A stretch of 64,000 bases of DNA from Opitutaceae bacterium EW11 (GTDB lineage: Bacteria; Verrucomicrobiota; Verrucomicrobiia; Opitutales; Opitutaceae), in contig QAYY01000012.1 in NCBI GenBank assembly GCA_003054665.1, positions 1-64,000 of the forward strand. Direction: 5' to 3'. Each line of letters opens with the position of its first letter. Position 1 is the first letter of the stretch. Under the pieces are notes generated by a model. That model was not told where the DNA came from and made no database searches. It was given only the letters and a program-made list of their open reading frames with translations. Made by a program: the position numbers and the translations under genes. Shown here in pieces: positions 1-64,000 of this stretch.

Positions 1-760
1 TGCCGGCCTGGACGAGCGTATTCCAACGCGCCAGTTGGGTGGACTCTTCTGCCACGTCCACATCCATGATGCGGCTGGTGGCGGCTTCGAGGTTCGCCTT
101 GTTCGTGGTCAGCAACTCCGAAGCGAAGGAGAAGCGGCTCTGCTCGGCACCGTTGGCGGCGCGCATCGTAGCCACGTTCTGAATCGCATTCGTGATATTC
201 GTGAGCGTGATCGAGCCCAGCGAGGAGGCGGCGGTGGCGGTGAGAACACCGATGCCGACACCCGTGCTGGACAGATCGCGACCCGCGATCGAGACTTGCG
301 AGGCTGTGCTGCCGTCTTCCGTCACCGCGACGTTCAGACCGGACGTGCCGAATAGGCCGACGCCGTTGAACTTCTCGGACGTGAGGGCGGTCAACTGAGC
401 CTTCAACGAGGTGAATTCCGAGTCGTAGTTGGCGAGGTCGCCGGTGTTCTTGGTCGGATCTGCGTAGAGGGTCTTCAGCTCGCTCATGCGATCGAGGACC
501 TTCGCGGCAATCTTCAGAGCACCGTCCTGCGTCTGCAGGTACGACACGGAATTTCCGATGTTCGTGGAAACCGCGCCCTGGCGTTTCGCCGCAGCGGACA
601 GTTTCATCGCGACCGCCAGACCGCCGGCGTCATCGGAAGGGTTAACGATCTTCGTGCCGCTCGAGAGTCGGTTAAGGCTCTTCTGCAGCATCGTGTTCGA
701 CGAACTCAGGTTGTTGGCGGCAACCGTCGCCGAATAGTTTGTGTTAATAACAACTGACAT
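1..760 (-). CDS. fliC: Flagellin, 3' end cut by window edge
   Basis: Filament subunit exported through the flagellar type III apparatus. The gene starts at 760 on the minus strand and runs off the left edge, so about 253 codons are visible and roughly the last 20 residues are missing. The N-terminal D0/D1 helix is classic (MSVVINTNYSATVAANN, then LNRLSSGTKIVNPSDDAGG), and the visible C-terminal helix reads into ARWNTLVQAG at position 1. Upstream of the ATG is a good ribosome site, AAGGAAAG, about 7 bases away. It lies 282 bp downstream of a second, closely similar flagellin on the same strand, so the two are tandem paralogues. The short variable region implies a small flagellin with little D2/D3. 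Confidence 0.93.
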   Translation of the reverse strand, partial: MSVVINTNYSATVAANNLSSSNTMLQKSLNRLSSGTKIVNPSDDAGGLAVAMKLSAAAKRQGAVSTNIGNSVSYLQTQDGALKIAAKVLDRMSELKTLYADPTKNTGDLANYDSEFTSLKAQLTALTSEKFNGVGLFGTSGLNVAVTEDGSTASQVSIAGRDLSSTGVGIGVLTATAASSLGSITLTNITNAIQNVATMRAANGAEQSRFSFASELLTTNKANLEAATSRIMDVDVAEESTQLARWNTLVQAG

Positions 761-1042
761 AGTGGTATCTTTCCTTGATGAGTGCGACGTCCGTCGTCGC
801 CACGAGCTCGCGTGAACGGTGCGGGCCGGCCCGATCAGAGCTGGTGCTCTAAATTGTCACCCTGCGAAGGGCTGCTAGTGGTAATCGAAGGATCGATCCG
901 ACTGCGTCGGGGCGCGTGGAACGGTTCTTTGGCGAAACCGCTCCGGCGAGAGGGGGCTGCGAAGCGCCGGGCCAGGCTCAGCCCTTCCGCGACCGTTTTG
1001 GCGCCGGTCGCGTCAGGCGTTAGCTAGCCTCGAGGGCTTGGC

Positions 1043-1867
1043 TTATTGCAGCAGCTTGAGAGCTGTCTGCGGGCTCTGGTTCGCTTGCGCCAGCATCGCA
1101 GTGCCGGCTTGGACCAGAGTGTTGAAGCGCGCGAGTTGCGTGGATTCCTGAGCCACGTCCACGTCCATGATTCGGCTCGTGGCGGCTTCCAGGTTGGCCT
1201 TGTTGATCGTCAGCAGCTCCGAGGCGAACGAGAAGCGGCTCTGCTCGGCACCGTTGGAGGCGCGGAACGTTGCCACATTTTGGATCGCGTCGGAGATCGA
1301 CTGCAGCGTCAGCGCGGTCGAACCCAGGCTCGTCACGGCGGTGGCCGTCAGTGCGGCGATGCCCGTGGCGGTGCTGGAGAGATCCCGGCCGTAAATCGTC
1401 ACGGCCGAACTCGTGCTGCCGTCTTCCGTGACGGCGATCGACATGTTGTTGGTACCGAAGAGCGAGACCCCGTTGAACTTTTCGCTCGTGAGGCTCGAGA
1501 GCTGGGCCTGCAGCGAAGTGAACTCCGCATCGTAGTTGGCCTTGTCGCCCGAGTTCTTCGTCGGATCCGTATACAGCGTCTTCAGTTCGCTCATACGTTC
1601 CAGCACCTTGCCCGCGATCTTCAGCGCACCGTCCTGCGTCTGCAGGAACGACACCGAATTTCCGATATTGGTCGAGACGGCTCCTTGGCGGCGAGCCGCG
1701 GCAGCCAACTTCATCGACACAGCAAGACCGCCCGCATCGTCGGACGGATTCACTATCTTGGTTCCGCTGGAAAGCCGGTTCAGGCTCTTCTGCAGACCAT
1801 CGTTCGAGCTCACCAGGTTGTTAGCGGCAACCGTAGCGGCGTAATTGGTATTAATGACGACTGACAT
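1043..1867 (-). CDS. fliC: Flagellin (complete, 274 aa)
   Basis: Complete filament protein. I chose the ATG at 1867 because it gives the conserved MSVVINTNYAATVAANN start, shared with the neighbouring flagellin, and has AAGGAAG just upstream; the frame stays open for 34 more codons but that extension is not flagellin-like. The D0/D1 N-terminal helices cover about residues 1-140 and the C-terminal D0 helix ends in QANQSPQTALKLLQ. At 274 residues it is a short flagellin with a minimal surface domain. A sigma-28-like promoter lies about 100 bp upstream. fliD starts divergently 285 bp away, so filament and cap genes flank a shared control region. Confidence 0.96.
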   Translation of the reverse strand: MSVVINTNYAATVAANNLVSSNDGLQKSLNRLSSGTKIVNPSDDAGGLAVSMKLAAAARRQGAVSTNIGNSVSFLQTQDGALKIAGKVLERMSELKTLYTDPTKNSGDKANYDAEFTSLQAQLSSLTSEKFNGVSLFGTNNMSIAVTEDGSTSSAVTIYGRDLSSTATGIAALTATAVTSLGSTALTLQSISDAIQNVATFRASNGAEQSRFSFASELLTINKANLEAATSRIMDVDVAQESTQLARFNTLVQAGTAMLAQANQSPQTALKLLQ

Positions 1868-1966
1868 GGTATCTTCCTTGATCTTTGCTGCCACGTCCGT
1901 GTGGCGACGGGGCCGGGAAGGGAGCCGGACCACTCCGGCTGCGGGGTAAATCGCAGCTGCCTTCTC

Positions 1967-1994
1967 CATACGGCACAGCCAGCAGAATTCTTTA
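1967..1994 (-). promoter_or_regulatory. Sigma-28-like promoter for flagellin
   Basis: Read on the minus strand there is TAAAGAAT at 1994-1987, then GCCGTATG at 1974-1967. TAAA and GCCG are 16 bases apart, against a FliA consensus of TAAA-N15-GCCGATAA. Its location about 100 bp before a flagellin start supports it. Spacing is one base long and the last four bases of the -10 element match poorly, so this is a candidate only. Confidence 0.4.
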
Positions 1995-2151
1995 GGGTAA
2001 AAATGAAGTGATCTCCCCGGATCGGTCTGGGGTATATCCTCCAGACAATTTCGCCCTCCTCGCCGCCAAACTGCGCTCCGCGGCTCAAGTCCCCACCGCC
2101 CGGTGCCGATACCAGGTTGATCGATTTGTCGCCTTAACGTCCTCCACCACC

Positions 2152-3876
2152 ATGTCCTCTTCCCTCGCGCTCTCAGGTCTGGCCAGCGGTTTCGACTGGA
2201 AAACGTTTATCGACACGATGATCGAGACCCAGTCCGCCCCGATCACGCGGCTGAAGGCGGAGAAGACGGCGAACAACAACAAGATCACCGCGCTCTCCAC
2301 CCTCGGGACAAAAATCACGGATCTGCAGACGGCGGCGGCGGCGCTCAAAGCCGACGGCCTGTTCTCGGGGCGCACCGCGACTTCCACCAATACCAACTGG
2401 ACCGCGTCGGCCTCCTCCGGCACCGCCACCGGCAGCTATGCCATCAACGTCACGCGCCTCGCCTCGGCGACGGCCCGGAACGGCACGTCGGATATCGGTC
2501 TCGGACTCTCCACGACCAACGACGTCTCCGGCGTCACCCTCGCGTCGATGGCGACCGCCAAGGCGGTCACCGCGGGCAATTTCACCGTCAACGGAGCCCA
2601 GGTCTCGATCGCGCTCACGGACTCGCTCCAGGACGTCTTCACCAAGATCTCCACCGCGACCGGCGGCACCGTCACCGCCAGCTACGATTCGGCCACGGAC
2701 AAGATTTCCCTCAATTCGGCCTCCACCATCGTGCTCGGCGCGAGCAACGACACCTCGAATTTCTTCTCGGTCACGAAGCTGGCCAACAACAGCAGCGGCA
2801 CGATCACGAGCAGCGGCGCGCTGGGCTCGGTGAACCAGAGCGCCCCGCTCGCCAGCTCCCGGCTCCGCGGCAGCATCACCGCCGTCGACGGCTCCGGGAA
2901 CGGCTCGTTCAACATCAACGGCGTCGCGATCGCGTATAACGTCAACACCGACTCCCTTTCCGCCGTCCTCAACCGGATCAACACGTCCACGGCCGGCGTG
3001 ACCGCCACTTACGACACCGCCAGCGACCGCGTGGTCCTGACGAACAAGACCACCGGCTCGGTCGGCATGGGTTTCAGCGAGGCCGCCGGAGGATTCCTCG
3101 ACGCCGCTGGTATCACTGCGGGCACTACGAACGTCGGCCTCGACGCCCAGTACACGGTCAACGGCGGCCCGACGCTCACCAGCTCGAGCAACACGCTCGA
3201 CGCGTCCTCGCACGGCATCACGGGCCTCAGCGTGATCGCGACCGCGGAAGGAACCTCCACGATCGCCGTCGGTAGCGACACCACCTCGATGCGCAAGAAG
3301 ATCGAGGACTTCATTTCCAAGTACAACGCGGTCCAGGACTACATCGAGTCGCAGACGAAGGTCACCATCACCAACGGCAAGGTGTCCACGTCGCTCATGT
3401 CGGACAACCGCGAGATCCAGAGCTGGGCCCGGTCCTTCCGCTCGGCGGCGTTCGACGCGGTCAGCGGCGTCGGCGGCACGATCCAGCGCCTGGAGAACCT
3501 CGGCATCGATTTCACGAGCGGCACTTCGGACCTGACGATCAAGGACGGCACCAAGCTCGATGCAGCCCTGGCCGACCACTCGGCGGACGTGGAAAGCTTC
3601 TTCAAGACCGCGACCACCGGCTTTTCCGCCAAGCTCGATGCGCTCTCCACCCAGATCCTGGGCACCGGCACGAGCAGCACCGGCTGGATCAATACGGCGA
3701 AAAACACCCTCACCAACTCCAACACGAGCATCGACAACCAGATCGATGTCATTCAGCGCCAGCTCGATTCCCAGCGGGCCCGCCTGGAGGCCGCCTTCAC
3801 GGCCATGGAGGAGGCCCAGTCGAAGATCCAGCAGCAGCAGCAGCAGATCGCGAAGACGTTCCCAAGCACGGGTTGA
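2152..3876 (+). CDS. fliD: Flagellar filament cap protein FliD
   Basis: Hook-associated protein 2, which caps the growing filament and folds in exported flagellin. The FliD N-terminal signature is clear (GLASGFDWKTFIDTMIETQ, about residues 8-26), followed by a Ser/Thr/Gly-rich central region and a C-terminal helical region from about residue 500 ending in a Gln run (SKIQQQQQQIAKTF). The start at 2152 gives 574 residues, in the usual range; the frame is open for 48 codons upstream but that part does not look like FliD. No strong Shine-Dalgarno precedes the ATG (CCTCCACCACC), a pattern seen at several starts here. It is divergent from the flagellins and followed after 40 bp by a lipoprotein gene. 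Confidence 0.95.
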   Translation: MSSSLALSGLASGFDWKTFIDTMIETQSAPITRLKAEKTANNNKITALSTLGTKITDLQTAAAALKADGLFSGRTATSTNTNWTASASSGTATGSYAINVTRLASATARNGTSDIGLGLSTTNDVSGVTLASMATAKAVTAGNFTVNGAQVSIALTDSLQDVFTKISTATGGTVTASYDSATDKISLNSASTIVLGASNDTSNFFSVTKLANNSSGTITSSGALGSVNQSAPLASSRLRGSITAVDGSGNGSFNINGVAIAYNVNTDSLSAVLNRINTSTAGVTATYDTASDRVVLTNKTTGSVGMGFSEAAGGFLDAAGITAGTTNVGLDAQYTVNGGPTLTSSSNTLDASSHGITGLSVIATAEGTSTIAVGSDTTSMRKKIEDFISKYNAVQDYIESQTKVTITNGKVSTSLMSDNREIQSWARSFRSAAFDAVSGVGGTIQRLENLGIDFTSGTSDLTIKDGTKLDAALADHSADVESFFKTATTGFSAKLDALSTQILGTGTSSTGWINTAKNTLTNSNTSIDNQIDVIQRQLDSQRARLEAAFTAMEEAQSKIQQQQQQIAKTFPSTG

Positions 3877-3916
3877 GGCTGTCCGCGGGCCAAGTTTGCG
3901 GCATCCTTTCTCCACC

Positions 3917-4567
3917 ATGGACCACCGCCCTCTTTTTGTCTTCATCGCGCTGACTCTCGCCGGCTGCTCCGAGCTTCCGAGGAAGGATCCTGCGAAGTCC
4001 GGGCCTTTTTTCGTTCCGACCAATGTCACCACGCTGGGCCGGCTCCCCGCCGAGGTCCGCCGCGTCGCGATCCTGCCCGCCTGGGGCGGCAAGGACATCG
4101 CCCTGACGAGCTACGAACGCATCGACCAAGCCATCTCCGCCGAACTGACCCGCACGGGCCGTTTCGAGACGGTGGTGGTTACGCGCGAGGATCTCCAGCG
4201 CCTCGCAGGCACGCCGGCGGTCAATTCGGCCGACTCCCTGCCCGTCGATCTGCTGCAAAAACTCGCCAAGGCCACCGGCGCCGACGCCGTGCTGTTCTCC
4301 GACATCACCAACTACTCGCCCTACCCGCCTTTGCTTTTCGGCTATCGGACCAAACTCGCGCGGCTCCCCGACGGACAGATCCTCTGGGCAGCCGATAACG
4401 TCTTCGATGCCAGCGTGCCCACCGTTGCCAACTCCGCCCGCCACACAGCACTCAAGCTCGGCTCCGATCGCGGCCCGGGCGACCTGAGTCACACCATCCT
4501 GCAAAACCCGGCTCGCTTCGCCGCTTTTGTCGCCGCCGAGACATTCGCCACGCTTCCTCCCAGATGA
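3917..4567 (+). CDS. Putative lipoprotein in flagellar block
   Basis: Predicted lipoprotein of 216 residues. The N-terminus has a short hydrophobic stretch and a good lipobox (ALTLAGC, Cys at about residue 17). The body contains a VRRVAILPAWGG strand, then a segment reading TRTGRFETVVVTREDLQRL and later GADAVLFSDITNYSPYPP. This order (strand ILP, 'F.vv.re.l', 'GADAvl') resembles the CsgG/TolB-N-like fold of envelope lipoproteins. The frame is open upstream into fliD but the ATG at 3917 sets the signal peptide. Position between fliD and the fliS group suggests a motility-linked envelope role, for instance near the flagellar outer rings, but that is inference from context. Confidence 0.75.
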   Translation: MDHRPLFVFIALTLAGCSELPRKDPAKSGPFFVPTNVTTLGRLPAEVRRVAILPAWGGKDIALTSYERIDQAISAELTRTGRFETVVVTREDLQRLAGTPAVNSADSLPVDLLQKLAKATGADAVLFSDITNYSPYPPLLFGYRTKLARLPDGQILWAADNVFDASVPTVANSARHTALKLGSDRGPGDLSHTILQNPARFAAFVAAETFATLPPR

Positions 4568-4713
4568 GCAGGAGGATAAGCATCCGCCACCTATTTGCGT
4601 AATGTTTTTACTTAAGTATCACGGCCGGCGGACCGATTGACCCCCATAGCTAAACCAACGGCGTTCCCTGTATCGCTTCGTCCTAGGGCTGACCGTACAT
4701 CCCTAAAACACAC

Positions 4714-5004
4714 ATGATACAACCCACGTCCAACTACCTCGGTTTCAACCGGGCGGACGCGTTGGCCAACGCCGCTGCGAAAAACGCCTCGGCGGACCAA
4801 TCTCCCACCTCCAGCGGCGATCGACTTTCCAGCTCCAGCAGCGACGCGCTGAAACAGGCCTTGAACAACTCTCCGGAAATTCGTCCCGACGTCGTCGCGC
4901 GCGGCAATCATCTCGCGGTGGATCTCTATTATCCGCCCCGCGAATTGATCCAGCGGCTCGCCAAGATGATCACCGATTCGGTCGATCTTTCCGAGAAGGC
5001 CTAA
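4714..5004 (+). CDS. Small FlgM-like protein (candidate anti-sigma-28)
   Basis: A 96-residue protein immediately upstream of fliS (6 bp gap). The N-terminal half is Ser/Ala-rich and probably disordered. The C-terminal half (about residues 50-90) reads NNSPEIRPDVVARG, then a hydrophobic pair of segments ending in LIQRLAKMITDS. FlgM proteins share this shape: disordered N-terminus, a 'R.e.V..l...i..G.Y.vd' helix and a final 'iA.kll' helix. Length and location in a flagellar export-chaperone block fit FlgM, and a sigma-28-like promoter exists nearby. Sequence identity is too weak to be certain; it may also be an unrelated flagellar small protein. Confidence 0.5.
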   Translation: MIQPTSNYLGFNRADALANAAAKNASADQSPTSSGDRLSSSSSDALKQALNNSPEIRPDVVARGNHLAVDLYYPPRELIQRLAKMITDSVDLSEKA

Positions 5005-5010
5005 CACCCC

Positions 5011-5442
5011 ATGACCCACACGGCCGCCCACGGATACGCCCGCGCTTACCAGGCGCAGTCCGTCCTCACCGCCAGCCCGGGGCAGCTCATTCTGATGCTG
5101 TACGACGGCGCCCTCCGTTTCCTGGGGCACGCCCGCGACGCCCTGGAATGCCCGGAAGAGACGCCTCACCGTATCGAGCGTATCAATACCAATCTGCTCA
5201 AGGCGCAGGCGATCGTTTCCGAGCTTCGCGCCAGCCTGAATCTCGACGCGGGCGAATACGCCACCAACCTCGACCGCCTTTACGACTACTACCTGCGCCG
5301 CCTCTTCGAGGCCAACATGAAGAAGTCCGTGAAGCCGGTGATCGAGGTCGAAGGGCTGATCCGCCAGCTGCGCGACGGCTGGGCCGAAATGCTCAAGAAC
5401 GAAGGAGCCGCACGCCTCCAGCAGGCCCGCGGCGTCGCCTGA
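5011..5442 (+). CDS. fliS: Flagellin export chaperone FliS
   Basis: Four-helix cytosolic chaperone that binds the flagellin C-terminus before export. The signature is near the N-terminus: YQAQSVLTASPGQLILMLYDGALRF is spread over about residues 13-38, matching the FliS core 'v.taspgeLi.MLYdgai'. At 143 residues it has the family length. It follows the FlgM-like gene by 6 bp and precedes a FliT-like gene by 14 bp, so the three form an operon, the usual fliD-fliS-fliT neighbourhood. Confidence 0.95.
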   Translation: MTHTAAHGYARAYQAQSVLTASPGQLILMLYDGALRFLGHARDALECPEETPHRIERINTNLLKAQAIVSELRASLNLDAGEYATNLDRLYDYYLRRLFEANMKKSVKPVIEVEGLIRQLRDGWAEMLKNEGAARLQQARGVA

Positions 5443-5456
5443 AGGCCGCCCGGACC

Positions 5457-5846
5457 ATGGAAACCGCCCTCCAGCGTGTAGGCCGCCTCATCGGCTCCCT
5501 GGAAACGCTGTCCTCGCAGCAGTCCTTTCTCCTCGCGGCGGACGATTTCGCCGGTGTCCTCGATCTGGTGAACCGCTGCCAGCCCCTGATCGACGAGATC
5601 GCCCGGCTCATGATGATGCCCGGCGTCTCCCGGTCCCTCGAGCCGGCGCTTCAGCGCAGGGCCCAGAACTTTTTTGATTCGCAACGCTCGCTGAGCGAAA
5701 AGCTCACGTCGAAAAAGACCGTCGTCCGCGAACAACTCGACGAGATCGCCGCCGTGCGTTCCCGAGTTCATCGTCTCCGCGGCGCATACGGCACCGCCTA
5801 CGGCAGCCGTTCGCAGAATCCCGTCGCCCTGGCCGGACAGGCCTGA
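5457..5846 (+). CDS. FliT-like helical flagellar chaperone (putative)
   Basis: A 129-residue, almost entirely helical protein directly downstream of fliS. The start at 5457 (METALQRVGRLIGSLETL) follows fliS by 14 bp; the frame is open further upstream but overlaps fliS out of phase. No recognisable motif is strong enough to name it. Its size, helical pattern, place in the operon and lack of signal peptide fit FliT/FlgN-type chaperones, which diverge quickly. I infer a role as chaperone for FliD or another export substrate. Confidence 0.6.
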   Translation: METALQRVGRLIGSLETLSSQQSFLLAADDFAGVLDLVNRCQPLIDEIARLMMMPGVSRSLEPALQRRAQNFFDSQRSLSEKLTSKKTVVREQLDEIAAVRSRVHRLRGAYGTAYGSRSQNPVALAGQA

Positions 5847-5981
5847 GGCAAAACAAGGCTGACGGACTGAACGAGCCCCGCATGCGCCTGGCTCGCCGAT
5901 GTTCGGGGTTACGCTGAAGACGCGCGGAGCGACAGAAGTCGGCTGCCGCTCCCCTCAGCTTGTCGGTTCTCCAGCCGTTTT

Positions 5982-6353
5982 TCAGCTGGCCGCAGGCAGC
6001 GATTCTCTGGCCACGCCCGCTCCGTTTACCGGAAGTTTGGGGCCGGCCATCCAGGCCTCCGCGATCTTCGCCGCAGCGCCAAACCAATCGAAATTGTCGC
6101 CCTTGGGAAATACGGAGCAGTTGCCCGTCTCCTGGGTATTGGGCCAGCCGAACTCGGCCCGGATACAGATCTCCCCGTCGGCCAGAGTGAAATTCTGGAG
6201 CAGGATCCACCCGGAGCCGTCCGCGAAGGTCATTTTCGCGATGCCTTTCTGGAAGTTCACAACCCGGGAGGCACGCTGCAGAACCGATGGGCATTCCAGC
6301 GTGGCCAGGGCGGCCTCAACCGAGGACATCATCGAAAGCAGACGTGGAGGCAT
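5982..6353 (-). CDS. Hypothetical protein, 123 aa
   Basis: Unrecognised. The ATG at 6353 gives a soluble 123-residue protein beginning MPPRLLSMMSSVEAALATL; a GTG three codons upstream is an alternative. It has an N-terminal helix followed by what look like beta strands rich in Phe and Trp (KMTFADGSGWILLQNFTL, then EICIRAEFGWPNTQ). No membrane segment or signal peptide. It is convergent with the FliT-like gene and divergent from the hybrid kinase at 6497. Amino-acid composition is protein-like (low Arg/Pro), unlike the many antisense frames in this GC-rich DNA, which is why I keep it. Confidence 0.55.
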   Translation of the reverse strand: MPPRLLSMMSSVEAALATLECPSVLQRASRVVNFQKGIAKMTFADGSGWILLQNFTLADGEICIRAEFGWPNTQETGNCSVFPKGDNFDWFGAAAKIAEAWMAGPKLPVNGAGVARESLPAAS

Positions 6354-6463
6354 AGCGGTCACTCGATGGCGAAATCGGCCATATCCCCGCTCACTTTAGG
6401 CCTTTCCGTCATGCCAGCCCCTCAATCCGCTGTACTCCGGAGATATTTTTCTCAACTTTTTTA

Positions 6464-6507
6464 CCGAACGTCCGATTTGAAGATCGCAAGATCATCGTGA
6501 CGTTCGG
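6464..6507. promoter_or_regulatory. 9-bp perfect inverted repeat at kinase start
   Basis: CCGAACGTC at 6464-6472 and GACGTTCGG at 6499-6507 are exact inverse complements separated by 26 bases, in a locally AT-rich stretch between divergent genes. The right arm overlaps the GTG start used for the hybrid kinase. It could be an operator or a 5' hairpin; if an operator, the kinase may start at the in-frame GTG at 6545. Confidence 0.35.
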
Positions 6508-8833
6508 AAAGTCCATCCGCTTCCAGCTACCAGCTATCAGCCCAGTGCCCGCTTCTGCTAACCCACTCGACCCTGCCGCTCGCGGCGAGGCGCACCTGCA
6601 CGCCCTCTTGGCGCGTGTCGTGACGGAGTCTACCCAGGCTCTGCTCATCTGCGATGCACGGCAGCCGGGGCGGCCCGTCGCCCACGTGAATCGGGAATTC
6701 GAGCAGCTGACGGGTTGGGGCGCGCAGGCGGCCCTGGGGAAATCGCTTTCCAAACTTCTGCGTCCGCCCGGCGGGCAATTCGAGTGGGAACGCGTCGAGT
6801 CGGTGATGTCCGGCTCGCAGCCTTGGCGGAAAACGCTGCCGGCGGCGCGCCGGGACGGCACCGTCTTCTGGGCCGACGTCCACCTCTATCCGCTCACCGA
6901 GGGCGACGTGATCAGCCACTGGGTCGGCACGTTGTCCGACGTCACCGAAAACCTGGAGCTGCACGACGCGCTGCACCAAAGCGAAGCGCAGCATCGGCTG
7001 CTCGCCGAAAACATCCGCGACCTGATCACCGTCTGCCACGACGACGGTCGCTGCGCCTTCGCCTCCTCCTCGTGCCAGGCGATGCTTGGCTACCGGCCCG
7101 AAGAGATCGTCGGAGCGCAGTTTCGGGACTTCGTGCATCCGGACGACCGGGCGGCGTTTGACCGGCTGATCGAGGCGCATTTTCAGGACCGCAACGAAGG
7201 CGTGATCGTCCAGCGCCTCCGCCGAAAGGACGGCTCGTGGCTGTGGACCGAGATGACGAGCAAGACCCGTCGCGATCCCGCCAGTCAACGCGCCCAGGAG
7301 ATGATCTCCACGACGCGCGACATCAGCCGGCGCCACGCGGCAGAGGAGAAACTGCGCTCCACCCACGCGCTGCTCGACGCCGTGTACGAAGCGGTGCCGA
7401 TCGGCCTCGCCCTGATCGACAACCACGGGGCGTTTGTGCAGTGCAACCGGGCTTTCGCCGCGCTCTTCGGTCTGCGCGCCGTCGAGATTCCCGGACGCGC
7501 CGCCAGCACCCTTATTCCCGCCGGTCCGCTCGCCCGGGCCACCGCCGCCCAGGGCACGCCCTGCGACGCCGAATGCGCCGCCCCCGGGGGCAAACTCTTC
7601 CCCACCGAGCTCACCGTGCTCCCGCTCTCCACCGCGGGCGACAACGCGCGGCTGCTCGTGCTCAGCGACGTTCGCGAGCGCCGGAAGATCGAGTCGCGGC
7701 TGCGCGAGGCGGGGCAGCTCGAGAGCCTCGGAACCCTCGCCGGAGGCATCGCGCACGATTTCAACAACATGCTCGCGATCGTCCTCGGATACGCGAGCCT
7801 CCTGCGGGACGCGGCCGGAGAACCCGCGCGTATTATCCACTACGCGGATACGATCATCGACGCCGGCCGGCGCGGCGCCGACGTCGTCCGCCAGCTGCAG
7901 CTTTTCGCCAACACGCAGGACGCGGATCTCGCGCCCGCCAACGTGCACGCGCTGCTCGACGAGTGCATCGCGCGGGTGTGCGCCGGCTGGCCGGCAAACG
8001 TCGAGATCGTCCGGCACTTCAACGCGCTGGATCCGGTCCTCACCGTCGACGCACACCAGCTCACGCAGGCGATCCAGAAGCTGCTGGAAAACGCCCGCGA
8101 CGCGATGCCGCGCGGCGGCCGGCTGGTGGTGCGCACGGCCGACGTGCGCCAGGCGCATTTCGCCCCCGGTTCCGGCGGGCCGGAGCAGAAACAGTTTCTC
8201 CGCATCTCGATCGAGGACAGCGGCGGCGGCATGGATGCCGAAACGCGCGCGCGCATGTTCGAGCCGTTTTTCGCCCGCAACAAGAACCCGGAGACCCGGG
8301 GCCTCGGGCTGGCGGTCGTCTACGGGATCATCCGCGCGCACCACGGCACGATCGAGGTCGACAGCGCGCCCGGCGAAGGCACCCGCGTTTACCTGGTGTT
8401 TCCGCGCGCCGTATCCAAAACGGAGTTCACCTCTCCGCCGTTTCCCGACACGTCCGCCGCGGCGACCGACCGCCGCACGATCCTCCTCGTCGAGGACGAG
8501 CAGGACATCGGCTCGCTCTGGCTCGAGGTTCTGCCGGCCGCCGGCTGGCGGGTTCTCTGGGCCCGCGACGGAGCCGAGGCGTTGAGGCTCTTCCGCGCAC
8601 ACCGGGAGGAAATCGCCCTCGTCTTCACCGACATCGGACTGCCCGTCATGGACGGCTGGCAGGTGGCGGAAGCGATCCGACGCGAGGTTCCGGGCATGCC
8701 GCTGCTCGTCGCAAGCGGCGCCTTCCGCCCGGGCGACCGCCAGCGCGGTCTCGCCGATCCCGTCGCGTATCTTTCGAAGCCCTACGTTCCGACGAAGGTC
8801 ATCAACCAGATCCGCGCGTTGATTCCCGCCTGA
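6497..8833 (+). CDS. PAS-rich hybrid sensor histidine kinase
   Basis: Cytosolic hybrid kinase of about 778 residues. Order: three PAS regions (about 30-150, 165-285, 290-400), HisKA with phospho-acceptor His in LAGGIAHDFNNMLAI (about residue 418), HATPase_c with N-box LLENARDAMP, G1 EDSGGGMD and G2 GLGLAVVYGI, then a C-terminal receiver domain (about 655-775) with phospho-Asp in VFTDIGLPVMDG and Lys in LSKPY. No membrane segment, so it senses an internal or diffusible signal. The start is uncertain: GTG at 6497 or GTG at 6545, the latter still keeping the first PAS intact. An NtrC-type regulator follows 263 bp downstream and is its likely partner. Confidence 0.93.
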   Translation: MTFGKSIRFQLPAISPVPASANPLDPAARGEAHLHALLARVVTESTQALLICDARQPGRPVAHVNREFEQLTGWGAQAALGKSLSKLLRPPGGQFEWERVESVMSGSQPWRKTLPAARRDGTVFWADVHLYPLTEGDVISHWVGTLSDVTENLELHDALHQSEAQHRLLAENIRDLITVCHDDGRCAFASSSCQAMLGYRPEEIVGAQFRDFVHPDDRAAFDRLIEAHFQDRNEGVIVQRLRRKDGSWLWTEMTSKTRRDPASQRAQEMISTTRDISRRHAAEEKLRSTHALLDAVYEAVPIGLALIDNHGAFVQCNRAFAALFGLRAVEIPGRAASTLIPAGPLARATAAQGTPCDAECAAPGGKLFPTELTVLPLSTAGDNARLLVLSDVRERRKIESRLREAGQLESLGTLAGGIAHDFNNMLAIVLGYASLLRDAAGEPARIIHYADTIIDAGRRGADVVRQLQLFANTQDADLAPANVHALLDECIARVCAGWPANVEIVRHFNALDPVLTVDAHQLTQAIQKLLENARDAMPRGGRLVVRTADVRQAHFAPGSGGPEQKQFLRISIEDSGGGMDAETRARMFEPFFARNKNPETRGLGLAVVYGIIRAHHGTIEVDSAPGEGTRVYLVFPRAVSKTEFTSPPFPDTSAAATDRRTILLVEDEQDIGSLWLEVLPAAGWRVLWARDGAEALRLFRAHREEIALVFTDIGLPVMDGWQVAEAIRREVPGMPLLVASGAFRPGDRQRGLADPVAYLSKPYVPTKVINQIRALIPA

Positions 8834-9096
8834 TCGCCCGGCACGCTCCGGCGTCCCGCTCGTCGCTCCGCCTGGCCCGGCCAGCCGCCGGCACGGCTTC
8901 GATCGCGCGCCGTCGATCCTTCTCCGCAGCGAACAGAGGGGATTCCGGCGCAATTCCTCCTCGCGCAGCGCGGTAAAGTCCGGCTTCTTCAGCGGGCCGA
9001 TCGCACAACAGGTGGACGGGACACCGGTTTTGCCTTCCGCCCAGAGGAAAACGCCATAGATTGTAGATCTTTTCCCGCCCCACGCGCCAAGACGCC

Positions 9097-10665
9097 ATGT
9101 CTCTCGAAAGAATACTCGTTCTCGACGACGAACCGCTGATCCAAAAGGTGCTGGACGAGCTGTTCCGGAGAAAGAAGTACACGGTCACCATCGCGGGAAC
9201 GATCGCTCAGGCGGAGAGCCTGATTTCGAAGGAGAATTTCGATCTGATCATGCTCGACGTCCGTCTGCCCGACGGCGACGGCCAGCAGTTCCTGGAGCGC
9301 GTGAGCACGCTTCCCGATCGTCCGCTGGTGGTGATGATGACGGGCCACGGCACCATCGAAAGCGCGGTCGCCTGCATGCGGGCCGGCGCCTTCGACTATC
9401 TGATCAAACCGTTCTCGCCGGGCCAGATTGAGATCATCCTCAAGAAAGCGGACTCGTACCGGCAGCTGATCAAGGTCAACCGCTACTTCAGCGAGCAGGA
9501 TGGCGGCGACGGCGACATGCTGGGCCGCAGCCCCGCGCTGGTGCGGCTGCGCCAGCTGATCGAGCGCGTCGCTCCGACCGACGCCACCGTGCTCATCACG
9601 GGCGAGAACGGCACGGGCAAGGAAATGGTCGCCCGCGAGCTCTACCGGCATTCGCCCCGTCGCAACGAACCCTACATCAAGATCAACTGCGCGGCGCTCT
9701 CGGAAAACCTGATCGAGAGCGAATTGTTCGGCCACGAGAAAGGCGCGTTCACCGGCGCGACCGATCGGCGCGAGGGCCGCTTCGAACTCGCGAACCGCGG
9801 CACTCTGCTGCTCGACGAGGTGAGCGAGATCCCGCCCAATCTCCAGGCTAAGCTCCTCCGCGTGCTGCAGGAGCGGGAATTCGAGCGCGTCGGCGGCACG
9901 AAGACGATCAAGGTCAACGTGCGCATCCTCGCGACGTCCAACCGCGAGCTGATGCAGTTCGTCGAAAAGGGCCAGTTCCGCTCCGACCTCTATTACCGCC
10001 TCAACGTTTTTCCGGTGCACGTGCCGCCGCTGCGCGAAAGGCCCGAGGACATTCTCGTCCTCGCCGAAGCCTTCCTGCGCCGCTTCGCCCGCAAGCACGG
10101 CCTGAAAATCCCGGGCTTCACCGACAACGCCGTCGCCGCGCTCGCCGCGTATCCATGGTTTGGTAACGTGCGCGAGCTTCAGAACACGATCGAGCGCGCC
10201 GTCATCCTCTCCGAAAACGGCCGCCCCGTTTCCACGGCCGCGCTCGGCCTGCCCTCGCTCGGCCGCGGGGCGAGCGGAGCCCCGATCGCGGTGCCGCCCT
10301 GCCCGCCCGTGACAGCGGCCGCGATTCCGGCCGCTCCTCCGCCGCCAGCGGAGAATCTCGCTCCCGCAGTCGCGCCCGAACCGTCCGCGCCGGTCGAGTT
10401 TGCCCCGCCGCCCGCCGCCGAAAGCGTCGGCGCCACGGCCGCGGCCGCTTCCGGCGCGCCCGCTGCCGTCGCGGAAAAATCGGACGCCGTCATCCCGCTC
10501 GACGAACTCGAGAAGCAGGCCATCTTGTCCGCCCTGCGCGCCACGGGCGGAAACCGCACCCGCGCGGCGGAGTTGCTGAAAATCAGCATCCGTACGCTCC
10601 GCAACAAGCTGCAGGAATACCGCGCTTCGGGAGACTTCACCGACGGCGAAGCTGAGGAAACCTGA
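9097..10665 (+). CDS. NtrC-family sigma-54 response regulator
   Basis: Activator of sigma-54 promoters, 522 residues. Receiver domain at 1-120 with phospho-Asp 54 (LIMLDVRLPDGDG) and the Lys in YLIKPFS. The AAA+ domain (about 145-375) has Walker A GENGTGKE, the sigma-54-contacting loop GAFTGA, and Walker B LLLDEVSEI. A long Pro/Ala-rich linker (about 385-465) precedes a Fis-type HTH at the end (GGNRTRAAELLKISIRTLRN). The extended low-complexity linker is unusual in length. Location next to flagellar and chemotaxis genes suggests a FlrC/FlbD-like motility role, but no sigma-54 promoter was found near the flagellin genes, so the regulon is open. Confidence 0.95.
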   Translation: MSLERILVLDDEPLIQKVLDELFRRKKYTVTIAGTIAQAESLISKENFDLIMLDVRLPDGDGQQFLERVSTLPDRPLVVMMTGHGTIESAVACMRAGAFDYLIKPFSPGQIEIILKKADSYRQLIKVNRYFSEQDGGDGDMLGRSPALVRLRQLIERVAPTDATVLITGENGTGKEMVARELYRHSPRRNEPYIKINCAALSENLIESELFGHEKGAFTGATDRREGRFELANRGTLLLDEVSEIPPNLQAKLLRVLQEREFERVGGTKTIKVNVRILATSNRELMQFVEKGQFRSDLYYRLNVFPVHVPPLRERPEDILVLAEAFLRRFARKHGLKIPGFTDNAVAALAAYPWFGNVRELQNTIERAVILSENGRPVSTAALGLPSLGRGASGAPIAVPPCPPVTAAAIPAAPPPPAENLAPAVAPEPSAPVEFAPPPAAESVGATAAAASGAPAAVAEKSDAVIPLDELEKQAILSALRATGGNRTRAAELLKISIRTLRNKLQEYRASGDFTDGEAEET

Positions 10666-10857
10666 CCTCAGGAAGCGGGATCTCGGCCACCGCCGCGCCC
10701 GCTCACGTCTGGCCCGGCTGCCCCGCCCAGGAGCCGGCCGGCCGCTGCGGAACGCCTCGACCGTCACCCCTGCCCGATTGCGGCTAGGGTATACTCCTGC
10801 GAGTTAGCGCCATTAAGTTGCTTCACGGGCGAACCCATTGCGTCGATAAAAGGGGCG

Positions 10858-11355
10858 ATGAACGCGTGCTCATGCGCACCTCGACCGGCCTGGCGCACGG
10901 CTGCCTTTGCGGCAGCCGCGGTGCTCGCGCTCGCGTTCGCCGGCTGCGCATCCACGGTGCCGACGGCCGCGCCGCGCTCGGCGGTTTCGCCCGAGACCGC
11001 GCTCACGCTGGCCCAGATCACGGCGCGCTCGGTGGGCGGCCAGGTGTTCACCGTCGCGCCCACCGGCAGCATGAAGCCCACCCTCGACGAGAGCAGCGTC
11101 GTTGCAGTGGAAAAAGTGGCGTTTTCCGAGCTGCGGCAGGGCGACATCGTCATCTATCGCAGTGTATCCGGTTTTCCGATCGTCCATCGTCTGTATGAAC
11201 ATCATGGAGACAGCTGGCTCGTTCTCGGGGACAACAACGGCACCGTCGACCGGGAAGCCGTGACCGCGGCCAATTTTGTGGGCCGGGTTTGCGCCATCTT
11301 CTACACTTCCTCGGGCGCGGGAACGGCTGCCGCAACGGCGTTTGCGCAGCGGTAA
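10858..11355 (+). CDS. Signal-peptidase-like (S26/S24) lipoprotein
   Basis: A 165-residue exported protein with a type I signal peptidase-like core. The N-terminus has a hydrophobic segment and a lipobox-like FAGC (Cys30). The active-site box TGSMKPTL places the nucleophile at Ser71; the next box is LRQGDIVIYR, followed by IVHRLYE with His110, and the last box is LVLGDNNGTVDRE. The His in 'VHR' is where the archaeal/ER/SipW type has its catalytic His, while the bacterial Lys general base is not evident. So it is either a Ser/His peptidase or an inactive homologue. It is short and has no second transmembrane segment. A start with AAAGGGG upstream supports 10858. Downstream is cheX after 99 bp. 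Confidence 0.75.
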   Translation: MNACSCAPRPAWRTAAFAAAAVLALAFAGCASTVPTAAPRSAVSPETALTLAQITARSVGGQVFTVAPTGSMKPTLDESSVVAVEKVAFSELRQGDIVIYRSVSGFPIVHRLYEHHGDSWLVLGDNNGTVDREAVTAANFVGRVCAIFYTSSGAGTAAATAFAQR

Positions 11356-11373
11356 CCGGGTGGTGGCCCCGGT
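11355..11373 (+). terminator. Weak hairpin after signal-peptidase-like gene
   Basis: ACCGGG and CCCGGT (11355-11360 and 11368-11373) form a 6-bp stem overlapping the stop codon, followed by ATTATCC. The tail is only partly T-rich, so termination is possible but weak. Confidence 0.3.
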
Positions 11374-11454
11374 ATTATCCCACAAAATCCACTAAAGCTG
11401 CCGCAATTCGGTCGATAATAAGGCGGGAGCAACGTGCTCCCCACCCCGCTCTCC

Positions 11455-11985
11455 ATGCCTACCATCGATCAGATCAGCGAATCGGTCTTCCGCGAGACGA
11501 TCAATCGCGCCGTACAGGACGTCTTCAAGACCATGCTTGCGCGAACGGCGACGCTCGACACCGCTTCCGATGCCGCGAACGCCGATGGCACTCCCTGGGA
11601 ACACCCGGTCCAGATCAACGGCCAGCAGGTCGTCGGCACCGTGGGCTTCATCGGCGACATCAGCGGGCTGATCTACCTTTACCTCGACGCCGAGTTCGCG
11701 AACGAAGTCGCCAGCCACATGCTGAGCATGACCCTTCCCGAGCTCGTGGACGCCGGTGACGAAGTGGTGAACGACGCGGTCGGCGAGCTGACGAACATGA
11801 CCGTCGGCACGTTCAAGAACCAGCTGGCAGACAAGGGCTTCCCTTGCCGGCTGACGATTCCCTCCATCCTTCGCGGCAGCAATTTCTCCATCGAGCCCAT
11901 CAGCTCGGCGACGCGGCGCATCTATCGGTTCACGGTCGGCACGCACAATCTCGTGGTCGATCTGCTGATGAAGACCGGCGACTAA
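11455..11985 (+). CDS. cheX: CheX-type chemotaxis phosphatase
   Basis: CheX dephosphorylates CheY-type receivers. The family helix with the catalytic Glu and Asn is visible: NDAVGELTNMTVGTFKN (about residues 105-121), with E and N three apart, followed by the usual 'P.i..G' segment (LTIPSILRGSNF). The length of 176 residues fits. I chose the ATG at 11455; a GTG at 11434 has a better ribosome site (GGGAG four bases before it) and would add seven residues. The next gene, 24 bp downstream, is a two-receiver regulator and is its likely substrate. Confidence 0.85.
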   Translation: MPTIDQISESVFRETINRAVQDVFKTMLARTATLDTASDAANADGTPWEHPVQINGQQVVGTVGFIGDISGLIYLYLDAEFANEVASHMLSMTLPELVDAGDEVVNDAVGELTNMTVGTFKNQLADKGFPCRLTIPSILRGSNFSIEPISSATRRIYRFTVGTHNLVVDLLMKTGD

Positions 11986-12009
11986 TCCAAACTCCGCTCC
12001 TGCCCTGCC

Positions 12010-13164
12010 ATGCGCTACAAGATCCTTACCGTCGACGACTCCAAGACCGTCCGAATCATCGTTAAGAAGGCTTTCAAATCTTTCGACTGCGAGATCATCG
12101 AGGCTGCCAACGGAGTGGAAGGTCTGGCGGCCGCCGCGAAAGAGACGCCCGACATGATCCTCCTCGACATCACCATGCCGGTGATGGACGGCGTGGAAAT
12201 GCTGACCAAGCTGAAGTCCGACCCGACCCTCAAAGCGATCCCCGTCATCATGCTCACCGCTGAAGGCGGCCGTGATAACGTGCTGAAGATCGCCAAGATC
12301 GGCGTCCGCGACTACATCGTCAAACCCTTCAAGGAAGAGGTCCTGGTCGAAAAGTGCGGCCGCGTCATCGACCTCAAGCCGCTGACTGACGGGCCGACCA
12401 AGGCGAAATCCATTTTCGACCCGGCCACCATCCTGGTCGTCGAGGACAAACCCGCGATCATCCAGCAGATTCAGGAAGGCCTGAAACACACGCCCTGGAA
12501 GATCAACGGCGTCCATACCACCGGTGAGGCGATCGATTTCTGCAGCAAAAACACGCCCGACCTGGTGATCATCAGCCTTTCCCTCCCCGAGGAGGCCGCC
12601 TTCACCCTGTTCCGCCTTATCCGGCAGAACGTGAAGACGAAATACACGCCGATCTTCGCCCTGGTCGTGAAGACGGAGCTCAACGCGCAGCAGCAGGCGC
12701 AACAGGTCGGATTCTCGTACATCGTGACGAAGCCGATCGAGATCACCGAGCTCGAGTCCAAGGTCGCCAAGGCGATGAACCTCGATACGTCCCAACGTTA
12801 TTTCAACGTGGACGGCGACGTGTTCGTCATGCGCCTCCCGGAAAACACGACCCAGACGGTCGTCGGCGAGGTCCTCAACTATCTCAAGCCGAAGATCGCC
12901 GAAGCGGTCGACAGCGGCATCGTCAAGGCCGTCATCGATCTCCACGAACTCAAGGGCCTCAACATGGCCATCATCAAGCTGCTCATCCAGGCGATGATGA
13001 CCTGCAAAGAGCTCGCCCTTCAGTACACGCTCGTCGGCAACAGCCAGATCGTGTCGGAGTGCAAAGGCTTCGAAGACACCCGCAATTGGCAGTTCCACGA
13101 CTCGATCGCGGACGCCAAGGCGAGTTTCACCAAAGCCGCTCCGAGCCCGGCGTCTGTCGCCTAA
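12010..13164 (+). CDS. REC / pseudo-REC / STAS-like regulator
   Basis: A 384-residue cytosolic protein with three parts. Residues 1-120 are a canonical receiver: acidic pocket VDDS, phospho-Asp 53 in ILLDITMPVMDG, Thr in IMLTAEGG and Lys in YIVKPF. Residues 137-255 are a second receiver fold that keeps ILVVEDK and VTKPIE but has IISLSLPEE where the phospho-Asp should be, so it probably cannot be phosphorylated. Residues 265-375 resemble a STAS domain (AVIDLHELKGLNMAIIKLL), with no Ser at the usual phosphorylation site. It is cotranscribed with cheX and ends at a strong terminator. I infer a phospho-switch controlling a protein partner through STAS. Confidence 0.8.
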   Translation: MRYKILTVDDSKTVRIIVKKAFKSFDCEIIEAANGVEGLAAAAKETPDMILLDITMPVMDGVEMLTKLKSDPTLKAIPVIMLTAEGGRDNVLKIAKIGVRDYIVKPFKEEVLVEKCGRVIDLKPLTDGPTKAKSIFDPATILVVEDKPAIIQQIQEGLKHTPWKINGVHTTGEAIDFCSKNTPDLVIISLSLPEEAAFTLFRLIRQNVKTKYTPIFALVVKTELNAQQQAQQVGFSYIVTKPIEITELESKVAKAMNLDTSQRYFNVDGDVFVMRLPENTTQTVVGEVLNYLKPKIAEAVDSGIVKAVIDLHELKGLNMAIIKLLIQAMMTCKELALQYTLVGNSQIVSECKGFEDTRNWQFHDSIADAKASFTKAAPSPASVA

Positions 13165-13209
13165 ACAACCCTCTCAGCCATCGGTATCGCAGCCGATGGC
13201 CCCTGCGAG

Positions 13210-13238
13210 AACCGCACTTCCTTCGGGGGTGCGGTTTT
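13210..13238 (+). terminator. Rho-independent terminator
   Basis: AACCGCAC (13210-13217) and GTGCGGTT (13229-13236) make an 8-bp perfect stem with an 11-base loop, followed by a T run. It closes the cheX/REC-STAS unit. Confidence 0.8.
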
Positions 13239-13284
13239 GCATTTGGGCCCCGGAGCGGGTCACGCCGCCGACGCCGGTCCCCGG

Positions 13285-13509
13285 TTATTCCTCGCCGCGG
13301 ACTGCCTTCAAGAGGCGGAAGCGGGTACACAAATTGTTCAGACGATGGACGAGGTCGCTGACGCGAGTCGTGTCGTTGGGCAACTCACCCGGCGTTCCGA
13401 GCCGGCGTTGGATCTCCTCGATCCGTGCCATCAGGATTTTCGCCTCTTCGGCGACTTCGGATGGCTCAGCCAAGAGTTCGTGGAGGATGGAATCGCGTAG
13501 TTCTGACAT
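13285..13509 (-). CDS. Small helical hypothetical protein, 74 aa
   Basis: Unrecognised. MSELRDSILHELLAEPSEVA opens a charged, helix-prone protein with a possible coiled coil (AKILMARIEEIQRRLG) and a second helix near the end (LVHRLNNLCTRFRLLKAV). No membrane segment or motif. It is convergent with the REC/STAS gene. Composition is plausible for a real small protein, but no ribosome site is clear and no neighbour supports it. Confidence 0.45.
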   Translation of the reverse strand: MSELRDSILHELLAEPSEVAEEAKILMARIEEIQRRLGTPGELPNDTTRVSDLVHRLNNLCTRFRLLKAVRGEE

Positions 13510-13987
13510 CGGAGGAGGCAGGTGAACCAGCGCTCGAATCTAGCAGCGCTGCATTGGACGATAGACGCGCTCCCCCGTCACCCTCAGCCAGGGGCTAGGT
13601 TGAACAGGCAGACGTAATGAGAAGCAGGCAGTCACGGGACAAAAACGCGTTGGACAAAGCACACTCACCTAGGAAAGCCAAACGCAAATTTATGGATTTT
13701 CTACAAATTCCCTGAGTTGTTACGCAAAAACTCATTTCCTCGAACGTACGAATTAATTGCAGCTGGCGGTCGGGTACAGTGATGCCCACGGCGCAAATTT
13801 GTTGCTAAATGGACGACATCACCGCTGATCGGTTCTTAATAAGCTGTAAGTAAGCTAGATAGGAAACAACCGGGCGGCGGACAGGATCGAGGTGAGGGCG
13901 GCTTTTCCCCTCCAGTCCAGGGAGCGAGGGCCGATAAACCATCTGGGCCAATCAGACGCTCCGCCCTGCGGTGGAGAATGGACCAAC
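13510..13987. other. 478-bp intergenic stretch, AT-rich for this DNA
   Basis: No convincing gene. From about 13600 to 13860 the base composition drops well below the surrounding GC level. It contains a small stem (TGAGTT...AACTCA near 13713-13734) and a local direct repeat TAAGCTGTAAGTAAGC near 13840. A 64-codon minus-strand frame (13595-13789) has a composition and position that do not argue for a gene. The stretch probably carries the promoter of the cluster starting at 13988. Confidence 0.5.
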
Positions 13988-14560
13988 ATGACTTCTCAGA
14001 ACACAACCTTGCTCTTCGGCAGGGCGCGGTTCTCGCGCATCCTGCTGCTCGGCGCGCTCGCGGCGTTGTCCGCTGAGGCGCGGGCGTTGAGCTTGCCCCA
14101 GCGGGTACTCCGTTCGTCTACAGAACCGCGCCAGACCGTCGTCGCTGCGTCTGAAGCGATCGGCTACCTGGCTTCCGTCGGCCCCGTCCCCCTGCGCTTC
14201 GCTCCGCCGCCTCCTGATCCGGTCGAGCGTCCCGCGCCCCCCGCTTCTGCAGCGGTGGCCAGCACTCCCGTCAGCCCTGTCCCCTCCGTGGCACCGACCG
14301 TGCAGCCCGAGCCTGCCACCGCGACGGCCGCCCCGGGACCGGAGCCGGCCGCAACTCAACCGGCTGCGGAAAAACAGCCCGAGCTCAAGCCGGTGACCAT
14401 TCTCCCCGACGACACCCGCCGTGATGTGCGTCCCGAGGATGTCCTGCCCTATTTCGAGCTTCCCAGAGGGTCTGCTGGCGCCGGAGGTGCCGCGCTTCCC
14501 TTCGCTCCCGCAGCTCCGCCGGCCCAGCCGCCGAGTTCCGCCACGTACCAACAGAAATGA
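13988..14560 (+). CDS. Exported proline-rich protein
   Basis: A 190-residue protein, unrecognised. The start at 13988 gives an N-terminal hydrophobic segment (ILLLGALAALSAEARA) fitting a signal peptide. The mature part is mostly Pro/Ala/Val low-complexity sequence from about residue 60 to 130, then VTILPDDTRRDVRPEDVLPY and another Pro-rich tail. Such proteins often span the periplasm or link to the cell wall. Its stop overlaps the start of the TPR gene as ATGA, so translation is coupled and the two proteins probably act together. Confidence 0.65.
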   Translation: MTSQNTTLLFGRARFSRILLLGALAALSAEARALSLPQRVLRSSTEPRQTVVAASEAIGYLASVGPVPLRFAPPPPDPVERPAPPASAAVASTPVSPVPSVAPTVQPEPATATAAPGPEPAATQPAAEKQPELKPVTILPDDTRRDVRPEDVLPYFELPRGSAGAGGAALPFAPAAPPAQPPSSATYQQK

Positions 14561-15993
14561 TACTTCGCCTTGCCGGTCTCTCCGTCGCGCTCTGCGGCGT
14601 CCTCGCCGCGGCCGCTGAGCCCGCAGCGCCCGCCCCCACGTCCGCGCCGGAGCAGGTTGCCGCGCCGGCCCAGCCGGTGCCGGCTGCGAACCCCGCCGCC
14701 TCTCCCACGGCGACCGAGAACGCGCCCGGCGCCGCCGCGGAGCCCGCAAAAGGCAAGGCCGAGGAGCCGATCATCGCACCCGACCATCACACGGTCGAAC
14801 ACGTGCAGGTGGCCCACGCCGCCAAGCCGGAGGAGATCGCCAGCCTGCTTCGCATCGGCAATGCCCACCGCGACAAGGGCGACTACGCCTCCGCGGAGAT
14901 CGCGTTCCTCCAGGTGCTCGCCGAGCGCGCCACGCTCGAACAGGACCACGACGCGCTGCTCGGACTGGCCCGCACGTATCGAAAAAAAGGCGACCACACC
15001 AAGGCGACCGCCGTCTACGAACGTTTCATCAAGACCTTTCCGACCGATCCCCAGCTTCCGGACGTGCTGCTCGAGCAGGGCCGCAGTCTCCGCGCGCTCG
15101 GCGCCTACAAACAGGCGATCGCGCGTTTCTACAGCGTCCTGAACTCCACGCTGAAGCTGCCCGACGAAGGCGCGGATCATTACCGGCAGCTTGCCCGCAC
15201 CGCGCAGTTCGAAATCGCCGAGACGCATTTCCAGAACGGCGAATACGCGGAGGCGAACCGCTTTTTCTCGCGCCTCAATCTCCTCGACCTCGCTCCCGAG
15301 GACCGGGCACGCGCGCAGTTCAAGGCCGTGTATGCGCTGATTCTCGGAGGCGACGACGAGCAGGCCGTCGGCGGTCTCCGCCTTTTCATCAGCCAGAATC
15401 CGCGCGACGAAAACATCCCCGAAGCTCGTTACCTGCTATCGCTCGCGCTGCGGCGCCTCGGCCGGACGCAGGAGTCGCTCGCAGCCACGCTCGAGCTCCT
15501 CAAAGCCGAGCACGCGGACTCGCAGTCCGACCCGCGCCGCTGGGCCTACTGGCAGCGGAAGACAGGCAACCAGCTGGGCAACGAGTTTTACGAACACGGC
15601 GACTTCAGCAGCGCCCTGACCATCTACGAAAGCCTTGCGCAGCTCTCCGCCGATCCGCGCTGGCAGCTCCCCGTCGCCTACCAAACCGGGCTCTGCTACG
15701 AACGGCTTCGCCGTTTCGATCGGGCCCGGCTCTGCTACCAGACCATCGTTGACAAGATCAAGTCAGCGCCAGCCAATGGAGACGTTCGTCCCGACCTGGC
15801 GGACCTCGCTGACATGGCGGCGTGGCGACTGAGCCAGCTCTCGTGGCAGTCCACCACCGACACCCAGCTTTCCGCGATTTTCGCGCCGTCCAGCTCCCCC
15901 ACCGTCCCTCCGTTCTCCTCGCCTGCAACCGCATCAGCATCTGACCATGACGCCCACGGACGCGCTCCAATCGCATCTCAGCTTGTGCGATGA
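14557..15993 (+). CDS. Exported TPR-repeat protein
   Basis: A 478-residue protein with an N-terminal signal peptide (LAGLSVALCGVLAAAAEP), a Pro/Ala linker to about residue 65, and then tandem TPR-type helix pairs from about 85 to 430, e.g. LLRIGNAHRDKGDYASAEI, TYRKKGDHTKATAVYERFI and FEIAETHFQNGEYAEANRFF. Such scaffolds organise envelope complexes. It starts inside the stop of the proline-rich gene and its own end overlaps the next gene by 47 bp in another frame. No catalytic motif. Confidence 0.85.
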   Translation: MILRLAGLSVALCGVLAAAAEPAAPAPTSAPEQVAAPAQPVPAANPAASPTATENAPGAAAEPAKGKAEEPIIAPDHHTVEHVQVAHAAKPEEIASLLRIGNAHRDKGDYASAEIAFLQVLAERATLEQDHDALLGLARTYRKKGDHTKATAVYERFIKTFPTDPQLPDVLLEQGRSLRALGAYKQAIARFYSVLNSTLKLPDEGADHYRQLARTAQFEIAETHFQNGEYAEANRFFSRLNLLDLAPEDRARAQFKAVYALILGGDDEQAVGGLRLFISQNPRDENIPEARYLLSLALRRLGRTQESLAATLELLKAEHADSQSDPRRWAYWQRKTGNQLGNEFYEHGDFSSALTIYESLAQLSADPRWQLPVAYQTGLCYERLRRFDRARLCYQTIVDKIKSAPANGDVRPDLADLADMAAWRLSQLSWQSTTDTQLSAIFAPSSSPTVPPFSSPATASASDHDAHGRAPIASQLVR

Positions 15994-16336
15994 GCTGTAT
16001 CAGCTCGCCCTGGAGGAAAACCGCTTTCTGAAACAAAACCAACGGGTGCCCGACGCCGCGCTGCTCGACCGCAAGCGCGCGTTGCTCGCCCGTCTGGATA
16101 CAAGTCTGGCTGCGCTCAAGCAGATCTCCGCCAGCCCCGCGCCGGCGCGTCCCGATCCTGTCCGCAAAGAAGTGATCGAGAAAGCCCGCGCCAAGATTCT
16201 CCAGGTGCTGCACATCGATCGGGAGAACGAGCAGCTCCTGCTTCGCTACAGCCTCGGCGTGCGCCCCAAACCCGCCGCTCCGCCCGCGGCCGCGCCCGTT
16301 TCCCAGCTGCAACGGCTCTACGACCGCCACCTCTGA
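15947..16336 (+). CDS. FlgN-like helical protein (putative export chaperone)
   Basis: A 129-residue soluble protein starting inside the TPR gene. It has the FlgN pattern of an N-terminal long helix with spaced Glu and Leu (DELYQLALEENRFLK), 'lL..K..LL..L' (ALLDRKRALLARLD), and a later helix with IDRENEQLLLRYSLG. FlgN is a chaperone for the hook-filament junction proteins FlgK and FlgL. The C-terminus is Pro/Ala-rich. Similarity is of pattern rather than identity, so the assignment is tentative; it would tie the cluster 13988-16336 to the flagellum. Confidence 0.5.
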   Translation: MTPTDALQSHLSLCDELYQLALEENRFLKQNQRVPDAALLDRKRALLARLDTSLAALKQISASPAPARPDPVRKEVIEKARAKILQVLHIDRENEQLLLRYSLGVRPKPAAPPAAAPVSQLQRLYDRHL

Positions 16337-16388
16337 GCCCGATGCTGCGGGCAGGCGGGCGAACCCAGCACCCATTTCCGTCCAGCGC

Positions 16389-19211
16389 ATGCAACCTCGC
16401 ATCCTCGTCAACGAAGACTCGGAGATCGACTTCAAGCTCCTCGAAGCCGAATTCCGGCGCGCGCAGTTCGAGTGCGAATTGCGCCAGGTGGGCACGCGCG
16501 AGCGTTTCACCGAAGAACTCGGCTCGTTCCGCCCGGACCTGATCATCTCCGACTACTATCTCAACGGCTTCAACGGGCTCGACGCGCTGGAGATCGTCCG
16601 GCAGATCACGCCGGAGACGCCGCTGATCATCCTCACCAACGCCCTCAACGAGGAAACCGCGGTCGAGTGCATGAAGCGCGGCGCGACGGACTACGTCCTC
16701 AAGAACCGCCTGCCGCGGCTCGTCGCCATTCTGAAATCGGCCCTGGAACGCCAGCGCCTCAGCCGCGAAAACGCCCGCATCCAGCGCGAGCACGAACAGC
16801 TGTTCCGGCTCACCCCCGATCTCTTCTGCCTCGCGACCCTCGACGGCACCCTCCAGGTGGTGAATCCGGCCTGGACGCTTCGCCTCGGATTTCTGTCCAA
16901 CGAGCTCGTCGAGCGCCCCCTCTTCACCCTCGTCCATCCGGACGACCGGCACGCGCTCGACTCGTGGTGGACGAGCCTCGTTTCGCGCGGCCAGACCGCG
17001 GCGCCCTTCAGCACCAGCACGCCGCCGATGGAGTTCGAATGCCGCCTGGTCCACAAGGACAAGGGCTTCCGATACATCCAGTGGAGCGCAAAACCGTTTC
17101 CCGCCGACAACAAGATCTACGCCTACGGGCACGACATCACGGAGCGGAAGCAGGCCGAGTTCGCCCTTCGGGAGAGCGAGGCGCGCTTCCGCCGCATGGC
17201 CGACTCCGCGCCGGTGTATATCTGGATGTCGGATACATCCAAGGCCTTCGTCTATTTCAACCAGCCCTGGCTGGAGTTCACCGGCCGGAAGCTCGCCGAG
17301 GAGCTCGGCTCCGGCTGGACGGACAACATTCACCCGGAAGACCGCGAACGATGCCTCCTGGCCTACGAGGAAAGCTTCGCCGCGCGCGTGCCTTTCCGCA
17401 CCGAATACAGGCTGCGGCGGCGCGACGGACATTATCGCTGGATCATCAGCCATGGCACCCCGCGCTACGACGAACACGGAACGTTCGCAGGCTTCATCGG
17501 GTCGTGTTTCGACGTGACTGACCAGCACGAGGTCGAGGCCCACCTCGCTTACCGCGCGATCAAGCAGGCCGCGCTGGCCAGCTTCGGACGTTTCGCGCTC
17601 GCACAACACACGTTCTCGGAGCTCACGCAGGAGGCGGCGCGGCTCGTCGCCGACACGCTCCGCATCGACCGCAGCGCCGTGTTCGCGCTGGAGCCCTCGA
17701 CCAGCGAACTGTCGCTCTCCGCGTACACCGGCCCCACCTTCACCGAGCCCGCGCTCCCGCTCGGCCAGGCCAGCGCCCACGCGCTCGAAGTGCAGCACGC
17801 CCTGCATCTGGCGGAGGACCCCGCGAACTTTCCCGGCGCCGGCGCCCTCGGTGCACTCGGCATCCGCTCCGGCGTCGCCGTGCCGATCGGCAGCGTGAAA
17901 GGCACTTACGGCTTCCTCGTCGCGCTGACCGAAGAAGACCGCCTCTTCAACCGCGAGGCCGTCGATTTCATGCAAGGCCTCGCCAACATCCTCAGCACGG
18001 TGCACCAGCGCGAGCGCGCCGAGGCCGCACTCGAGGAAAGCGAGCAAAAGCTCCTCCAGTCGCAGAAAATGGAGGCGGTCGGCCTGCTGGCCGGCGGCGT
18101 CGCCCACGACTTCAACAACCTGCTCACCGCGATCCGCTGCTACGGCGACATCCTGCACGACGACCTCGCCACGATTTCGCCCGAGCTTCGGTCGAAGGCC
18201 GCCGAGATTCTCAAGGCCACGGCCCGCGCCAGCGCCCTCGTGCGCCAGCTGCTCGCGTTCAGCCGCAAGCAGGTGCTCCAACCCGAGTTCCTCGACGTGA
18301 ACCATGTGGTCGGCGAGCTCAAGGACCTCATCCGCTCGCTGCTGAGCGAAAACATCTCCCTCGAGTTCGAACCCAACGCGCAGCCGACGACGATCGAAGC
18401 CGATCGCAGCCAGATCGAGCAGGTCATCATCAACCTCGCGATCAATGCCCGCGACGCGATGCCGCAGGGCGGCCGTCTCACGCTGAGCACCCGCGTTCGC
18501 ACCATCACCGACGACGACACCGTCGACGTGCGCCCGGGCACCTACGCCGAACTGAGCGTGAGCGACACCGGCATGGGCATGAGCGACGAGGTGAAGGCGA
18601 AGATTTTCCAACCGTTTTTCACCACCAAACCGAAGGGCCGCGGCACTGGCCTCGGCCTCGCCACCTGCGCCGTCGTGCTCAAGCACTACGGCGGGGCGAT
18701 CCAGTTCGACACCCGCGTGGGCGAGGGCACGACGTTCCGCGTGCTTCTCCCGCAGGTTCAGCCCCCGGCGCTCAATCTGGATTTCGATTTCGACGACGAA
18801 CCCGGCGCCGGCACCGAAACGATTCTCCTGGTCGAGGACGACGAGGCGATCCGCGCCGTAACCGCCGCCATCCTGCGCTCGCTCGGGTACCAAATCTATC
18901 CTGTGACGAGCGGCTCCGAAGCCCTCGAGTTCTGCACCGGCGACCACCGGCCTCCGATCGATCTTCTCCTCACCGACATCGTCATGCCAGGCATGGGCGG
19001 CCGCGAACTCGCGGAACGCATGCTGGGCACGCGCCCGGACCTGAAGATTCTGTTCATGTCGGGCTACGTCGACGACCCGGTGATCCTGCACGCCGTGCAA
19101 GAGGCCGCGATTCCCTTCCTCGAAAAGCCGTTCACCCGCGAGGGTCTGGCCAAGAAGGTCCGCGAAGCGCTCGACACGCCCAGAAGTGCGGCGGCGACCC
19201 GTCGCGCCTAG
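16389..19211 (+). CDS. REC-PAS-PAS-GAF hybrid histidine kinase with C-terminal REC
   Basis: A 940-residue cytosolic hybrid kinase. An N-terminal receiver (1-125) has Asp55 in [13 protein letters not shown] but [10 protein letters not shown] where Lys-Pro is usual. Two PAS regions follow (about 135-260 and 265-385), a GAF domain (about 405-545), HisKA with His in [18 protein letters not shown] (about residue 575), HATPase_c with [19 protein letters not shown] and GTGLGLATC, and a C-terminal receiver (about 810-935) with [12 protein letters not shown] and LEKPF. No membrane segment. It lies 52 bp after the FlgN-like gene. With receivers at both ends it is a phosphorelay node fed by another kinase. 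Confidence 0.93.
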
Positions 19212-19416
19212 CGCGACGGAGAAGTTGGGAGTTGGTGATTGGAAGCTCGTGTCGCTTCCGTCGTGGAGCCGTGCCGCAGTTTGACGCCGCTCCGAGCGGG
19301 CGCGTGTTGCGCGCACCTGTCCGTCGCGACCATTTCGAATCTCCTGCTCCCGTCGTAGAACTTTCCCGCCGCTCGATTCGAACGGCGGAAAAATCGGTCT
19401 CGTGTCCGCGCAGACG

Positions 19417-20844
19417 ATGCCTTTTCTGGACGGCATGCGTGCTACCCCCTCATTCCTCGCAGGCAGCCTGCTCGCATGTGTCATCTGGGCCGCGCCCTCC
19501 TTCGCCGACGACGACCTTTATCTCAACCGGGACGGCAAACCGTCCGACTCCGGCGAACCGCGATATCCCGTCCCTTACCAGCTTCCCACGCCCGCGGAGA
19601 TCGCCGAGATTCTGAATCGGGTCCACGGATACCTGGAGAAGGCTGCGCCGACCCACGTCGTGGACCGTCGGACAGGCAAGCCCATCACCGACCTCGCCGC
19701 GCCCACGGCGGAGGCCGCCACCACGGCTGGCGAGGAGGAGTTCAATCCGCTGGCGTACGAGATGGGGGTGATCCACAGCGGCATGCTCAAGGCGACGCAA
19801 GTCACGGGCGACGACCGCTTCGCCGGCTTCACGCGCCGGCACCTGCAGTTCATCGCAGACCGGCTGCCCTATTTCCGCGCCCAGGAGGAAAAGTTTCATC
19901 TCAAACGCGCCAACAGCTTCCGCGGCATCCTCGAACCCGCCGCGCTGGACGACAGCGGCTCGATGTGCGCCGCGCTCATCCGCGCCCGCCTGGACCACGT
20001 GGGTCCCGACCTGATGCCGGTGATCACCACGTGGGGCCAGTACATCGCCAAGGGGCAGTTCCGCCTCGCCGACGGCACGCTCGCGCGCCAGCGCCCGCAG
20101 GCCGAGTCGCTCTGGTCCGACGACTTCTACATGAGCGTTCCCGCCCTCGCGGAAATGGGACACATGACCGGCGACCGCGCGTGGTTCGACGACGCCGTGA
20201 AAAACGTCGAGCAGATGTCGGCCAGGCTCTTCAACACGCAGCTCGGAATCTACACGCACGGCTGGAACGCGAACAACCCAGACGCCCCGCAGTTCTACTG
20301 GGGCCGCGCCAATGGCTGGGCGGTTCTCGCGCTCTGCGACCTCCTGGACGTGCTGCCGAAGGACCACCCGGGCTATCCGAAGGTGATGGCGCAGCTCCGC
20401 GCCCTGCTGCACGGCGTTTCGCAATACCAGTCCGGCTCCGGACTCTGGCACCAGATGCTCGACCGCAACGACTCGTACTTGGAGACCTCGGCGACGGCGA
20501 TGTTCGTCTACGGTCTGGCCCACGCCATCAACCAGGGTTGGATCAGCCCGACCACGTACGGCTCGATCGCGCAAGCCGGCTGGTGCGGACTGCTGACACG
20601 CATCACCTCCACCGGACAGGTCTCCGGCACCTGCGTCGGCACGACGTTCGCCAGCGACCAAGTCTATTATTACCACCGCCCGACCAGCGTGTATGCGATG
20701 CACGGTTACGGCCCGGTGCTTCTCGCCGGGGCGGAGATGATCACGCTCCTGAAGAATCCGTCGTTCGAGATCCAGGTGAAGCTCCGCACCTACCACTTCG
20801 TGCCCAAGGACGGCAAAGCCACGAGCTACCGCGAGCATCTGTAG
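19417..20844 (+). CDS. GH105 unsaturated rhamnogalacturonyl/glucuronyl hydrolase, exported
   Basis: Removes the 4,5-unsaturated uronic acid from oligosaccharides made by pectate or rhamnogalacturonan lyases, feeding the KduI/KduD route. Family marks of the (alpha/alpha)6 barrel are visible: LWSDDFYMSVPALAEMGH with the catalytic Asp region, FYWGRANGWAVLALCDLL, and SGLWHQMLDRNDSYLETSAT. At 475 residues it is longer than the cytosolic YteR type, with an N-terminal signal peptide (SLLACVIWAAPSFADD). ATG at 19435 or GTG at 19402 are alternative starts. It lies 105 bp upstream of the beta-helix gene in the same direction. Confidence 0.9.
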   Translation: MPFLDGMRATPSFLAGSLLACVIWAAPSFADDDLYLNRDGKPSDSGEPRYPVPYQLPTPAEIAEILNRVHGYLEKAAPTHVVDRRTGKPITDLAAPTAEAATTAGEEEFNPLAYEMGVIHSGMLKATQVTGDDRFAGFTRRHLQFIADRLPYFRAQEEKFHLKRANSFRGILEPAALDDSGSMCAALIRARLDHVGPDLMPVITTWGQYIAKGQFRLADGTLARQRPQAESLWSDDFYMSVPALAEMGHMTGDRAWFDDAVKNVEQMSARLFNTQLGIYTHGWNANNPDAPQFYWGRANGWAVLALCDLLDVLPKDHPGYPKVMAQLRALLHGVSQYQSGSGLWHQMLDRNDSYLETSATAMFVYGLAHAINQGWISPTTYGSIAQAGWCGLLTRITSTGQVSGTCVGTTFASDQVYYYHRPTSVYAMHGYGPVLLAGAEMITLLKNPSFEIQVKLRTYHFVPKDGKATSYREHL

Positions 20845-20948
20845 ACGCGCCCCCGGAGCGATCCCACAGTCCCGGCCGGCGGCGGCGCTCGGCTTCACCC
20901 GGCGCGCCGGCTGCGGTTGCCCGGCAAATTCACGCCCCTTCACACCCC

Positions 20949-23870
20949 ATGATCCGCTCGAAGGTCCGTTTCGCTCCGTTTCTTGTCCTGCTCGTCGCAA
21001 CGCTCGCAGCGCAGCAGCCGGCGACCGATTTTTCGCACGCCGGCTACGGCGGCGGCGGCGTTCCCATTCCCGTCGTCGCCGGCAAAGTCGAAGTCGTTCC
21101 GGCCGAGGGCGACGCCACCGCGCGCATCCAGGCGGCGCTCGACGCCGTCGCGGCCATGCCGGCGGACGACCGCGGTTTCCGCGGAGCCGTCGTCCTTCGT
21201 TCGGGAAGCTACCGGATCGAAGGTCAGCTCCGTATCCGGACTTCCGGCACGGTGCTGCGCGGCGAAAACGCGATCCTCGTCGCGACGGGCCAGGACCGGC
21301 GCACGTTGATCGAGGTGGCGTCCACCGAAACGCGCGAGCTGTCGTCGCCGATCGCCGTTGCCGAGGAACGAGTGCCCGCCGGCGCCCGCAGCCTGAAGCT
21401 CGCCAGTCTGGAGGGAATCCGCGCGGGATCTCGCCTCGTGGTTTTGCGGCCAAGCACCAAGGCGTGGATCAGCGAGCTCGGGATGGACAAGTTCACCGGC
21501 AACTTCAAAGACGCACGGCTCGATTGGCTGCCCGGCTCGAGGGACCTCGCGTGGGACCGGACCGTGGTGGAGGTCGGGAACGACGATCGCCGCGTCACGC
21601 TCGACGCACCGGTCACCACCGCCCTCGATCCGCGGTGGGGCGGCGGCTCCGTGCAGGTCGTCACCTCGGACGGACGGATCCGGCACATCGGCATCGAGGG
21701 CCTCACCTGCATCAGCGAGGCCCCCGCCGGCCAGCCGTTGAACGAAGACCACGCCTGGCTCTGCATTTCGCTCGATCGCGTTGAGAACGCCTGGGTGCGC
21801 GACGTCACCGCCCGGCAGTTCGTCAGCACCGCCGTCTGGGTCGGCGCCGGCGCAAAGTCGATCACCGTCCAAGACTGCCGCAGCGAAGCGCCGGTGGGCG
21901 AACCTGGAGGATGGCGCCGGCTGGCCTTCTACACTCGCGGCCAGGAGGTGCTTTTCCAGCGCTGCCGCGCGGACCAGGCCCGCGAGGCGTTTGCCGCCGG
22001 GCTCTGCTCCGCCGGGCCCAACGTGTTTCTCGACTGCACCGCGACGCACGCCCTCGCGGCCAGCGGATCCTTCGAGAGCTGGGCCAGCGGCGCCCTTTTC
22101 GACAACGTCGCGATCGAGGGTGCCGGCATCGCGCTCGCGAACGCCGGTTACCGTTACCAGGGTTCCGGCTGGACCGCCGCCGATTCGGTCGTGTGGAACT
22201 GCACGGCCGCGGCCATCCAGGTGGAGAACCCGCCCGGGGCGGAAAACCAGGTCGTCACCGCTTCGCCGATACGTTCTCTCTACCGTGAGCAGCTCCGCCT
22301 CCGCGCGGGCACCGAGGCCCTTGCGGCGCTGGACCGGACCGACCTGCCTCGCGAAATGGCCGCCCTCACGCGCGTCGCGCCGAAGACGGCCGTCCGCCCG
22401 CCGCCGGCGCGCACGTTTGCGCTGCAGAACGGCCGTTTCACCGTCGACGGTGCACCGCTTTTCGGCGCCGCGAGCAGCAATGCCTGGTGGAAGGGCCAAA
22501 CCGTGCCGATGCGGGCCGCTCAGCTCGGATACCATCCGATGCGCTGGGCGCCGGGGCTGATCGGCCCGGGCATGACGGAAGACCTGCCTCGGCTGGTCGA
22601 TTCCCTCGCCTCGCGAAAAATCTGGATGATGCAGGTCTGGCCCGGCCTTTGGTACGACCGGCGGCGCGACGATCACCTCACCGTGCAGCGGCCCGACGCA
22701 GAAACCTGGGCGCCATTTTACGAAATGCCGTGGGCGCGCAGCGGTCAGGGCCAGGCGTGGGACGGCCTGAGCAAATACGATCTCACCCGCTTCAATCCCT
22801 GGTACTTCTCGCGTCTCAAGACCGCGGCCGACCTGGCGTCCCGGCAGGGCGTGCTTCTCTATTATCACCTCTACAACAACCACAACGTCATCGAGGCCGC
22901 CGCGCACTGGGCCGACTTCCCCTGGCGCCCGGCGAACTGCCTCCAGGAGACCGGTTTTCCCGAGCCGCCTCCGTACGAACAGGACGGCCACCGGATCCGC
23001 ATCGCCGACCAATTCTACGACGTGACCCAGCCCGTCCGGCGCGAACTCCACCGGCTCTTCATCCGCCACTCGCTCGACGAGCTGAAGGCGTATCCGAACG
23101 TCATCTACACGCTGGGATTCCAGTTTGCCGGTCCGCTCACGTTCCAGCAGTTCTTCCTCGATACCGTCGCCGAGTGGGAAAAGGAAACGGGCCTCCGGGT
23201 GCGGATCGCGCTGAACACGAGCAAAACGGTCACGGACGCCATTCTCGGCGATCCGGTACGGGGGGCACTGGTCGATGTCGTGGACCAGCGGTATTGGCAG
23301 TACCTCGCCGACGGAACGCTCTTCGCGCCCCACTCCGACGGGAAACTCGCCTTCCGCGAAATGCGCACGGAGGCCTTCGGCAAGGACGCCGTGCCGCCGG
23401 GGAAACCGGAGCTGGTGTATCGGCAGGTCCGCGAGTACCGCGACCGCTGGCCCGACAAAGCCGTCTTCGCCGGCGACGCCGGCCAGGGGCCCGTTCCGAT
23501 CCTGATGGCCGGAGGGGCGTACCCGCTGATCGGGGATTTTGCCGCCGCGCAGCCGCTCAAGGTGTCGCGCGACGACCGCGCACTGTACCAGTTTCTCCGA
23601 GAGCGCATCGGACCGGCGTGGACCAGCCTCAAAGCCGTGGACCTGCCGGAGGCTCAAGCACACGGCGTATGGACGCTGAGCGACGGAAAGTCCTGGCTAC
23701 TGTATTCGGCGGCTGGTGACACGCTGGCGCTCCCCTCGGGCGTCGCGCGCGCGAAAGCCTGGTGGTTCAGTCCGGAGACGGGGGAGACGCGGACCGCGGA
23801 GCTGAGCGGAGCTGGTGCCGGGCTCGTCAAACCATCCGCCGGAGCGTGGCTTCTCTGGGTGACGCCGTAG
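20949..23870 (+). CDS. Exported beta-helix plus barrel-like two-domain protein
   Basis: A 973-residue exported protein with signal peptide (APFLVLLVATLAAQQ). Residues about 35-470 look like a right-handed parallel beta-helix of the pectate-lyase type (GSYRIEGQLRIRTSGTVLRG, then repeated short strands and turns). From about residue 480 a second domain starts (FTVDGAPLFGAASSNAWWKG) with TIM-barrel-like pieces such as HPMRWAPG, WMMQVWPGLWYDRR, GVLLYYHLYNNHN and YPNVIYTLGFQFAG; this resembles the DUF6298-type domain of pectin loci as I recall it. No clear catalytic pair is visible. Context with GH105 and kduI/kduD suggests pectin breakdown. Confidence 0.7.
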   Translation: MIRSKVRFAPFLVLLVATLAAQQPATDFSHAGYGGGGVPIPVVAGKVEVVPAEGDATARIQAALDAVAAMPADDRGFRGAVVLRSGSYRIEGQLRIRTSGTVLRGENAILVATGQDRRTLIEVASTETRELSSPIAVAEERVPAGARSLKLASLEGIRAGSRLVVLRPSTKAWISELGMDKFTGNFKDARLDWLPGSRDLAWDRTVVEVGNDDRRVTLDAPVTTALDPRWGGGSVQVVTSDGRIRHIGIEGLTCISEAPAGQPLNEDHAWLCISLDRVENAWVRDVTARQFVSTAVWVGAGAKSITVQDCRSEAPVGEPGGWRRLAFYTRGQEVLFQRCRADQAREAFAAGLCSAGPNVFLDCTATHALAASGSFESWASGALFDNVAIEGAGIALANAGYRYQGSGWTAADSVVWNCTAAAIQVENPPGAENQVVTASPIRSLYREQLRLRAGTEALAALDRTDLPREMAALTRVAPKTAVRPPPARTFALQNGRFTVDGAPLFGAASSNAWWKGQTVPMRAAQLGYHPMRWAPGLIGPGMTEDLPRLVDSLASRKIWMMQVWPGLWYDRRRDDHLTVQRPDAETWAPFYEMPWARSGQGQAWDGLSKYDLTRFNPWYFSRLKTAADLASRQGVLLYYHLYNNHNVIEAAAHWADFPWRPANCLQETGFPEPPPYEQDGHRIRIADQFYDVTQPVRRELHRLFIRHSLDELKAYPNVIYTLGFQFAGPLTFQQFFLDTVAEWEKETGLRVRIALNTSKTVTDAILGDPVRGALVDVVDQRYWQYLADGTLFAPHSDGKLAFREMRTEAFGKDAVPPGKPELVYRQVREYRDRWPDKAVFAGDAGQGPVPILMAGGAYPLIGDFAAAQPLKVSRDDRALYQFLRERIGPAWTSLKAVDLPEAQAHGVWTLSDGKSWLLYSAAGDTLALPSGVARAKAWWFSPETGETRTAELSGAGAGLVKPSAGAWLLWVTP

Positions 23871-23932
23871 GCGACGGAGGCGATCCTCCAGGAAGAGGCA
23901 TAGAGCGCCGGTTGGGGGTCCTGTCTGGGGAA

Positions 23933-23974
23933 GCGGGCGCCCCGCCCGCGTCCCGACCGACTACGGCCGGGACG
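23933..23974. repeat. Double hairpin intergenic element
   Basis: GCGGGCG (23933-23939) pairs with CGCCCGC (23943-23949), and CGTCCCG (23949-23955) pairs with CGGGACG (23968-23974). Two adjacent perfect 7-bp stems lie between convergent genes. It resembles short palindromic intergenic repeats but only the 29086-29156 element in this window is similar in style. Confidence 0.5.
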
Positions 23975-23995
23975 GCCGCCCTCCCGGGAACGAAA

Positions 23996-24022
23996 GAAGG
24001 CGCGCCGGGCAGGCGCGCCTTC
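23996..24022 (-). terminator. Rho-independent terminator of kduI-kduD
   Basis: GAAGGCGCGCC (23996-24006) and its exact 11-bp inverse (24012-24022) flank a 5-base loop. Read on the minus strand the stem is followed by TTTCGTT. It sits 34 bp past the kduD stop. Confidence 0.8.
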
Positions 24023-24055
24023 GTAAGGTCTATGGAATCTCTGGATACGCGGCGC

Positions 24056-24823
24056 TCAGCGGGCCAGCCAGCCGCCGTCGACGGCGACGATGTAGCCGTT
24101 GACGTAATCCGAGGCTTCGGAGGCGAGGAAAACGACGGGGCCCTGGAGATCCTCGGGGGTGCCCCAACGTCCGGCGGGGATGCGCTCGAGGATCGCGTTG
24201 GCGCGATTGGCGTCGGCGCGGAGCGGTGCGGTGTTGTCCGTCGCCATGTAGCCGGGGGCGATCGCGTTCACGTTGATGTTCTTCGAGGCGAGTTCGTTCG
24301 CCATCAGGCGCGTGATGCCGGCGACGGCGCTCTTCGACGCGGTGTACGACGGAACGCGGATGCCGCCCTGGAAGGAGAGCATCGACGCGATGTTGATGAT
24401 CTTGCCCTTTCCGTTGCGGGACACGACGTCGCGGACGAACGCCTGGCTCAGGAAAAACACGGCGTTCAGGTTGATGCTCATCACGTCGTCCCAGTCCTTC
24501 TCGGAGAAATCAAGGAAGTCTGCGCGGCGGATGATGCCGGCGCAGTTCACCAGGATGTCGAGCGTGGCGTACGTCTTGCGGGCTTCCGCAACGACGCCCG
24601 GGATGGCTTTGCGATCGCCGAGGTTGGCCACGATGGTCACGCATTTGCGGCCCATCGCCTCGACCTGCTTCTTGGTGTCGTCCATCGGCAGCACGTCGAC
24701 GGCGACGATATCGGCGCCGGCGTCCGCCAGCGAGAGGGCCATGCCCTGGCCAAGGCCGCGTGACGCGCCGGTCACAATGGCGACTTTTCCGTTCAGCTTA
24801 AACTTCTGGAGAATCGAGCTCAT
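24056..24823 (-). CDS. kduD: 2-dehydro-3-deoxy-D-gluconate 5-dehydrogenase KduD
   Basis: Short-chain dehydrogenase reducing 5-keto-4-deoxyuronate-derived 3-deoxy-D-glycero-2,5-hexodiulosonate to 2-keto-3-deoxygluconate. The fold marks are all there in 255 residues: TGASRGLG nucleotide loop, NCAGI, catalytic Ser in NIASMLSFQGG, and YTASK. The motif GRWGTPEDLQGPVVFLASEA and the ending GYIVAVDGGWLAR match the KduD group of SDRs. It follows kduI by 21 bp and ends at a strong terminator. Cytosolic. Confidence 0.95.
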   Translation of the reverse strand: MSSILQKFKLNGKVAIVTGASRGLGQGMALSLADAGADIVAVDVLPMDDTKKQVEAMGRKCVTIVANLGDRKAIPGVVAEARKTYATLDILVNCAGIIRRADFLDFSEKDWDDVMSINLNAVFFLSQAFVRDVVSRNGKGKIINIASMLSFQGGIRVPSYTASKSAVAGITRLMANELASKNINVNAIAPGYMATDNTAPLRADANRANAILERIPAGRWGTPEDLQGPVVFLASEASDYVNGYIVAVDGGWLAR

Positions 24824-24844
24824 GTTCGGGTGGATTGATTGAGA

Positions 24845-25666
24845 TTAGCGGAGGCTCGGGATGGGAGCCGGATCCATGTCGGAAAAAATCTGGTTGTCGC
24901 CGCCCATCGCCCAGACGAAGCGGTACGCCTTCGTGCCGGCGCCGGCGTGGATCGACCAGGCAGGAGAGAGCACGACGTCGCGGTCGTGCACGATCAGGTT
25001 CTTGATCCGCTGCGGCTCGCCCATGAGGTGGACGACCATCTGGTCTCCAAGATCGAAATACATGTAGATCTCGGTGCGGCGGCTGTGCGTGTGCGGGGGC
25101 ATCGTGTTCCAGATGCTGCCGCTATCGAGTTCGGTGCAGCCCATGACGAGCTGGCAGCTCTTGATGCCGTCGACGTGGATGTACTTGTTGATCCGGCGGC
25201 GATTCGCGTTGGCCGGGTCGCCGATCGGCGCGCCCTGCACGTCGGCCTTGCGGGCGACGGCCGTCGGGTGCTTCGCGTGAGCCGGCGTGCTGATGAAATA
25301 AAACACGGCCTGGCCGCCGCTGCCGTTCTCGAACACCACGTCCTTCTCGCCCAACCCGACGTACAGACAGTCGAGGTTGCCGAGTTCGTAACGTTTGCCG
25401 CCGACGCTCACGGCGCCCGGCGTGCCGATGTTGAGAATGCCGATTTCGCGGCGCTCGAGGAAAAAGCCGGTGCCGGTCTCCTTGAAGTTCGGCAGCGCGA
25501 GAGGCGAGGTGGGCATCGCGGCCCCGACGATCATGCGGTCGAGGTCGGTGTAGTGCGCCTGGACCTGGCCCGGCTGGAAGAGCCCGCCGATCAGAAAGGC
25601 CTCGCGGAGTTCTTCGGTGCCGAGGCGGTTCGTTTCGGCCGGACTGGGGAAATAGTGGAGTTTCAT
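24845..25666 (-). CDS. kduI: 5-keto-4-deoxyuronate isomerase KduI
   Basis: Isomerises 5-dehydro-4-deoxy-D-glucuronate, the product of unsaturated uronate release from pectin, for reduction by KduD. The cupin metal site is plain: MPPHTHSRRTEIYMYF supplies two His and a Glu, and SIHAGAGTKAYRFVW supplies the third His. At 273 residues it matches the family. It begins a kduI-kduD operon; 272 bp separate it from the DUF4861-like gene upstream on the same strand. Confidence 0.96.
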   Translation of the reverse strand: MKLHYFPSPAETNRLGTEELREAFLIGGLFQPGQVQAHYTDLDRMIVGAAMPTSPLALPNFKETGTGFFLERREIGILNIGTPGAVSVGGKRYELGNLDCLYVGLGEKDVVFENGSGGQAVFYFISTPAHAKHPTAVARKADVQGAPIGDPANANRRRINKYIHVDGIKSCQLVMGCTELDSGSIWNTMPPHTHSRRTEIYMYFDLGDQMVVHLMGEPQRIKNLIVHDRDVVLSPAWSIHAGAGTKAYRFVWAMGGDNQIFSDMDPAPIPSLR

Positions 25667-25938
25667 AGGCGTAGGTGAATCAGAGGGACAGCGTCCGCCG
25701 TTCAGCCGCAGGAAAAAAACGGGGCGGGTAACTATACTGGCGGAGAACGCCGGACGAGGGACAGAGGTTCAAGATCGACCAGTCAGCAGCAAGCCGACGG
25801 ACAATCGCTGGGAGATGAAGTCGCCATGGGGAGCGGAAGGCCTGGGATTTCGCCCGGCTCCGGGAAAGGCCGGGAGGCGCAGGCGGCGTGAAGATTGGGC
25901 CTTCCGCCCGGGCTGTGAAACGCGGGGAAAGTGAACCG

Positions 25939-27111
25939 TTAATCGGAATACTGGACGCGGATGGGGGCGTTCAGGCGCGCCACCCACGCGGAGAGGTAGG
26001 CGTTCCAGGCGTCCTTCGAGGCGATTTCGCCTGCGCGGTCCCAGGCGGCGCCGGCGTAATACCGGAGCGGTTTGCCGGAGACGGCCTTGGCAAGGATCAG
26101 GTTGTCCGCGGAGTTGGCGGCGAATCCGCCGCATTCTCCGGCCGGGAGCACGACGGCGGTACCGAGCTGGCCGTCTTTCGGATACTGTTCCCAGTAGGAA
26201 AGGAAGCCGTCCTTCTGGTCCTTCGTCACAGCGCCGTTGGTCTTGTGTTTGGTGATACCGATCGCGATCGGCACCTCGGTTTTGCCCTCGATCGAGAAGG
26301 TGCTCTCGACGCAGTCGAGCTGATGGCCGGCGTCGACCGTGAACCGCTTCACCTCGGAGACCTTGGCGCCGGCGGCGTCCCAGGTGCCGTACGAGAGTTC
26401 GAACACGGCGCGAATCGGGCCGTTGGCGAGGACTTTCCAGGTCTTGTAATTGGCCGAGACGTACAGGTTCTTGCCGTCCCACACGCCCAGGCCGCCCGTG
26501 CCCCGGGCTGTGCCGACGTCGTACAGGTCGAGCCCTTCGCCCGTGTCGGTGTGATACGCGTCGTGACCCTTCAGATACCAGCGGTCCACGATCGGATAGC
26601 TCACGCGCTTGGCCCAGACATCGATGCCGCTGCTGATCATGCGGCTTTTACCGGCCGCGGGCGTATCCAAACCGGGACCGTACATGCGGTGGGCAACCTT
26701 GTCGTTTTCCCAGGCAAAATCGTCGAGGCGCTCCGGAACGTAGCGGGCAAACACCTTGGCCGGAAACGGCGGCACCGGTTCGCTCGTTTTTTCGACGGTG
26801 AATTTCGCCGTCTTCTCGCCGGCCGCAAAATCGTGCTGGAAGACCAGTTCGTCGTATTTCGCCGGGCGTTCGTCCGGATTGAAATTCGTGACCTGGGCCG
26901 GAACGATCTTCCCTTTCGCATCGCGGACGACCACGTGGTCGATGAGCACGTCGGGTATCCGCTGCCGCACTTCGCTGAACGGAATGACAATTGTCTCGGC
27001 GGGGCGGGCGGCGGCGAGGTCGTGGGTGACGGTGACGGTGAATTTGTCGGCGGCACGCAAACCCAACGGAAGCGCGGCGGCCAACAAGAGGAGCACGGGT
27101 TGGAATTTCAT
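25939..27111 (-). CDS. Exported DUF4861-like protein
   Basis: Exported 390-residue protein. The ATG at 27111 gives a clean signal peptide (MKFQPVLLLLAAALPLGLRA); the frame is open 74 codons upstream but not protein-like there. Conserved-looking segments include VAHRMYGPGLDTP, YPIVDRWYLKGHDAYH and GLDLYDVGTARGTGGLGVWDG, typical of the DUF4861 family seen in pectin and rhamnogalacturonan loci. The enzymatic activity is not established from sequence. It follows the GH43 gene by 34 bp and probably shares its transcript. Confidence 0.8.
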   Translation of the reverse strand: MKFQPVLLLLAAALPLGLRAADKFTVTVTHDLAAARPAETIVIPFSEVRQRIPDVLIDHVVVRDAKGKIVPAQVTNFNPDERPAKYDELVFQHDFAAGEKTAKFTVEKTSEPVPPFPAKVFARYVPERLDDFAWENDKVAHRMYGPGLDTPAAGKSRMISSGIDVWAKRVSYPIVDRWYLKGHDAYHTDTGEGLDLYDVGTARGTGGLGVWDGKNLYVSANYKTWKVLANGPIRAVFELSYGTWDAAGAKVSEVKRFTVDAGHQLDCVESTFSIEGKTEVPIAIGITKHKTNGAVTKDQKDGFLSYWEQYPKDGQLGTAVVLPAGECGGFAANSADNLILAKAVSGKPLRYYAGAAWDRAGEIASKDAWNAYLSAWVARLNAPIRVQYSD

Positions 27112-27145
27112 GGGAATCAAACGAGGTTCGAAAAGTGAGACGCTG

Positions 27146-28795
27146 CTACGGCCCGATGCGGAACCACGCGAAATCGGCGTGCGCATCAGCATCCGAGTTC
27201 GCTTTCTGGTTCCCAGCGGCCGCGAACAAACCGACCTTTGCGCCCACCCAGCGGGAAGGCACCGCCTCGAACGTGCCCGGCACGTCCGTGTACTCGGCTC
27301 CGTCGAGACTGTAGGAAAAGGTGCATTTCGCACCGTCGCCGACCCTCACGCGCAACCAAACCGGTTTCCCGGGCTCGACGGCGGCGACGACCGTTTCCTC
27401 CTGCCGGTCGGAGTTTGCCGCATCGTGATGCACCGCGAAGCACAGCTCGTCGCGAGGGGACGCGTGCCGGACTCCGATCCAGGCGTAGTCGAAGCCGAAT
27501 ACAATCAGGCCTGCGCAGTCCCCGGCATAGCTCGGCGAGAGGCGCACCTCCGTCGTCGCGGAGAAGCTCGGCGCCGGGAATCTCTGCATCAGAAGCTGGG
27601 GCGCGTGGAAAAGATTCGAGTCGCCCTGAACGCAACGGAGCCGGAGCGAGCCGGGGGCGGCGGAAAGCGAGGCCCACCCGTCTCTCGGGTTCGCCTGCCA
27701 CTGCCAGGCAAGGTTGAGGGACGGACGGTCAAACTCGTCGGTCGTCACGGGCACCGCAATCGGCTGCGCAGGGACGTCGGGCTTCGCGTGAGTCGCGACG
27801 GGCTGTCCCTTGCCGGCGCCGTGCAGGTCCTCTCCCATGACCGGCCAGCCGTCCGTCCACCTCATCGGCTGAAGGTGCACGACGCGTCCGTACGCTCCGC
27901 GGTCCTGGAAATGGAGAAACCAGTCCTGCCCCGATGGCGTGTCGACCCAGGCGCCCTGGTGCGGGCCGTTGATCGCGGTGTTTCCCTGGTCCAACACGAT
28001 CCGGTGTTCGTACGGTCCGTAGATCGACTTGGAGCGAAACACCGCCTGCCACCCGGGCTTCACGCCGCCTGCCGGCGCGAAAACGTAGTAGAACCCGTCG
28101 CGTTTGTAGAGCTTGGGGCCCTCGAGCGTGGTCCAGCCGGGGATCTTGTCCGCGTCGATCACGACTCGCCCTTCGTCGGCGAACTTCGTGCCGTCGGGCG
28201 TGAGCCGCACCACCGTGAGGCGGTTCGAAATCCCAGCGCGGCTCTTTGCCCAAGCGTGGACGAGGTAGAGTCTGCCGTCGTCGTCCCAGAACGGACAGGG
28301 ATCGATCAAACCCTTGCCGGCCTTCACCAGCACCGGTGCCGACCACGGGCCCTCCGGCTTGTCCGCCGTGACGAGATAGATGCCAAAATCCGGGTCGGGA
28401 TAATAGAGCCAGAACTTGCCCGCGTGATGGCGCAAAGCCGGCGCCCAAACACCCTGGCCCGGCCGGTGCGCGGAGTAGAAATCCTCCGGCGCGAGCCGTG
28501 GAAGCGCATGCGCGATCAAGGTCCAGTTCACCAAGTCCCGCGAGTGGAGAATCGGCAAGCCCGGCACATGGCAAAAACTCGAGGAAACCAGGTAGAAATC
28601 GTCCCCCACCCGGATCGCATCCGGGTCGGAGTAGTCGGCGAAAAGCACGGGATTTCGATACTCGCCGTTGCCCAAATCCGGCACCCACGAAGCCGCCGCC
28701 GGCAGTGGCTCCGCCGAGGCGCCGCTCAGGCCGAGAAGGGCAAAGCCGAGCACGGAGAACACGCGGAAACGAACCGAAGACGGGTCAGCACGCAT
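27146..28795 (-). CDS. Exported GH43 glycosidase with C-terminal beta-sandwich
   Basis: A 549-residue exported five-bladed propeller enzyme, arabinofuranosidase/xylosidase type. The catalytic base Asp is in FADYSDPDAIRVGDDFYL, the pKa-setting Asp in GLIDPCPFWDDDGRLYLVHA and the acid Glu in TLEGPKLYKRDGFYYVFAP. A C-terminal domain of about 190 residues (from DEFDRPSLNLAWQWQANP) is the concanavalin-like domain that closes the active site in GH43 beta-xylosidase-like enzymes. Signal peptide at the start. Likely target is arabinan or xylan side chains of pectin; substrate not decided by sequence. Confidence 0.93.
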   Translation of the reverse strand: MRADPSSVRFRVFSVLGFALLGLSGASAEPLPAAASWVPDLGNGEYRNPVLFADYSDPDAIRVGDDFYLVSSSFCHVPGLPILHSRDLVNWTLIAHALPRLAPEDFYSAHRPGQGVWAPALRHHAGKFWLYYPDPDFGIYLVTADKPEGPWSAPVLVKAGKGLIDPCPFWDDDGRLYLVHAWAKSRAGISNRLTVVRLTPDGTKFADEGRVVIDADKIPGWTTLEGPKLYKRDGFYYVFAPAGGVKPGWQAVFRSKSIYGPYEHRIVLDQGNTAINGPHQGAWVDTPSGQDWFLHFQDRGAYGRVVHLQPMRWTDGWPVMGEDLHGAGKGQPVATHAKPDVPAQPIAVPVTTDEFDRPSLNLAWQWQANPRDGWASLSAAPGSLRLRCVQGDSNLFHAPQLLMQRFPAPSFSATTEVRLSPSYAGDCAGLIVFGFDYAWIGVRHASPRDELCFAVHHDAANSDRQEETVVAAVEPGKPVWLRVRVGDGAKCTFSYSLDGAEYTDVPGTFEAVPSRWVGAKVGLFAAAGNQKANSDADAHADFAWFRIGP

Positions 28796-29246
28796 GGGGG
28801 TCGCGGACCGTCAGCGGTGCCGCAACTTCCAGCCAGGGTCAACGCTCCAGCCAGAAAAAAAGCACACGTGTCCGCCCAAAACGGCAAACCGCGGACCGAA
28901 CGGCCGAGAAACGGCTCTGCCGACCTGTCCTCCCGCCGGTGACGCCCACTCCGAACACCGCGGAAAGCCACGGTGGAGGGCGTGGCGCTGTCTGGTCCGC
29001 GCCTCGGCATCGGAATCCGATGCCGGTGAAATACGCCCCGATGCGATGCTCCCGCTTGATCCCCGACCCGCACCACACCCTCCGAGTTGTGGGCGGGGTG
29101 CTCACCCCGCAGCTGCGACGTCGCAAACCGCCGGGTGGGGGCACCCGGCCCACAACAAACCGAGACGAGCACGGCGGCGCGCCCTCCAGCAGGAAGATCC
29201 ACAGAGCCGCCGCCGCCCGTTCTTCCGGCTGCCGCGCGCAGGTCCG
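28796..29246. other. 451-bp intergenic stretch with structured element
   Basis: No gene found between the GH43 start and the GH1 stop, both on the minus strand. It must hold the GH43 promoter, though no clear -10/-35 was seen. It also carries the multi-hairpin element at 29086-29156, where the GH1 transcript would end. Confidence 0.6.
29086..29156. repeat. Cloverleaf-like inverted repeat element, 71 bp
   Basis: An outer 9-bp perfect stem (GTTGTGGGC 29086-29094 with GCCCACAAC 29148-29156) encloses three inner palindromes: GCGGGGT/ACCCCGC at 29093-29110, TGCGACGTCGCA at 29114-29125, and GCCGGGTG/CACCCGGC at 29130-29149. This can fold as a four-way cloverleaf, in DNA or RNA. It resembles REP-type intergenic elements; a possible role as terminator of the GH1 gene is open. 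Confidence 0.6.
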
Positions 29247-30593
29247 TCAGACGAGGGCGTTCGCCTTCATCACTTCGGAGTACCACTTGGCGCTGAGCTT
29301 GGGTGTGCGCTTCTGGGTGGCGAAATCGTTGTACACGATTCCGAAGCGGCGCTGGTAGCCGTCCTCCCACTCGTAGTTGTCCATGAAGCTCCAGAGGAAA
29401 TAGCCCCTCACGGGCACGCCGTCGTGAATGGCGTCGTGCAGTTCGCGGAGACAGTTGCGCACATACTCCCGGCGATGCAGGTCGATCACCTCGCCGTCGA
29501 CGGGCGGAAGGTCGTCGTACCCGGCCCCGTTTTCGGTGATGTAGAGCGGACGATCGCCGTAGAGGTCGGTGACGAGGCGCGTGCCCCAGTACATCGTTTG
29601 CGGCGCCAGCGAAAGCCACGGGCTGTCCGCCCGCGGATGATTGGCTGGAAAGGCCAGACGCTCGTACCGCTGGCCGCGGCGCCCAGCGCGAACGTAGGTG
29701 CCCGTGTAGAGGTTGAGGCCGAGGAAATCCGTCGGCAGCGTGATCAGGTCGAAATCGCCTTTCTGGACGCGCGGAGCGTTGGCCCCGCCGGCGCGGAGGT
29801 ACCGCGGGTGGTAACGTCCGTTGAAGAGCGGCTCGAGCACGCGGGTGTTGTCGTCAATGAACGCTTCCCGGGTCGCGGCGATGTCGCGTTCGGAGGCGGT
29901 CACCGGGATCGAGACCGCGGGGTTGTCGGTCAAGCCGACGCGGGCGCCGCGCCGGCCGTGCTCGCGCACGGCGCGCACGCCGTGGCCGTGGCAGAGGAGC
30001 GCGTGGTGGAAGGTCTGGTTCACCACCGCTTCCGGTTCTTTCGCGCCGGGCGCCTTCAGCCCTGTCCCGTAGCCGAGCCGGGTGAAGCAGAAGATCTCGT
30101 TCAACGTGATCCAGTTTTTCACCCGATCCCCGTAAGCCTTCACGATCGTGTCCGCGTAGTTGCCGAAGGAGTCGACGATGCCGCGTACTCTCCATCCGCC
30201 TTCATCTTCGAGCGACTGGGGCAGGTCCCAATGGAACATCGTGACCCACGGGGTGATGCCCTTGTCGAGCAGCGCATCGATCAAGCGGTTGTAGAAATCG
30301 ATCCCGGGCTGGTTCACCGCACCCCGTCCCTGGGGGTAGATTCGCGGCCAGGCGATGGACAGCCGGTAGTGTTTCACGCCGAGCTTCACCATCAGCGCGA
30401 TGTCGTCCCGGTACCGATGGTAATGGTCACAAGCGACGTCGAGCGTATCGCCGTTGAGGATCTTGCCGGGGACTCTGGAAAACATGTCCCAGACCGAGGG
30501 TCCTTTTCCGTCGTCGAAGGCGGCGCCTTCGATTTGAGGGGCGGCCGTGGCTACGCCCCAGATGAAATTGTGAGGGAATCTGAGCTGAGACAT
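29247..30593 (-). CDS. GH1 beta-glucosidase/beta-galactosidase
   Basis: Cytosolic (beta/alpha)8 retaining glycosidase of 448 residues without signal peptide. The family signature at the start is FPHNFIWGVATAAPQIEGA. Acid/base is Glu166 in ITLNEIF and the nucleophile Glu354 in LYITENGAGYDD; FLWSFMDNYEWEDGY near the end is the aglycone/glycone binding segment. The start at 30593 (MSQLRFPHNF) is chosen on the signature. It would hydrolyse imported beta-linked disaccharides from side-chain degradation. Divergent from the clan GH-A gene at 30842. Confidence 0.95.
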   Translation of the reverse strand: MSQLRFPHNFIWGVATAAPQIEGAAFDDGKGPSVWDMFSRVPGKILNGDTLDVACDHYHRYRDDIALMVKLGVKHYRLSIAWPRIYPQGRGAVNQPGIDFYNRLIDALLDKGITPWVTMFHWDLPQSLEDEGGWRVRGIVDSFGNYADTIVKAYGDRVKNWITLNEIFCFTRLGYGTGLKAPGAKEPEAVVNQTFHHALLCHGHGVRAVREHGRRGARVGLTDNPAVSIPVTASERDIAATREAFIDDNTRVLEPLFNGRYHPRYLRAGGANAPRVQKGDFDLITLPTDFLGLNLYTGTYVRAGRRGQRYERLAFPANHPRADSPWLSLAPQTMYWGTRLVTDLYGDRPLYITENGAGYDDLPPVDGEVIDLHRREYVRNCLRELHDAIHDGVPVRGYFLWSFMDNYEWEDGYQRRFGIVYNDFATQKRTPKLSAKWYSEVMKANALV

Positions 30594-30841
30594 GGGCGTG
30601 GGGGGAGAAGTGTGAGCTCTTCCGGCGGGCCGAAGGCCGCGCCGACCGTGTTGAGAAGCGCGTAGCCTCGCCAATCCGGGTCAAATTCTCACGTTTGAGA
30701 AGATCGTTGCTCGGTGGCAACGGCTCTTCGCGCTTTTCTGCACGCGTCATCGCTTCGGCAACCACCGGCGAACGCCTCTGCCTTCTCCGGCCTCGCGCGC
30801 AGCACACCCAAACCGTACTCTGGCCCGTCCCGCACAAACCG

Positions 30842-33487
30842 ATGCCCCGATCCCTTCTTGCCGCGCTCGCCCTGTCTTCCGCCGCCGCCCTCGGCGCCTC
30901 CGCCTCGCATCTCGCACCGTTCGTCCTCCCGTGGAACGAGGCACCCTCGGGACCCACGAGTCTCTCCGGATGGAATCCCGCGCCCGCCGGCGCAAAGGGC
31001 CCCGTGAGCGTCGACGCGCAGGGCCACTTCGTCGTCGGCGGCGAACGCATACGCTTCCTCGGCGTCAACTTCACCAGTGGATCCAATTTCCCGATACCGG
31101 AGCACGCCGACGCCGTGGCGGCGCGGCTCGCGAGCTTCGGCGTGAACAGCGCCCGCCTTCATCACATGGACCCGTCGTGGAACGAGCTGCCGCTGCTCGA
31201 CTATCCCGGCGGCAGCTCCCGCAAGCTGAACCCCGAGGCCTTCGGCCGGCTCTACCATCTCGTCCAGGCGCTCAAGGCCCACGGCATCTACAGCGACGTC
31301 AATCTCCTCGTCTCCCGCAGTTTCACCGCGCAGGACGGCCTGCCGGCGGAGATCGAGCTGCTCAACTGGAAGGACCAGCACATCCTCGGCTTTTTCCTGC
31401 CCGAAGTGCTGTCGTTGCAGCTGGAATACGCACGGCAGCTGCTCACGACCGAGGGTCCGGGCGGAGGCGCTCCGCTCGTCCGGGATCCCGCCGTGGCGTT
31501 TGTCGAGATCCTCAACGAAAACGGCATCGTGCACAAATGGTACGAGGGCACGCTCGACGAACTTCCGCCCGTCTTCCGCACGCCGCTGCAGCAACGCTGG
31601 ATCGCGTGGTTGCGCCAGCGCTACAAGAGCACCGAGGCGCTCCGCGAAGCCTGGGGCGGCCGGAGCGTGCCCGCGGGCGCGATGGTGGTCGCCCCCGGCA
31701 CGATCGACAACGGCGGAGGTTGGACGCCGCACGTCGCCGCCGGCGCCAAAGCCGAGATTCGCTCCTTCCCGCAGGGCGACGGCCACACGGTCATCCGCGT
31801 GAAGCTCGAGTCGGTCGACGTGAACGCCTGGGAGCAGGCCCGCTTCGGCGTCCGGGGCGTCGCCGTGAAAGAAGGCCAGCTCTACACGCTCAGCTTCAAC
31901 GCCAAGGCGGACCGGGCGGGCAGCTATTACCTGCACCTGGACGTCCCGGGAACCTCCCAGCCCGTTCGCCTCGCCACGATGAAGACAACCGGCACTTGGT
32001 CCCGCCACGAAGTCTCGTTCGTCGCGCCTGCCGGCGGCACGATCGGACTCACTCTCGGCGGCATCAATACTCCCGGCGAATACAACCTGAGCGATCTGAC
32101 GCTCCGCGAGGGCGGCGAACTCCGCGGGGTGGCGAACGGCAGCCTCGAGCTCGGCACCATTCCCGCCATCCCCGGGCTCGCGCGTTCGGGCGGCACGTTC
32201 ACCGCCGAGGCGCAGCGCGACTGGTTCCGTTTTCTCTACGGACTCGAGGAAACGTATTGGAAAACCATGTACAGCTTCGTCAGGGACACCCTCGGCTTCC
32301 GGGGTGTGATCTTCGGATCGATCGTCTCTAACAGCGCCGCCGGAATCCAGTCCCAGCTCGATTCGGTCGATGGGCACTGCTACTGGACCCATCCGCGTTT
32401 CCCCGCGGGCGATTGGGACGAGGAAAAGTGGGTGGTGGAGCCGAAGTCGATGGTCAGCGACCCCTCCGCATCGACCATCGGTCTGCTCGCGAAACAGCGG
32501 GTGCAGGGAAAACCGTTCACCGTGACGGAATACCAGCACAGCTCGCCCAATCCGTTTTCCGCGGAGGCCCCGCTCTTCGCCGCCGCCTACGGCGCGCTCC
32601 AGGACTGGGACGGTATCTGGATGTTCGAATACGGCATACCCCCGGCGCGCGAATCCGTCGCCGGCTACGCCGGAAAGATCCAGGGCTTCTTCGACGACAG
32701 CCAGGATCCGGCCGGGCTCGCCAATTATCTGCTCGCCGCGGCGATGTTCCGCCGGGGGGACGTTTCGCCGGCAAAAGCGGCGGTCGTCGTGCCGATGGGC
32801 AAGGACCGCGAGATCGAACTCATGCGCACGAAGGCCCGCGCCTGGGCCATGCCCGACGCCGCCATGGCCGGCCTGGAGAGCGCCTGGGCGCTCCGGCAGC
32901 GCGTCGCGATGGACGTGAAGGCCGGCAACCAGCCCTACGCGGCTCCTGCCCTGCCCGCGCCCGCTTCGCTCCACGTCGCGGATACAGGAGAACTGATCTG
33001 GGACGCCACCCAAGCCGACCGGGCCGCCCTCCGGGTCGTCACGCCTCGTACGCGCGTCGCGGTCGGCTTCATCGCCGGCCAGCCGGTGGAGCTGGGCGAC
33101 GTCGTGCTCCAGATTCGCGATACGTCCGACAACTGGGCGACCGCCGGCCTGACGATGATCGAAGGCGATTTGTCCGGGAAGAAGGCCGGCCGCGGCCTCA
33201 TTGTCGCCACCGCCCGGGTGGAAAACACGAATCAACACTGGAAAACGCCGCAGCGCGCCTCCCTGGGGAAGAGCTGGGGCGACGCGCCGACGCTGATCGA
33301 AACCGTCTGCGGCGAGCTGACTCTGCCCGTCGCCGCAGCCCGCGTGACGGCGTACGCGCTCGACGAACACGGCCAGCGCGGCAAGCCCGTCACGGTTGAG
33401 AACCGCGACGGACGCGCCGTGCTTCACCTCGGCGAAGAGAGTGCCGGCGCCACGCTCTGGTACGAATTCGCGATCGCGGCGGAATAG
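30842..33487 (+). CDS. Exported clan GH-A glycosidase with inserted CBM-like domain
   Basis: An 881-residue exported enzyme. Signal peptide MPRSLLAALALSSAAALGAS, then a barrel beginning VVGGERIRFLGVNFTSGSN. The clan GH-A acid/base is Glu226 in VEILNENGI and the nucleophile candidate Glu563 in FTVTEYQHSSPNPF. Between them, about residues 285-445, lies a beta-sandwich resembling CBM4/9 (GQLYTLSFNAKADRAGSYYL, LTLGGINTPGEYNLSDLTLR), so the binding module interrupts the barrel. A C-terminal beta domain follows from about residue 720. GH family not certain (GH5-, GH42- or GH2-type relatives). First gene of a four-gene plus-strand set. Confidence 0.85.
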   Translation: MPRSLLAALALSSAAALGASASHLAPFVLPWNEAPSGPTSLSGWNPAPAGAKGPVSVDAQGHFVVGGERIRFLGVNFTSGSNFPIPEHADAVAARLASFGVNSARLHHMDPSWNELPLLDYPGGSSRKLNPEAFGRLYHLVQALKAHGIYSDVNLLVSRSFTAQDGLPAEIELLNWKDQHILGFFLPEVLSLQLEYARQLLTTEGPGGGAPLVRDPAVAFVEILNENGIVHKWYEGTLDELPPVFRTPLQQRWIAWLRQRYKSTEALREAWGGRSVPAGAMVVAPGTIDNGGGWTPHVAAGAKAEIRSFPQGDGHTVIRVKLESVDVNAWEQARFGVRGVAVKEGQLYTLSFNAKADRAGSYYLHLDVPGTSQPVRLATMKTTGTWSRHEVSFVAPAGGTIGLTLGGINTPGEYNLSDLTLREGGELRGVANGSLELGTIPAIPGLARSGGTFTAEAQRDWFRFLYGLEETYWKTMYSFVRDTLGFRGVIFGSIVSNSAAGIQSQLDSVDGHCYWTHPRFPAGDWDEEKWVVEPKSMVSDPSASTIGLLAKQRVQGKPFTVTEYQHSSPNPFSAEAPLFAAAYGALQDWDGIWMFEYGIPPARESVAGYAGKIQGFFDDSQDPAGLANYLLAAAMFRRGDVSPAKAAVVVPMGKDREIELMRTKARAWAMPDAAMAGLESAWALRQRVAMDVKAGNQPYAAPALPAPASLHVADTGELIWDATQADRAALRVVTPRTRVAVGFIAGQPVELGDVVLQIRDTSDNWATAGLTMIEGDLSGKKAGRGLIVATARVENTNQHWKTPQRASLGKSWGDAPTLIETVCGELTLPVAAARVTAYALDEHGQRGKPVTVENRDGRAVLHLGEESAGATLWYEFAIAAE

Positions 33488-33597
33488 TGCCACGACTGGA
33501 TACGCGCCGGCCGGCGGAGTTCGGCCGCGCGTGTCCCACAAAATCGGCGCGCTCGGGCGTTGCCATCCGGCCTCGGCGGGGGAAAGTGCCAGTCTCG

Positions 33598-34641
33598 ATG
33601 CCTTCACTCATCCGCCCCGCCCTTGCCTCGATTGTCCTGCTTGCGGGCGTGTTCTCCGCCCCGGTCGTCCGCGCGGAAACCGGACCCGATCCGGTCGCGC
33701 CCAAACCGCTTTTCCGCGACCCGGTCTTCGACGGAGCCGCCGACACCGTGGTCGTTTGGAATCCGAAGGAGAAAAGCTGGCTGATGTTCTACACCAACCG
33801 GCGCTCCAAAATCGCCACCGTCGATCTCTCGGAAAAGAAGTGGATTCATGGCACGCGCATCGGCATCGCCGAATCGAAGGACGGCGGCACGACCTGGACC
33901 TACCGCGGCGTAGCCAAAATCAACTACGGCCCGGAGGACTACACGCAATGGGCGCCCGAGATCGTCGAGGAGGGCGGCATCTACCACATGTACCTGACGA
34001 TTGTCCCGGGGACGTTCGACAGCTGGAACCATCCTCGCCAGATCGTGCACCTAACCGCGACCGACCTTCTCTCCGACTGGAAATACGAGGGCACGCTCAA
34101 GCTTGCCTCCGACCGCGTGATCGACCCGTGCGTGATCAAGCTTCCGGACGGCACGTGGCGGATGTGGTACAACAACGAGCGCGACAAAAAATCGATCTAC
34201 TACGCGGAAAGCAAAGACCTCTTCGACTGGGAGGACCGCGGGAAAATCACCGGTGCCAACGACCGGCCGGGTGAAGGGCCCAAGGTGTTTCGCTGGAAAA
34301 ACTCGTACTGGCTCCTCGTGGACACGTGGAAGGGCCAGGGCGTGTACAAGTCGTCCGACGCCCTCGCCTGGACGCGCCAGGAGGAAAACCTCCTCGGGAA
34401 ACCCGGGACCGGCGCCGACGACAACGACGTCGGCCGCCACTGCGACGTGGTGGTCAGCGGCGACCGGGCATTTCTCTTCTACTTCACCCATCCCGGCATG
34501 ACGCACGAGGCCGCGAAAACCGACGGCCACGAGCGCACGCGCAGTTCGATCCAAGTCGTCGAACTCCACGAGAAGGACGGCGCGCTCACTTGCGACCGCG
34601 AGACCCCCACCCATGTCCGCCTCCTCCCCCCGTCGCTTTAG
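33598..34641 (+). CDS. Exported GH43-like five-bladed propeller protein
   Basis: Predicted exported glycosidase of 347 residues. Signal peptide ALASIVLLAGVFSAPVVRA. Three propeller motifs fit a GH43-like catalytic triad: PLFRDPVFDGAADTVVVW, RVIDPCVIKLPDGTWRMWYN and PGEGPKVFRWKNSYWLLVD (Asp, Asp, Glu). The propeller repeat is otherwise diverged from the enzyme at 27146, so the family and substrate are tentative. Start at 33598 sets the signal peptide; the frame is open to 33487. The esterase gene begins 27 bp downstream. Confidence 0.8.
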   Translation: MPSLIRPALASIVLLAGVFSAPVVRAETGPDPVAPKPLFRDPVFDGAADTVVVWNPKEKSWLMFYTNRRSKIATVDLSEKKWIHGTRIGIAESKDGGTTWTYRGVAKINYGPEDYTQWAPEIVEEGGIYHMYLTIVPGTFDSWNHPRQIVHLTATDLLSDWKYEGTLKLASDRVIDPCVIKLPDGTWRMWYNNERDKKSIYYAESKDLFDWEDRGKITGANDRPGEGPKVFRWKNSYWLLVDTWKGQGVYKSSDALAWTRQEENLLGKPGTGADDNDVGRHCDVVVSGDRAFLFYFTHPGMTHEAAKTDGHERTRSSIQVVELHEKDGALTCDRETPTHVRLLPPSL

Positions 34642-34668
34642 TCGCTTTCCGACTTCCGACATTTCCCC

Positions 34669-35598
34669 ATGAAAATCCTCGCTCTCCTCGCCTCGCTCGC
34701 CGTCGCCGCATCCGCCTTCGCCGTGGATGTTCTCCCTCTCTGGCCGGGTCAGCCGCCCGGCTCGATCGGCGATGCCGCGTACAAGGAAGAAACGATCCTG
34801 CGCGACAACGACCCGAGCAAGCCGCGCACGGCGAAAGTCGTATCGCCCACCCTGGACGTGTATTTGGCGGCGAAGGACAAGGCCAGCGGCGCCGCCGTCG
34901 TCGTCTGCCCCGGCGGCGGCTACGGATTCCTCGCCGTCGATCACGAGGGCGCCCAGATCGCGAAATGGCTCAACGACGTCGGCATCTCCGCGTTCGTGCT
35001 GAAATATCGCCTGCCGAGCGACGCGATCATGAAGGACAAATCGGTCGGGCCGCTCCAGGATGTGCAGGAAGCCATCCGCACGGTCCGCCGCCGCGCCGCG
35101 GAATGGGGCATCAATCCACAGCGGATCGGCGTCATGGGATTCTCCGCCGGCGGCCACCTCGCCGCCTCCGCCTCGACGCTCTACGCCGATAACGTTTACC
35201 CGTCCGACGGCACGAGCGCCCGTCCGGATTTTTCGATCCTCGTCTACCCGGTCATCTCGATGGAGCTCGGCCTGACTCATGTCGGCTCCCGCAACAATCT
35301 GCTCGGCAAGGAACCGACCGTCGCGCTGGTGAAGCATTTCTCCCTGGAACAGCAGGTCAACGCGGACACGCCGCCGGCCTTTCTCATCCACTCCGAGGAC
35401 GACACCACCGTTCCGATCGAGAACAGCATCCAGTATTTCCTGGCCCTAAAGAAAGCCCGCGTCCCCGCCGAACTGCATGCGTATCCGGTCGGCGGGCACG
35501 GCTATGGGCTCGGTCAGATCCCTGGCAAACCCAGCCAGTGGCCCGATGCGCTGAAAGCCTGGCTGAAGTCGCGGGGCCTGCTCGAAGCCGCGAAATAG
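34669..35598 (+). CDS. Exported alpha/beta-hydrolase, acetyl-esterase-like
   Basis: A 309-residue exported serine hydrolase. Signal peptide MKILALLASLAVAASAFAVD. The oxyanion turn is VVVCPGGGYGFLAVDHEG, the nucleophile Ser sits in GVMGFSAGGHLAA, the acid Asp in HSEDDTTVP and the His in YPVGGHGYGLG. This pattern is that of xylan/pectin-type acetyl esterases (BD-FAE/AXE-like). In this locus it would deacetylate pectin or side-chain sugars so the glycosidases can act. Preceded by a glycosidase gene at 27 bp. Confidence 0.9.
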   Translation: MKILALLASLAVAASAFAVDVLPLWPGQPPGSIGDAAYKEETILRDNDPSKPRTAKVVSPTLDVYLAAKDKASGAAVVVCPGGGYGFLAVDHEGAQIAKWLNDVGISAFVLKYRLPSDAIMKDKSVGPLQDVQEAIRTVRRRAAEWGINPQRIGVMGFSAGGHLAASASTLYADNVYPSDGTSARPDFSILVYPVISMELGLTHVGSRNNLLGKEPTVALVKHFSLEQQVNADTPPAFLIHSEDDTTVPIENSIQYFLALKKARVPAELHAYPVGGHGYGLGQIPGKPSQWPDALKAWLKSRGLLEAAK

Positions 35599-35833
35599 CG
35601 CATCCCGTTCGAACCTCGCTTGCCGGTGCTCCGGCGCTTGCGGGTGGCGCGACACGTCCCTGTGGCGCGCAAAGCGTCGGATCTGCGTTCTGCGCGGGCT
35701 TCGCAGGAGGATCGTCGGAGCGGGGGCGTTCTCACGGTTTCGATACGGCCGCCGAACCACGGCTCGGGCTTCTGGTCGTTGCGCGCGCGGCGCCCACGGC
35801 ACGGGAGGAACAACTCATGCGCCAAACACTTTC

Positions 35834-38230
35834 ATGGCATCTCGGTTTGTATTCGCTCTCACGCTCCTGCTCACGTTCGCGGCGGCTGGGCTCTCCGTCG
35901 CAGCGCCGCCCGTGCCGACAAAAACGCGGCATCGGGTGCAGATCGGCACGAAGGACTTTCTCGTCGACGGCCAGCCGATCCAGATCCGCTGCGGCGAAGT
36001 CCACTTCGCCCGCGTGCCTCGCGAATACTGGCGGCAGCGCCTCCGACTCTGCCGGGCGATGGGACTCAACGCCGTCTGCGCGTACCTGTTCTGGAACTAC
36101 CACGAACCGCGGCCGGGCGAGTTTCACTGGTCGGGCGAGCGAGACGCGGCCGAGTTCTGCCGCATAGCGCAGGAGGAAGGCCTGTGGGTCATTTTACGAC
36201 CCGGACCGTATGCCTGCGCCGAATGGGATATGGGCGGCCTTCCCTGGTGGCTCCTGAAAACAAAGGGGATCCAGCTACGCTCCCGCGATCCGGCTTTCAT
36301 GGAAGCTGCCCGGCGCTGGTTCCATGAAGTCGGCCGGGTACTCGGCCCGCTCCAGGCGTCGTCGGGCGGGCCGATCATCCTGGTGCAGGTGGAAAACGAA
36401 TACGGTTTCTTCGGCAACGACGCCGAGTACCTGGGCGACCTGCGCCGCGCGCTCCTCGACGCCGGCTTTGTCGTTCCGCTCTTCACGTGCAATCCCGCCC
36501 AGCACCTCAACGACGCGGTGCACAAGGACCTCTTCAATGTGGTGAACTTCTCCAGCGATCCCGAGGGGGCGTTCACCGTCCTGCGCGGCGTGCAGCCGAG
36601 CGGACCGCTGATGTGCGGCGAGTTTTATCCCGGCTGGTTCGACACCTGGGGGCAGCCACATCACAGCGGCGCGACCGAACCGTACCTCAAGGATCTGGAG
36701 ACGATCCTTGATCAAGGCGCGTCCTTCAGCCTCTACCTGGCGCACGGCGGGACAACCTTCGGCCTCTGGTCGGGCGCGGACCGTCCGTTCAAACCGGATA
36801 CGACCAGCTACGACTACGGCGCGCCGATCGGAGAAGCCGGCGGGATCGGAGAAAAGTTCGCCCGCACCCGCGCCCTGATCGAAAAACATCTCGCCCCTGG
36901 CGAATCCCTCCCCGAGCCCCCGCCCCCGCTGCCGGCGATGGAGGTGGCGCCGTTCGCGGCGCAGGAAACCGCCGACCTCCTCGATAATCTCCCCGAGCCG
37001 ATTGCCGACGAGCATCCGCGGACGATGGAGGACTACGATCAAGCCCAAGGGGCGCTGCTCTATCGCACGACCCTGCCTGCCGGACGCGAGGCGGTGGTTC
37101 GCGTGTCCGCGGTGCACGACTTCGCCTGGGCGTTCCTCGACGGAGAGCCCGTGGGCGTTCTCGATCGGCGCCAAGAAACAACGACGCTCGACCTGCCGCG
37201 GCGCCCGCGGGCGGCCCGCCTCGATCTGCTCGTCTATGCGATGGGACGGGTGAACTTCGGAAAGGACTTGGCTGACCGGAAGGGACTTCACGCTCCCGTG
37301 ACCCTCCAGGAAATCGAGGCGCCGCCGCGCGAGCTGACTCGTTGGCAGATCTTCCGACTCGATTTCGGCGCGCGGCAAATGGCCTCGCTCCGCTGGAAAC
37401 CCGCAGCTTCGGGCGGGAAGGCGGGATCGAGGACTCGCTCGGAGCGTCCAGTCGCCCGGACCCACCCGGCATTCTGGCGCGCCCATTTCACTGCGCCGAC
37501 CGCGGCCGACACCTTCCTCGACCTATCCTCGTGGGGCTTCGGCGTGGTTTGGATCAACGGACGCTGCCTCGGGCGATTCTGGAACATCGGGCCGACGCAG
37601 ACGATGTACGTTCCCGGTCCGTGGCTTCGGAAAGGCGCGAATGAGGTGGTGGTGCTCGACCTTCTCGGCCCGGAGAAACCGGAGCTCGCAGGCCGGCTCG
37701 AACCGATCCTGGACCGGCTTCGGCCGGAACTCGATTTCTCGCGCCCCAACGGCTTCGGCTCCTTCGCACCCGAGGCGGTTTCGTACGTGCACCAGGGCGA
37801 ATTTGCTCCGGGTTCGACGAGCCAGGATTTCCGGTTCGAACGGGCCGTCACCGCGCGCCAGCTCTGTTTCGAAAGCCTGAGCGCGTTCGACGGGAAACCG
37901 TTCGCCGCCGCGGCCGAGTTGGACGTCTTCGACGAAAACGGCGTCACGTTGCCGCACACCGGCTGGACCGTCGTCTGCGCCGACAGCGAAGAGCTCGATC
38001 GGGCAGACGGCTCGGCGGCGAACGCCATCGACGGAGGCAACGCGACCTGCTGGCACACCGCCTGGAGCAAACGGCAACCCGAACAACCGCACCGGCTGGT
38101 GATCGACTTCGGCGAGCCGCTCACCCTCGGAGGATTCCGCTACACGCCGAGACAAGGCGACGACTCCGTCTCCGGCCGCGTGAAGGCATTCCGAGTCTAT
38201 GTCGGAGACCAGCTGGGGAAAAAGGGCTGA
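35834..38230 (+). CDS. Exported GH35 beta-galactosidase with C-terminal F5/8-type domain
   Basis: A 798-residue exported beta-galactosidase. Signal peptide MASRFVFALTLLLTFAAAGL. GH35 marks: IRCGEVHFARVPREYW, LFWNYHEPRPGEFHWSG, the acid/base Glu189 in LVQVENEYGFFG and nucleophile Glu263 in LMCGEFYPGWFDTWG, then LAHGGTTFGLWSGA. A jelly-roll GH35 C-domain carries WINGRCLGRFWNIGPTQTMY. The last about 130 residues (FDGKPFAAAAELDVFDENG, AIDGGNATCWHTAW, RLVIDFGEPLTLGGFRYTPR) are a discoidin/CBM32-like module. Probably removes galactan side chains of pectin. Confidence 0.95.
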   Translation: MASRFVFALTLLLTFAAAGLSVAAPPVPTKTRHRVQIGTKDFLVDGQPIQIRCGEVHFARVPREYWRQRLRLCRAMGLNAVCAYLFWNYHEPRPGEFHWSGERDAAEFCRIAQEEGLWVILRPGPYACAEWDMGGLPWWLLKTKGIQLRSRDPAFMEAARRWFHEVGRVLGPLQASSGGPIILVQVENEYGFFGNDAEYLGDLRRALLDAGFVVPLFTCNPAQHLNDAVHKDLFNVVNFSSDPEGAFTVLRGVQPSGPLMCGEFYPGWFDTWGQPHHSGATEPYLKDLETILDQGASFSLYLAHGGTTFGLWSGADRPFKPDTTSYDYGAPIGEAGGIGEKFARTRALIEKHLAPGESLPEPPPPLPAMEVAPFAAQETADLLDNLPEPIADEHPRTMEDYDQAQGALLYRTTLPAGREAVVRVSAVHDFAWAFLDGEPVGVLDRRQETTTLDLPRRPRAARLDLLVYAMGRVNFGKDLADRKGLHAPVTLQEIEAPPRELTRWQIFRLDFGARQMASLRWKPAASGGKAGSRTRSERPVARTHPAFWRAHFTAPTAADTFLDLSSWGFGVVWINGRCLGRFWNIGPTQTMYVPGPWLRKGANEVVVLDLLGPEKPELAGRLEPILDRLRPELDFSRPNGFGSFAPEAVSYVHQGEFAPGSTSQDFRFERAVTARQLCFESLSAFDGKPFAAAAELDVFDENGVTLPHTGWTVVCADSEELDRADGSAANAIDGGNATCWHTAWSKRQPEQPHRLVIDFGEPLTLGGFRYTPRQGDDSVSGRVKAFRVYVGDQLGKKG

Positions 38231-38255
38231 TCCGCCGGGCGGAGACGCCGCGGCG

Positions 38256-39419
38256 TCAGGCGGCGGGATCGAGCACCACCTTGATGCAGCCCTTCTTTTT
38301 CTCGGCGAACATCTCGTAGGCCTTGGGAGCCTTGCTCAGCGGCACGCGGTGCGTGATCACGAAGGAAGGATCGATCTTTCGGTCCTCGATCAGCTTCAAG
38401 AGCGGGCGCATGTATTTCTGCATGTGCGTCTGGCCGGTCTTCATCGTGACCGCCTTGTTCATCACCGCGCCCATCGGCACCTTGTCGACGAAGCCCGAAT
38501 ACACGCCCGGCACGGACAGATTCCCCGCCTTCCGGACGGAGCGCATCGCCTGGCGGAGCACAAAAGCGCGATCCTGCTCCAGCTTGAGCGTCTGCTTCAC
38601 CGCGTCGTAAGCCGAGCCGTGGGCTTCCATCCCGACCGCGTCGATCGCGGCATCGGGGCCGCGCCCGCCGGTGAGCCAGCGCACGCGCTCCGAGACGTCG
38701 CCCTCCTCGTCGTTGACCGTGATCGCGCCGGCGGACTCCGCCATGCGCAGGCGTTCCGGTTCGCGGTCGATGGCGATGACTTTCGCCGCGCCGAGGAGAA
38801 AGGCGCTGCGGATCGCGAACTGGCCGACCGGACCGCAACCCCACACCGCGACCACGGAGCGGCCGGGCTGAATCTCGCAATTCTCCGCCGCCATGTAGCC
38901 GGTGGGGAAAATGTCCGAGAGGAACAGCACCTTTTCGTCCGGGAGATCGCTCTCGATCTTGATCGGACCGACGTCGGCAAACGGCACCCGGGCGTACTGC
39001 GCCTGGCCTCCTGCGTAACCGCCCATCATGTGTGAGTATCCGTAGATCCCTGCGCCGCTGTAACCGAGCATCTTCTCGGCTATCCAGGCGTTCGGGTTCG
39101 TGTTGTCGCAGCAGGACCACTCCTGGCGGCGGCAATGCGAGCATCCGCCGCAGGCGATCGTGAACGGCACGACCACACGGTCGCCGATCTTCAACCTCTC
39201 CACCTTCGGGCCGACCTCCACGACCTCGCCCATGAACTCATGGCCGAGGATATCGCCCTTCTCCATCGTCGGCACGTATCCGTCGTAGAGATGCAGGTCG
39301 GAACCGCAGATCGCCGTCGAGGTGATCTTCACGATGCAGTCCCGAGGATTCAGGATCGTCGGATCGTCGACCCGCTGCACCTCCATCTTCTTTTTCCCCA
39401 TCCAGCAAACGGCCTTCAT
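38256..39419 (-). CDS. Zinc-dependent alcohol dehydrogenase (formaldehyde dehydrogenase-like)
   Basis: Medium-chain dehydrogenase, 387 residues. Catalytic zinc ligands are in [12 protein letters not shown] and GHEFMGEV; the structural zinc cysteines are in [19 protein letters not shown]; the NAD loop is VWGCGPVG. The extended C-terminal half with the 'MSxK..[15 protein letters not shown]' region fits the glutathione-independent formaldehyde dehydrogenase-like group, often found without known substrate. Strong ribosome site AAAGGAGG nine bases before the ATG. Its start overlaps the stop of the SRPBCC gene as ATGA. Convergent with the GH35 gene. Confidence 0.92.
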
Positions 39420-40018
39420 GGTTTCCCTCCTTTCTTCTTCATTTTCGAACGCTGCGGTTCTCCGACCGGCTGGCCTTCCGTGGTGGGAATCTCGCCGGCC
39501 TCCATCAGCGCCTTGAAACGCCGCAGCGCCTCCGTCACCTGCTGGCCCGCCTCCTCGCCGGTCATCTTCGAAAGAAAGGCGCCGAGTTTTCCGCCGGGCG
39601 GGTTGTATTCGAACGAGACGGTCACCTCCGTCCCCTCGTCGCCGGGCGCGGCCTCGAAGCGCACCGAGCCGGCATTGGGCACGTCGGCTCCCTCCAGAGA
39701 GCGCCAGGCGATCAGCTCGTTGGGCTTGTCGTTGATGATCGTCGCGGACCACTCCGCGCGGTTTTTTCCCGGCGCGCTGACGGACCAGCGCGATTCCGTC
39801 TCCGAATGGGCGACGATCGTGACGGGGTGCTCGATGATCTGCGCCAGGTTCTCGAAGCGGCGCCAGAAGGAGCAAAGCTCGGCGGCGGGCTTTCGGATCG
39901 TGCAGGCACGCACGACCTTCACGCCCTCGTTTCCGGGAACGACGATTGTGGAGCGGCTCCGGGCTCTCGCCGGCGCAGGGGCGGAGCCCCGTGGTTTCGA
40001 ACGCACGAGTGTCGGCAT
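39416..40018 (-). CDS. SRPBCC-family (polyketide cyclase/dehydrase-like) protein
   Basis: A 200-residue soluble protein of the START/SRPBCC lipid-binding fold. Typical segments: [58 protein letters not shown] and [22 protein letters not shown]-terminus is Arg/Pro-rich; TTG at 40027 is an alternative start. It is upstream of and overlapping with the alcohol dehydrogenase gene, a common pairing. Ligand unknown. Confidence 0.85.
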
Positions 40019-40214
40019 AATCGGCAACGTAGCATCGCCCCCGTCCCTCAGCTATCGGGAGGCCCACCGCTGGCCAGCTGGGGCGGCTGCGAGGAACCGC
40101 TAACGGATACAGCAGCGTCCCACCACCCCGAATCGACGGGAGCGAACTTCGTCCGATTCAATTTTTCCCTACTCGGCGATTCCGGCGTTGTCGGCGAGGG
40201 CTTCGGCCGCCAGC

Positions 40215-41471
40215 ATGTCGCGCATGATACGCGTTCTGGTCGTAGACGATGATCCGACCGCCCAGAAGGTCATGCGGCACTTCCTGGAACGCTGCGGCTA
40301 TCATCCCATAATCTGCTCCAACGGCCAGTCCGCCCTGTCCGTCGCCCAGTCCCCCGAAGCCCCGGCGATCGTCATTCTGGACTGGATGATGCCGGGGATG
40401 GACGGCCTCGCCGTCTGCCGCGCCCTCCGCTCCTCAAAGCTCAAATACCGGCCCTACGTCATCCTCTTCAGCACGAAGACCGACAAGTCCGAGATCGCGG
40501 AGGGGCTCGACGCCGGCGCCGACGACTTTGTTTCGAAGCCTTTCAACGTGCCGGAAATGCAGGCCCGGCTCCGCGTCGCCTGCCGGTCCGTCGACTACCA
40601 GCGGGAGCTTCAGGACCGCATCGACGAGGTGGAAGCGCTCAGCCAGCGCAACGCCCTGCTCAGCGAGCTGATCTCGAAGAATCGCGACGAGAAGCCCGCG
40701 CCGGCGGCCAACGGCACCGCACATCCGGTGCCGCACCCCGCCGCGCCCGCTCCGGCTCGGACGAAAAGCCCCGGCGAACTCTCGACCAACGAAACGCGGT
40801 TCATCGTCTCCGCCGCGCTGCTGGAGCTGCACCTCGCTCTCGAGTCGATGCAGGCGCACTCGGGCCACGTCGATACGGAGTCTCCCGGATGTTATGCCTG
40901 GACCAGCCTCGTGCTGCACTCGAACGGGGCGTGGACGGACCTTCTCATCGCCACGACGGTGCCGCACGCCAGCACGCTCTTCGACAAGACGTTCGCGCGC
41001 CGCTCCCGCTCGGTCGGAGATATTCTCGTCTACTTGTCGGAAATCGCCCGCACCATCGCCGGCGGCTTCGTCCGGACGCTCTCCCGGCGCGCAGGCGAAG
41101 CCCACCAGCCGCTGATGGCGCGCGCTTTTCACGCAGATTCGATACGCGCGTCGCTTCCGCTTCCGATCGACGCCCAAGCGTTCGACCTCTCCGTCGACGG
41201 TTGCCCGCTGCGGCTCACGCTCTCCACGCACCGCAGCGCCAAGCTCAATCTCGCGCCCGCGAAACTCCAGCCGATGGACATCCTCGCGGACAACTTTCCG
41301 CCCGCTGCGGTCAGCCAGGTGCCGCTCCTGCGCGCCGGCGCGGTGCTCACGCCGCGCATCATCGAGAAAATCGCGTTCGAGACGGAAACGGTCGACGAGA
41401 GCCAGCACGCCGACGTCTACCGTCCGTCTCCGCTGGCCAAATACTTCGTCCAGCACGCGAAGAGCGCCTGA
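40215..41471 (+). CDS. Response regulator with unassigned C-terminal domain
   Basis: A 418-residue cytosolic protein. The receiver covers 1-120: VVDDDPTAQKVMRHFL, phospho-Asp in AIVILDWMMPGMDGLAV, Lys in DFVSKPFNVPEM. A coiled coil follows (VEALSQRNALLSELISKN) and a Pro/Ala linker. The C-terminal 230 residues have no named match. One helix (ILVYLSEIARTIAGGFVRTL) has the spacing of the CheC/CheX catalytic helix, 'E..R', though the family Asn is missing, and there are strands such as FDLSVDGCPLRLTLST. It may be a REC fused to a degenerate phosphatase-like fold. ATG at 40224 is an alternative start. Confidence 0.75.
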   Translation: MSRMIRVLVVDDDPTAQKVMRHFLERCGYHPIICSNGQSALSVAQSPEAPAIVILDWMMPGMDGLAVCRALRSSKLKYRPYVILFSTKTDKSEIAEGLDAGADDFVSKPFNVPEMQARLRVACRSVDYQRELQDRIDEVEALSQRNALLSELISKNRDEKPAPAANGTAHPVPHPAAPAPARTKSPGELSTNETRFIVSAALLELHLALESMQAHSGHVDTESPGCYAWTSLVLHSNGAWTDLLIATTVPHASTLFDKTFARRSRSVGDILVYLSEIARTIAGGFVRTLSRRAGEAHQPLMARAFHADSIRASLPLPIDAQAFDLSVDGCPLRLTLSTHRSAKLNLAPAKLQPMDILADNFPPAAVSQVPLLRAGAVLTPRIIEKIAFETETVDESQHADVYRPSPLAKYFVQHAKSA

Positions 41472-41489
41472 CGGCGAAGCTCCGCCCAG

Positions 41490-41521
41490 GGCGGACGGGG
41501 CTGGAGCCCCGCGGGTCCGCC
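41490..41521. repeat. Nested inverted repeat after response regulator
   Basis: GGCGGAC (41490-41496) and GTCCGCC (41515-41521) enclose an inner stem GGGGCT/AGCCCC (41497-41502 and 41505-41510). The nested stems are GC-rich with no T tail, 18 bp past the response-regulator stop. Either a transcript-end structure or an intergenic repeat. Confidence 0.5.
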
Positions 41522-41642
41522 GAGATTCGGTGCATCCCCCCATGCCGCTTTGCGGGAGCGCTTTCGGCACGCGGCAAGGCGGTTCGTGTCGTGACCGCCA
41601 ATCCGGGCGATCCCAGGCCCGGTCGTCCTTGGAGCCGTCGAC

Positions 41643-42698
41643 ATGAAAACCGCGTTTCAGTCCCTCACCGACCGCGTCGTCGTCATCACCGGAGCATCCA
41701 GCGGCATAGGCCGGGCCGCCGCCCGGGCCTTTGCCCAACGCGGCGCGCACGTTGTCCTGGCAGCTCGCCGCGAACGCGCGCTGAGGAAGGTGGCGACCGA
41801 ATGCGAGCAACTCGGCGTGCGCGCCCTGGCGGTGTCGACCGACGTTACCGACGCCGATGCCGTCGCGCGCTTGGCCGAGGCGGCGATGGCCGCGTTCCGG
41901 CGGATCGATGTCTGGATCAACAACGCCGGGGTGGGCCTCTTCGGGCCGTTCGCCGGAGCCGATCTGCGCACGCAGAGGAGGGTCATCGAAACGAATCTTT
42001 TCGGGGCGATGCACGGCGCGGCCGCGGTGCTGCCGATCTTCCTGGAGCGCGAGCAGGGAGTGTTGATCACCAATGTGTCGATCGGCGGCTGGGCCCCGGT
42101 CCCCTTCGCCAGCGCGTACACCGCCAGCAAGTTCGGACTGCGCGGCTTCCTCGCGGGCCTTCGCCAGGAGGTCGCTCACGTGAAGGGCATCCATATCTGC
42201 GGGGTATTCCCCTCCGTCGTCGATACGCCGGGGTACCAACACGCGGCCAACGTCTCCGGAGCTCAACTACGGCCCGCCCGCCCGCTGTACAGCGCCGACG
42301 CCGTGGCGGAAACGTTCGTCGCCCTCGCCTACGAGCCGCGCGACGAGGTCGCCGTCGGCTGGCCGGCCCGGCTCGCCCGAAACGCGTACGCCCTCGCTCC
42401 CGCCACGACCGAGCGCATCGCGGGGCGTTTCTTCCGGACGTACATCAAGAACGCGAGACCGGCGCCCCGTGCGGGAGGCAATCTCTTCCTGCCCGTCTCG
42501 GCCGGAGCCGGCAGCTCCGGAGGCTGGCGGAAAGGCGCGGCCCCGTGGACGTCGGCCTCCGCAGTCTCCTGGGCCCTGCTCGCGATCGGCCTCGGCTTCC
42601 TGGGCGCGGGCGTTTACGCCCAGCGCGTATCCGCAAACCGTCGACACGAACTCGAGCCGCAGCCGCTTCCCGACCCGGCCAGCAGCCCCGCGTATTGA
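41643..42698 (+). CDS. Short-chain dehydrogenase with C-terminal membrane helix
   Basis: A 351-residue SDR. Nucleotide site TGASSGIG, NNAGV, Ser in NVSIGGWAPVP and catalytic Tyr/Lys in SAYTASKFG. Beyond the usual 250 residues there is a linker and a membrane helix near 290-315 (AVSWALLAIGLGFLGAGVYA), then a short polar tail, so the enzyme is probably anchored to the cytoplasmic membrane. The substrate is not given by sequence. Convergent with the regulator gene at 42761. Confidence 0.9.
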   Translation: MKTAFQSLTDRVVVITGASSGIGRAAARAFAQRGAHVVLAARRERALRKVATECEQLGVRALAVSTDVTDADAVARLAEAAMAAFRRIDVWINNAGVGLFGPFAGADLRTQRRVIETNLFGAMHGAAAVLPIFLEREQGVLITNVSIGGWAPVPFASAYTASKFGLRGFLAGLRQEVAHVKGIHICGVFPSVVDTPGYQHAANVSGAQLRPARPLYSADAVAETFVALAYEPRDEVAVGWPARLARNAYALAPATTERIAGRFFRTYIKNARPAPRAGGNLFLPVSAGAGSSGGWRKGAAPWTSASAVSWALLAIGLGFLGAGVYAQRVSANRRHELEPQPLPDPASSPAY

Positions 42699-42760
42699 AC
42701 CCTCGTCCGGGTTCCCGCTGTTCGGCCGGGATCGGCCAAGCGCGTCGCAACTCGGCCGGG

Positions 42761-43879
42761 CTATCGCGACCGGCCGATTCCCGCTTCCGTGGGCACATAT
42801 CCGGGCAGGCTGGTCAGGACACCCTCGGCCGCGAGCTCGGCCAGGTGCTCCTTCAGTTGCTCACCCGACGGGCTGCGCCACCACTGCGCCGGCGCCACGA
42901 GGTCGAAATCGACCGCCTCGGCGGGCACAAAGCCGAGCCCATGCGCCACGGCGAGCGCCTGAGGACCCACCATCACGTCCGCTCTTCCGGCGGCAATGGC
43001 TTGCGCGGCTTCCAGCGCCGACCCGGCGTCGGAGTCGTAGCCGGGGATATCCGCTTCGGCGATACGCGCTCTCGAGAGCTGTTGGTCGAACCAGCGGCGC
43101 GCGGCCGTGCTTCTGTCGCGGTTCGCCAGTTTCCAGGCCCCCGTCCTCAACTCGGCAAGGCCGGTGAAGGGACGGGCCGGATCCCGGCGCACGATCCAAC
43201 CTTGCTCCCACCGGGTGAACCGCACCAGCGCCCAATCCCGCTCGCGATCGCGCAGCCGGACCTCGCGAAGGTTGCCTGAACCGTTGGCGCCGGCGTAGTG
43301 AATCCCCGCCACGTGCACGCGGCCCGCCGACAGGAGATCCAGGGCATGTCCGCTGCCGCAATCCACCCAGTGATACCGGCCGCCTCCCTCCGTCTTGGCG
43401 GACTGCAAGAGCGCCAGCGCCGGATCGCAGCCAGCGAGCAAGAGGTTCGCCGCGACGGTGCCCGCAGGCTTGAGAAAGCGCGCCGCCGAATCCTCCAGGA
43501 GAACGGCGTCCGCCGCCTCAAAGCCCGCGGCCATCGATCTCGGCGTGTCCGCGGCGAACGCAATCCAGCTTTTTCCCACCCGCCCGACGCGCAACCGCGC
43601 TCCGGGACTGAGCGCCGCATCCACCAGCTCCACGTGCGGCGAACGCTCTCGCTCCGCGGCCGCCTCCCCAAACAGGTCCTCCACGGTCGTGCCGAGAAGG
43701 GCGGCCGTGCGCAGCGCGATCAGGACATTCGGCAGCACGCGTCCGGCCTCCATCTGGCTGAGAAACTGACGGCTGACGCCCAGCTCGGCGGCCAGGCCCG
43801 CCTGGGTCTTTCCGCGGGCCTGGCGGATCTGGGCGAGTCTTCGCCCCGGGAGATTTTCTGCTCTTGCCAAATTGGGCAT
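42761..43879 (-). CDS. XRE regulator with PBP-like ligand domain (molybdate-binding type)
   Basis: A 372-residue one-component regulator. The N-terminal XRE HTH (about 10-70) reads RLAQIRQARGKTQAGLAAEL, LGVSRQFLSQMEAGRVLPN. From about residue 80 on there is a periplasmic-binding-protein-like domain in a soluble protein: VAANLLLAGCDPALALLQS, GRVHVAGIHYAGAN, then PGYDSDAGSALEAAQAIAAGRADVMVG. XRE plus PBP-like fusions of this type are known as candidate molybdate/tungstate-responsive regulators (COG1910-like). It is divergent from the TonB receptor operon with a 29-bp palindrome between them. Confidence 0.85.
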   Translation of the reverse strand: MPNLARAENLPGRRLAQIRQARGKTQAGLAAELGVSRQFLSQMEAGRVLPNVLIALRTAALLGTTVEDLFGEAAAERERSPHVELVDAALSPGARLRVGRVGKSWIAFAADTPRSMAAGFEAADAVLLEDSAARFLKPAGTVAANLLLAGCDPALALLQSAKTEGGGRYHWVDCGSGHALDLLSAGRVHVAGIHYAGANGSGNLREVRLRDRERDWALVRFTRWEQGWIVRRDPARPFTGLAELRTGAWKLANRDRSTAARRWFDQQLSRARIAEADIPGYDSDAGSALEAAQAIAAGRADVMVGPQALAVAHGLGFVPAEAVDFDLVAPAQWWRSPSGEQLKEHLAELAAEGVLTSLPGYVPTEAGIGRSR

Positions 43880-43894
43880 GACTTCTGCAGTGCG

Positions 43895-43923
43895 GTATAC
43901 GTTACATCAAATGTCAAGTATAC
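43895..43923. promoter_or_regulatory. 13-bp imperfect palindrome operator in divergent promoter
   Basis: GTATACGTTACAT (43895-43907) and ATGTCAAGTATAC (43911-43923), separated by CAA, are inverse complements at 11 of 13 positions. Both outer halves contain TATAC, which could be a -10 element in each direction (plus strand 43896-43901, minus strand TATACT over 43918-43923). It lies between the XRE regulator start at 43879 and overlaps the ATG of the receptor at 43911. I infer an autoregulatory operator for the XRE regulator. Confidence 0.6.
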
Positions 43924-45965
43924 ACGACATTGCCGCGCCTTTCCCTCGCTCCGCCCAACCTTTTCGCCGGCCTGTCGCCGGGAGAACGATCCTCGTCGCC
44001 GCCGCGCTGAGCGCGGCATGGACGGGCCCGGCTTCGGCGGGAGCGGCGCCCCCGGGGTCCGCACCGTCCACCGACTCCGTCTTCAAGCTGGGCGCCATGA
44101 CCGTGTACGGGGAGCAGCTCTCCCCCGCGGACCTGGTTCCGGTGCAGGCCGACGCCGTGAAGATCGAGCTGCTGGAAAAGCGCACTGCCGCCGAGGCGCT
44201 GGCGACGCTGCCGGGCGTCACCCTCACGCGAGTCGGCGCGCGGAACGAGACCAGCGTTTTTGTCAGGGGCTTCAGCCGGACGCAGACGCCCATCTTCATC
44301 GACGGCGTGCCCGCGTATGTGCCGTACGACGGCTACGTCGACCTCGCGCGCTTCACCACCTACGACCTGGCGACGATCAGCGTCGCGAAGGGCTACAGTT
44401 CGGTGCTGTACGGAGCCAACACCATGGGCGGCGCCATCAACCTGGTCTCCCGCCAGCCCGCGTCCGAATTCGAGGGTCAGGTCGCCGCGGGTCTTTTTTC
44501 CGGCGAGGGCGTCGAGACGAGCCTGAATGTCGGCACAAAGCAGAAACGCTGGTATGCGCAAGGCGGCGCGTCGTATGTCGATCGCGAGACCTTCCCGCTT
44601 TCCGATCATTTTCCGCCGGTGAAGGCCGAGGATGGAGGCGACCGCGAAAACGCGTACTCCACCGATACGAAATATAGCGGGAAGATCGGTTTCACGCCGA
44701 ACGCGACCGACGAGTACGCCCTCGGCTTCGTCCACCAGGAGGGACAGAAGGGCAATCCGCCGTACACCGGCCCGATCGCGAGCATGCTCCGTTACTGGCG
44801 CTGGCCGGAATGGAACAAGCAGACGGTCTATTTCGTTTCCCACACCGAGTTGGACGAGGCCTTCTACATCAAACCGCGGCTGTATTACGATCGATACGAC
44901 AACGCCCTCGATCAGTACTCGGACAAGACCTATTCCACGCTCCTCTCCGGAGCGTCCGGCCCGAGCGCGTATCACGATTATTCCTACGGAGGATCCGTCG
45001 AGTCCGGCCTCCGGCTGCTGCCCGGACACGAGCCGAAGGCGGCCCTGCACTGGAAACTGGATCACCACGACGAGCAGGTGCTGTCGCAGCCGCACTATCT
45101 CTTCGAGGACCGGACCGTATCCGCCGCGCTCGAGGACACCTGGCGCCCGTCCCGGTCGTGGACCGTGCAGGCCGGCCTGGACTACGACCGGCGCGAGACG
45201 CTCCGCGCCGACCAAGTCAACCCGGACAACACTCCCGTCGCCCTGACAACCTTCGACTCCTTCAATCCCGCGATCGCCCTGTTCCGTCTCCTCGGCGACT
45301 CCGGAAGCCTGCGCGCGAGCTTCGCCCGCAAGAGCCGTTTCCCGAACATCAAGGACAGGTACTCCTACCGCTTCAACACGGCCTTCCCCAATGCCGGGCT
45401 GAGGCCGGAGAACGCGCTGCACTACGAGATCGGCTACGACGGGCACCTGACTTCCGCGCTGACGCTGAGCGCGAGCGCCTACCTGAGCCGCATCGGCGAC
45501 GCGATCCAGACGGTGAACAACGTCAACGGGACGACGCGCACGCAGAACCAGAACGTCGGCACGGTGAGAAATCGCGGCATCGACGTCGGAGTGGAGCACA
45601 CCACTTCCTCCTGGCTGCGGCTCGGGGCCAGCTACACGTACCTCGACCAGGAAAACCGAACCAACCCCGCCGCAAAGGTGACCGACACGCCGCGACACAG
45701 CGGAAACGTCTATGCCGACCTGCGCCCGCTCCGCTGGCTCAGCGTCGTCCCCACCTACGAGTTCGCCTCGTGGCGCTACGCCGACACCTCGGGACGAAGG
45801 CTGTCCGGTTTCGCCACCGCCGGCCTCAAGCTCACCGCCCGTCTTCCGCACGGACTCACGCTCAGCGGCGGGGCGGGCAACGTATTCGACAAAAACTACC
45901 AGCTGCAGGACGGCTTCCCGGAGGCCGGCCGCAACTGGTTCGCCAACGTGCGTTACACATTCTAG
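43911..45965 (+). CDS. TonB-dependent outer-membrane receptor
   Basis: A 684-residue outer-membrane transporter. Signal peptide region GRTILVAAALSAAWTGPASA. The plug domain follows: FKLGAMTVYGEQLSPAD, AEALATLPGVTLTRVGARNE, SVFVRGFSRTQTPIFIDGVP and GYSSVLYGANTMGGAINLVS. The barrel ends in NWFANVRYTF, the usual C-terminal aromatic. The only ATG that fits is 43911, inside the operator, so the transcript may be nearly leaderless or the start may be misjudged. First gene of the nine-gene operon; a TonB box is not obvious. Expected cargo is a metal complex or oxyanion. Confidence 0.93.
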   Translation: MSSIHDIAAPFPRSAQPFRRPVAGRTILVAAALSAAWTGPASAGAAPPGSAPSTDSVFKLGAMTVYGEQLSPADLVPVQADAVKIELLEKRTAAEALATLPGVTLTRVGARNETSVFVRGFSRTQTPIFIDGVPAYVPYDGYVDLARFTTYDLATISVAKGYSSVLYGANTMGGAINLVSRQPASEFEGQVAAGLFSGEGVETSLNVGTKQKRWYAQGGASYVDRETFPLSDHFPPVKAEDGGDRENAYSTDTKYSGKIGFTPNATDEYALGFVHQEGQKGNPPYTGPIASMLRYWRWPEWNKQTVYFVSHTELDEAFYIKPRLYYDRYDNALDQYSDKTYSTLLSGASGPSAYHDYSYGGSVESGLRLLPGHEPKAALHWKLDHHDEQVLSQPHYLFEDRTVSAALEDTWRPSRSWTVQAGLDYDRRETLRADQVNPDNTPVALTTFDSFNPAIALFRLLGDSGSLRASFARKSRFPNIKDRYSYRFNTAFPNAGLRPENALHYEIGYDGHLTSALTLSASAYLSRIGDAIQTVNNVNGTTRTQNQNVGTVRNRGIDVGVEHTTSSWLRLGASYTYLDQENRTNPAAKVTDTPRHSGNVYADLRPLRWLSVVPTYEFASWRYADTSGRRLSGFATAGLKLTARLPHGLTLSGGAGNVFDKNYQLQDGFPEAGRNWFANVRYTF

Positions 45966-45967
45966 CC

Positions 45968-46789
45968 ATGCCGCCTCTCGCGCTCGATTCCCCTCCGGTC
46001 CGTCGTCCGGCCCAAGCCGGCTTCTGGACGCTGTACGACCGCCTGGCGCAAGGCGTCTCTTCTCCCGCCCCGGTCCGCGCGTTCGCGGGAGGGCTCCACT
46101 GGTTCTCCGTCGAGGCCGCCGGCTCGCTCGGCCTGGCCATGGCGCCCAAGGAGACCGCGGCGGCGCCGAGCCTGGCCGGCGGCGTAGCCGGCAGGGAACT
46201 ACGGGAAATCTCCGCGCTGGCGAAATCGTGGAACTCCGCCGACGCGGCGCTCGGGGTGGCCGCGCTCAACTCGCACTACAATGCCCCCGACCGCGTGCTC
46301 AGCTGGGCCCGCGCCTCCCATTACGTGCATCTCACCGGGAGCAACGCTTTCGAGACGATGCTGCCGCGGGTGAGCGGCCGCCGTGTCGCCGTGATCGGTC
46401 ATTTTCGCCACCTGGACGAATTTGCCCGGCATTGCGACCTCACGATTCTCGAGCGCCGGCCCCAGCCGGGCGACATGCCGGACCCCGCCTGCGAGGTCGT
46501 TCTGCCGGATGCCGAATTTGTCTTCATCACGGCGACGACGTTGATCAACAAAACCCTGCCGCGTTTGCTCCAGCTTTGTCCGCAGGCCTTCGTCGTTCTG
46601 GTGGGGCCAACCACTCCGCTCGCGCCGGTTTGGTTCGATCTCGGCGTGGACATGGTCGCGGGGCTGTTGATCGACGACGTCCCGGCCGTCCAACAGATCG
46701 TGCAGGAGGGCGGCCAGCATACGTTCTTCGACCGCGGGACCCGCTTCATCCAGATCGAACGCCGCACCGGCCATGCCGCACAGGGTTGA
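45968..46789 (+). CDS. DUF4213/DUF364 putative metal-chelation protein
   Basis: A 273-residue cytosolic protein two bases after the receptor stop. The N-terminal part (about 20-110) fits the DUF4213 enolase-N-like fold; the C-terminal part is the DUF364 Rossmann-like domain (GRRVAVIGHFRHLDEFARH, then FVFITATTLINKTLPRLLQL, VLVGPTTPLAPVWFDLGVD). This family is described as a putative heavy-metal chelation domain; the reaction is unknown. Its last 17 bases overlap the permease gene. A conserved partner of class III metal transporters, it probably handles the metal in the cytosol. Confidence 0.85.
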   Translation: MPPLALDSPPVRRPAQAGFWTLYDRLAQGVSSPAPVRAFAGGLHWFSVEAAGSLGLAMAPKETAAAPSLAGGVAGRELREISALAKSWNSADAALGVAALNSHYNAPDRVLSWARASHYVHLTGSNAFETMLPRVSGRRVAVIGHFRHLDEFARHCDLTILERRPQPGDMPDPACEVVLPDAEFVFITATTLINKTLPRLLQLCPQAFVVLVGPTTPLAPVWFDLGVDMVAGLLIDDVPAVQQIVQEGGQHTFFDRGTRFIQIERRTGHAAQG

Positions 46790-47807
46790 ACCGTCGAAGG
46801 GCGGCCTTCTCTCCGCGCAGACCGCCCTGCTCGCAATCGCGGTGGCGGCAAGCGTGTGCCTCTCGCTGCGCATCGGCGCTCATCCTCTTTCGTGGGCGGA
46901 CCTCGGCCAGCTCTGGTTCCCGGTCGGTTCCGCGACAGTGGATCGAAGCACGGTCGCCACCCTGGTGTACCAGATCCGATTGCCCCGCATCGTCGCCGCG
47001 CTCTCCATCGGGGCCGGGCTTTCCGTGGCGGGAGCCTCGTACCAGGGGCTGTTCCGCAATTCGCTCGTCTCGCCCGACATCCTCGGCGCCTCGTCCGGCG
47101 CGGCGTTCGGCGCGGCCCTCGGCATCATGCTTTCGCTGGGCATCGCCGCCGTCCAGGGCCTTGCCTTCGCCAGCGGCCTGAGCGCCGTTCTGTTGACGTA
47201 TCTGCTGAGCCGCTCGGTCGGAGGCGGCACGTTCACCCTGAGGCTCGTGCTGACCGGGATGGTCGTGGGCAGCCTGGCCATGGCCGGCGTGGCGGTGATA
47301 AAAACACTCGCCGATCCGTACTCGAAACTGCCGATGATCACCTACTGGCTGCTCGGCAGCCTGTCCGCGATCACGGCCGCGGACGTGAAGGTGCTGCTGC
47401 CGCCGCTGCTCGCCGGAATGGCCGTGTTGATGGCCCTGCGCTGGCCGCTCAACGCGATGGCTCTCGGCGAGGAGGAGGCGCGCGCGCTCGGTGTCGCCAC
47501 GACTCGAATACGCCTGCTGACGCTGCTCTCCGCCACCCTCGTCACCTCCGTCTCCGTGGCGATCGGCGGAGTGATCGGATGGGTCGGATTGATGGTGCCG
47601 CACCTGGTGCGTTTCTGGATCGGACCCAATCACCGCGACGTCCTGCCGAGGTCGTTCCTGCTCGGAGCCCTTTTTCTCCTCTGGGCGGACAACCTGGCCC
47701 GATGCCTGTTCGCGGGCGAACTGCCGATCGGCGCGGTCACCTGCGCCTGCGGCATTCCCGTCTTTCTCCTCCTGCTCCGGCGGGCCTCCGGGAGCTGGTC
47801 CGAATGA
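46773..47807 (+). CDS. FecCD/BtuC-type ABC permease
   Basis: Inner-membrane permease of the siderophore/cobalamin/molybdate class III type, 344 residues with about nine to ten membrane helices. Family marks: RLPRIVAALSIGAGLSVAGA, QGLFRNSLVSPDILGASSGA, GVATTRIRLLTLLSATLVTS and IGWVGLMVPHLVRFWIGPNHR, ending with PIGAVTCACGIPVFLLLLRR. Its ATG is inside the DUF364 gene. A homodimer is expected with the ATPase encoded next. Confidence 0.95.
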   Translation: MPHRVEPSKGGLLSAQTALLAIAVAASVCLSLRIGAHPLSWADLGQLWFPVGSATVDRSTVATLVYQIRLPRIVAALSIGAGLSVAGASYQGLFRNSLVSPDILGASSGAAFGAALGIMLSLGIAAVQGLAFASGLSAVLLTYLLSRSVGGGTFTLRLVLTGMVVGSLAMAGVAVIKTLADPYSKLPMITYWLLGSLSAITAADVKVLLPPLLAGMAVLMALRWPLNAMALGEEEARALGVATTRIRLLTLLSATLVTSVSVAIGGVIGWVGLMVPHLVRFWIGPNHRDVLPRSFLLGALFLLWADNLARCLFAGELPIGAVTCACGIPVFLLLLRRASGSWSE

Positions 47808-47811
47808 ATCG

Positions 47812-48594
47812 ATGACGCTGACGCTCCACCGCCTCTCCTGTGGGTACTCCCGCACGCCCGTCCTCCGGGACGTCTCGTTCTCCGTCGGTGCCGGCGAGTT
47901 CGTCTGCCTGCTCGGACCCAACGGCTCCGGGAAAACGGCGCTGCTCAAGACACTCGTCGGGATTCTCGAGCCGCTCGACGGCCGCATCCAGGTCGGGGGA
48001 AAAGACTGGGCCGCGTGGTCCGCCCGGGAACGCGCCGCGCAAATCGCCTACGTGCCCCAGGCCCATGCGCCGCTCTTCGCCTTTCGCGTGCTCGACGTCG
48101 TGGCGATGGGGCGGACTGCCCGGTGGCCGCTTTGGTCCGGACCGACCGAGAGCGACTGGAAGGCAGCCCGGGGCGCGCTGGACTTGGTGGAGATGCAGGA
48201 CTTCGCCGAACGGCGCTACACCGAACTCAGCGGCGGGGAGCGTCAGATGATTCTTCTCGCGCGCGCCCTGGCCCAGGAGGCGCGTTTCCTCGTGCTCGAC
48301 GAGCCGGTTTCCAGCCTCGATTTCGGCAACCAGGTCCGTGTGCTGCAGACGCTGCGCCGACTGGTGAGCGACGGTTTCGGCGTGATCATGGCGACCCACC
48401 ATCCCGAACACGCCCTGCGCTGCGCCAACCGGGTGGCGGTGGTGGGGAACGGCCGGCTTTCGCCCGCCGCCCATCCCGAGGAGGTGCTCACCCCGGAGGT
48501 CCTGGAAGCCATTTACCAAGTGCCTTTCCTCGTGACCCAGCTCACCGGCCGGGACGGCCGGCCCTTTTCGTTATGCACTCCCCACCTCAGTTGA
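47812..48594 (+). CDS. ABC transporter ATPase (FecE/BtuD type)
   Basis: A 260-residue ATPase partner of the permease. Walker A GPNGSGKTALLK, Q-loop YVPQAHAPLFAFRVLDVV, signature LSGGERQM, Walker B FLVLDEPVSSLDFG, switch His in THHPEHAL. It begins four bases after the permease stop; the binding-protein gene starts 22 bases before its end. Confidence 0.95.
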   Translation: MTLTLHRLSCGYSRTPVLRDVSFSVGAGEFVCLLGPNGSGKTALLKTLVGILEPLDGRIQVGGKDWAAWSARERAAQIAYVPQAHAPLFAFRVLDVVAMGRTARWPLWSGPTESDWKAARGALDLVEMQDFAERRYTELSGGERQMILLARALAQEARFLVLDEPVSSLDFGNQVRVLQTLRRLVSDGFGVIMATHHPEHALRCANRVAVVGNGRLSPAAHPEEVLTPEVLEAIYQVPFLVTQLTGRDGRPFSLCTPHLS

Positions 48595-49763
48595 CCCCGG
48601 CGACGTCCGCTCCGCCGCGCCCGGACGTTTCCCTGCGCGAGTCGATCCGACCAGCGCCCCCGGCCGTTGGATTCGGCGCCCGGTATCGGCTGCGCCCGCC
48701 GCTCCTCCTCGCGGCGGGCTGTCTGGCCGCGACGATCGCGTCCGCGGAGCCAGCCGCAGTCTCGATCGTCGACGGGGTCGGCCGCACCCTCCGCGTGCCG
48801 GCCAGCATCGAACGCGTGTACGCGACGAGCCCCGTCGGGGCGGTGATGCTCTATACTCTCTCGCCGCAGAAGATGGTCGGCTGGAACTACAAGCTGGGCC
48901 AGGCGGAGCGCCATTTCATCCTCCCGGCGGCGCGCGAGCTGCCTGCGCTCGGCGGCTGGTTCGGCGAGAGCGCGATGGGAAATCGCGAGTCGATCCTGGT
49001 TGCGCGTCCGGACGTGATCCTCTCCGTCGGCCAACACGACCGCACGGCGATCGAGTTCGCCGAACGGCTTCAAGGGCAGATCGGCATTCCCGTGTTTGTG
49101 GCGAGCGGCGGACTGTCCGATACCGCCGCCACCTACGAACTCGTCGGAAAACTGCTCGGCGTGCCGGAGCGCGCAGCCGCGCTCGCCGATTACGCCCGGC
49201 GCACCCTCTCGCAGGCAAGGGCCGCCGCCGAAGCGATACCCCGGCGCGAACAGGTCCGAGTCTATTACGCCGAAGGAATGCGCGGACTCCAGACGGACAC
49301 TCGGGGATCCTGGCACACGGAGCTGCTCGATCTGCTCGGCGTGGAGAACGTCGCCGACGTCCCAACCACGAGCGGTTTCGGCCGCGTATCCGTTTCGCTC
49401 GACCAAGTCATCGCCTGGAAACCCGACGTCGTGCTGGCCTGCCCGGAAAAGCTTAACGCGAACGGCTCCTGGATGCCCGAATGGCTCCAGGATCCGGCTT
49501 GGCGGGAGGTGCCCGGGGTGGCGCGGGGGCGCGTGTACCTGATCCCCGGCGCGCCGTTCAACTGGTTCGATCGGCCGCCCTCACCCGCCAGGCTGCTCGG
49601 GCTGAAATGGCTGCTCTGGGTCCTGTATCCCGAACGCGCCGATTTCGACATGGTCGCCGAAACGCGCGAGTTCTACCGGCTTTTCTACGGGTACGACCTC
49701 GGCGAAGCCGAGGCGCGCAGCATCCTGGAGGCGTCGCAGCCGAAGTTTGTCGCAAAACCATGA
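48573..49763 (+). CDS. Class III (BtuF/FhuD/MolA-like) periplasmic binding protein
   Basis: A 396-residue exported binding protein for the transporter. A long N-terminal stretch leads to the hydrophobic segment PPLLLAAGCLAATIASA, which also contains a lipobox-like LAAGC, so the protein may be lipid-anchored. The mature part has the class III pattern: ASIERVYATSPVGAVMLYTL, ILVARPDVILSVGQHDRT, GRVSVSLDQVIAWKPDVVLA and a C-terminal DPAWREVPGVARGRVYLIP. In this group are vitamin B12, siderophore and molybdate binders; sequence alone does not pick the ligand. Confidence 0.9.
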   Translation: MHSPPQLTPATSAPPRPDVSLRESIRPAPPAVGFGARYRLRPPLLLAAGCLAATIASAEPAAVSIVDGVGRTLRVPASIERVYATSPVGAVMLYTLSPQKMVGWNYKLGQAERHFILPAARELPALGGWFGESAMGNRESILVARPDVILSVGQHDRTAIEFAERLQGQIGIPVFVASGGLSDTAATYELVGKLLGVPERAAALADYARRTLSQARAAAEAIPRREQVRVYYAEGMRGLQTDTRGSWHTELLDLLGVENVADVPTTSGFGRVSVSLDQVIAWKPDVVLACPEKLNANGSWMPEWLQDPAWREVPGVARGRVYLIPGAPFNWFDRPPSPARLLGLKWLLWVLYPERADFDMVAETREFYRLFYGYDLGEAEARSILEASQPKFVAKP

Positions 49764-50671
49764 ATACCACCGTGCCCGTCTCCCCGCGCCCCGTTTCGAT
49801 CACCCCGATCGGAATCGTCGCCGCGCCGTTCTCATCGGTGGAGGGCGGCTGCGACTATGTCAGCGAGTCGCGTATCCTGCTGCGGCCGGAACTCGCGCCG
49901 GGCCTCGTCGGCATCGAATATTTCTCGCATCTGTGGGTCATCTATCACCAGCACCGCTCCGCCGAGTGGCTTCGCGCTCGCGGCTGGGAGCCGGCGTCCG
50001 CGATGATCCTGCCGCCCGACGACGACCGAGCCGGCCTGGGGGTCTTCAGTTCTCGCGCGCCCTGCCGTCCGGCCCAGCTCGGCTCCAGCATCGTGGGCCT
50101 GACGCGTCGCGAAAAAAACGTGCTCTGGGTGCGCGGGCTCGACGCCCTCGACGGAACGCCCGTCCTCGACGTCAAACCCTACGTGCCCCAGTTCGACGCC
50201 TTTCCCGAGGCGATCGTGCCGCAGCACTGGGCCAAGGTCATGGACCGGCCGGGAGACGCAGCCCGCCTCTCCCGCGAACTTCACTGGGACACGAGCAATT
50301 CCGACTGCGCGCTCGGCCTCCGCAGCGGAGTGGCGATCCTGCAGAGACTCGGCCTGGCTCGCGGCGCACCGCTTTCGGCCGAGCTCTCTGGCTCCCCGTT
50401 TTTCGCGCACGGATTCGAGATGGCGACCGGCTGCAGCCCGCTGCGCGGGACGCTGGCGGTGACGCCCCGCACCGCCGGGGAAAGACCGTGGAGGCTCCGC
50501 GTCTTTCACCGCGGTGAGGCGACGGTCGTCGATCTGAAAAGAATCGCGTGGCCCGATGCGGCCAGCGTCCTCACTGCGTCGGAGAACGAGCTGTTCGAAA
50601 CGCCCCGCAACGACGCTGCGGCATCGGAGACTCCCGGACCGGCCAAGGCGCCGGCCCCCTGCCCGTCATGA
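49760..50671 (+). CDS. TrmO-like/FmdE-like fusion protein
   Basis: A 303-residue fusion of two families. Residues about 10-150 are TrmO/TsaA-like: ITPIGIVAAPFSS, LVGIEYFSHLWVIYHQHR, GLGVFSSRAPCRPAQLGSSI and LDALDGTPVLDVKPYVPQFD. TrmO methylates t6A37 in tRNA with SAM. Residues about 165-270 resemble FmdE: SNSDCALGLRSGVAILQRLG and MATGCSPLRGTL, with the two conserved Cys positions, then FHRGEATVVDLKR. FmdE is a metal-binding family named from Mo/W formylmethanofuran dehydrogenase. ATGA overlaps on both sides mean tight coupling to the transporter genes, so the TrmO part may here have a metal-related rather than tRNA role. Confidence 0.75.
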   Translation: MNTTVPVSPRPVSITPIGIVAAPFSSVEGGCDYVSESRILLRPELAPGLVGIEYFSHLWVIYHQHRSAEWLRARGWEPASAMILPPDDDRAGLGVFSSRAPCRPAQLGSSIVGLTRREKNVLWVRGLDALDGTPVLDVKPYVPQFDAFPEAIVPQHWAKVMDRPGDAARLSRELHWDTSNSDCALGLRSGVAILQRLGLARGAPLSAELSGSPFFAHGFEMATGCSPLRGTLAVTPRTAGERPWRLRVFHRGEATVVDLKRIAWPDAASVLTASENELFETPRNDAAASETPGPAKAPAPCPS

Positions 50672-51750
50672 CCGGACGGAACTCCGCACCGCAAGAGCCA
50701 CGAAAACCCATCCCTCTCCAAATTGTGAATACCACCCGCTCCACGGACGCGCTGGACGAAGAGCCTGTCTTTCCCGAGATCGAAAACGGCCGGCGACGCC
50801 GGCTCGATTTTCTCGGCTACGCCCCCTGCCCGGTCCGAAACGAATTGCGCCAGCGCCTGCATCGCCGCTTCCTCGCCCTGGCGGCCGCGAACGGCGCCCC
50901 ACCCGTTTGGTTCATGCCGGCGGGATGCCACGAACCCAATCCCTACGACGAATTGTGGCGCACGGAGGACGCCGCCGAGCTGCCCGCCTTGATCGCCGAA
51001 ACGGGCTTCGGAGGCTTCAACCAGCCCTCCTTCGTCCGGCGCTGGCTCGACTCGGAAACGTTCGCGGCCGTTCCGGACGACGCCGTCCGCCCCGAATTCG
51101 CCGATGCGGGTCTGCTGGATTCGCGCCGTCAGCATCGGGTGATCGCCGCGAACGTCGAAATCGTCCTCGCCGACCTCAATCGGCTGGGGGCCAGACCGCT
51201 GCCGCGCACGTGGGCCGACATCCTGCATGCCCGCTTCCAGGGGGACATCATCGTGAGCGGCGGGCCGGGGAACATCCACGAGTCGATTCTCTTCAGCCTC
51301 TACCGCGACCATGGCGAGGACGGCCTTTCCGCTCTGGGCGCCAATGTGCGCGAATTCATGCACCCGGCGGAGATGGCGAAGACGGCGGGTTCCGCCAGTC
51401 CCCGGGGCGCCGCGCTTTACGTCCTGCCGTGGTTTTTCGCCCGGGCCGCCCCGCACCGCCCGGCCACCCGCGTCGTCTGGCCGGAGGAGGGCGCGTATCT
51501 GACGCCGCAATACCTGCTGCAGCGGGGAGGCGAGAATCGAGGCGCCGCTCTCGCCGCCGAGTACCTTTGCGGCTCCGAGTGGGCCGAGCATCTCGCACGC
51601 ATCGGCTTCGCGCCTGCGCGTGCCGGCTCCCCCGCGCTTCCCGGCCGTCTCCGCTGGGTGGGCTGGGATTTCGTTCGCACGCAGGATCTCGACGCTCTGC
51701 GCGGCCGGCTCAACGCCGCGTTCGCGCGCGGCCACCGCCCCGGACAATGA
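50668..51750 (+). CDS. Binding-protein-like protein lacking signal peptide
   Basis: A 360-residue protein resembling bacterial ABC substrate-binding proteins of the AfuA/PotD kind (LDFLGYAPCPVRNELRQR, DIIVSGGPGNIHESILFSLY, GAALYVLPWFFARAAPHRP, ATRVVWPEEGAYLTPQYLL). Notably the N-terminus (MTGRNSAPQEPRKPIPLQIV) has no signal peptide or lipobox, so it probably stays in the cytosol. It is translationally coupled at both ends by ATGA overlaps, between the FmdE-like fusion and the GTPase-like gene. I infer a cytosolic carrier or scaffold for the imported ligand. Confidence 0.7.
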   Translation: MTGRNSAPQEPRKPIPLQIVNTTRSTDALDEEPVFPEIENGRRRRLDFLGYAPCPVRNELRQRLHRRFLALAAANGAPPVWFMPAGCHEPNPYDELWRTEDAAELPALIAETGFGGFNQPSFVRRWLDSETFAAVPDDAVRPEFADAGLLDSRRQHRVIAANVEIVLADLNRLGARPLPRTWADILHARFQGDIIVSGGPGNIHESILFSLYRDHGEDGLSALGANVREFMHPAEMAKTAGSASPRGAALYVLPWFFARAAPHRPATRVVWPEEGAYLTPQYLLQRGGENRGAALAAEYLCGSEWAEHLARIGFAPARAGSPALPGRLRWVGWDFVRTQDLDALRGRLNAAFARGHRPGQ

Positions 51751-52448
51751 AACTCGTCACCGTCGCCGGGCCGCCTTCCTCGGGCAAGACGGCCATCATC
51801 GTCAAGGCGCTCGGCCACCTGCAGCGTGAGGGGCGGCGCGTGGGCGTGGTCAAATTCGACTGCCTCGCCAGCCACGATGCCGAGTTATTCCGCGCCGCCG
51901 GCATCCCCGCGCTCGTCGGACTCTCGGGCAATTTCTGCCCGGATCACTATTTCACCACCAACATCGAGGATTGTTTCGCCTGGGGAAGGCGGCAGGACCT
52001 CGCCCTGCTCGTGAGCGAAAGCGCCGGCCTCTGCAATCGCTGCGCCCCGCATATCCGGGGCCATCTCGCGGTATGCGTGCTCGATCAGCTGGCGGGGGTG
52101 CACACGCCGCTAAAGGTCGGGCCCATGCTCAAGACCGCCGACCTGGTGCTGGTCACGAAGGGCGACATCGTGAGCCAGGCCGAACGGGAAGTATTCGCGT
52201 TCCGGGTACGCCAGGTCAACGCCCGGGCCCGGCTGCTGTTCGTCAACGGCATCACCGGCCAGGGTTCCTGGGAGGTGAGCCGCCTGTGGGACGAGGCGCC
52301 GGAAGACACGCCGCTCACGGGCGGGCGGCTGAGATTTCCGGTGCCGTCGGCGGTCTGCTCCTACTGCCTGGGCGAAACCGCCATCGGCGCCGAACATCAG
52401 CACGGCACGGTCCGCAAGATCCAGATACCGGAAGCCGAGTCGCACTGA
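51747..52448 (+). CDS. HypB/CobW-like P-loop NTPase rich in Cys
   Basis: A 233-residue G3E-type NTPase. P-loop VAGPPSSGKTAIIVK, then a switch region with FDCLASHDAE, and VTKGDIVSQAE where the family has its guanine-specificity motif. Cysteines are concentrated in metal-binding-like pairs: GNFCPDHYF, LCNRCAPHIRG and near the end VCSYCLGE, followed by EHQHG. HypB and CobW relatives insert nickel, cobalt or zinc into enzymes using nucleotide hydrolysis. The gene overlaps its upstream neighbour by ATGA, and the next gene starts two bases after its stop. Confidence 0.8.
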   Translation: MKLVTVAGPPSSGKTAIIVKALGHLQREGRRVGVVKFDCLASHDAELFRAAGIPALVGLSGNFCPDHYFTTNIEDCFAWGRRQDLALLVSESAGLCNRCAPHIRGHLAVCVLDQLAGVHTPLKVGPMLKTADLVLVTKGDIVSQAEREVFAFRVRQVNARARLLFVNGITGQGSWEVSRLWDEAPEDTPLTGGRLRFPVPSAVCSYCLGETAIGAEHQHGTVRKIQIPEAESH

Positions 52449-52449
52449 C

Positions 52450-53454
52450 ATGAACTCCCACGAACCCGCCCTAGACGTCGAGTTGGACGAAGCGCGCAGC
52501 GCGCATTTCTTTCGGATGAACCATCTCCCATCCCGCGGGGCCCATCGTTCCTTGCGCGCCTGGTGGGAGGCCCAGCCCTGGGAGTATCGCACCGACGGCG
52601 GTTGGGACTACGAGCGCCTGCGCGACGGGCTCCTGTCGTTTCTGGCGGCGACGAAGGGTTCGGCCGATCGGGCCCCGTTGCGCATGCTCGAGATTCGCCG
52701 GGGGCGCGACAAGAGCGGTCAACCGGAGAAGTTCGACCTGGTGCTTCGGCCCGGAGAGGTCGTTTGCCTCGTGGGGCCGACCGGAGCCGGGAAGAGCCGC
52801 TTGCTCGCCGACATCGAATGTCTCGCGCAAGGCGACACCCCGACCGGGCGCGTCGTGCTGATCGACGGGGAGCGGCCCCAGCCGGAGACGCGTTTCACCG
52901 GTGATGGGCAGATCGTCGCCCAGATCACGCAGAACATGAATTTCGTGATGGATCTCACAGTCGCTGAGTTCCTGAAGCTGCACGCGGAAAGCCGCGCCAT
53001 CGCCTCCCCGGACAGCGCGGTGCGGAGCGTACTCGAAGCGGCGGTGAGCATGGCGGGAGAACCTTTCGGACCGTCGACGCCGTTGACGCAGCTGAGCGGC
53101 GGGCAGTCGCGGGCGTTGATGATCGCTGACGCGGCGTTTCTGAGTCCGAAGCCGGTGATCCTCATCGATGAGATCGAGAACGCCGGCGTCGATCGCACGC
53201 GGGCGCTGGAATTCTTCGTCGATCAGGGAAAGATCGTCCTGCTCTCCACTCACGATCCTCTGCTGGCGCTGTCCGGAGTGCGTCGCCTGGTCATCCGGCA
53301 CGGGGCCGTGCAAGAGGTGATCGAACCGTCCGCGACCGAGAAGGCGCTCCGGCAACGCCTCGCTGGCATCGATCGCCAACTTTCCGCACTTCGCGAACGA
53401 CTCCGCAGCGGCGAGCGCTTGGATTCCGATCCGGCGACAACGCCTGCGCTCTGA
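52450..53454 (+). CDS. Stand-alone ABC-type ATPase
   Basis: A 334-residue ABC ATPase. Walker A VGPTGAGKSRLLADIE, signature LSGGQSRALMIADAAFL, Walker B VILIDEIENAGVDRTRA with Glu, switch His in LSTHDPLLALS. The N-terminal 80 residues and the C-terminal 40 are extra. It has no permease gene beside it, and the N-terminus has no membrane helix. Soluble ABC ATPases are known as helpers in metal-cofactor maturation (for example the AtwA component in MCR activation), which fits its place after the HypB-like gene. Last gene of the operon, convergent with a kinase. Confidence 0.85.
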   Translation: MNSHEPALDVELDEARSAHFFRMNHLPSRGAHRSLRAWWEAQPWEYRTDGGWDYERLRDGLLSFLAATKGSADRAPLRMLEIRRGRDKSGQPEKFDLVLRPGEVVCLVGPTGAGKSRLLADIECLAQGDTPTGRVVLIDGERPQPETRFTGDGQIVAQITQNMNFVMDLTVAEFLKLHAESRAIASPDSAVRSVLEAAVSMAGEPFGPSTPLTQLSGGQSRALMIADAAFLSPKPVILIDEIENAGVDRTRALEFFVDQGKIVLLSTHDPLLALSGVRRLVIRHGAVQEVIEPSATEKALRQRLAGIDRQLSALRERLRSGERLDSDPATTPAL

Positions 53455-53476
53455 CTGCGTCTTGCCTGGCCTGCCT

Positions 53477-53492
53477 GCGGGCGTTCGCCCGC
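53477..53492. terminator. Hairpin between convergent genes
   Basis: GCGGGCG (53477-53483), TT, CGCCCGC (53486-53492) make a perfect 7-bp stem in the 44-bp gap between the ABC ATPase and the kinase. No U-rich tail on either strand, so a bidirectional transcript end is only possible. Confidence 0.35.
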
Positions 53493-53498
53493 GCGAGG

Positions 53499-55172
53499 TC
53501 AGCCGGCTGCGGCGGGCGTTTCGGCGCTTTCGAGGGTGCCGAGCGTGAAGAAGAAAGTCGCACCCTCGTTCACCTTGCCCTCGGCCCAGATCTCGCCTCC
53601 GTGGCGGCGGATGATCTTGTGCACCAGCGCGAGGCCGATGCCCGTGCCCTCGAAGCCCTCGTCCTTGTGCAGGCTCTGGAACACCCCGAAGAGCTTGTCG
53701 TAATACCGCATGTTGAAGCCGACGCCGTTGTCCCGGACGTAGTAGATCGGCCGGCCTTCGCGGTTCTGGGTGCCGATCTCGATCAGCGCGTTTTTCACCG
53801 GAGCGGTGAACTTCACCGCGTTCGACAGCAGGTTCACGAACACCTGGCGCAACATGGCGCGATCGCCGAAGGCCGCGGGCAGGCTGCCGATGCGGAACTC
53901 GATGATGCGGTTCGAACTGACCGGTTTCACGACGTCGATCGCCGCCTGGGCCAGCACTTTCATGTCGAAATGGATCGCGTTCACATGCGCCCTCCCAAAA
54001 CGGAAAAACGCCAGAAAATCGTCGATCAGCTTCGTCAGGTGCAGACTGTTGCGGCTCACCGCCTCGACCATCTGGCGCCCCTCCGAGTCCAGCCGCTTCA
54101 GGTGCTCCGTGAGGAGGATCTCCGAATAGCCGGTGATCGCCCGGAGCGGGCCGCGCAGGTCGTGGGAAATTGAATACGAAAATTCCTCCAGCTCGCGGTT
54201 GGCCGCCTGCAGTTCCGACGAATGCCGTTCGAGCGCCTGGTTGAGGCTTCGCACCTCCGCCTCGCGCTCGATGCGCTCGGTGATGTCGCGGGCGAACACG
54301 TAGAGCAGCTCCTCCGCGGCAAACGGCGCCATCGTCCACCCGAACCAGCGATAGCCTCCGTCCTTGGCGCGGACGCGGTTCTCGAAATACGCCGGCCGGT
54401 CTCCGGTCAGGATCTTGATCATCGCCTCCACCGTGGCGGGGCGGTCGTCGGCGTGCACCAGGTCCACCAGCGGCTGCGATTTCAACTCCTCCTCGGAGAA
54501 CCCGAGCGTGGCTTCCCAGGTGGGATTCACCTGGGTCAATTCCCAGCGGTAGTTGGCGATGCCGAGCAGCTCGATCGAGAGGTTGAAGAAACGATTCCTC
54601 CGTGTCTCCCATTCGATGCGTTCGTTCGCCTGGACGAGCTGACGTTGGTGCCGCTCCTCCTGCATCAGGCGCAGCTGCTCCGCCTGGCGCTGGATCTCGC
54701 ACCGCTGCCGGTGGAGGTCGAGGAAGACGGAGACCTTGGAGCGCAACACCTCCGGCACGACGGGCGTGAAGATGTAGTCGACGGCTCCCAGCGAATAGCC
54801 GCGGAAGACGTCGGTGTCCGCGGTGCTGAACGAGGTCACGAAGATGATCGGCACGTGCGCGGTCGCCTTGCGCTGGCGGATGAGCTGGGCCGCCTCGAAG
54901 CCGTCCATCCCGGGCATGTTCACGTCGAGCAGGATGACCGCGAACTCTTCGCGAAGGAGGTGGCGAAGCGCCTCGGTCCCCGATCCAGCCTTGACGACGT
55001 TCTGGCCGAGGTCGCCGAGGACCGTCTCCAATGCGAGCAATTTGTCCGGCGCGTCGTCGACCACCAGGATGTTGATCGCGTCGGACCTGGGGGCGCGCGT
55101 CTCGGAAGCGTCCGGTTCTGCAGCGGGAAGCGGCGGGGCCGAAAACGAAGTGCTGTTCGGCTGGGCAATCAT
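53499..55172 (-). CDS. REC-PAS histidine kinase
   Basis: A 557-residue cytosolic kinase starting at 55172 (GTG at 55184 is an alternative). Receiver at about 30-150 with phospho-Asp in VILLDVNMPGMDGFEA, but DYIFTPVVPEVLRSKV replaces the usual Lys-Pro with Thr-Pro. A coiled coil follows (RQAEQLRLMQEERHQRQLVQ), one PAS region (about 200-320), HisKA with ELEEFSYSISHDLRGPLRAI and HATPase_c with NLLSNAVKFT, VRDNGVGFNM and GTGIGLALVH. HisKA type is that of the phytochrome-like kinases. It is upstream of nothing on its strand but lies 121 bp from the giant kinase gene, in the same direction. Confidence 0.93.
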   Translation of the reverse strand: MIAQPNSTSFSAPPLPAAEPDASETRAPRSDAINILVVDDAPDKLLALETVLGDLGQNVVKAGSGTEALRHLLREEFAVILLDVNMPGMDGFEAAQLIRQRKATAHVPIIFVTSFSTADTDVFRGYSLGAVDYIFTPVVPEVLRSKVSVFLDLHRQRCEIQRQAEQLRLMQEERHQRQLVQANERIEWETRRNRFFNLSIELLGIANYRWELTQVNPTWEATLGFSEEELKSQPLVDLVHADDRPATVEAMIKILTGDRPAYFENRVRAKDGGYRWFGWTMAPFAAEELLYVFARDITERIEREAEVRSLNQALERHSSELQAANRELEEFSYSISHDLRGPLRAITGYSEILLTEHLKRLDSEGRQMVEAVSRNSLHLTKLIDDFLAFFRFGRAHVNAIHFDMKVLAQAAIDVVKPVSSNRIIEFRIGSLPAAFGDRAMLRQVFVNLLSNAVKFTAPVKNALIEIGTQNREGRPIYYVRDNGVGFNMRYYDKLFGVFQSLHKDEGFEGTGIGLALVHKIIRRHGGEIWAEGKVNEGATFFFTLGTLESAETPAAAG

Positions 55173-55293
55173 AAACGGAAACACGGGAGGCGGACGGGGG
55201 GATCGGGTTCGGCATCGCTTCCCGCGACGGTCCCAGCCTGCCGCTGCGGAACGATGGCGACTCCGTTGAGGACGGTTGAAGCGTCGGCGGACC

Positions 55294-58200
55294 TCATCGG
55301 TGGAGCCAGATGCGGAGAAGCGACAGCAGGTGCTCGGTATCCACCGGCTTCGCGATGTAGTCGGAGGCTCCCGCCTCGATGCACTTCTCCCGGTCGCCCT
55401 TCATTGCCTTCGCAGTGAGGGCGATGATCGGCAGATCGGCGAAGCGCTCCTCGCCGCGGATCCGGCGCATCGTCTCGTAGCCGTCGAGGTCGGGCATCAT
55501 GATGTCCATCAGCACCACGTCGATCGTGGGATCCGCTTTCAGCATCTCGATCGACTGCTCGCCGCTCTCGGTGGAGAAAATCTCCATGTTGTAGCGCTCG
55601 AGAAACGACGTCATGGCGAAGATGTTTCGCATGTCGTCGTCGACGATCAGGACGCGTTTGCCCGCGAGCACGTCGTCGTTGCGGTGGAGATTCTCCAGCA
55701 GCTTCTGCTTGTCCGGGGGAAGCGACTGCAGCGGCCGGTGCAGGAAGAGCGCCGTTTCGTCGAAGAGCCGCTCGGGCGACTGCACGTCCTTGAGGATCAC
55801 CGTGCTCGCCACGCGTTTGATCTCCATCGCTTCGTCGCGGTGAAGGTCCTTCGCGGTGTGCACCACGATCGGAAGGTTGCCGAAGCCCGCTTTCTTCACC
55901 GCTTCGATGAACTCGGCCCCGGACATGTCGGGCAGGCCGAGGTCGAGGACGACGCAATCGAAGTGCTCGGAATTCAACGCTTCGAGGCCCTCGCGCCCCG
56001 TCGCGACCGCGCGGGTGTTCACGCCGTTGCCGCCGATCAGGTCCACCGTGGCCTGGCGCTGCACGTCGTTGTCTTCCACGACGAGCAGGTTCTTCACCGG
56101 GCGGGAGACGAAATTCTTCAGGGAGGTGAGCATTTCCTGGAGGCGCTCGGGCTGAACCGGCTTCGTCACGTGCATGAGGGCGCCGCTCTTCAGCCCGATT
56201 TCGGCGGTTTCGTCCGCGGACAGAATCTGAACCGGAATGTGCCGCGTCGCGGGATCGTCCTTGAGCCGGCTCAGCACGCGCCAGCCGTCGATGTCGGGCA
56301 GGCGTATGTCGAGCGTGATGGCGTCGATCCGGTTTCGGCGCGCGAGATCCAGCGCTTCCGAACCGCGCGAAGCGATCAGCGCCTTGAAGCCCTGTTCGTG
56401 CGCCGCATCGAGCAGCACGGCCGAGAACACCGGGTCGTCCTCCACGATCAGAAGCACGCGGTCGCTCGAATCGATGAAGTCGCGGTCGTCCTCGACCTCC
56501 GTCGCGGTAACCGGGGCCGTCGGTGCGCGCCCGTTGGCTCCGACCGGCTCGGCCAGCATCGGGCGGGCCTGCGGCTGGTCGGCGCCCAATTCCTTCCGCG
56601 TATCGACCCGCACGTAGGAGATCGGCACATACAAGGTGAACGTGCTTCCCTGCCCCGGATGGCTGACGAGGCGGATTTCTCCGCCCAGCAGGCGGGCGAT
56701 CTCGCGGCTGATCGCAAGCCCGAGCCCCGTGCCGCCGTACTTCCGGTTGGTCGAGCCGTCCGCCTGCTGGAACGCCTCGAAGATGATCTGCTGCTTGTCC
56801 GTCGGAATGCCGATGCCGGTGTCCCGCACGCTGAAGCCCAGCACCTGGCCGGCGGACTCCAGGACGGTGTTGTCCCGGCTCCAGCCGCCGGTCGCCAGGT
56901 CGACCGTGAGCGAAACCTGGCCGCGCTCGGTGAATTTGAACGCGTTCGAAAGGAGGTTCTTGATGATCTGCTGCAGACGCTTCGAGTCCGTCCGCATCGT
57001 ACGGGGCAGGCCCGGCGACAACTGCACCACGTATTCGAGCTTTTTGTGTTCGGCGATCGGGCGGAACGTCCGCTCCACGTAGTCGCGGAGGTCGACGAGC
57101 TTCACTTCGCCCACCTCGACCGTGACCGTGCCGGACTCGATCTTGGCGAGGTCGAGGATGTCGTTGATCAACCGCAGCAGGTCCTGGCCCGAGGAGTGGA
57201 TCGTCTTCGCAAACTCGATCTGTTTCGGAAGGAGATTGCCCTCCCGGTTTCCGCAGAGCTGGTCCGAGAGAATGAGCAGGCTGTTCAGCGGCGTGCGGAG
57301 CTCGTGCGACATGTTCGCGAGGAACTCCGACTTGTACTTCGACGTGAGCGCCAGCTGGGCGGCCTTTTCCTCCAGCGCCTGGCGGGCCTGCTCGACCTCG
57401 ATGTTCTTCTTTTCGACCTCGACGTTCTGGTGGGCCAGGAGGCGCGCCTTTTCCTCCAGCTCCAGGTTGGTGTTCTGCAGCTCCTCCTGCTGGCTCTGCA
57501 GCTCCTTCGCGAGCGACTGCGACTGCTTGAGGAGATCCTCGGTGCGCATGTTCGCCTCGATCGTGTTGAGCACGATGCCGATCGATTCGGTGAGCTGGTC
57601 GAGGAAGATCAGGTGCGTCGGGCTGAAGGTGTCGAACGACGCGAGCTCGATCACCGCCTTCACGTGGCCTTCGAACACCACCGGCATGACGATCAGGTTG
57701 CGCGGGGTCGCCTCGCCGAGCCCGGAGGAAATCTGGATGTATTCGCCGGGGACGTTGGTGAGGAGGATGCGCTCCTTTTCCAGCGCCGCCTGGCCGACCA
57801 GCGACTCGCCGAGCTTGTATTCGTTGACCGAATGCTTCCGGCGCCGGAACGCGTAGCTCGCGAGCAGGCGGAGGTTCGGCTCCTTCCCGCTCAGGTCCAT
57901 GGTGTAGAACACGCCCTGCTGGGCGGACACGACCGGCGCGAGTTCGGACAGGATCAGTTTGCCGACGGTGAGGAGATCCTTCTGGCCCTGGAGCATCCGG
58001 GTGAACTTCGCCAGGTTGGTCTTCAGCCAGTCCTGCTCGTTGTTCTTGATCGTGGTGTCCTTCAGGTTGCGGATCATCTCGTTGATGTTGTCCTTCAGCG
58101 CCGCGACTTCGCCCGACGCCTCCACCTTGATGGAGCGCGTGAGGTCGCCCTTCGTCACCGCCGTCGCCACCTCCGCGATGGCGCGCACCTGGGTCGTCAG

Positions 58201-61005
58201 ATTGGCGGCGAGCTGATTCACGTTGTCGGTCAGGTCGCGCCACGTGCCGGCCGCGCCGGGCACCAGGGCCTGGCCGCCGAGCTTGCCTTCGACACCGACC
58301 TCGCGCGCCACGGTCGTCACCTGCGCGGCGAAGGTCGCGAGGGTGTCGATCATGTTGTTGATCGTGTCGGCGAGCTCGGCGATTTCGCCCTTCGCCTCGA
58401 CGGTCAGCTTCTTCGAGAGATCGCCGTTCGCCACCGCCGTCACCACTTTGGCGATACCGCGGACCTGGCCGGTGAGGTTGCCGGCCATGAAATTCACGTT
58501 GTCGGTCAGGTCCTTCCACGTGCCGGAAACGCCGCGCACGACCGCCTGGCCGCCGAGTTTTCCCTCCGTGCCGACTTCGCGCGCCACGCGGGTCACCTCG
58601 GAGGCGAACGAGTTCAGCTGGTCCACCATCGTGTTGATCGTGTCCTTCAGCTCCAGGATTTCGCCCTTCACGTCGACCGTGATCTTCTTCGACAGGTCGC
58701 CGTTCGCCACCGCCGTCGTCACGGTGGCGATGTTGCGCACCTGGCCGGTGAGATTTCCGGCCATGAAGTTCACGTTGTCGGTCAGGTCCTTCCACGTGCC
58801 GGACACACCGCGCACGTCGGCTTGGCCGCCGAGCTTGCCCTCGGTGCCGACTTCGCGCGCCACGCGGGTCACCTCGGAGGCAAACGAGTTCAGCTGGTCC
58901 ACCATCGTGTTGATCGTGTCCTTCAGCTCCAGGATTTCGCCCTTCACGTCGACCGTGATCTTCTTCGACAAATCGCCGTTCGCCACCGCTGTCGTCACCG
59001 CCGCGATGTTGCGCACTTGAGAGGTGAGGTTGCCCGCCATCGAGTTCACCGAGTCCGTCAGATCCTTCCACGTGCCGGCGACGCCGCGCACGACGGCCTG
59101 CCCGCCGAGTTTTCCTTCGGTGCCGACCTCGCGCGCCACGCGAGTCACTTCCGCCGCGAACGACGAGAGCTGGTCCACCATCGTGTTGACGGTGTTTTTC
59201 AGCTCCAGGATTTCGCCCTTCACGTCGACCGTGATCTTCTTCGACAGGTCGCCGTTCGCCACCGCCTTGGTGACGTCGGCGATGTTGCGCACCTGCGACG
59301 TCAGGTTGCCCGCCATGAAGTTCACGTTGTCGGTCAGGTCCTTCCAGGTGCCGGCAACGCCGCGCACCTGCGCCTGGCCGCCGAGTTTTCCCTCCGTGCC
59401 GACTTCGCGCGCCACGCGGGTCACTTCCGCGGCGAACGACGAGAGCTGGTCCACCATCGTGTTGATCGTGTCCTTCAGCTCCAGGATCTCGCCCTTAACG
59501 TCGACCGTGATCTTCTTCGACAGGTCGCCGTTCGCCACCGCCGTCGTCACCGCCGCGATGTTGCGCACCTGGCCGGTGAGATTTCCGGCCATCGAGTTCA
59601 CCGAGTCGGTCAAATCCTTCCACGTGCCGGCGACGCCGCGCACGACGGCCTGGCCGCCGAGTTTTCCTTCGGTGCCGACCTCGCGCGCCACGCGGGTCAC
59701 TTCCGAGGCGAACGAGTTCAGCTGGTCCACCATCGTGTTGATCGTGTCCTTCAGCTCCAGAATCTCGCCACGCACGTCGACGGTGATCTTCTTGGAGAGA
59801 TCGCCGTTCGCCACCGCGGTGGTCACCGCCGCGATATTGCGCACCTGCGACGTCAGATTGCCCGCCATCGAGTTCACCGAGTCCGTCAGGTCCTTCCACG
59901 TGCCGGATACGCCGCGCACGGCCGCCTGGCCGCCGAGTTTGCCTTCCGTACCGACTTCGCGGGCGACGCGCGTCACCTCCGCCGCGAACGACGAAAGCTG
60001 ATCCACCATCGTGTTGATCGTGTCCTTCAGCTCCAGCACCTCGCCGCGCGCATCGACGGTGATCTTCTTGGAGAGATCGCCGTTCGCGACCGCGGTGGTC
60101 ACCGCCGCGATGTTGCGCACCTGCGATGTCAGGTTGCCCGCCATCGAGTTCACCGAGTCCGTCAGGTCCTTCCACGTGCCGGATACGCCGCGCACCTCGG
60201 CCTGGCCGCCGAGCTTTCCTTCCGTACCGACCTCGCGGGCCACGCGAGTCACCTCGGAAGCGAACGAGTTCAGCTGGTCGACCATCGTGTTGATCGTGTC
60301 CTTCAGCTCGAGCACCTCGCCTCGCGCGTTGACGGTGATTTTCTTGGAGAGATCGCCGTTCGCCACGGCCGTGGTCACCGCCGCGATGTTGCGCACCTGC
60401 GACGTCAGGTTGCCGGCCATCGAGTTCACGGAATCGGTCAGGTCCTTCCACGTGCCGGCGACCCCGGGCACGTCAGCCTGGCCGCCGAGTTTTCCCTCGG
60501 TGCCGACTTCGCGGGCGACGCGCGTCACTTCCGCAGCGAACGACGAAAGTTGCTCCACCATGGTGTTCACCGTGCGCGCCGTGCGGAGGAACTCGCCCTC
60601 CAGCGGGCGCCCGTCCATCTCCAGCGCCATCGACTGCGACAGATCGCCCTTCGCGACGGCGCCGATCACGCGCGAGGTTTCGCTCGTCGGGTGAACGAGG
60701 TCGTTCACCAGTGTATTCACGGAGTTGATCGAATCCTGCCACGCGCCGGTGACTGCGCCGAGCGAGGCGCGCTGCGAGATGCGGCCCTCCTTGCCGACGA
60801 CCTGGCTGATCCGCTCCAGCTCCTGCGCGAGGCGCTGGTTGAGGCTGACGACCTCGTTGAACTCCCGCGCGATCTCGGCGTCGATGTCGTCGCCGTCGTC
60901 GGGCAGCATGACCGAAAAATTGCCTTTTCGCAGGTCGGCCAACGCGTCGCGCAGCTGCGTTTTGTTCAAGCGGCGGTTTCGAGAAAGGGGATTGAGCAGG
61001 ACCAT
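55294..61005 (-). CDS. Giant poly-HAMP hybrid histidine kinase with three REC domains
   Basis: A 1903-residue cytosolic hybrid kinase of the fungal Nik1/group III type. About residues 60-960 are tandem HAMP units of 92 residues; the hallmark [15 protein letters not shown] recurs about nine times, with a more diverged unit at the N-terminus. Then GAF (about 1030-1180, with [18 protein letters not shown]), a coiled coil, HisKA with [16 protein letters not shown] (about residue 1240), HATPase_c (about 1350-1470) and three receivers (phospho-Asp in [24 protein letters not shown] and [12 protein letters not shown]). No membrane segment. ATG at 61005 fits. Divergent from the response regulator at 61472, a likely downstream receiver. 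Confidence 0.95.
58200..60560 (-). repeat. 276-bp tandem repeats encoding HAMP units
   Basis: The HAMP array of the giant kinase is repeated at DNA level, with the landmark encoding GKLGGQ recurring near 60477, 60199, 59926, 59650, 59374, 59098, 58822, 58546 and 58270, i.e. every 276 bp (92 codons). The near identity suggests recent duplication or gene conversion and makes assembly or copy-number change easy. Confidence 0.9.
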
Positions 61006-61471
61006 GGAAAAATCGGTTGGGAGTTCTCGGAGTTTTTTCGGGGACGGTTCCCCGGGGGTGGGTGATACTTTGGGAAGGCCCCGCTCCTTGGGAAGCTGGC
61101 CCTAGGCTCTTCCGGCCGGATAAGCGCATCGGAGTTTTTCCGAGAGAAGGTAAAAGACCTGCAACTGGTCGCGTGCGGACAGAAGCACTACACCTCCGGC
61201 GAAAGCGGGCAGGAGAAATCTCCCCATGGTGAGGTCTCCGTCGGAACTATCGGAGATTCTCCGATGCCGACCGCGCACTCCGCGCTGGCGTCGGCGCCCG
61301 TCGGCAGGTCTAGATAAAAGCGCCGGCACCGGAGGCCGGGCCCACTTGTATTGCCGCATCACCTACAGCGCATGAGTCGCATGCCTACCCTGCTTTTCCC
61401 GTGTCCATCCGGGCGGCCCGCCGCGGGCAGCCCCCTCTCGCCGGCCGCGCGCCGACGCAACTCGCTCCGCC
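61006..61471. other. 466-bp divergent intergenic region
   Basis: Between the divergent giant kinase and the response regulator. It must hold both promoters but no certain -10/-35 was seen. It contains the 17-bp palindrome at 61249-61265. A short minus-strand frame with the segment MGRFLLPAFAGGVVLLSARD (ending near 61102) is open but has no support as a gene. Confidence 0.5.
61249..61265. promoter_or_regulatory. 17-bp perfect palindrome
   Basis: ATCGGAGA-T-TCTCCGAT is an 8-bp perfect inverted repeat with a single-base spacer, 206 bp before the response regulator and 244 bp before the kinase start. A dimeric regulator site is the simplest reading. Confidence 0.4.
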
Positions 61472-61885
61472 ATGAATGACGAGCTGATCGTATTGGTGGA
61501 GGACAACGACGACGACGTGTTTTTCATGCGTCGAGCGTTGAAGGGCGCCGGAATCAACACGCCCGTCCACGTGCTCACCGACGGCCAGCAGGCGGTCGAT
61601 TTTCTCGCGCCCGAGGAGTCCTCGGCGGCGACGGCGCCCTTGCTCGTCTTTCTCGACCTGAAGCTTCCCTACTGCACCGGCTTCGAGGTTCTCCAGGCGA
61701 TGCGCGACCAGGGCACGCTCGCCACGACCCAGGTCGTGATCCTCACCTCGTCGCCCGAGGAGCGCGACCGCAAGCGCGCGAACGAACTCGGAGCCACAGC
61801 CTATCTCGTCAAGCCTCCCACGGCCGCCATGCTCCGCGAATTGATGGCCAGCATCGGCCTCGCGAAGCAGCAGGAAGTCTCCTGA
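61472..61885 (+). CDS. Single-domain response regulator (Rcp1-like)
   Basis: A 137-residue receiver-only protein. Acidic pocket LVEDNDDDVFFMRRAL, phospho-Asp62 in FLDLKLPYCTGFEVL, Thr/Ser in VILTSSPEERD, Lys in YLVKPP. The 'EDNxDDxxF..RAL' start and the extra loop before Asp62 are typical of the Rcp1 family that partners phytochrome-type and other hybrid kinases. Divergent from the giant kinase, so a phosphorelay partnership is likely. Confidence 0.93.
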   Translation: MNDELIVLVEDNDDDVFFMRRALKGAGINTPVHVLTDGQQAVDFLAPEESSAATAPLLVFLDLKLPYCTGFEVLQAMRDQGTLATTQVVILTSSPEERDRKRANELGATAYLVKPPTAAMLRELMASIGLAKQQEVS

Positions 61886-61970
61886 CCGCCCGAAATGCGC
61901 CGGCGCAAGCCCGCGAGGCGACGCGACCGATGGCGGTCGCGTCGGAATCGGGAGCCTGCGCCGGTCGCGG

Positions 61971-61996
61971 AAACAATCAGGGAGCCGTCAGCTCCC
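61971..61996 (-). terminator. Rho-independent terminator of entericidin-like gene
   Basis: GGGAGC (61980-61985) and GCTCCC (61991-61996) with a 5-base loop; on the minus strand the stem is followed by TGATTGTTTC, partly T-rich. It lies 14 bp after the 62010 stop. Confidence 0.6.
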
Positions 61997-62009
61997 GCGA
62001 GGCGGGAAC

Positions 62010-62159
62010 TCAGTGGTTCGCGCGGTCAGCCGCATTCTGGAGATGCTCTCCACCGCGCTCGATGTCCTTGCCCGCGCCTTCCATCGTGTGGCAGCCGGTG
62101 TAGAGCACGGCGGCGAGGACGGAGGCGAGGAGCGCTTTGATGATGGATGATGTTTTCAT
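62010..62159 (-). CDS. Entericidin-like small lipoprotein
   Basis: A 49-residue lipoprotein. The ATG at 62159 gives MKTSSIIKALLASVLAAVLY, then TGCHTMEGAGKDIERGGEHL: lipobox Cys at about residue 22 followed by the entericidin motif 'T..GaGkDi...G..i..aA'. Entericidins are short membrane lipoproteins linked to stress or membrane lysis in enterobacteria; here only the family resemblance is clear. Upstream extension to 62228 is open but Arg-rich and unlikely. Confidence 0.85.
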   Translation of the reverse strand: MKTSSIIKALLASVLAAVLYTGCHTMEGAGKDIERGGEHLQNAADRANH

Positions 62160-62332
62160 ACGCCGCGCCCTATCGCAGTCGCGGTGCCAGAACGGCTGGT
62201 GAGGCGGTTCGCGTTGGATTTTCAGCACTTACGTTTCGGCGGCGAAGCCGGCGCCTTGCCGCTCACCGCCGTTTTGCAAGGATGGCGCGCCCGCCTGATG
62301 CAGTTTGCAGCCGCCCGTCGGAGGCTTTCGGT

Positions 62333-62947
62333 TCACTCCGCAGCCGACGAGGCAAACGGCAACGCGATGCGCCCCGCGGCGACAAACCCGAGGAGCACCG
62401 GATAAACACGGCTCGAGAACACATCGCCGCCCGGCTCCGCGAGCATCCGCCGGAGGTGGTCCAGGTCGGCGAGGATGACCTCGATGGACTCATGCTCCGT
62501 CTGCCCGGAGCGCGAGACCTCCCCCGCAGCCTCGCCGTACACGAGCGACACGGTCTCGTCGGTCAGCCCAGCCGAGGACGCCAGCGGCGGCGAGAGGAGA
62601 GAGATTCGCTCGAGGGCCATGCCCGTCTCCTCGCGAAACTCGCGCCGCGCCGCGTCGGCGATCGACTCGCCCGGATCGACCAGACCGGAGGGAACGGAGA
62701 TCTCGAACACGCCCAGAGGCACGCGATACTCGCGGGTGAGCACGATTTTCGGTATCCTTCCATTCGCTACGGCAATCATCACCACCGCGTCGGGCACGGC
62801 GCGGTTTTTCCCCGGCTGGTCCCGGCGTGAGGCGAATGTCCAGCGACGCACGCCTTTGGCCGTGGCCATCTCCGTCGTGAACAGATTCACATGCGGATCG
62901 TCGGTCAGCTTGCGGGGTTCGCTCCAGCGGGGCAGCTCGTCGTTCAT
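62333..62947 (-). CDS. NUDIX hydrolase (ADP-ribose pyrophosphatase-like)
   Basis: A 204-residue Nudix enzyme. The Nudix box is intact: GLVDPGESIADAARREFREE, ending TGM, which contains the Gx5Ex7REUxEExGU pattern and its magnesium Glu residues. Before it are VLTREYRVPLGVFEISVPSG, typical of the ADP-ribose pyrophosphatase subgroup. The start at 62947 (MNDELPRWSE) is chosen over an upstream Arg-rich extension. Confidence 0.93.
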   Translation of the reverse strand: MNDELPRWSEPRKLTDDPHVNLFTTEMATAKGVRRWTFASRRDQPGKNRAVPDAVVMIAVANGRIPKIVLTREYRVPLGVFEISVPSGLVDPGESIADAARREFREETGMALERISLLSPPLASSAGLTDETVSLVYGEAAGEVSRSGQTEHESIEVILADLDHLRRMLAEPGGDVFSSRVYPVLLGFVAAGRIALPFASSAAE

Positions 62948-62997
62948 GCCGGAGAACTGAGCCCAGACCCGAGTCGGGCGCAACGCTGGCGGGATCT

Positions 62998-63657
62998 CTA
63001 CGCCTGTCGCGCCGCAGCCTTCGCGTTCGCCCGGCGGATCGTCCACCAGATGATCGGCCAGCTGAGCGCGGGCACGGCGATGCTGAGCACAATCGCGAGG
63101 TTGCGGTTCTGGAGCGCGCTCGCGCCGATCGCCGCGTAGGCGAATCCCGTCGGCAGGCTCCCGGCGGCCAGCGAGGTGACAAACGCGCGGCGACTCATGT
63201 GCACCAAACCCGCGAGGCAGGCGCTCGCCTCCTGAACGACGGGGACGGACCGGGTCGCCGCGATCACCACCGGCCCCAGCCGGTTCATCGCCTCCTCCAC
63301 CCGGGCGAGCCCCTCCTCGCCGGCGATGCGCCGCGCAAAGCCGACGCCGAAGCGACGGCAGGCCGTGTAGGCGATGAATCCGGAGAGAAAAACACCCGCC
63401 GACGAAAGCAGCCCGCCGAGCAGGATTCCGAGCGCGAGGCCCAGTCCGCTCATCACGAAGGTCGAAGGCACCGGAAGGAAACTGTCTCCCGCAAGGAGGC
63501 CGATCCCGAGAAGCGCGACCGTGCCCCGAGACAACGTCGCCTGCGCCGAGATCGCGCCCGTGATCCAGTTTTCCATCGGCTGGCCGACCGCGAGCCAGGG
63601 CAGGATCGGGATGAGGAGCGCGGCGAAAAGCAGGAGCGCGATGCGGCGGCGGTTCAT
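62998..63657 (-). CDS. VTT/DedA-family membrane protein
   Basis: A 219-residue integral membrane protein with about five to six hydrophobic segments. Family marks: LLAGDSFLPVPSTFVMSGLG (re-entrant helix region with Pro), FLSGFIAYTACRRFGVGFAR and ATRSVPVVQEASACLAGLVHM, matching the DedA 'R..p......aG...m....F' pattern. DedA relatives are lipid scramblases/transporters. It lies 50 bp upstream of the Nudix gene on the same strand. Confidence 0.88.
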   Translation of the reverse strand: MNRRRIALLLFAALLIPILPWLAVGQPMENWITGAISAQATLSRGTVALLGIGLLAGDSFLPVPSTFVMSGLGLALGILLGGLLSSAGVFLSGFIAYTACRRFGVGFARRIAGEEGLARVEEAMNRLGPVVIAATRSVPVVQEASACLAGLVHMSRRAFVTSLAAGSLPTGFAYAAIGASALQNRNLAIVLSIAVPALSWPIIWWTIRRANAKAAARQA

Positions 63658-63810
63658 GCGGGGTGCGCCGATCCTGGAACGCGCGCCGTTCCGCGTCCAT
63701 CCGACATTGCCGTTCCCGCTTCCGGTCGCTCCGACAGCGCGTCTCCCGGCACCGCGCGGGAAAAATCCTCCTCGCGCTCCGGCGCCCCCACGGCGCTATG
63801 CTGCCCGCCG

Positions 63811-64000
63811 ATGGACGACAAATTCATCCTCAACACCGCGGTGGACTATGCGGATGTCGACCGCGACGAATACCTGCTGCTCTCGGGCGTGTTCAAGCAC
63901 CTGCAGGAGGTGGCCATCGTGCATGCGAACCAGTACGATACCGGCACGCGCGTGATGGGCAGCCGCGGCGAATCCTGGGTTTTGAACCGGATCGACGTCG
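63811..64000 (+). CDS. Acyl-ACP thioesterase-like protein, 5' end only
   Basis: Cut by the right edge after 63 codons. The start MDDKFILNTAVDYADVDRDE and following LLLSGVFKHLQEVAIVHANQ, GTRVMGSRGESWVLNRIDV match the beginning of FatA-type hot-dog acyl-ACP thioesterases ('g.lsl..l...lQEvA..Ha...g', '..WvltR..v'). The rest is outside the window, so length and catalytic residues cannot be seen. Divergent from the VTT/DedA gene. Confidence 0.75.
   Translation, partial: MDDKFILNTAVDYADVDRDEYLLLSGVFKHLQEVAIVHANQYDTGTRVMGSRGESWVLNRIDV

What the first reader, a model, noticed from the sequence alone, without database searches (positions are those of the whole stretch)
43895..53454. Nine-gene TonB-linked metal uptake and delivery operon with unusual cytosolic parts
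One tight operon joins a TonB receptor, DUF364 chelation-type protein, class III ABC importer, TrmO-FmdE-like fusion, a signal-less binding-protein-like protein, a Cys-rich HypB/CobW-like NTPase and an orphan ABC ATPase, controlled by a divergent XRE regulator with a PBP-like ligand domain. Seen: gene order, overlaps, motifs. Known: class III importers include the Haemophilus MolABC molybdate system, COG1910-like regulators are predicted to sense Mo/W oxyanions, FmdE is tied to Mo/W enzymes. Inferred: the operon imports an oxyanion or metal and hands it through a cytosolic relay. I know of no description of this whole set.
Basis: partly seen in the sequence, partly recalled or inferred. Interest (0 to 1): 0.85.

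Follow-up and report, generated by a model that had tools for sequence, protein, structure and literature searches.

The report
Nitrogenase-linked metal scavenging and delivery operon
This is a real nine-gene operon that joins an outer-membrane metal importer to a three-protein cytosolic unit found mostly in nitrogen-fixing bacteria, so it probably supplies molybdenum (or a similar metal) to nitrogenase; the metal itself is not yet proven.

Summary
The operon is real: nine same-strand genes (43911-53454), a divergent XRE regulator with a PF12727 domain, and between them a 29-bp palindrome found once in the 6.4 Mb genome. A cytosolic trio (signal-less FbpA-fold protein, UreG/HypB-like NTPase with six invariant cysteines, soluble ABC ATPase) is a module of its own; the importer half (TonB, DUF364, FecCD, ATPase, binding protein, TrmO-like) joins it fully in three other loci. 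New: the client. In the window's order 6 of 7 NTPase-bearing genomes carry nifH (24 of 372 overall); in Pseudomonadaceae 7 of 7 do (22 of 238). In Azotobacter-like genomes the trio lies near vnfDGK and matches a published VnfA1-regulated operon of unknown biochemistry. In the nearest full relative the operon runs into mop-modABC, but that genome shows only nitrogenase-like genes. Best reading: heterometal (most likely Mo) acquisition and delivery for nitrogenase; metal and handover steps are inferred. Iron is the main rival. Four deep-branching carriers lack nifH. The FmdE claim failed a profile test.

The parts
42761..43879 (-). XRE-type regulator with PBP-like (PF12727/COG1910-type) ligand domain
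   Evidence: HTH_31/HTH_3 plus PF12727 5.1e-38; PRK14498 (molybdopterin biosynthesis protein) partial match 7.1e-29, below its cut-off
43895..43923 (.). 29-bp imperfect palindrome, candidate operator of the regulator
   Evidence: only match at up to 3 mismatches in the 6.4 Mb genome
43911..45965 (+). TonB-dependent outer-membrane receptor
   Evidence: PF00593 5e-31 and Plug 2.9e-20
45968..46789 (+). DUF4213-DUF364 protein, putative heavy-metal chelation family
   Evidence: PF04016 9.6e-40, PF13938 5.2e-13
46773..47807 (+). FecCD-type ABC permease
   Evidence: PF01032 2.7e-80
47812..48594 (+). ABC ATPase of the importer
   Evidence: PF00005 1.1e-30; best NCBIfam matches corrinoid, F420-0, heme and FecE ATPases, each below its cut-off
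48573..49763 (+). periplasmic binding protein (Peripla_BP_2) with hydrophobic N-terminus
   Evidence: PF01497; profile matches PDB 4pag 7.2e-68 and H. influenzae HI_1472 (3psa) 1.3e-18; hydropathy
49760..50671 (+). TrmO_N-domain protein with an extra C-terminal domain of unknown type
   Evidence: PF01980 1.8e-28; TIGR00104 90.6 bits, cut-off 93.25; C-terminus without Pfam match
50668..51750 (+). signal-less solute-binding-protein fold (trio member 1)
   Evidence: PF13343 3.1e-46; AF2 model pLDDT 87.5, ferric-binding-protein fold, best Z 20.4
51747..52448 (+). UreG/HypB-like G3E NTPase with CPDH, CNRC and CSYC motifs (trio member 2)
   Evidence: PF02492 2.3e-10; UreG/HypB in the PDB; invariant Cys 39, 64, 96, 99, 204, 207 in 12 sequences
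52450..53454 (+). soluble ABC ATPase with N-terminal extension (trio member 3)
   Evidence: PF00005 1.5e-14; LSGGQSR signature invariant in 12 sequences

Best explanation
A high-affinity heterometal supply operon for nitrogenase, most likely for molybdenum in this organism. Shown: gene content, operon structure, a divergent regulator with a single palindrome, conservation of the trio, its co-occurrence with nifH in one order and one family of two phyla, its location near vnfDGK in Azotobacter-like genomes, and the run-on into mop-modABC in the nearest full relative. Inferred: when Mo is scarce the XRE-PBP regulator, which senses the oxyanion, lets the operon be expressed. The TonB receptor brings a chelated metal (or metallophore complex) into the periplasm. 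The 48573-49763 protein and the FecCD/ATPase pair carry it into the cytosol. DUF364 and the TrmO-like protein help to release or modify the chelate. The FbpA-fold protein holds the freed metal, and the G3E NTPase and soluble ABC ATPase pass it on by nucleotide hydrolysis, as UreG/HypB do for nickel, to nitrogenase cofactor assembly. The genome shows no NifQ, the known Mo donor.
For: nifH over cut-off in 12 of 18 NTPase-bearing genomes or records. Order of the window: NTPase 7 of 372 (the paralogue G321 set aside), nifH 24 of 372, both 6, Fisher 2.6e-7. Pseudomonadaceae: NTPase 7 of 238, trio seen in all 7, nifH 22 of 238, both 7, Fisher 2.2e-8; the 7 have 2 or 3 nifH hits, the other 15 have one each. 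vnfK ends about 5 kb from the trio in L105, with vnfD, vnfG and vnfK over their cut-offs; vnfD, over cut-off, lies 16-19 kb from the NTPase in three more genomes. NifQ absent in 35 of 36 genomes searched, G000 included. L025: TOBE/mop, modA over cut-off, modB, modC directly downstream. DUF364 in 3 of 372 genomes, all with the NTPase. PMC9542535: trio operon Avin_02430-02410 is VnfA1- and sigma54-dependent (section 7). PMC2954201: DUF364 contexts include Mo, W, V and Fe (passages).
Against: No ligand or phenotype was tested. The FbpA-like fold and an feoB gene (over cut-off) beside the trio in L030 also fit iron. G000 already has modABC beside nifHD. 18 nifH-bearing genomes of the order have no trio (one of them, G321, has the paralogue). 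G617, the genome of L025, shows only nitrogenase-like genes below the nif cut-offs, so the modABC run-on and a proven nitrogenase are not in the same genome there. The four deep-branching carriers (Fusobacterium, a spirochaete, G285, G129) lack nifH over cut-off, and three of them also lack MoaC; in the phylum sample 2 of 4 close NTPase carriers are of this kind. Counts are not corrected for shared ancestry.
Confidence: 0.5

Rival explanations
1. Iron supply for nitrogenase: the operon imports a ferric siderophore and the trio handles iron in the cytosol, needed in bulk for nitrogenase clusters.
For: FbpA/FutA ferric-binding fold of 50668-51750; TonB receptor nearest to siderophore and B12 receptor models, below their cut-offs; feoB divergent to the trio in L030; [quoted passage not shown]
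Against: PF12727 regulator and mop-modABC run-on in L025; in Azotobacter the trio operon is under VnfA1, which acts when Mo is absent; HypB/UreG-type NTPases are not known for iron (recalled).
Confidence: 0.24
2. Vanadium or tungsten rather than Mo: a general oxyanion or metallophore scavenger whose product serves whichever nitrogenase or other enzyme is present.
For: Trio near vnfDGK in Azotobacter-like genomes; DUF364 contexts with V and W (PMC2954201).
Against: No AnfG/VnfG in G000; 2 of 36 searched genomes have it; NifD of G000 is over the Mo-type equivalog cut-off.
Confidence: 0.1
3. Nickel or cobalt handling by a UreG/HypB-like system, unrelated to nitrogenase.
For: NTPase nearest to UreG/HypB; a LarC-like gene near the trio in L033/L034 (by eye); annotation 'nickel binding GTPase' for Avin_02420 (PMC9542535).
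Against: nifH association in two phyla and VnfA1 control.
Confidence: 0.07
4. Two unrelated units side by side: a metal importer and a separate nitrogenase accessory trio.
For: Trio (or NTPase plus ABC ATPase) without the importer half in L027, L032, L033, L034, L035, L037, L038, L039 and L047; L035, L038 and L039 are contigs under 10 kb, so the rest may lie elsewhere.
Against: The whole set recurs in L025, L028 and L031, in changed order in the last two; TonB+DUF364 are kept on another contig in G553; importer genes adjoin the trio in L029 and L036 and lie 7 kb from it in Azomonas; start/stop overlaps of 4 bases.
Confidence: 0.07

Closest known systems
Azotobacter vinelandii Avin_02430-02420-02410(-02400-02390), VnfA1-dependent operon (PMC9542535)
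   Same: Same three protein kinds in the same order: binding protein, G3E GTPase, ABC ATPase; my type-2 loci also carry the nitroreductase and glutamate-cysteine-ligase genes. Linked to nitrogenase.
   Different: Here no nitroreductase or ligase, no VnfA/sigma54 strings upstream, no V-nitrogenase delta subunit; joined instead to a TonB/FecCD importer, DUF364, a TrmO-like gene and an XRE-PBP regulator. NTPase is 58-61% identical to type 2 and 69% to type 1.
Avin_00450 'putative iron ABC transporter operon', class B VnfA1 target (PMC9542535)
   Same: Type-1 trio of G679, preceded by a Peripla_BP_2 gene, a VnfA motif and a -24/-12 string; its position fits Avin_00450 by interpolation of recalled locus-tag numbers.
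   Different: The identity of G679 and of this operon with Avin_00450 is inferred; tblastn found no TonB, DUF364 or FecCD homologue in the fetched 20 kb (L098).
Haemophilus MolBCA (HI_1470-1472; name recalled) class III molybdate importer
   Same: FecCD-type permease, ATPase, Peripla_BP_2 protein; the profile of 48573-49763 matches HI_1472 structures 3psa/3psh at 1.3e-18.
   Different: Nearer to 4pag (7.2e-68), whose ligand I did not learn; HI_1472 ranks fifth. TonB, DUF364 and the trio were not compared with Haemophilus.
UreG/HypB G3E metallochaperones
   Same: P-loop, ExxG (ESAG) motif, Cys/His motifs (family description from passages of PMC9164220).
   Different: Six invariant cysteines and fixed partners (FbpA-fold protein and ABC ATPase); below the HypB and UreG equivalog cut-offs.

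Membership tests
Azotobacter trio operon (Avin_02430-02410 type) | SBP_bac_6 protein, G3E NTPase and ABC ATPase genes adjacent in that order | tested here: met
Azotobacter trio operon (Avin_02430-02410 type) | VnfA motif and sigma54 promoter upstream | tested here: not met
   one VnfA string in window 40001-54000, at 44398 inside the TonB gene; no -24/-12 string
Azotobacter trio operon (Avin_02430-02410 type) | V nitrogenase in the genome | tested here: not met
   no AnfG/VnfG in G000
G3E P-loop metallochaperone (UreG/HypB/CobW) | cobW/HypB/UreG domain, Walker A, ExxG motif | tested here: met
G3E P-loop metallochaperone (UreG/HypB/CobW) | metal binding and delivery to a client enzyme | not testable with these tools
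   only conserved Cys/His positions are seen
Class III (FecCD) ABC importer | FecCD permease, cognate ATPase, Peripla_BP_2 protein with export signal | tested here: met
   signal judged by hydropathy only
MolABC molybdate importer | molybdate as the substrate | not testable with these tools
   homology to HI_1472 1.3e-18 does not fix the substrate
COG1910/PF12727 Mo/W-responsive regulator | PF12727 domain next to a DNA-binding domain | tested here: met
COG1910/PF12727 Mo/W-responsive regulator | binds molybdate or tungstate | not testable with these tools
   context only: L074 regulator near nifH and modAB-like genes
FmdE | match to an FmdE profile | tested here: not met
   no Pfam family up to E = 10 for the C-terminal domain in window or L025; the fold model is too weak to decide (pLDDT 57.1)
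NifQ (Mo donor) | PF04891 | tested here: not met
   absent from G000; 1 of 36 genomes has it (G624)
TrmO | TrmO_N domain and TIGR00104 over cut-off | tested here: inconclusive
   PF01980 met, TIGR00104 90.6 of 93.25 bits

The most novel reading that the evidence does not exclude
The trio is a NifQ-independent, nucleotide-driven heterometal donor for nitrogenase cofactor assembly: it hands V to the V system in Azotobacter and Mo to the Mo system in NifQ-less Verrucomicrobiota. Here it is hard-wired to its own outer-membrane metallophore importer and Mo sensor, so one operon runs from outer membrane to cofactor.
Probability: 0.23. Interest if true: 0.88.

Novelty: new variant of a known kind. 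Interest (0 to 1): 0.66.

Why it matters
[quoted passage not shown] The biochemistry of the VnfA1-regulated SBP-GTPase-ABC operon of Azotobacter was not given in the parts of PMC9542535 that I read. This window ties that orphan trio to a complete uptake path and a dedicated regulator in another phylum, in a genome with a Mo-type nitrogenase and no AnfG/VnfG. That makes a concrete, testable candidate for heterometal delivery, of use also to those who move nitrogenase into new hosts.

Tried and rejected
FmdE fusion: rejected on profiles; the AF2 model of 49760-50668 is weak and its 10 PDB matches with E up to 0.001 are all TrmO-family structures.

Alternative nitrogenase as the general client: AnfG/VnfG in 2 of 36 genomes, G620 and G624. 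Moco enzymes as the general client: MoaC in 8 of 18 NTPase-bearing genomes. NifQ replacement as a strict rule: all 18 trio-less nifH genomes of the order also lack NifQ, so the trio is not the universal substitute.

G617 as a nitrogen fixer: at first I counted its split nifH hits; on checking, its NifH-like, NifB-like and NifD/E-like genes stay below the nif cut-offs, CfbC scoring almost as well as NifH on the fragment, so I now call them nitrogenase-like only (I lowered the best explanation from 0.55 to 0.50 and the novel case from 0.25 to 0.23 for this).

A genome-wide regulon of the XRE protein: the palindrome has one site; the upstream stretches tested in L025, L028, L031, L074 and L086 show no such palindrome. 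Promoter and terminator scans were uninformative. A plasmid search with the Fusobacterium ABC ATPase listed, in the 30 of 1044 records shown, only itself and distant ABC proteins. PDB search of the regulator's ligand part found nothing. I first took the genes beside the trio in L105 for anf; NCBIfam shows vnf.

In print: I found no paper on this operon in searches (listings only, apart from the papers cited); subscription papers are mostly not held. Addo and Dos Santos 2020 was seen only as a citation.
Full report
What is there. The window is contig C4:1-64000 of a 6,396,474-base genome; the named loci nearest to it are Opitutia-type Verrucomicrobiota. Nine genes run on the + strand from about 43911 to 53454, with gaps between -22 and +4 bases. 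In order: TonB receptor, DUF4213-DUF364, FecCD permease, ATPase, Peripla_BP_2 protein, TrmO_N protein, SBP_bac_6 protein, cobW/HypB/UreG NTPase and ABC ATPase. The divergent gene 42761-43879 is an XRE regulator with PF12727. Between them lies a 29-bp palindrome, 43895-43923, the only match at up to three mismatches in the genome.

Anatomy of the second half. The 50668-51750 protein has no hydrophobic N-terminus, unlike the 48573-49763 protein. Its model (pLDDT 87.5) has the ferric-binding-protein fold: best Z 20.4, rmsd 3.3, 279 residues (VmFbpA). A shared fold does not fix the ligand. Homologues in Fusobacterium and a spirochaete carry an extra DUF1858 domain. The NTPase has 6 invariant cysteines, the motifs CPDH, CNRC and CSYC, and an ESAG (ExxG) motif in all 12 aligned sequences. 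Its nearest solved relatives are UreG and HypB, apart from P-loop-only matches to RecA. The ABC ATPase has conserved runs QNMNF and LSGGQSR.

The trio is a module. In the 12 named loci found with the NTPase, the ABC ATPase is present in 12 of 12 and the SBP_bac_6 gene in 11 of 12 (not recognised in L030). In L027, L032, L033, L034, L035, L037, L038, L039 and L047 it stands without the importer half (SBP_bac_6 not recognised in L039; L035, L038 and L039 are contigs under 10 kb). In L025, L028 and L031 the full set recurs, with changed gene order in L028 and L031. In L029 the trio is followed by TonB, binding-protein, FecCD and ATPase genes, and in L036 it is preceded by TonB and binding-protein genes. 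Azomonas (G624) also has a second trio about 7 kb from a TonB-PBP-FecCD-ATPase set. In G553, TonB and DUF364 homologues lie on another contig. DUF364 occurs in 3 of 372 genomes of the order (G000, G379, G553), all three NTPase-bearing; Fisher 4.1e-6. In a phylum sample the NTPase search gave 22 of 288 genomes at E 1e-10, of which 4 are 56% identical or more (G000, G128, G285, G129).

The client. nifH (TIGR01287) is over its cut-off in 12 of 18 NTPase-bearing genomes or records. The six others: G617, with NifH-, NifB- and NifD/E-like genes below the nif cut-offs, so nitrogenase-like only; G553, 84% complete, with a gene whose best match is NifN (260 bits, cut-off 326.8) about 8 kb from the trio; and the four deep-branching carriers G285, G129, G623 and the Fusobacterium record. 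In the order, the NTPase is in 7 of 372 genomes (8 hits, G321 set aside as a paralogue) and nifH in 24 of 372; 6 genomes have both, Fisher 2.6e-7. A second, unrelated family gave the same: in Pseudomonadaceae the NTPase is in 7 of 238, with the full trio in all 7, and nifH is in 22 of 238, all 7 carriers among them, Fisher 2.2e-8. These 7 have two or three nifH hits each; the other 15 have one each. Neither test is corrected for ancestry. In a tree of 18 NTPases a 13-row clade has 100/99 support: 11 of its rows come from genomes with nifH over cut-off, the other two are G617 and G553. The Pseudomonadaceae type-2 copies were not in that tree, and its root is for drawing only.

Where it sits in Azotobacter-like genomes. 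Two kinds of trio occur: type 1 (G624, G679; 69% identical to the window in the NTPase) and type 2 (58-61%), most copies of the latter followed by nitroreductase and glutamate-cysteine-ligase genes. In L105 vnfK ends about 5 kb before the type-2 trio, and vnfD, vnfG and vnfK are each over their NCBIfam cut-offs. In G679, G657 and G641 a vnfD over cut-off lies 16-19 kb from the NTPase. This fits the operon that PMC9542535 (section 7 read) describes as Avin_02430, 02420 ('nickel binding GTPase'), 02410, 02400 and 02390: VnfA1-dependent and, apart from the last gene, conserved in Proteobacteria with V nitrogenase. The type-1 trio of G679 has a Peripla_BP_2 gene in front, with a VnfA motif starting 192 bases and a -24/-12 string starting 53 bases upstream of it; I did not work out how often such strings occur by chance. 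It may be the Avin_00450 operon, a target strongly activated only without Mo and V (section 8); I infer this from position and recalled tag numbers, and that G679 is A. vinelandii from its size (5,366,370 bases).

Which metal. For Mo: L025 continues past the ABC ATPase into TOBE/mop, modA (192 bits, cut-off 62.5), modB and modC (modB and modC by eye and by homology of the ATPase). The XRE-PBP ligand domain is PF12727 (COG1910-type, recalled equivalence), and a COG1910 gene is among the mod genes raised under N2 fixation in Paenibacillus (PMC4774088, passages). A homologue lies in L074 together with nifH and modAB-like genes. G000 has a Mo-type nifD (669 bits, cut-off 653.55) and no AnfG/VnfG. 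G128, G379 and G397 have nifH but no MoaC match, which suggests, on this one gene, that Mo there is not used for Moco. DUF364 is linked in print to Mo, W, V and Fe transport genes (PMC2954201, passages). Against Mo, or for iron: the ferric-binding fold, feoB beside the trio in L030 (over cut-off), receptor models of siderophore type, and modABC already present beside nifH in G000. Against a nitrogenase role for all members: the deep-branching carriers without nifH, three of which also lack MoaC, and G617.

Most likely mechanism, with steps marked. Regulation by a Mo-sensing XRE protein at the palindrome: inferred from family and position. Uptake through TonB receptor, binding protein and FecCD importer: inferred from families. 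Release or chemical handling of the chelate by DUF364 and the TrmO-like protein: speculative. Metal hold by the FbpA-fold protein and NTP-driven handover by the G3E NTPase and ABC ATPase to nitrogenase assembly: inferred from families, genome association and VnfA1 control in Azotobacter. NifQ is absent from 35 of 36 genomes searched, G000 included, but the 18 trio-less diazotrophs of the order lack it too, so the trio cannot be the sole substitute.

Verdict. The FmdE claim fails. The finding that matters is the tie to nitrogenase, which places an unexplained, VnfA1-regulated trio of Azotobacter in a complete uptake operon of another phylum. I rate it a new variant of a known kind.

Noticed in passing
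L052 (G321:C209) 6128-8533: A paralogous set: ABC ATPase (39%), NTPase (37%, CPDH and CLRC kept) and an Fe-S cluster protein (PF04060) in place of the SBP_bac_6 gene, also in a nifH-bearing genome.
   Followed up: partly
L078 and L079 (G617): Nitrogenase-like gene set (NifH-, NifB- and NifD/E-like, all below nif cut-offs) near transporter genes that look like sulfonate uptake (by eye); perhaps a methylthio-alkane reductase or NFL type enzyme, seen only as names in a paper listing.
   Followed up: partly
L024 (NZ_CP084075.1, Fusobacterium vincentii) 10823-20674: Deep-branching trio beside ZnuABC-like metal transporter genes (by eye) and DUF6162; the record lacks nifH over cut-off and MoaC. The 2.1 Mb record is listed as a plasmid.
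   Followed up: partly
L026 (LUYR01000581.1): Labelled a Rhodospirillales MAG, but its NTPase is 87% identical to the window's and groups with an Opitutia sequence; binning contamination or recent transfer are possible.
   Followed up: no
L033/L034, about 11.7-14.0 kb: An SPFH-like and a LarC-like gene follow the trio in two Verrucomicrobia genomes (by eye).
   Followed up: no
G000:C4:77349-86442 (outside the window): MoaC and a MoaA-like gene (L083 13349-14512, by eye) lie 24-33 kb downstream of the operon.
   Followed up: no
L099, L102, L105, near the type-2 trio: Small genes with a start near MK(S/T)(R/K)GI(V/D)NATRRL, and a Nif11-like leader peptide gene near the trio in L105, both unexplained (by eye).
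   Followed up: no
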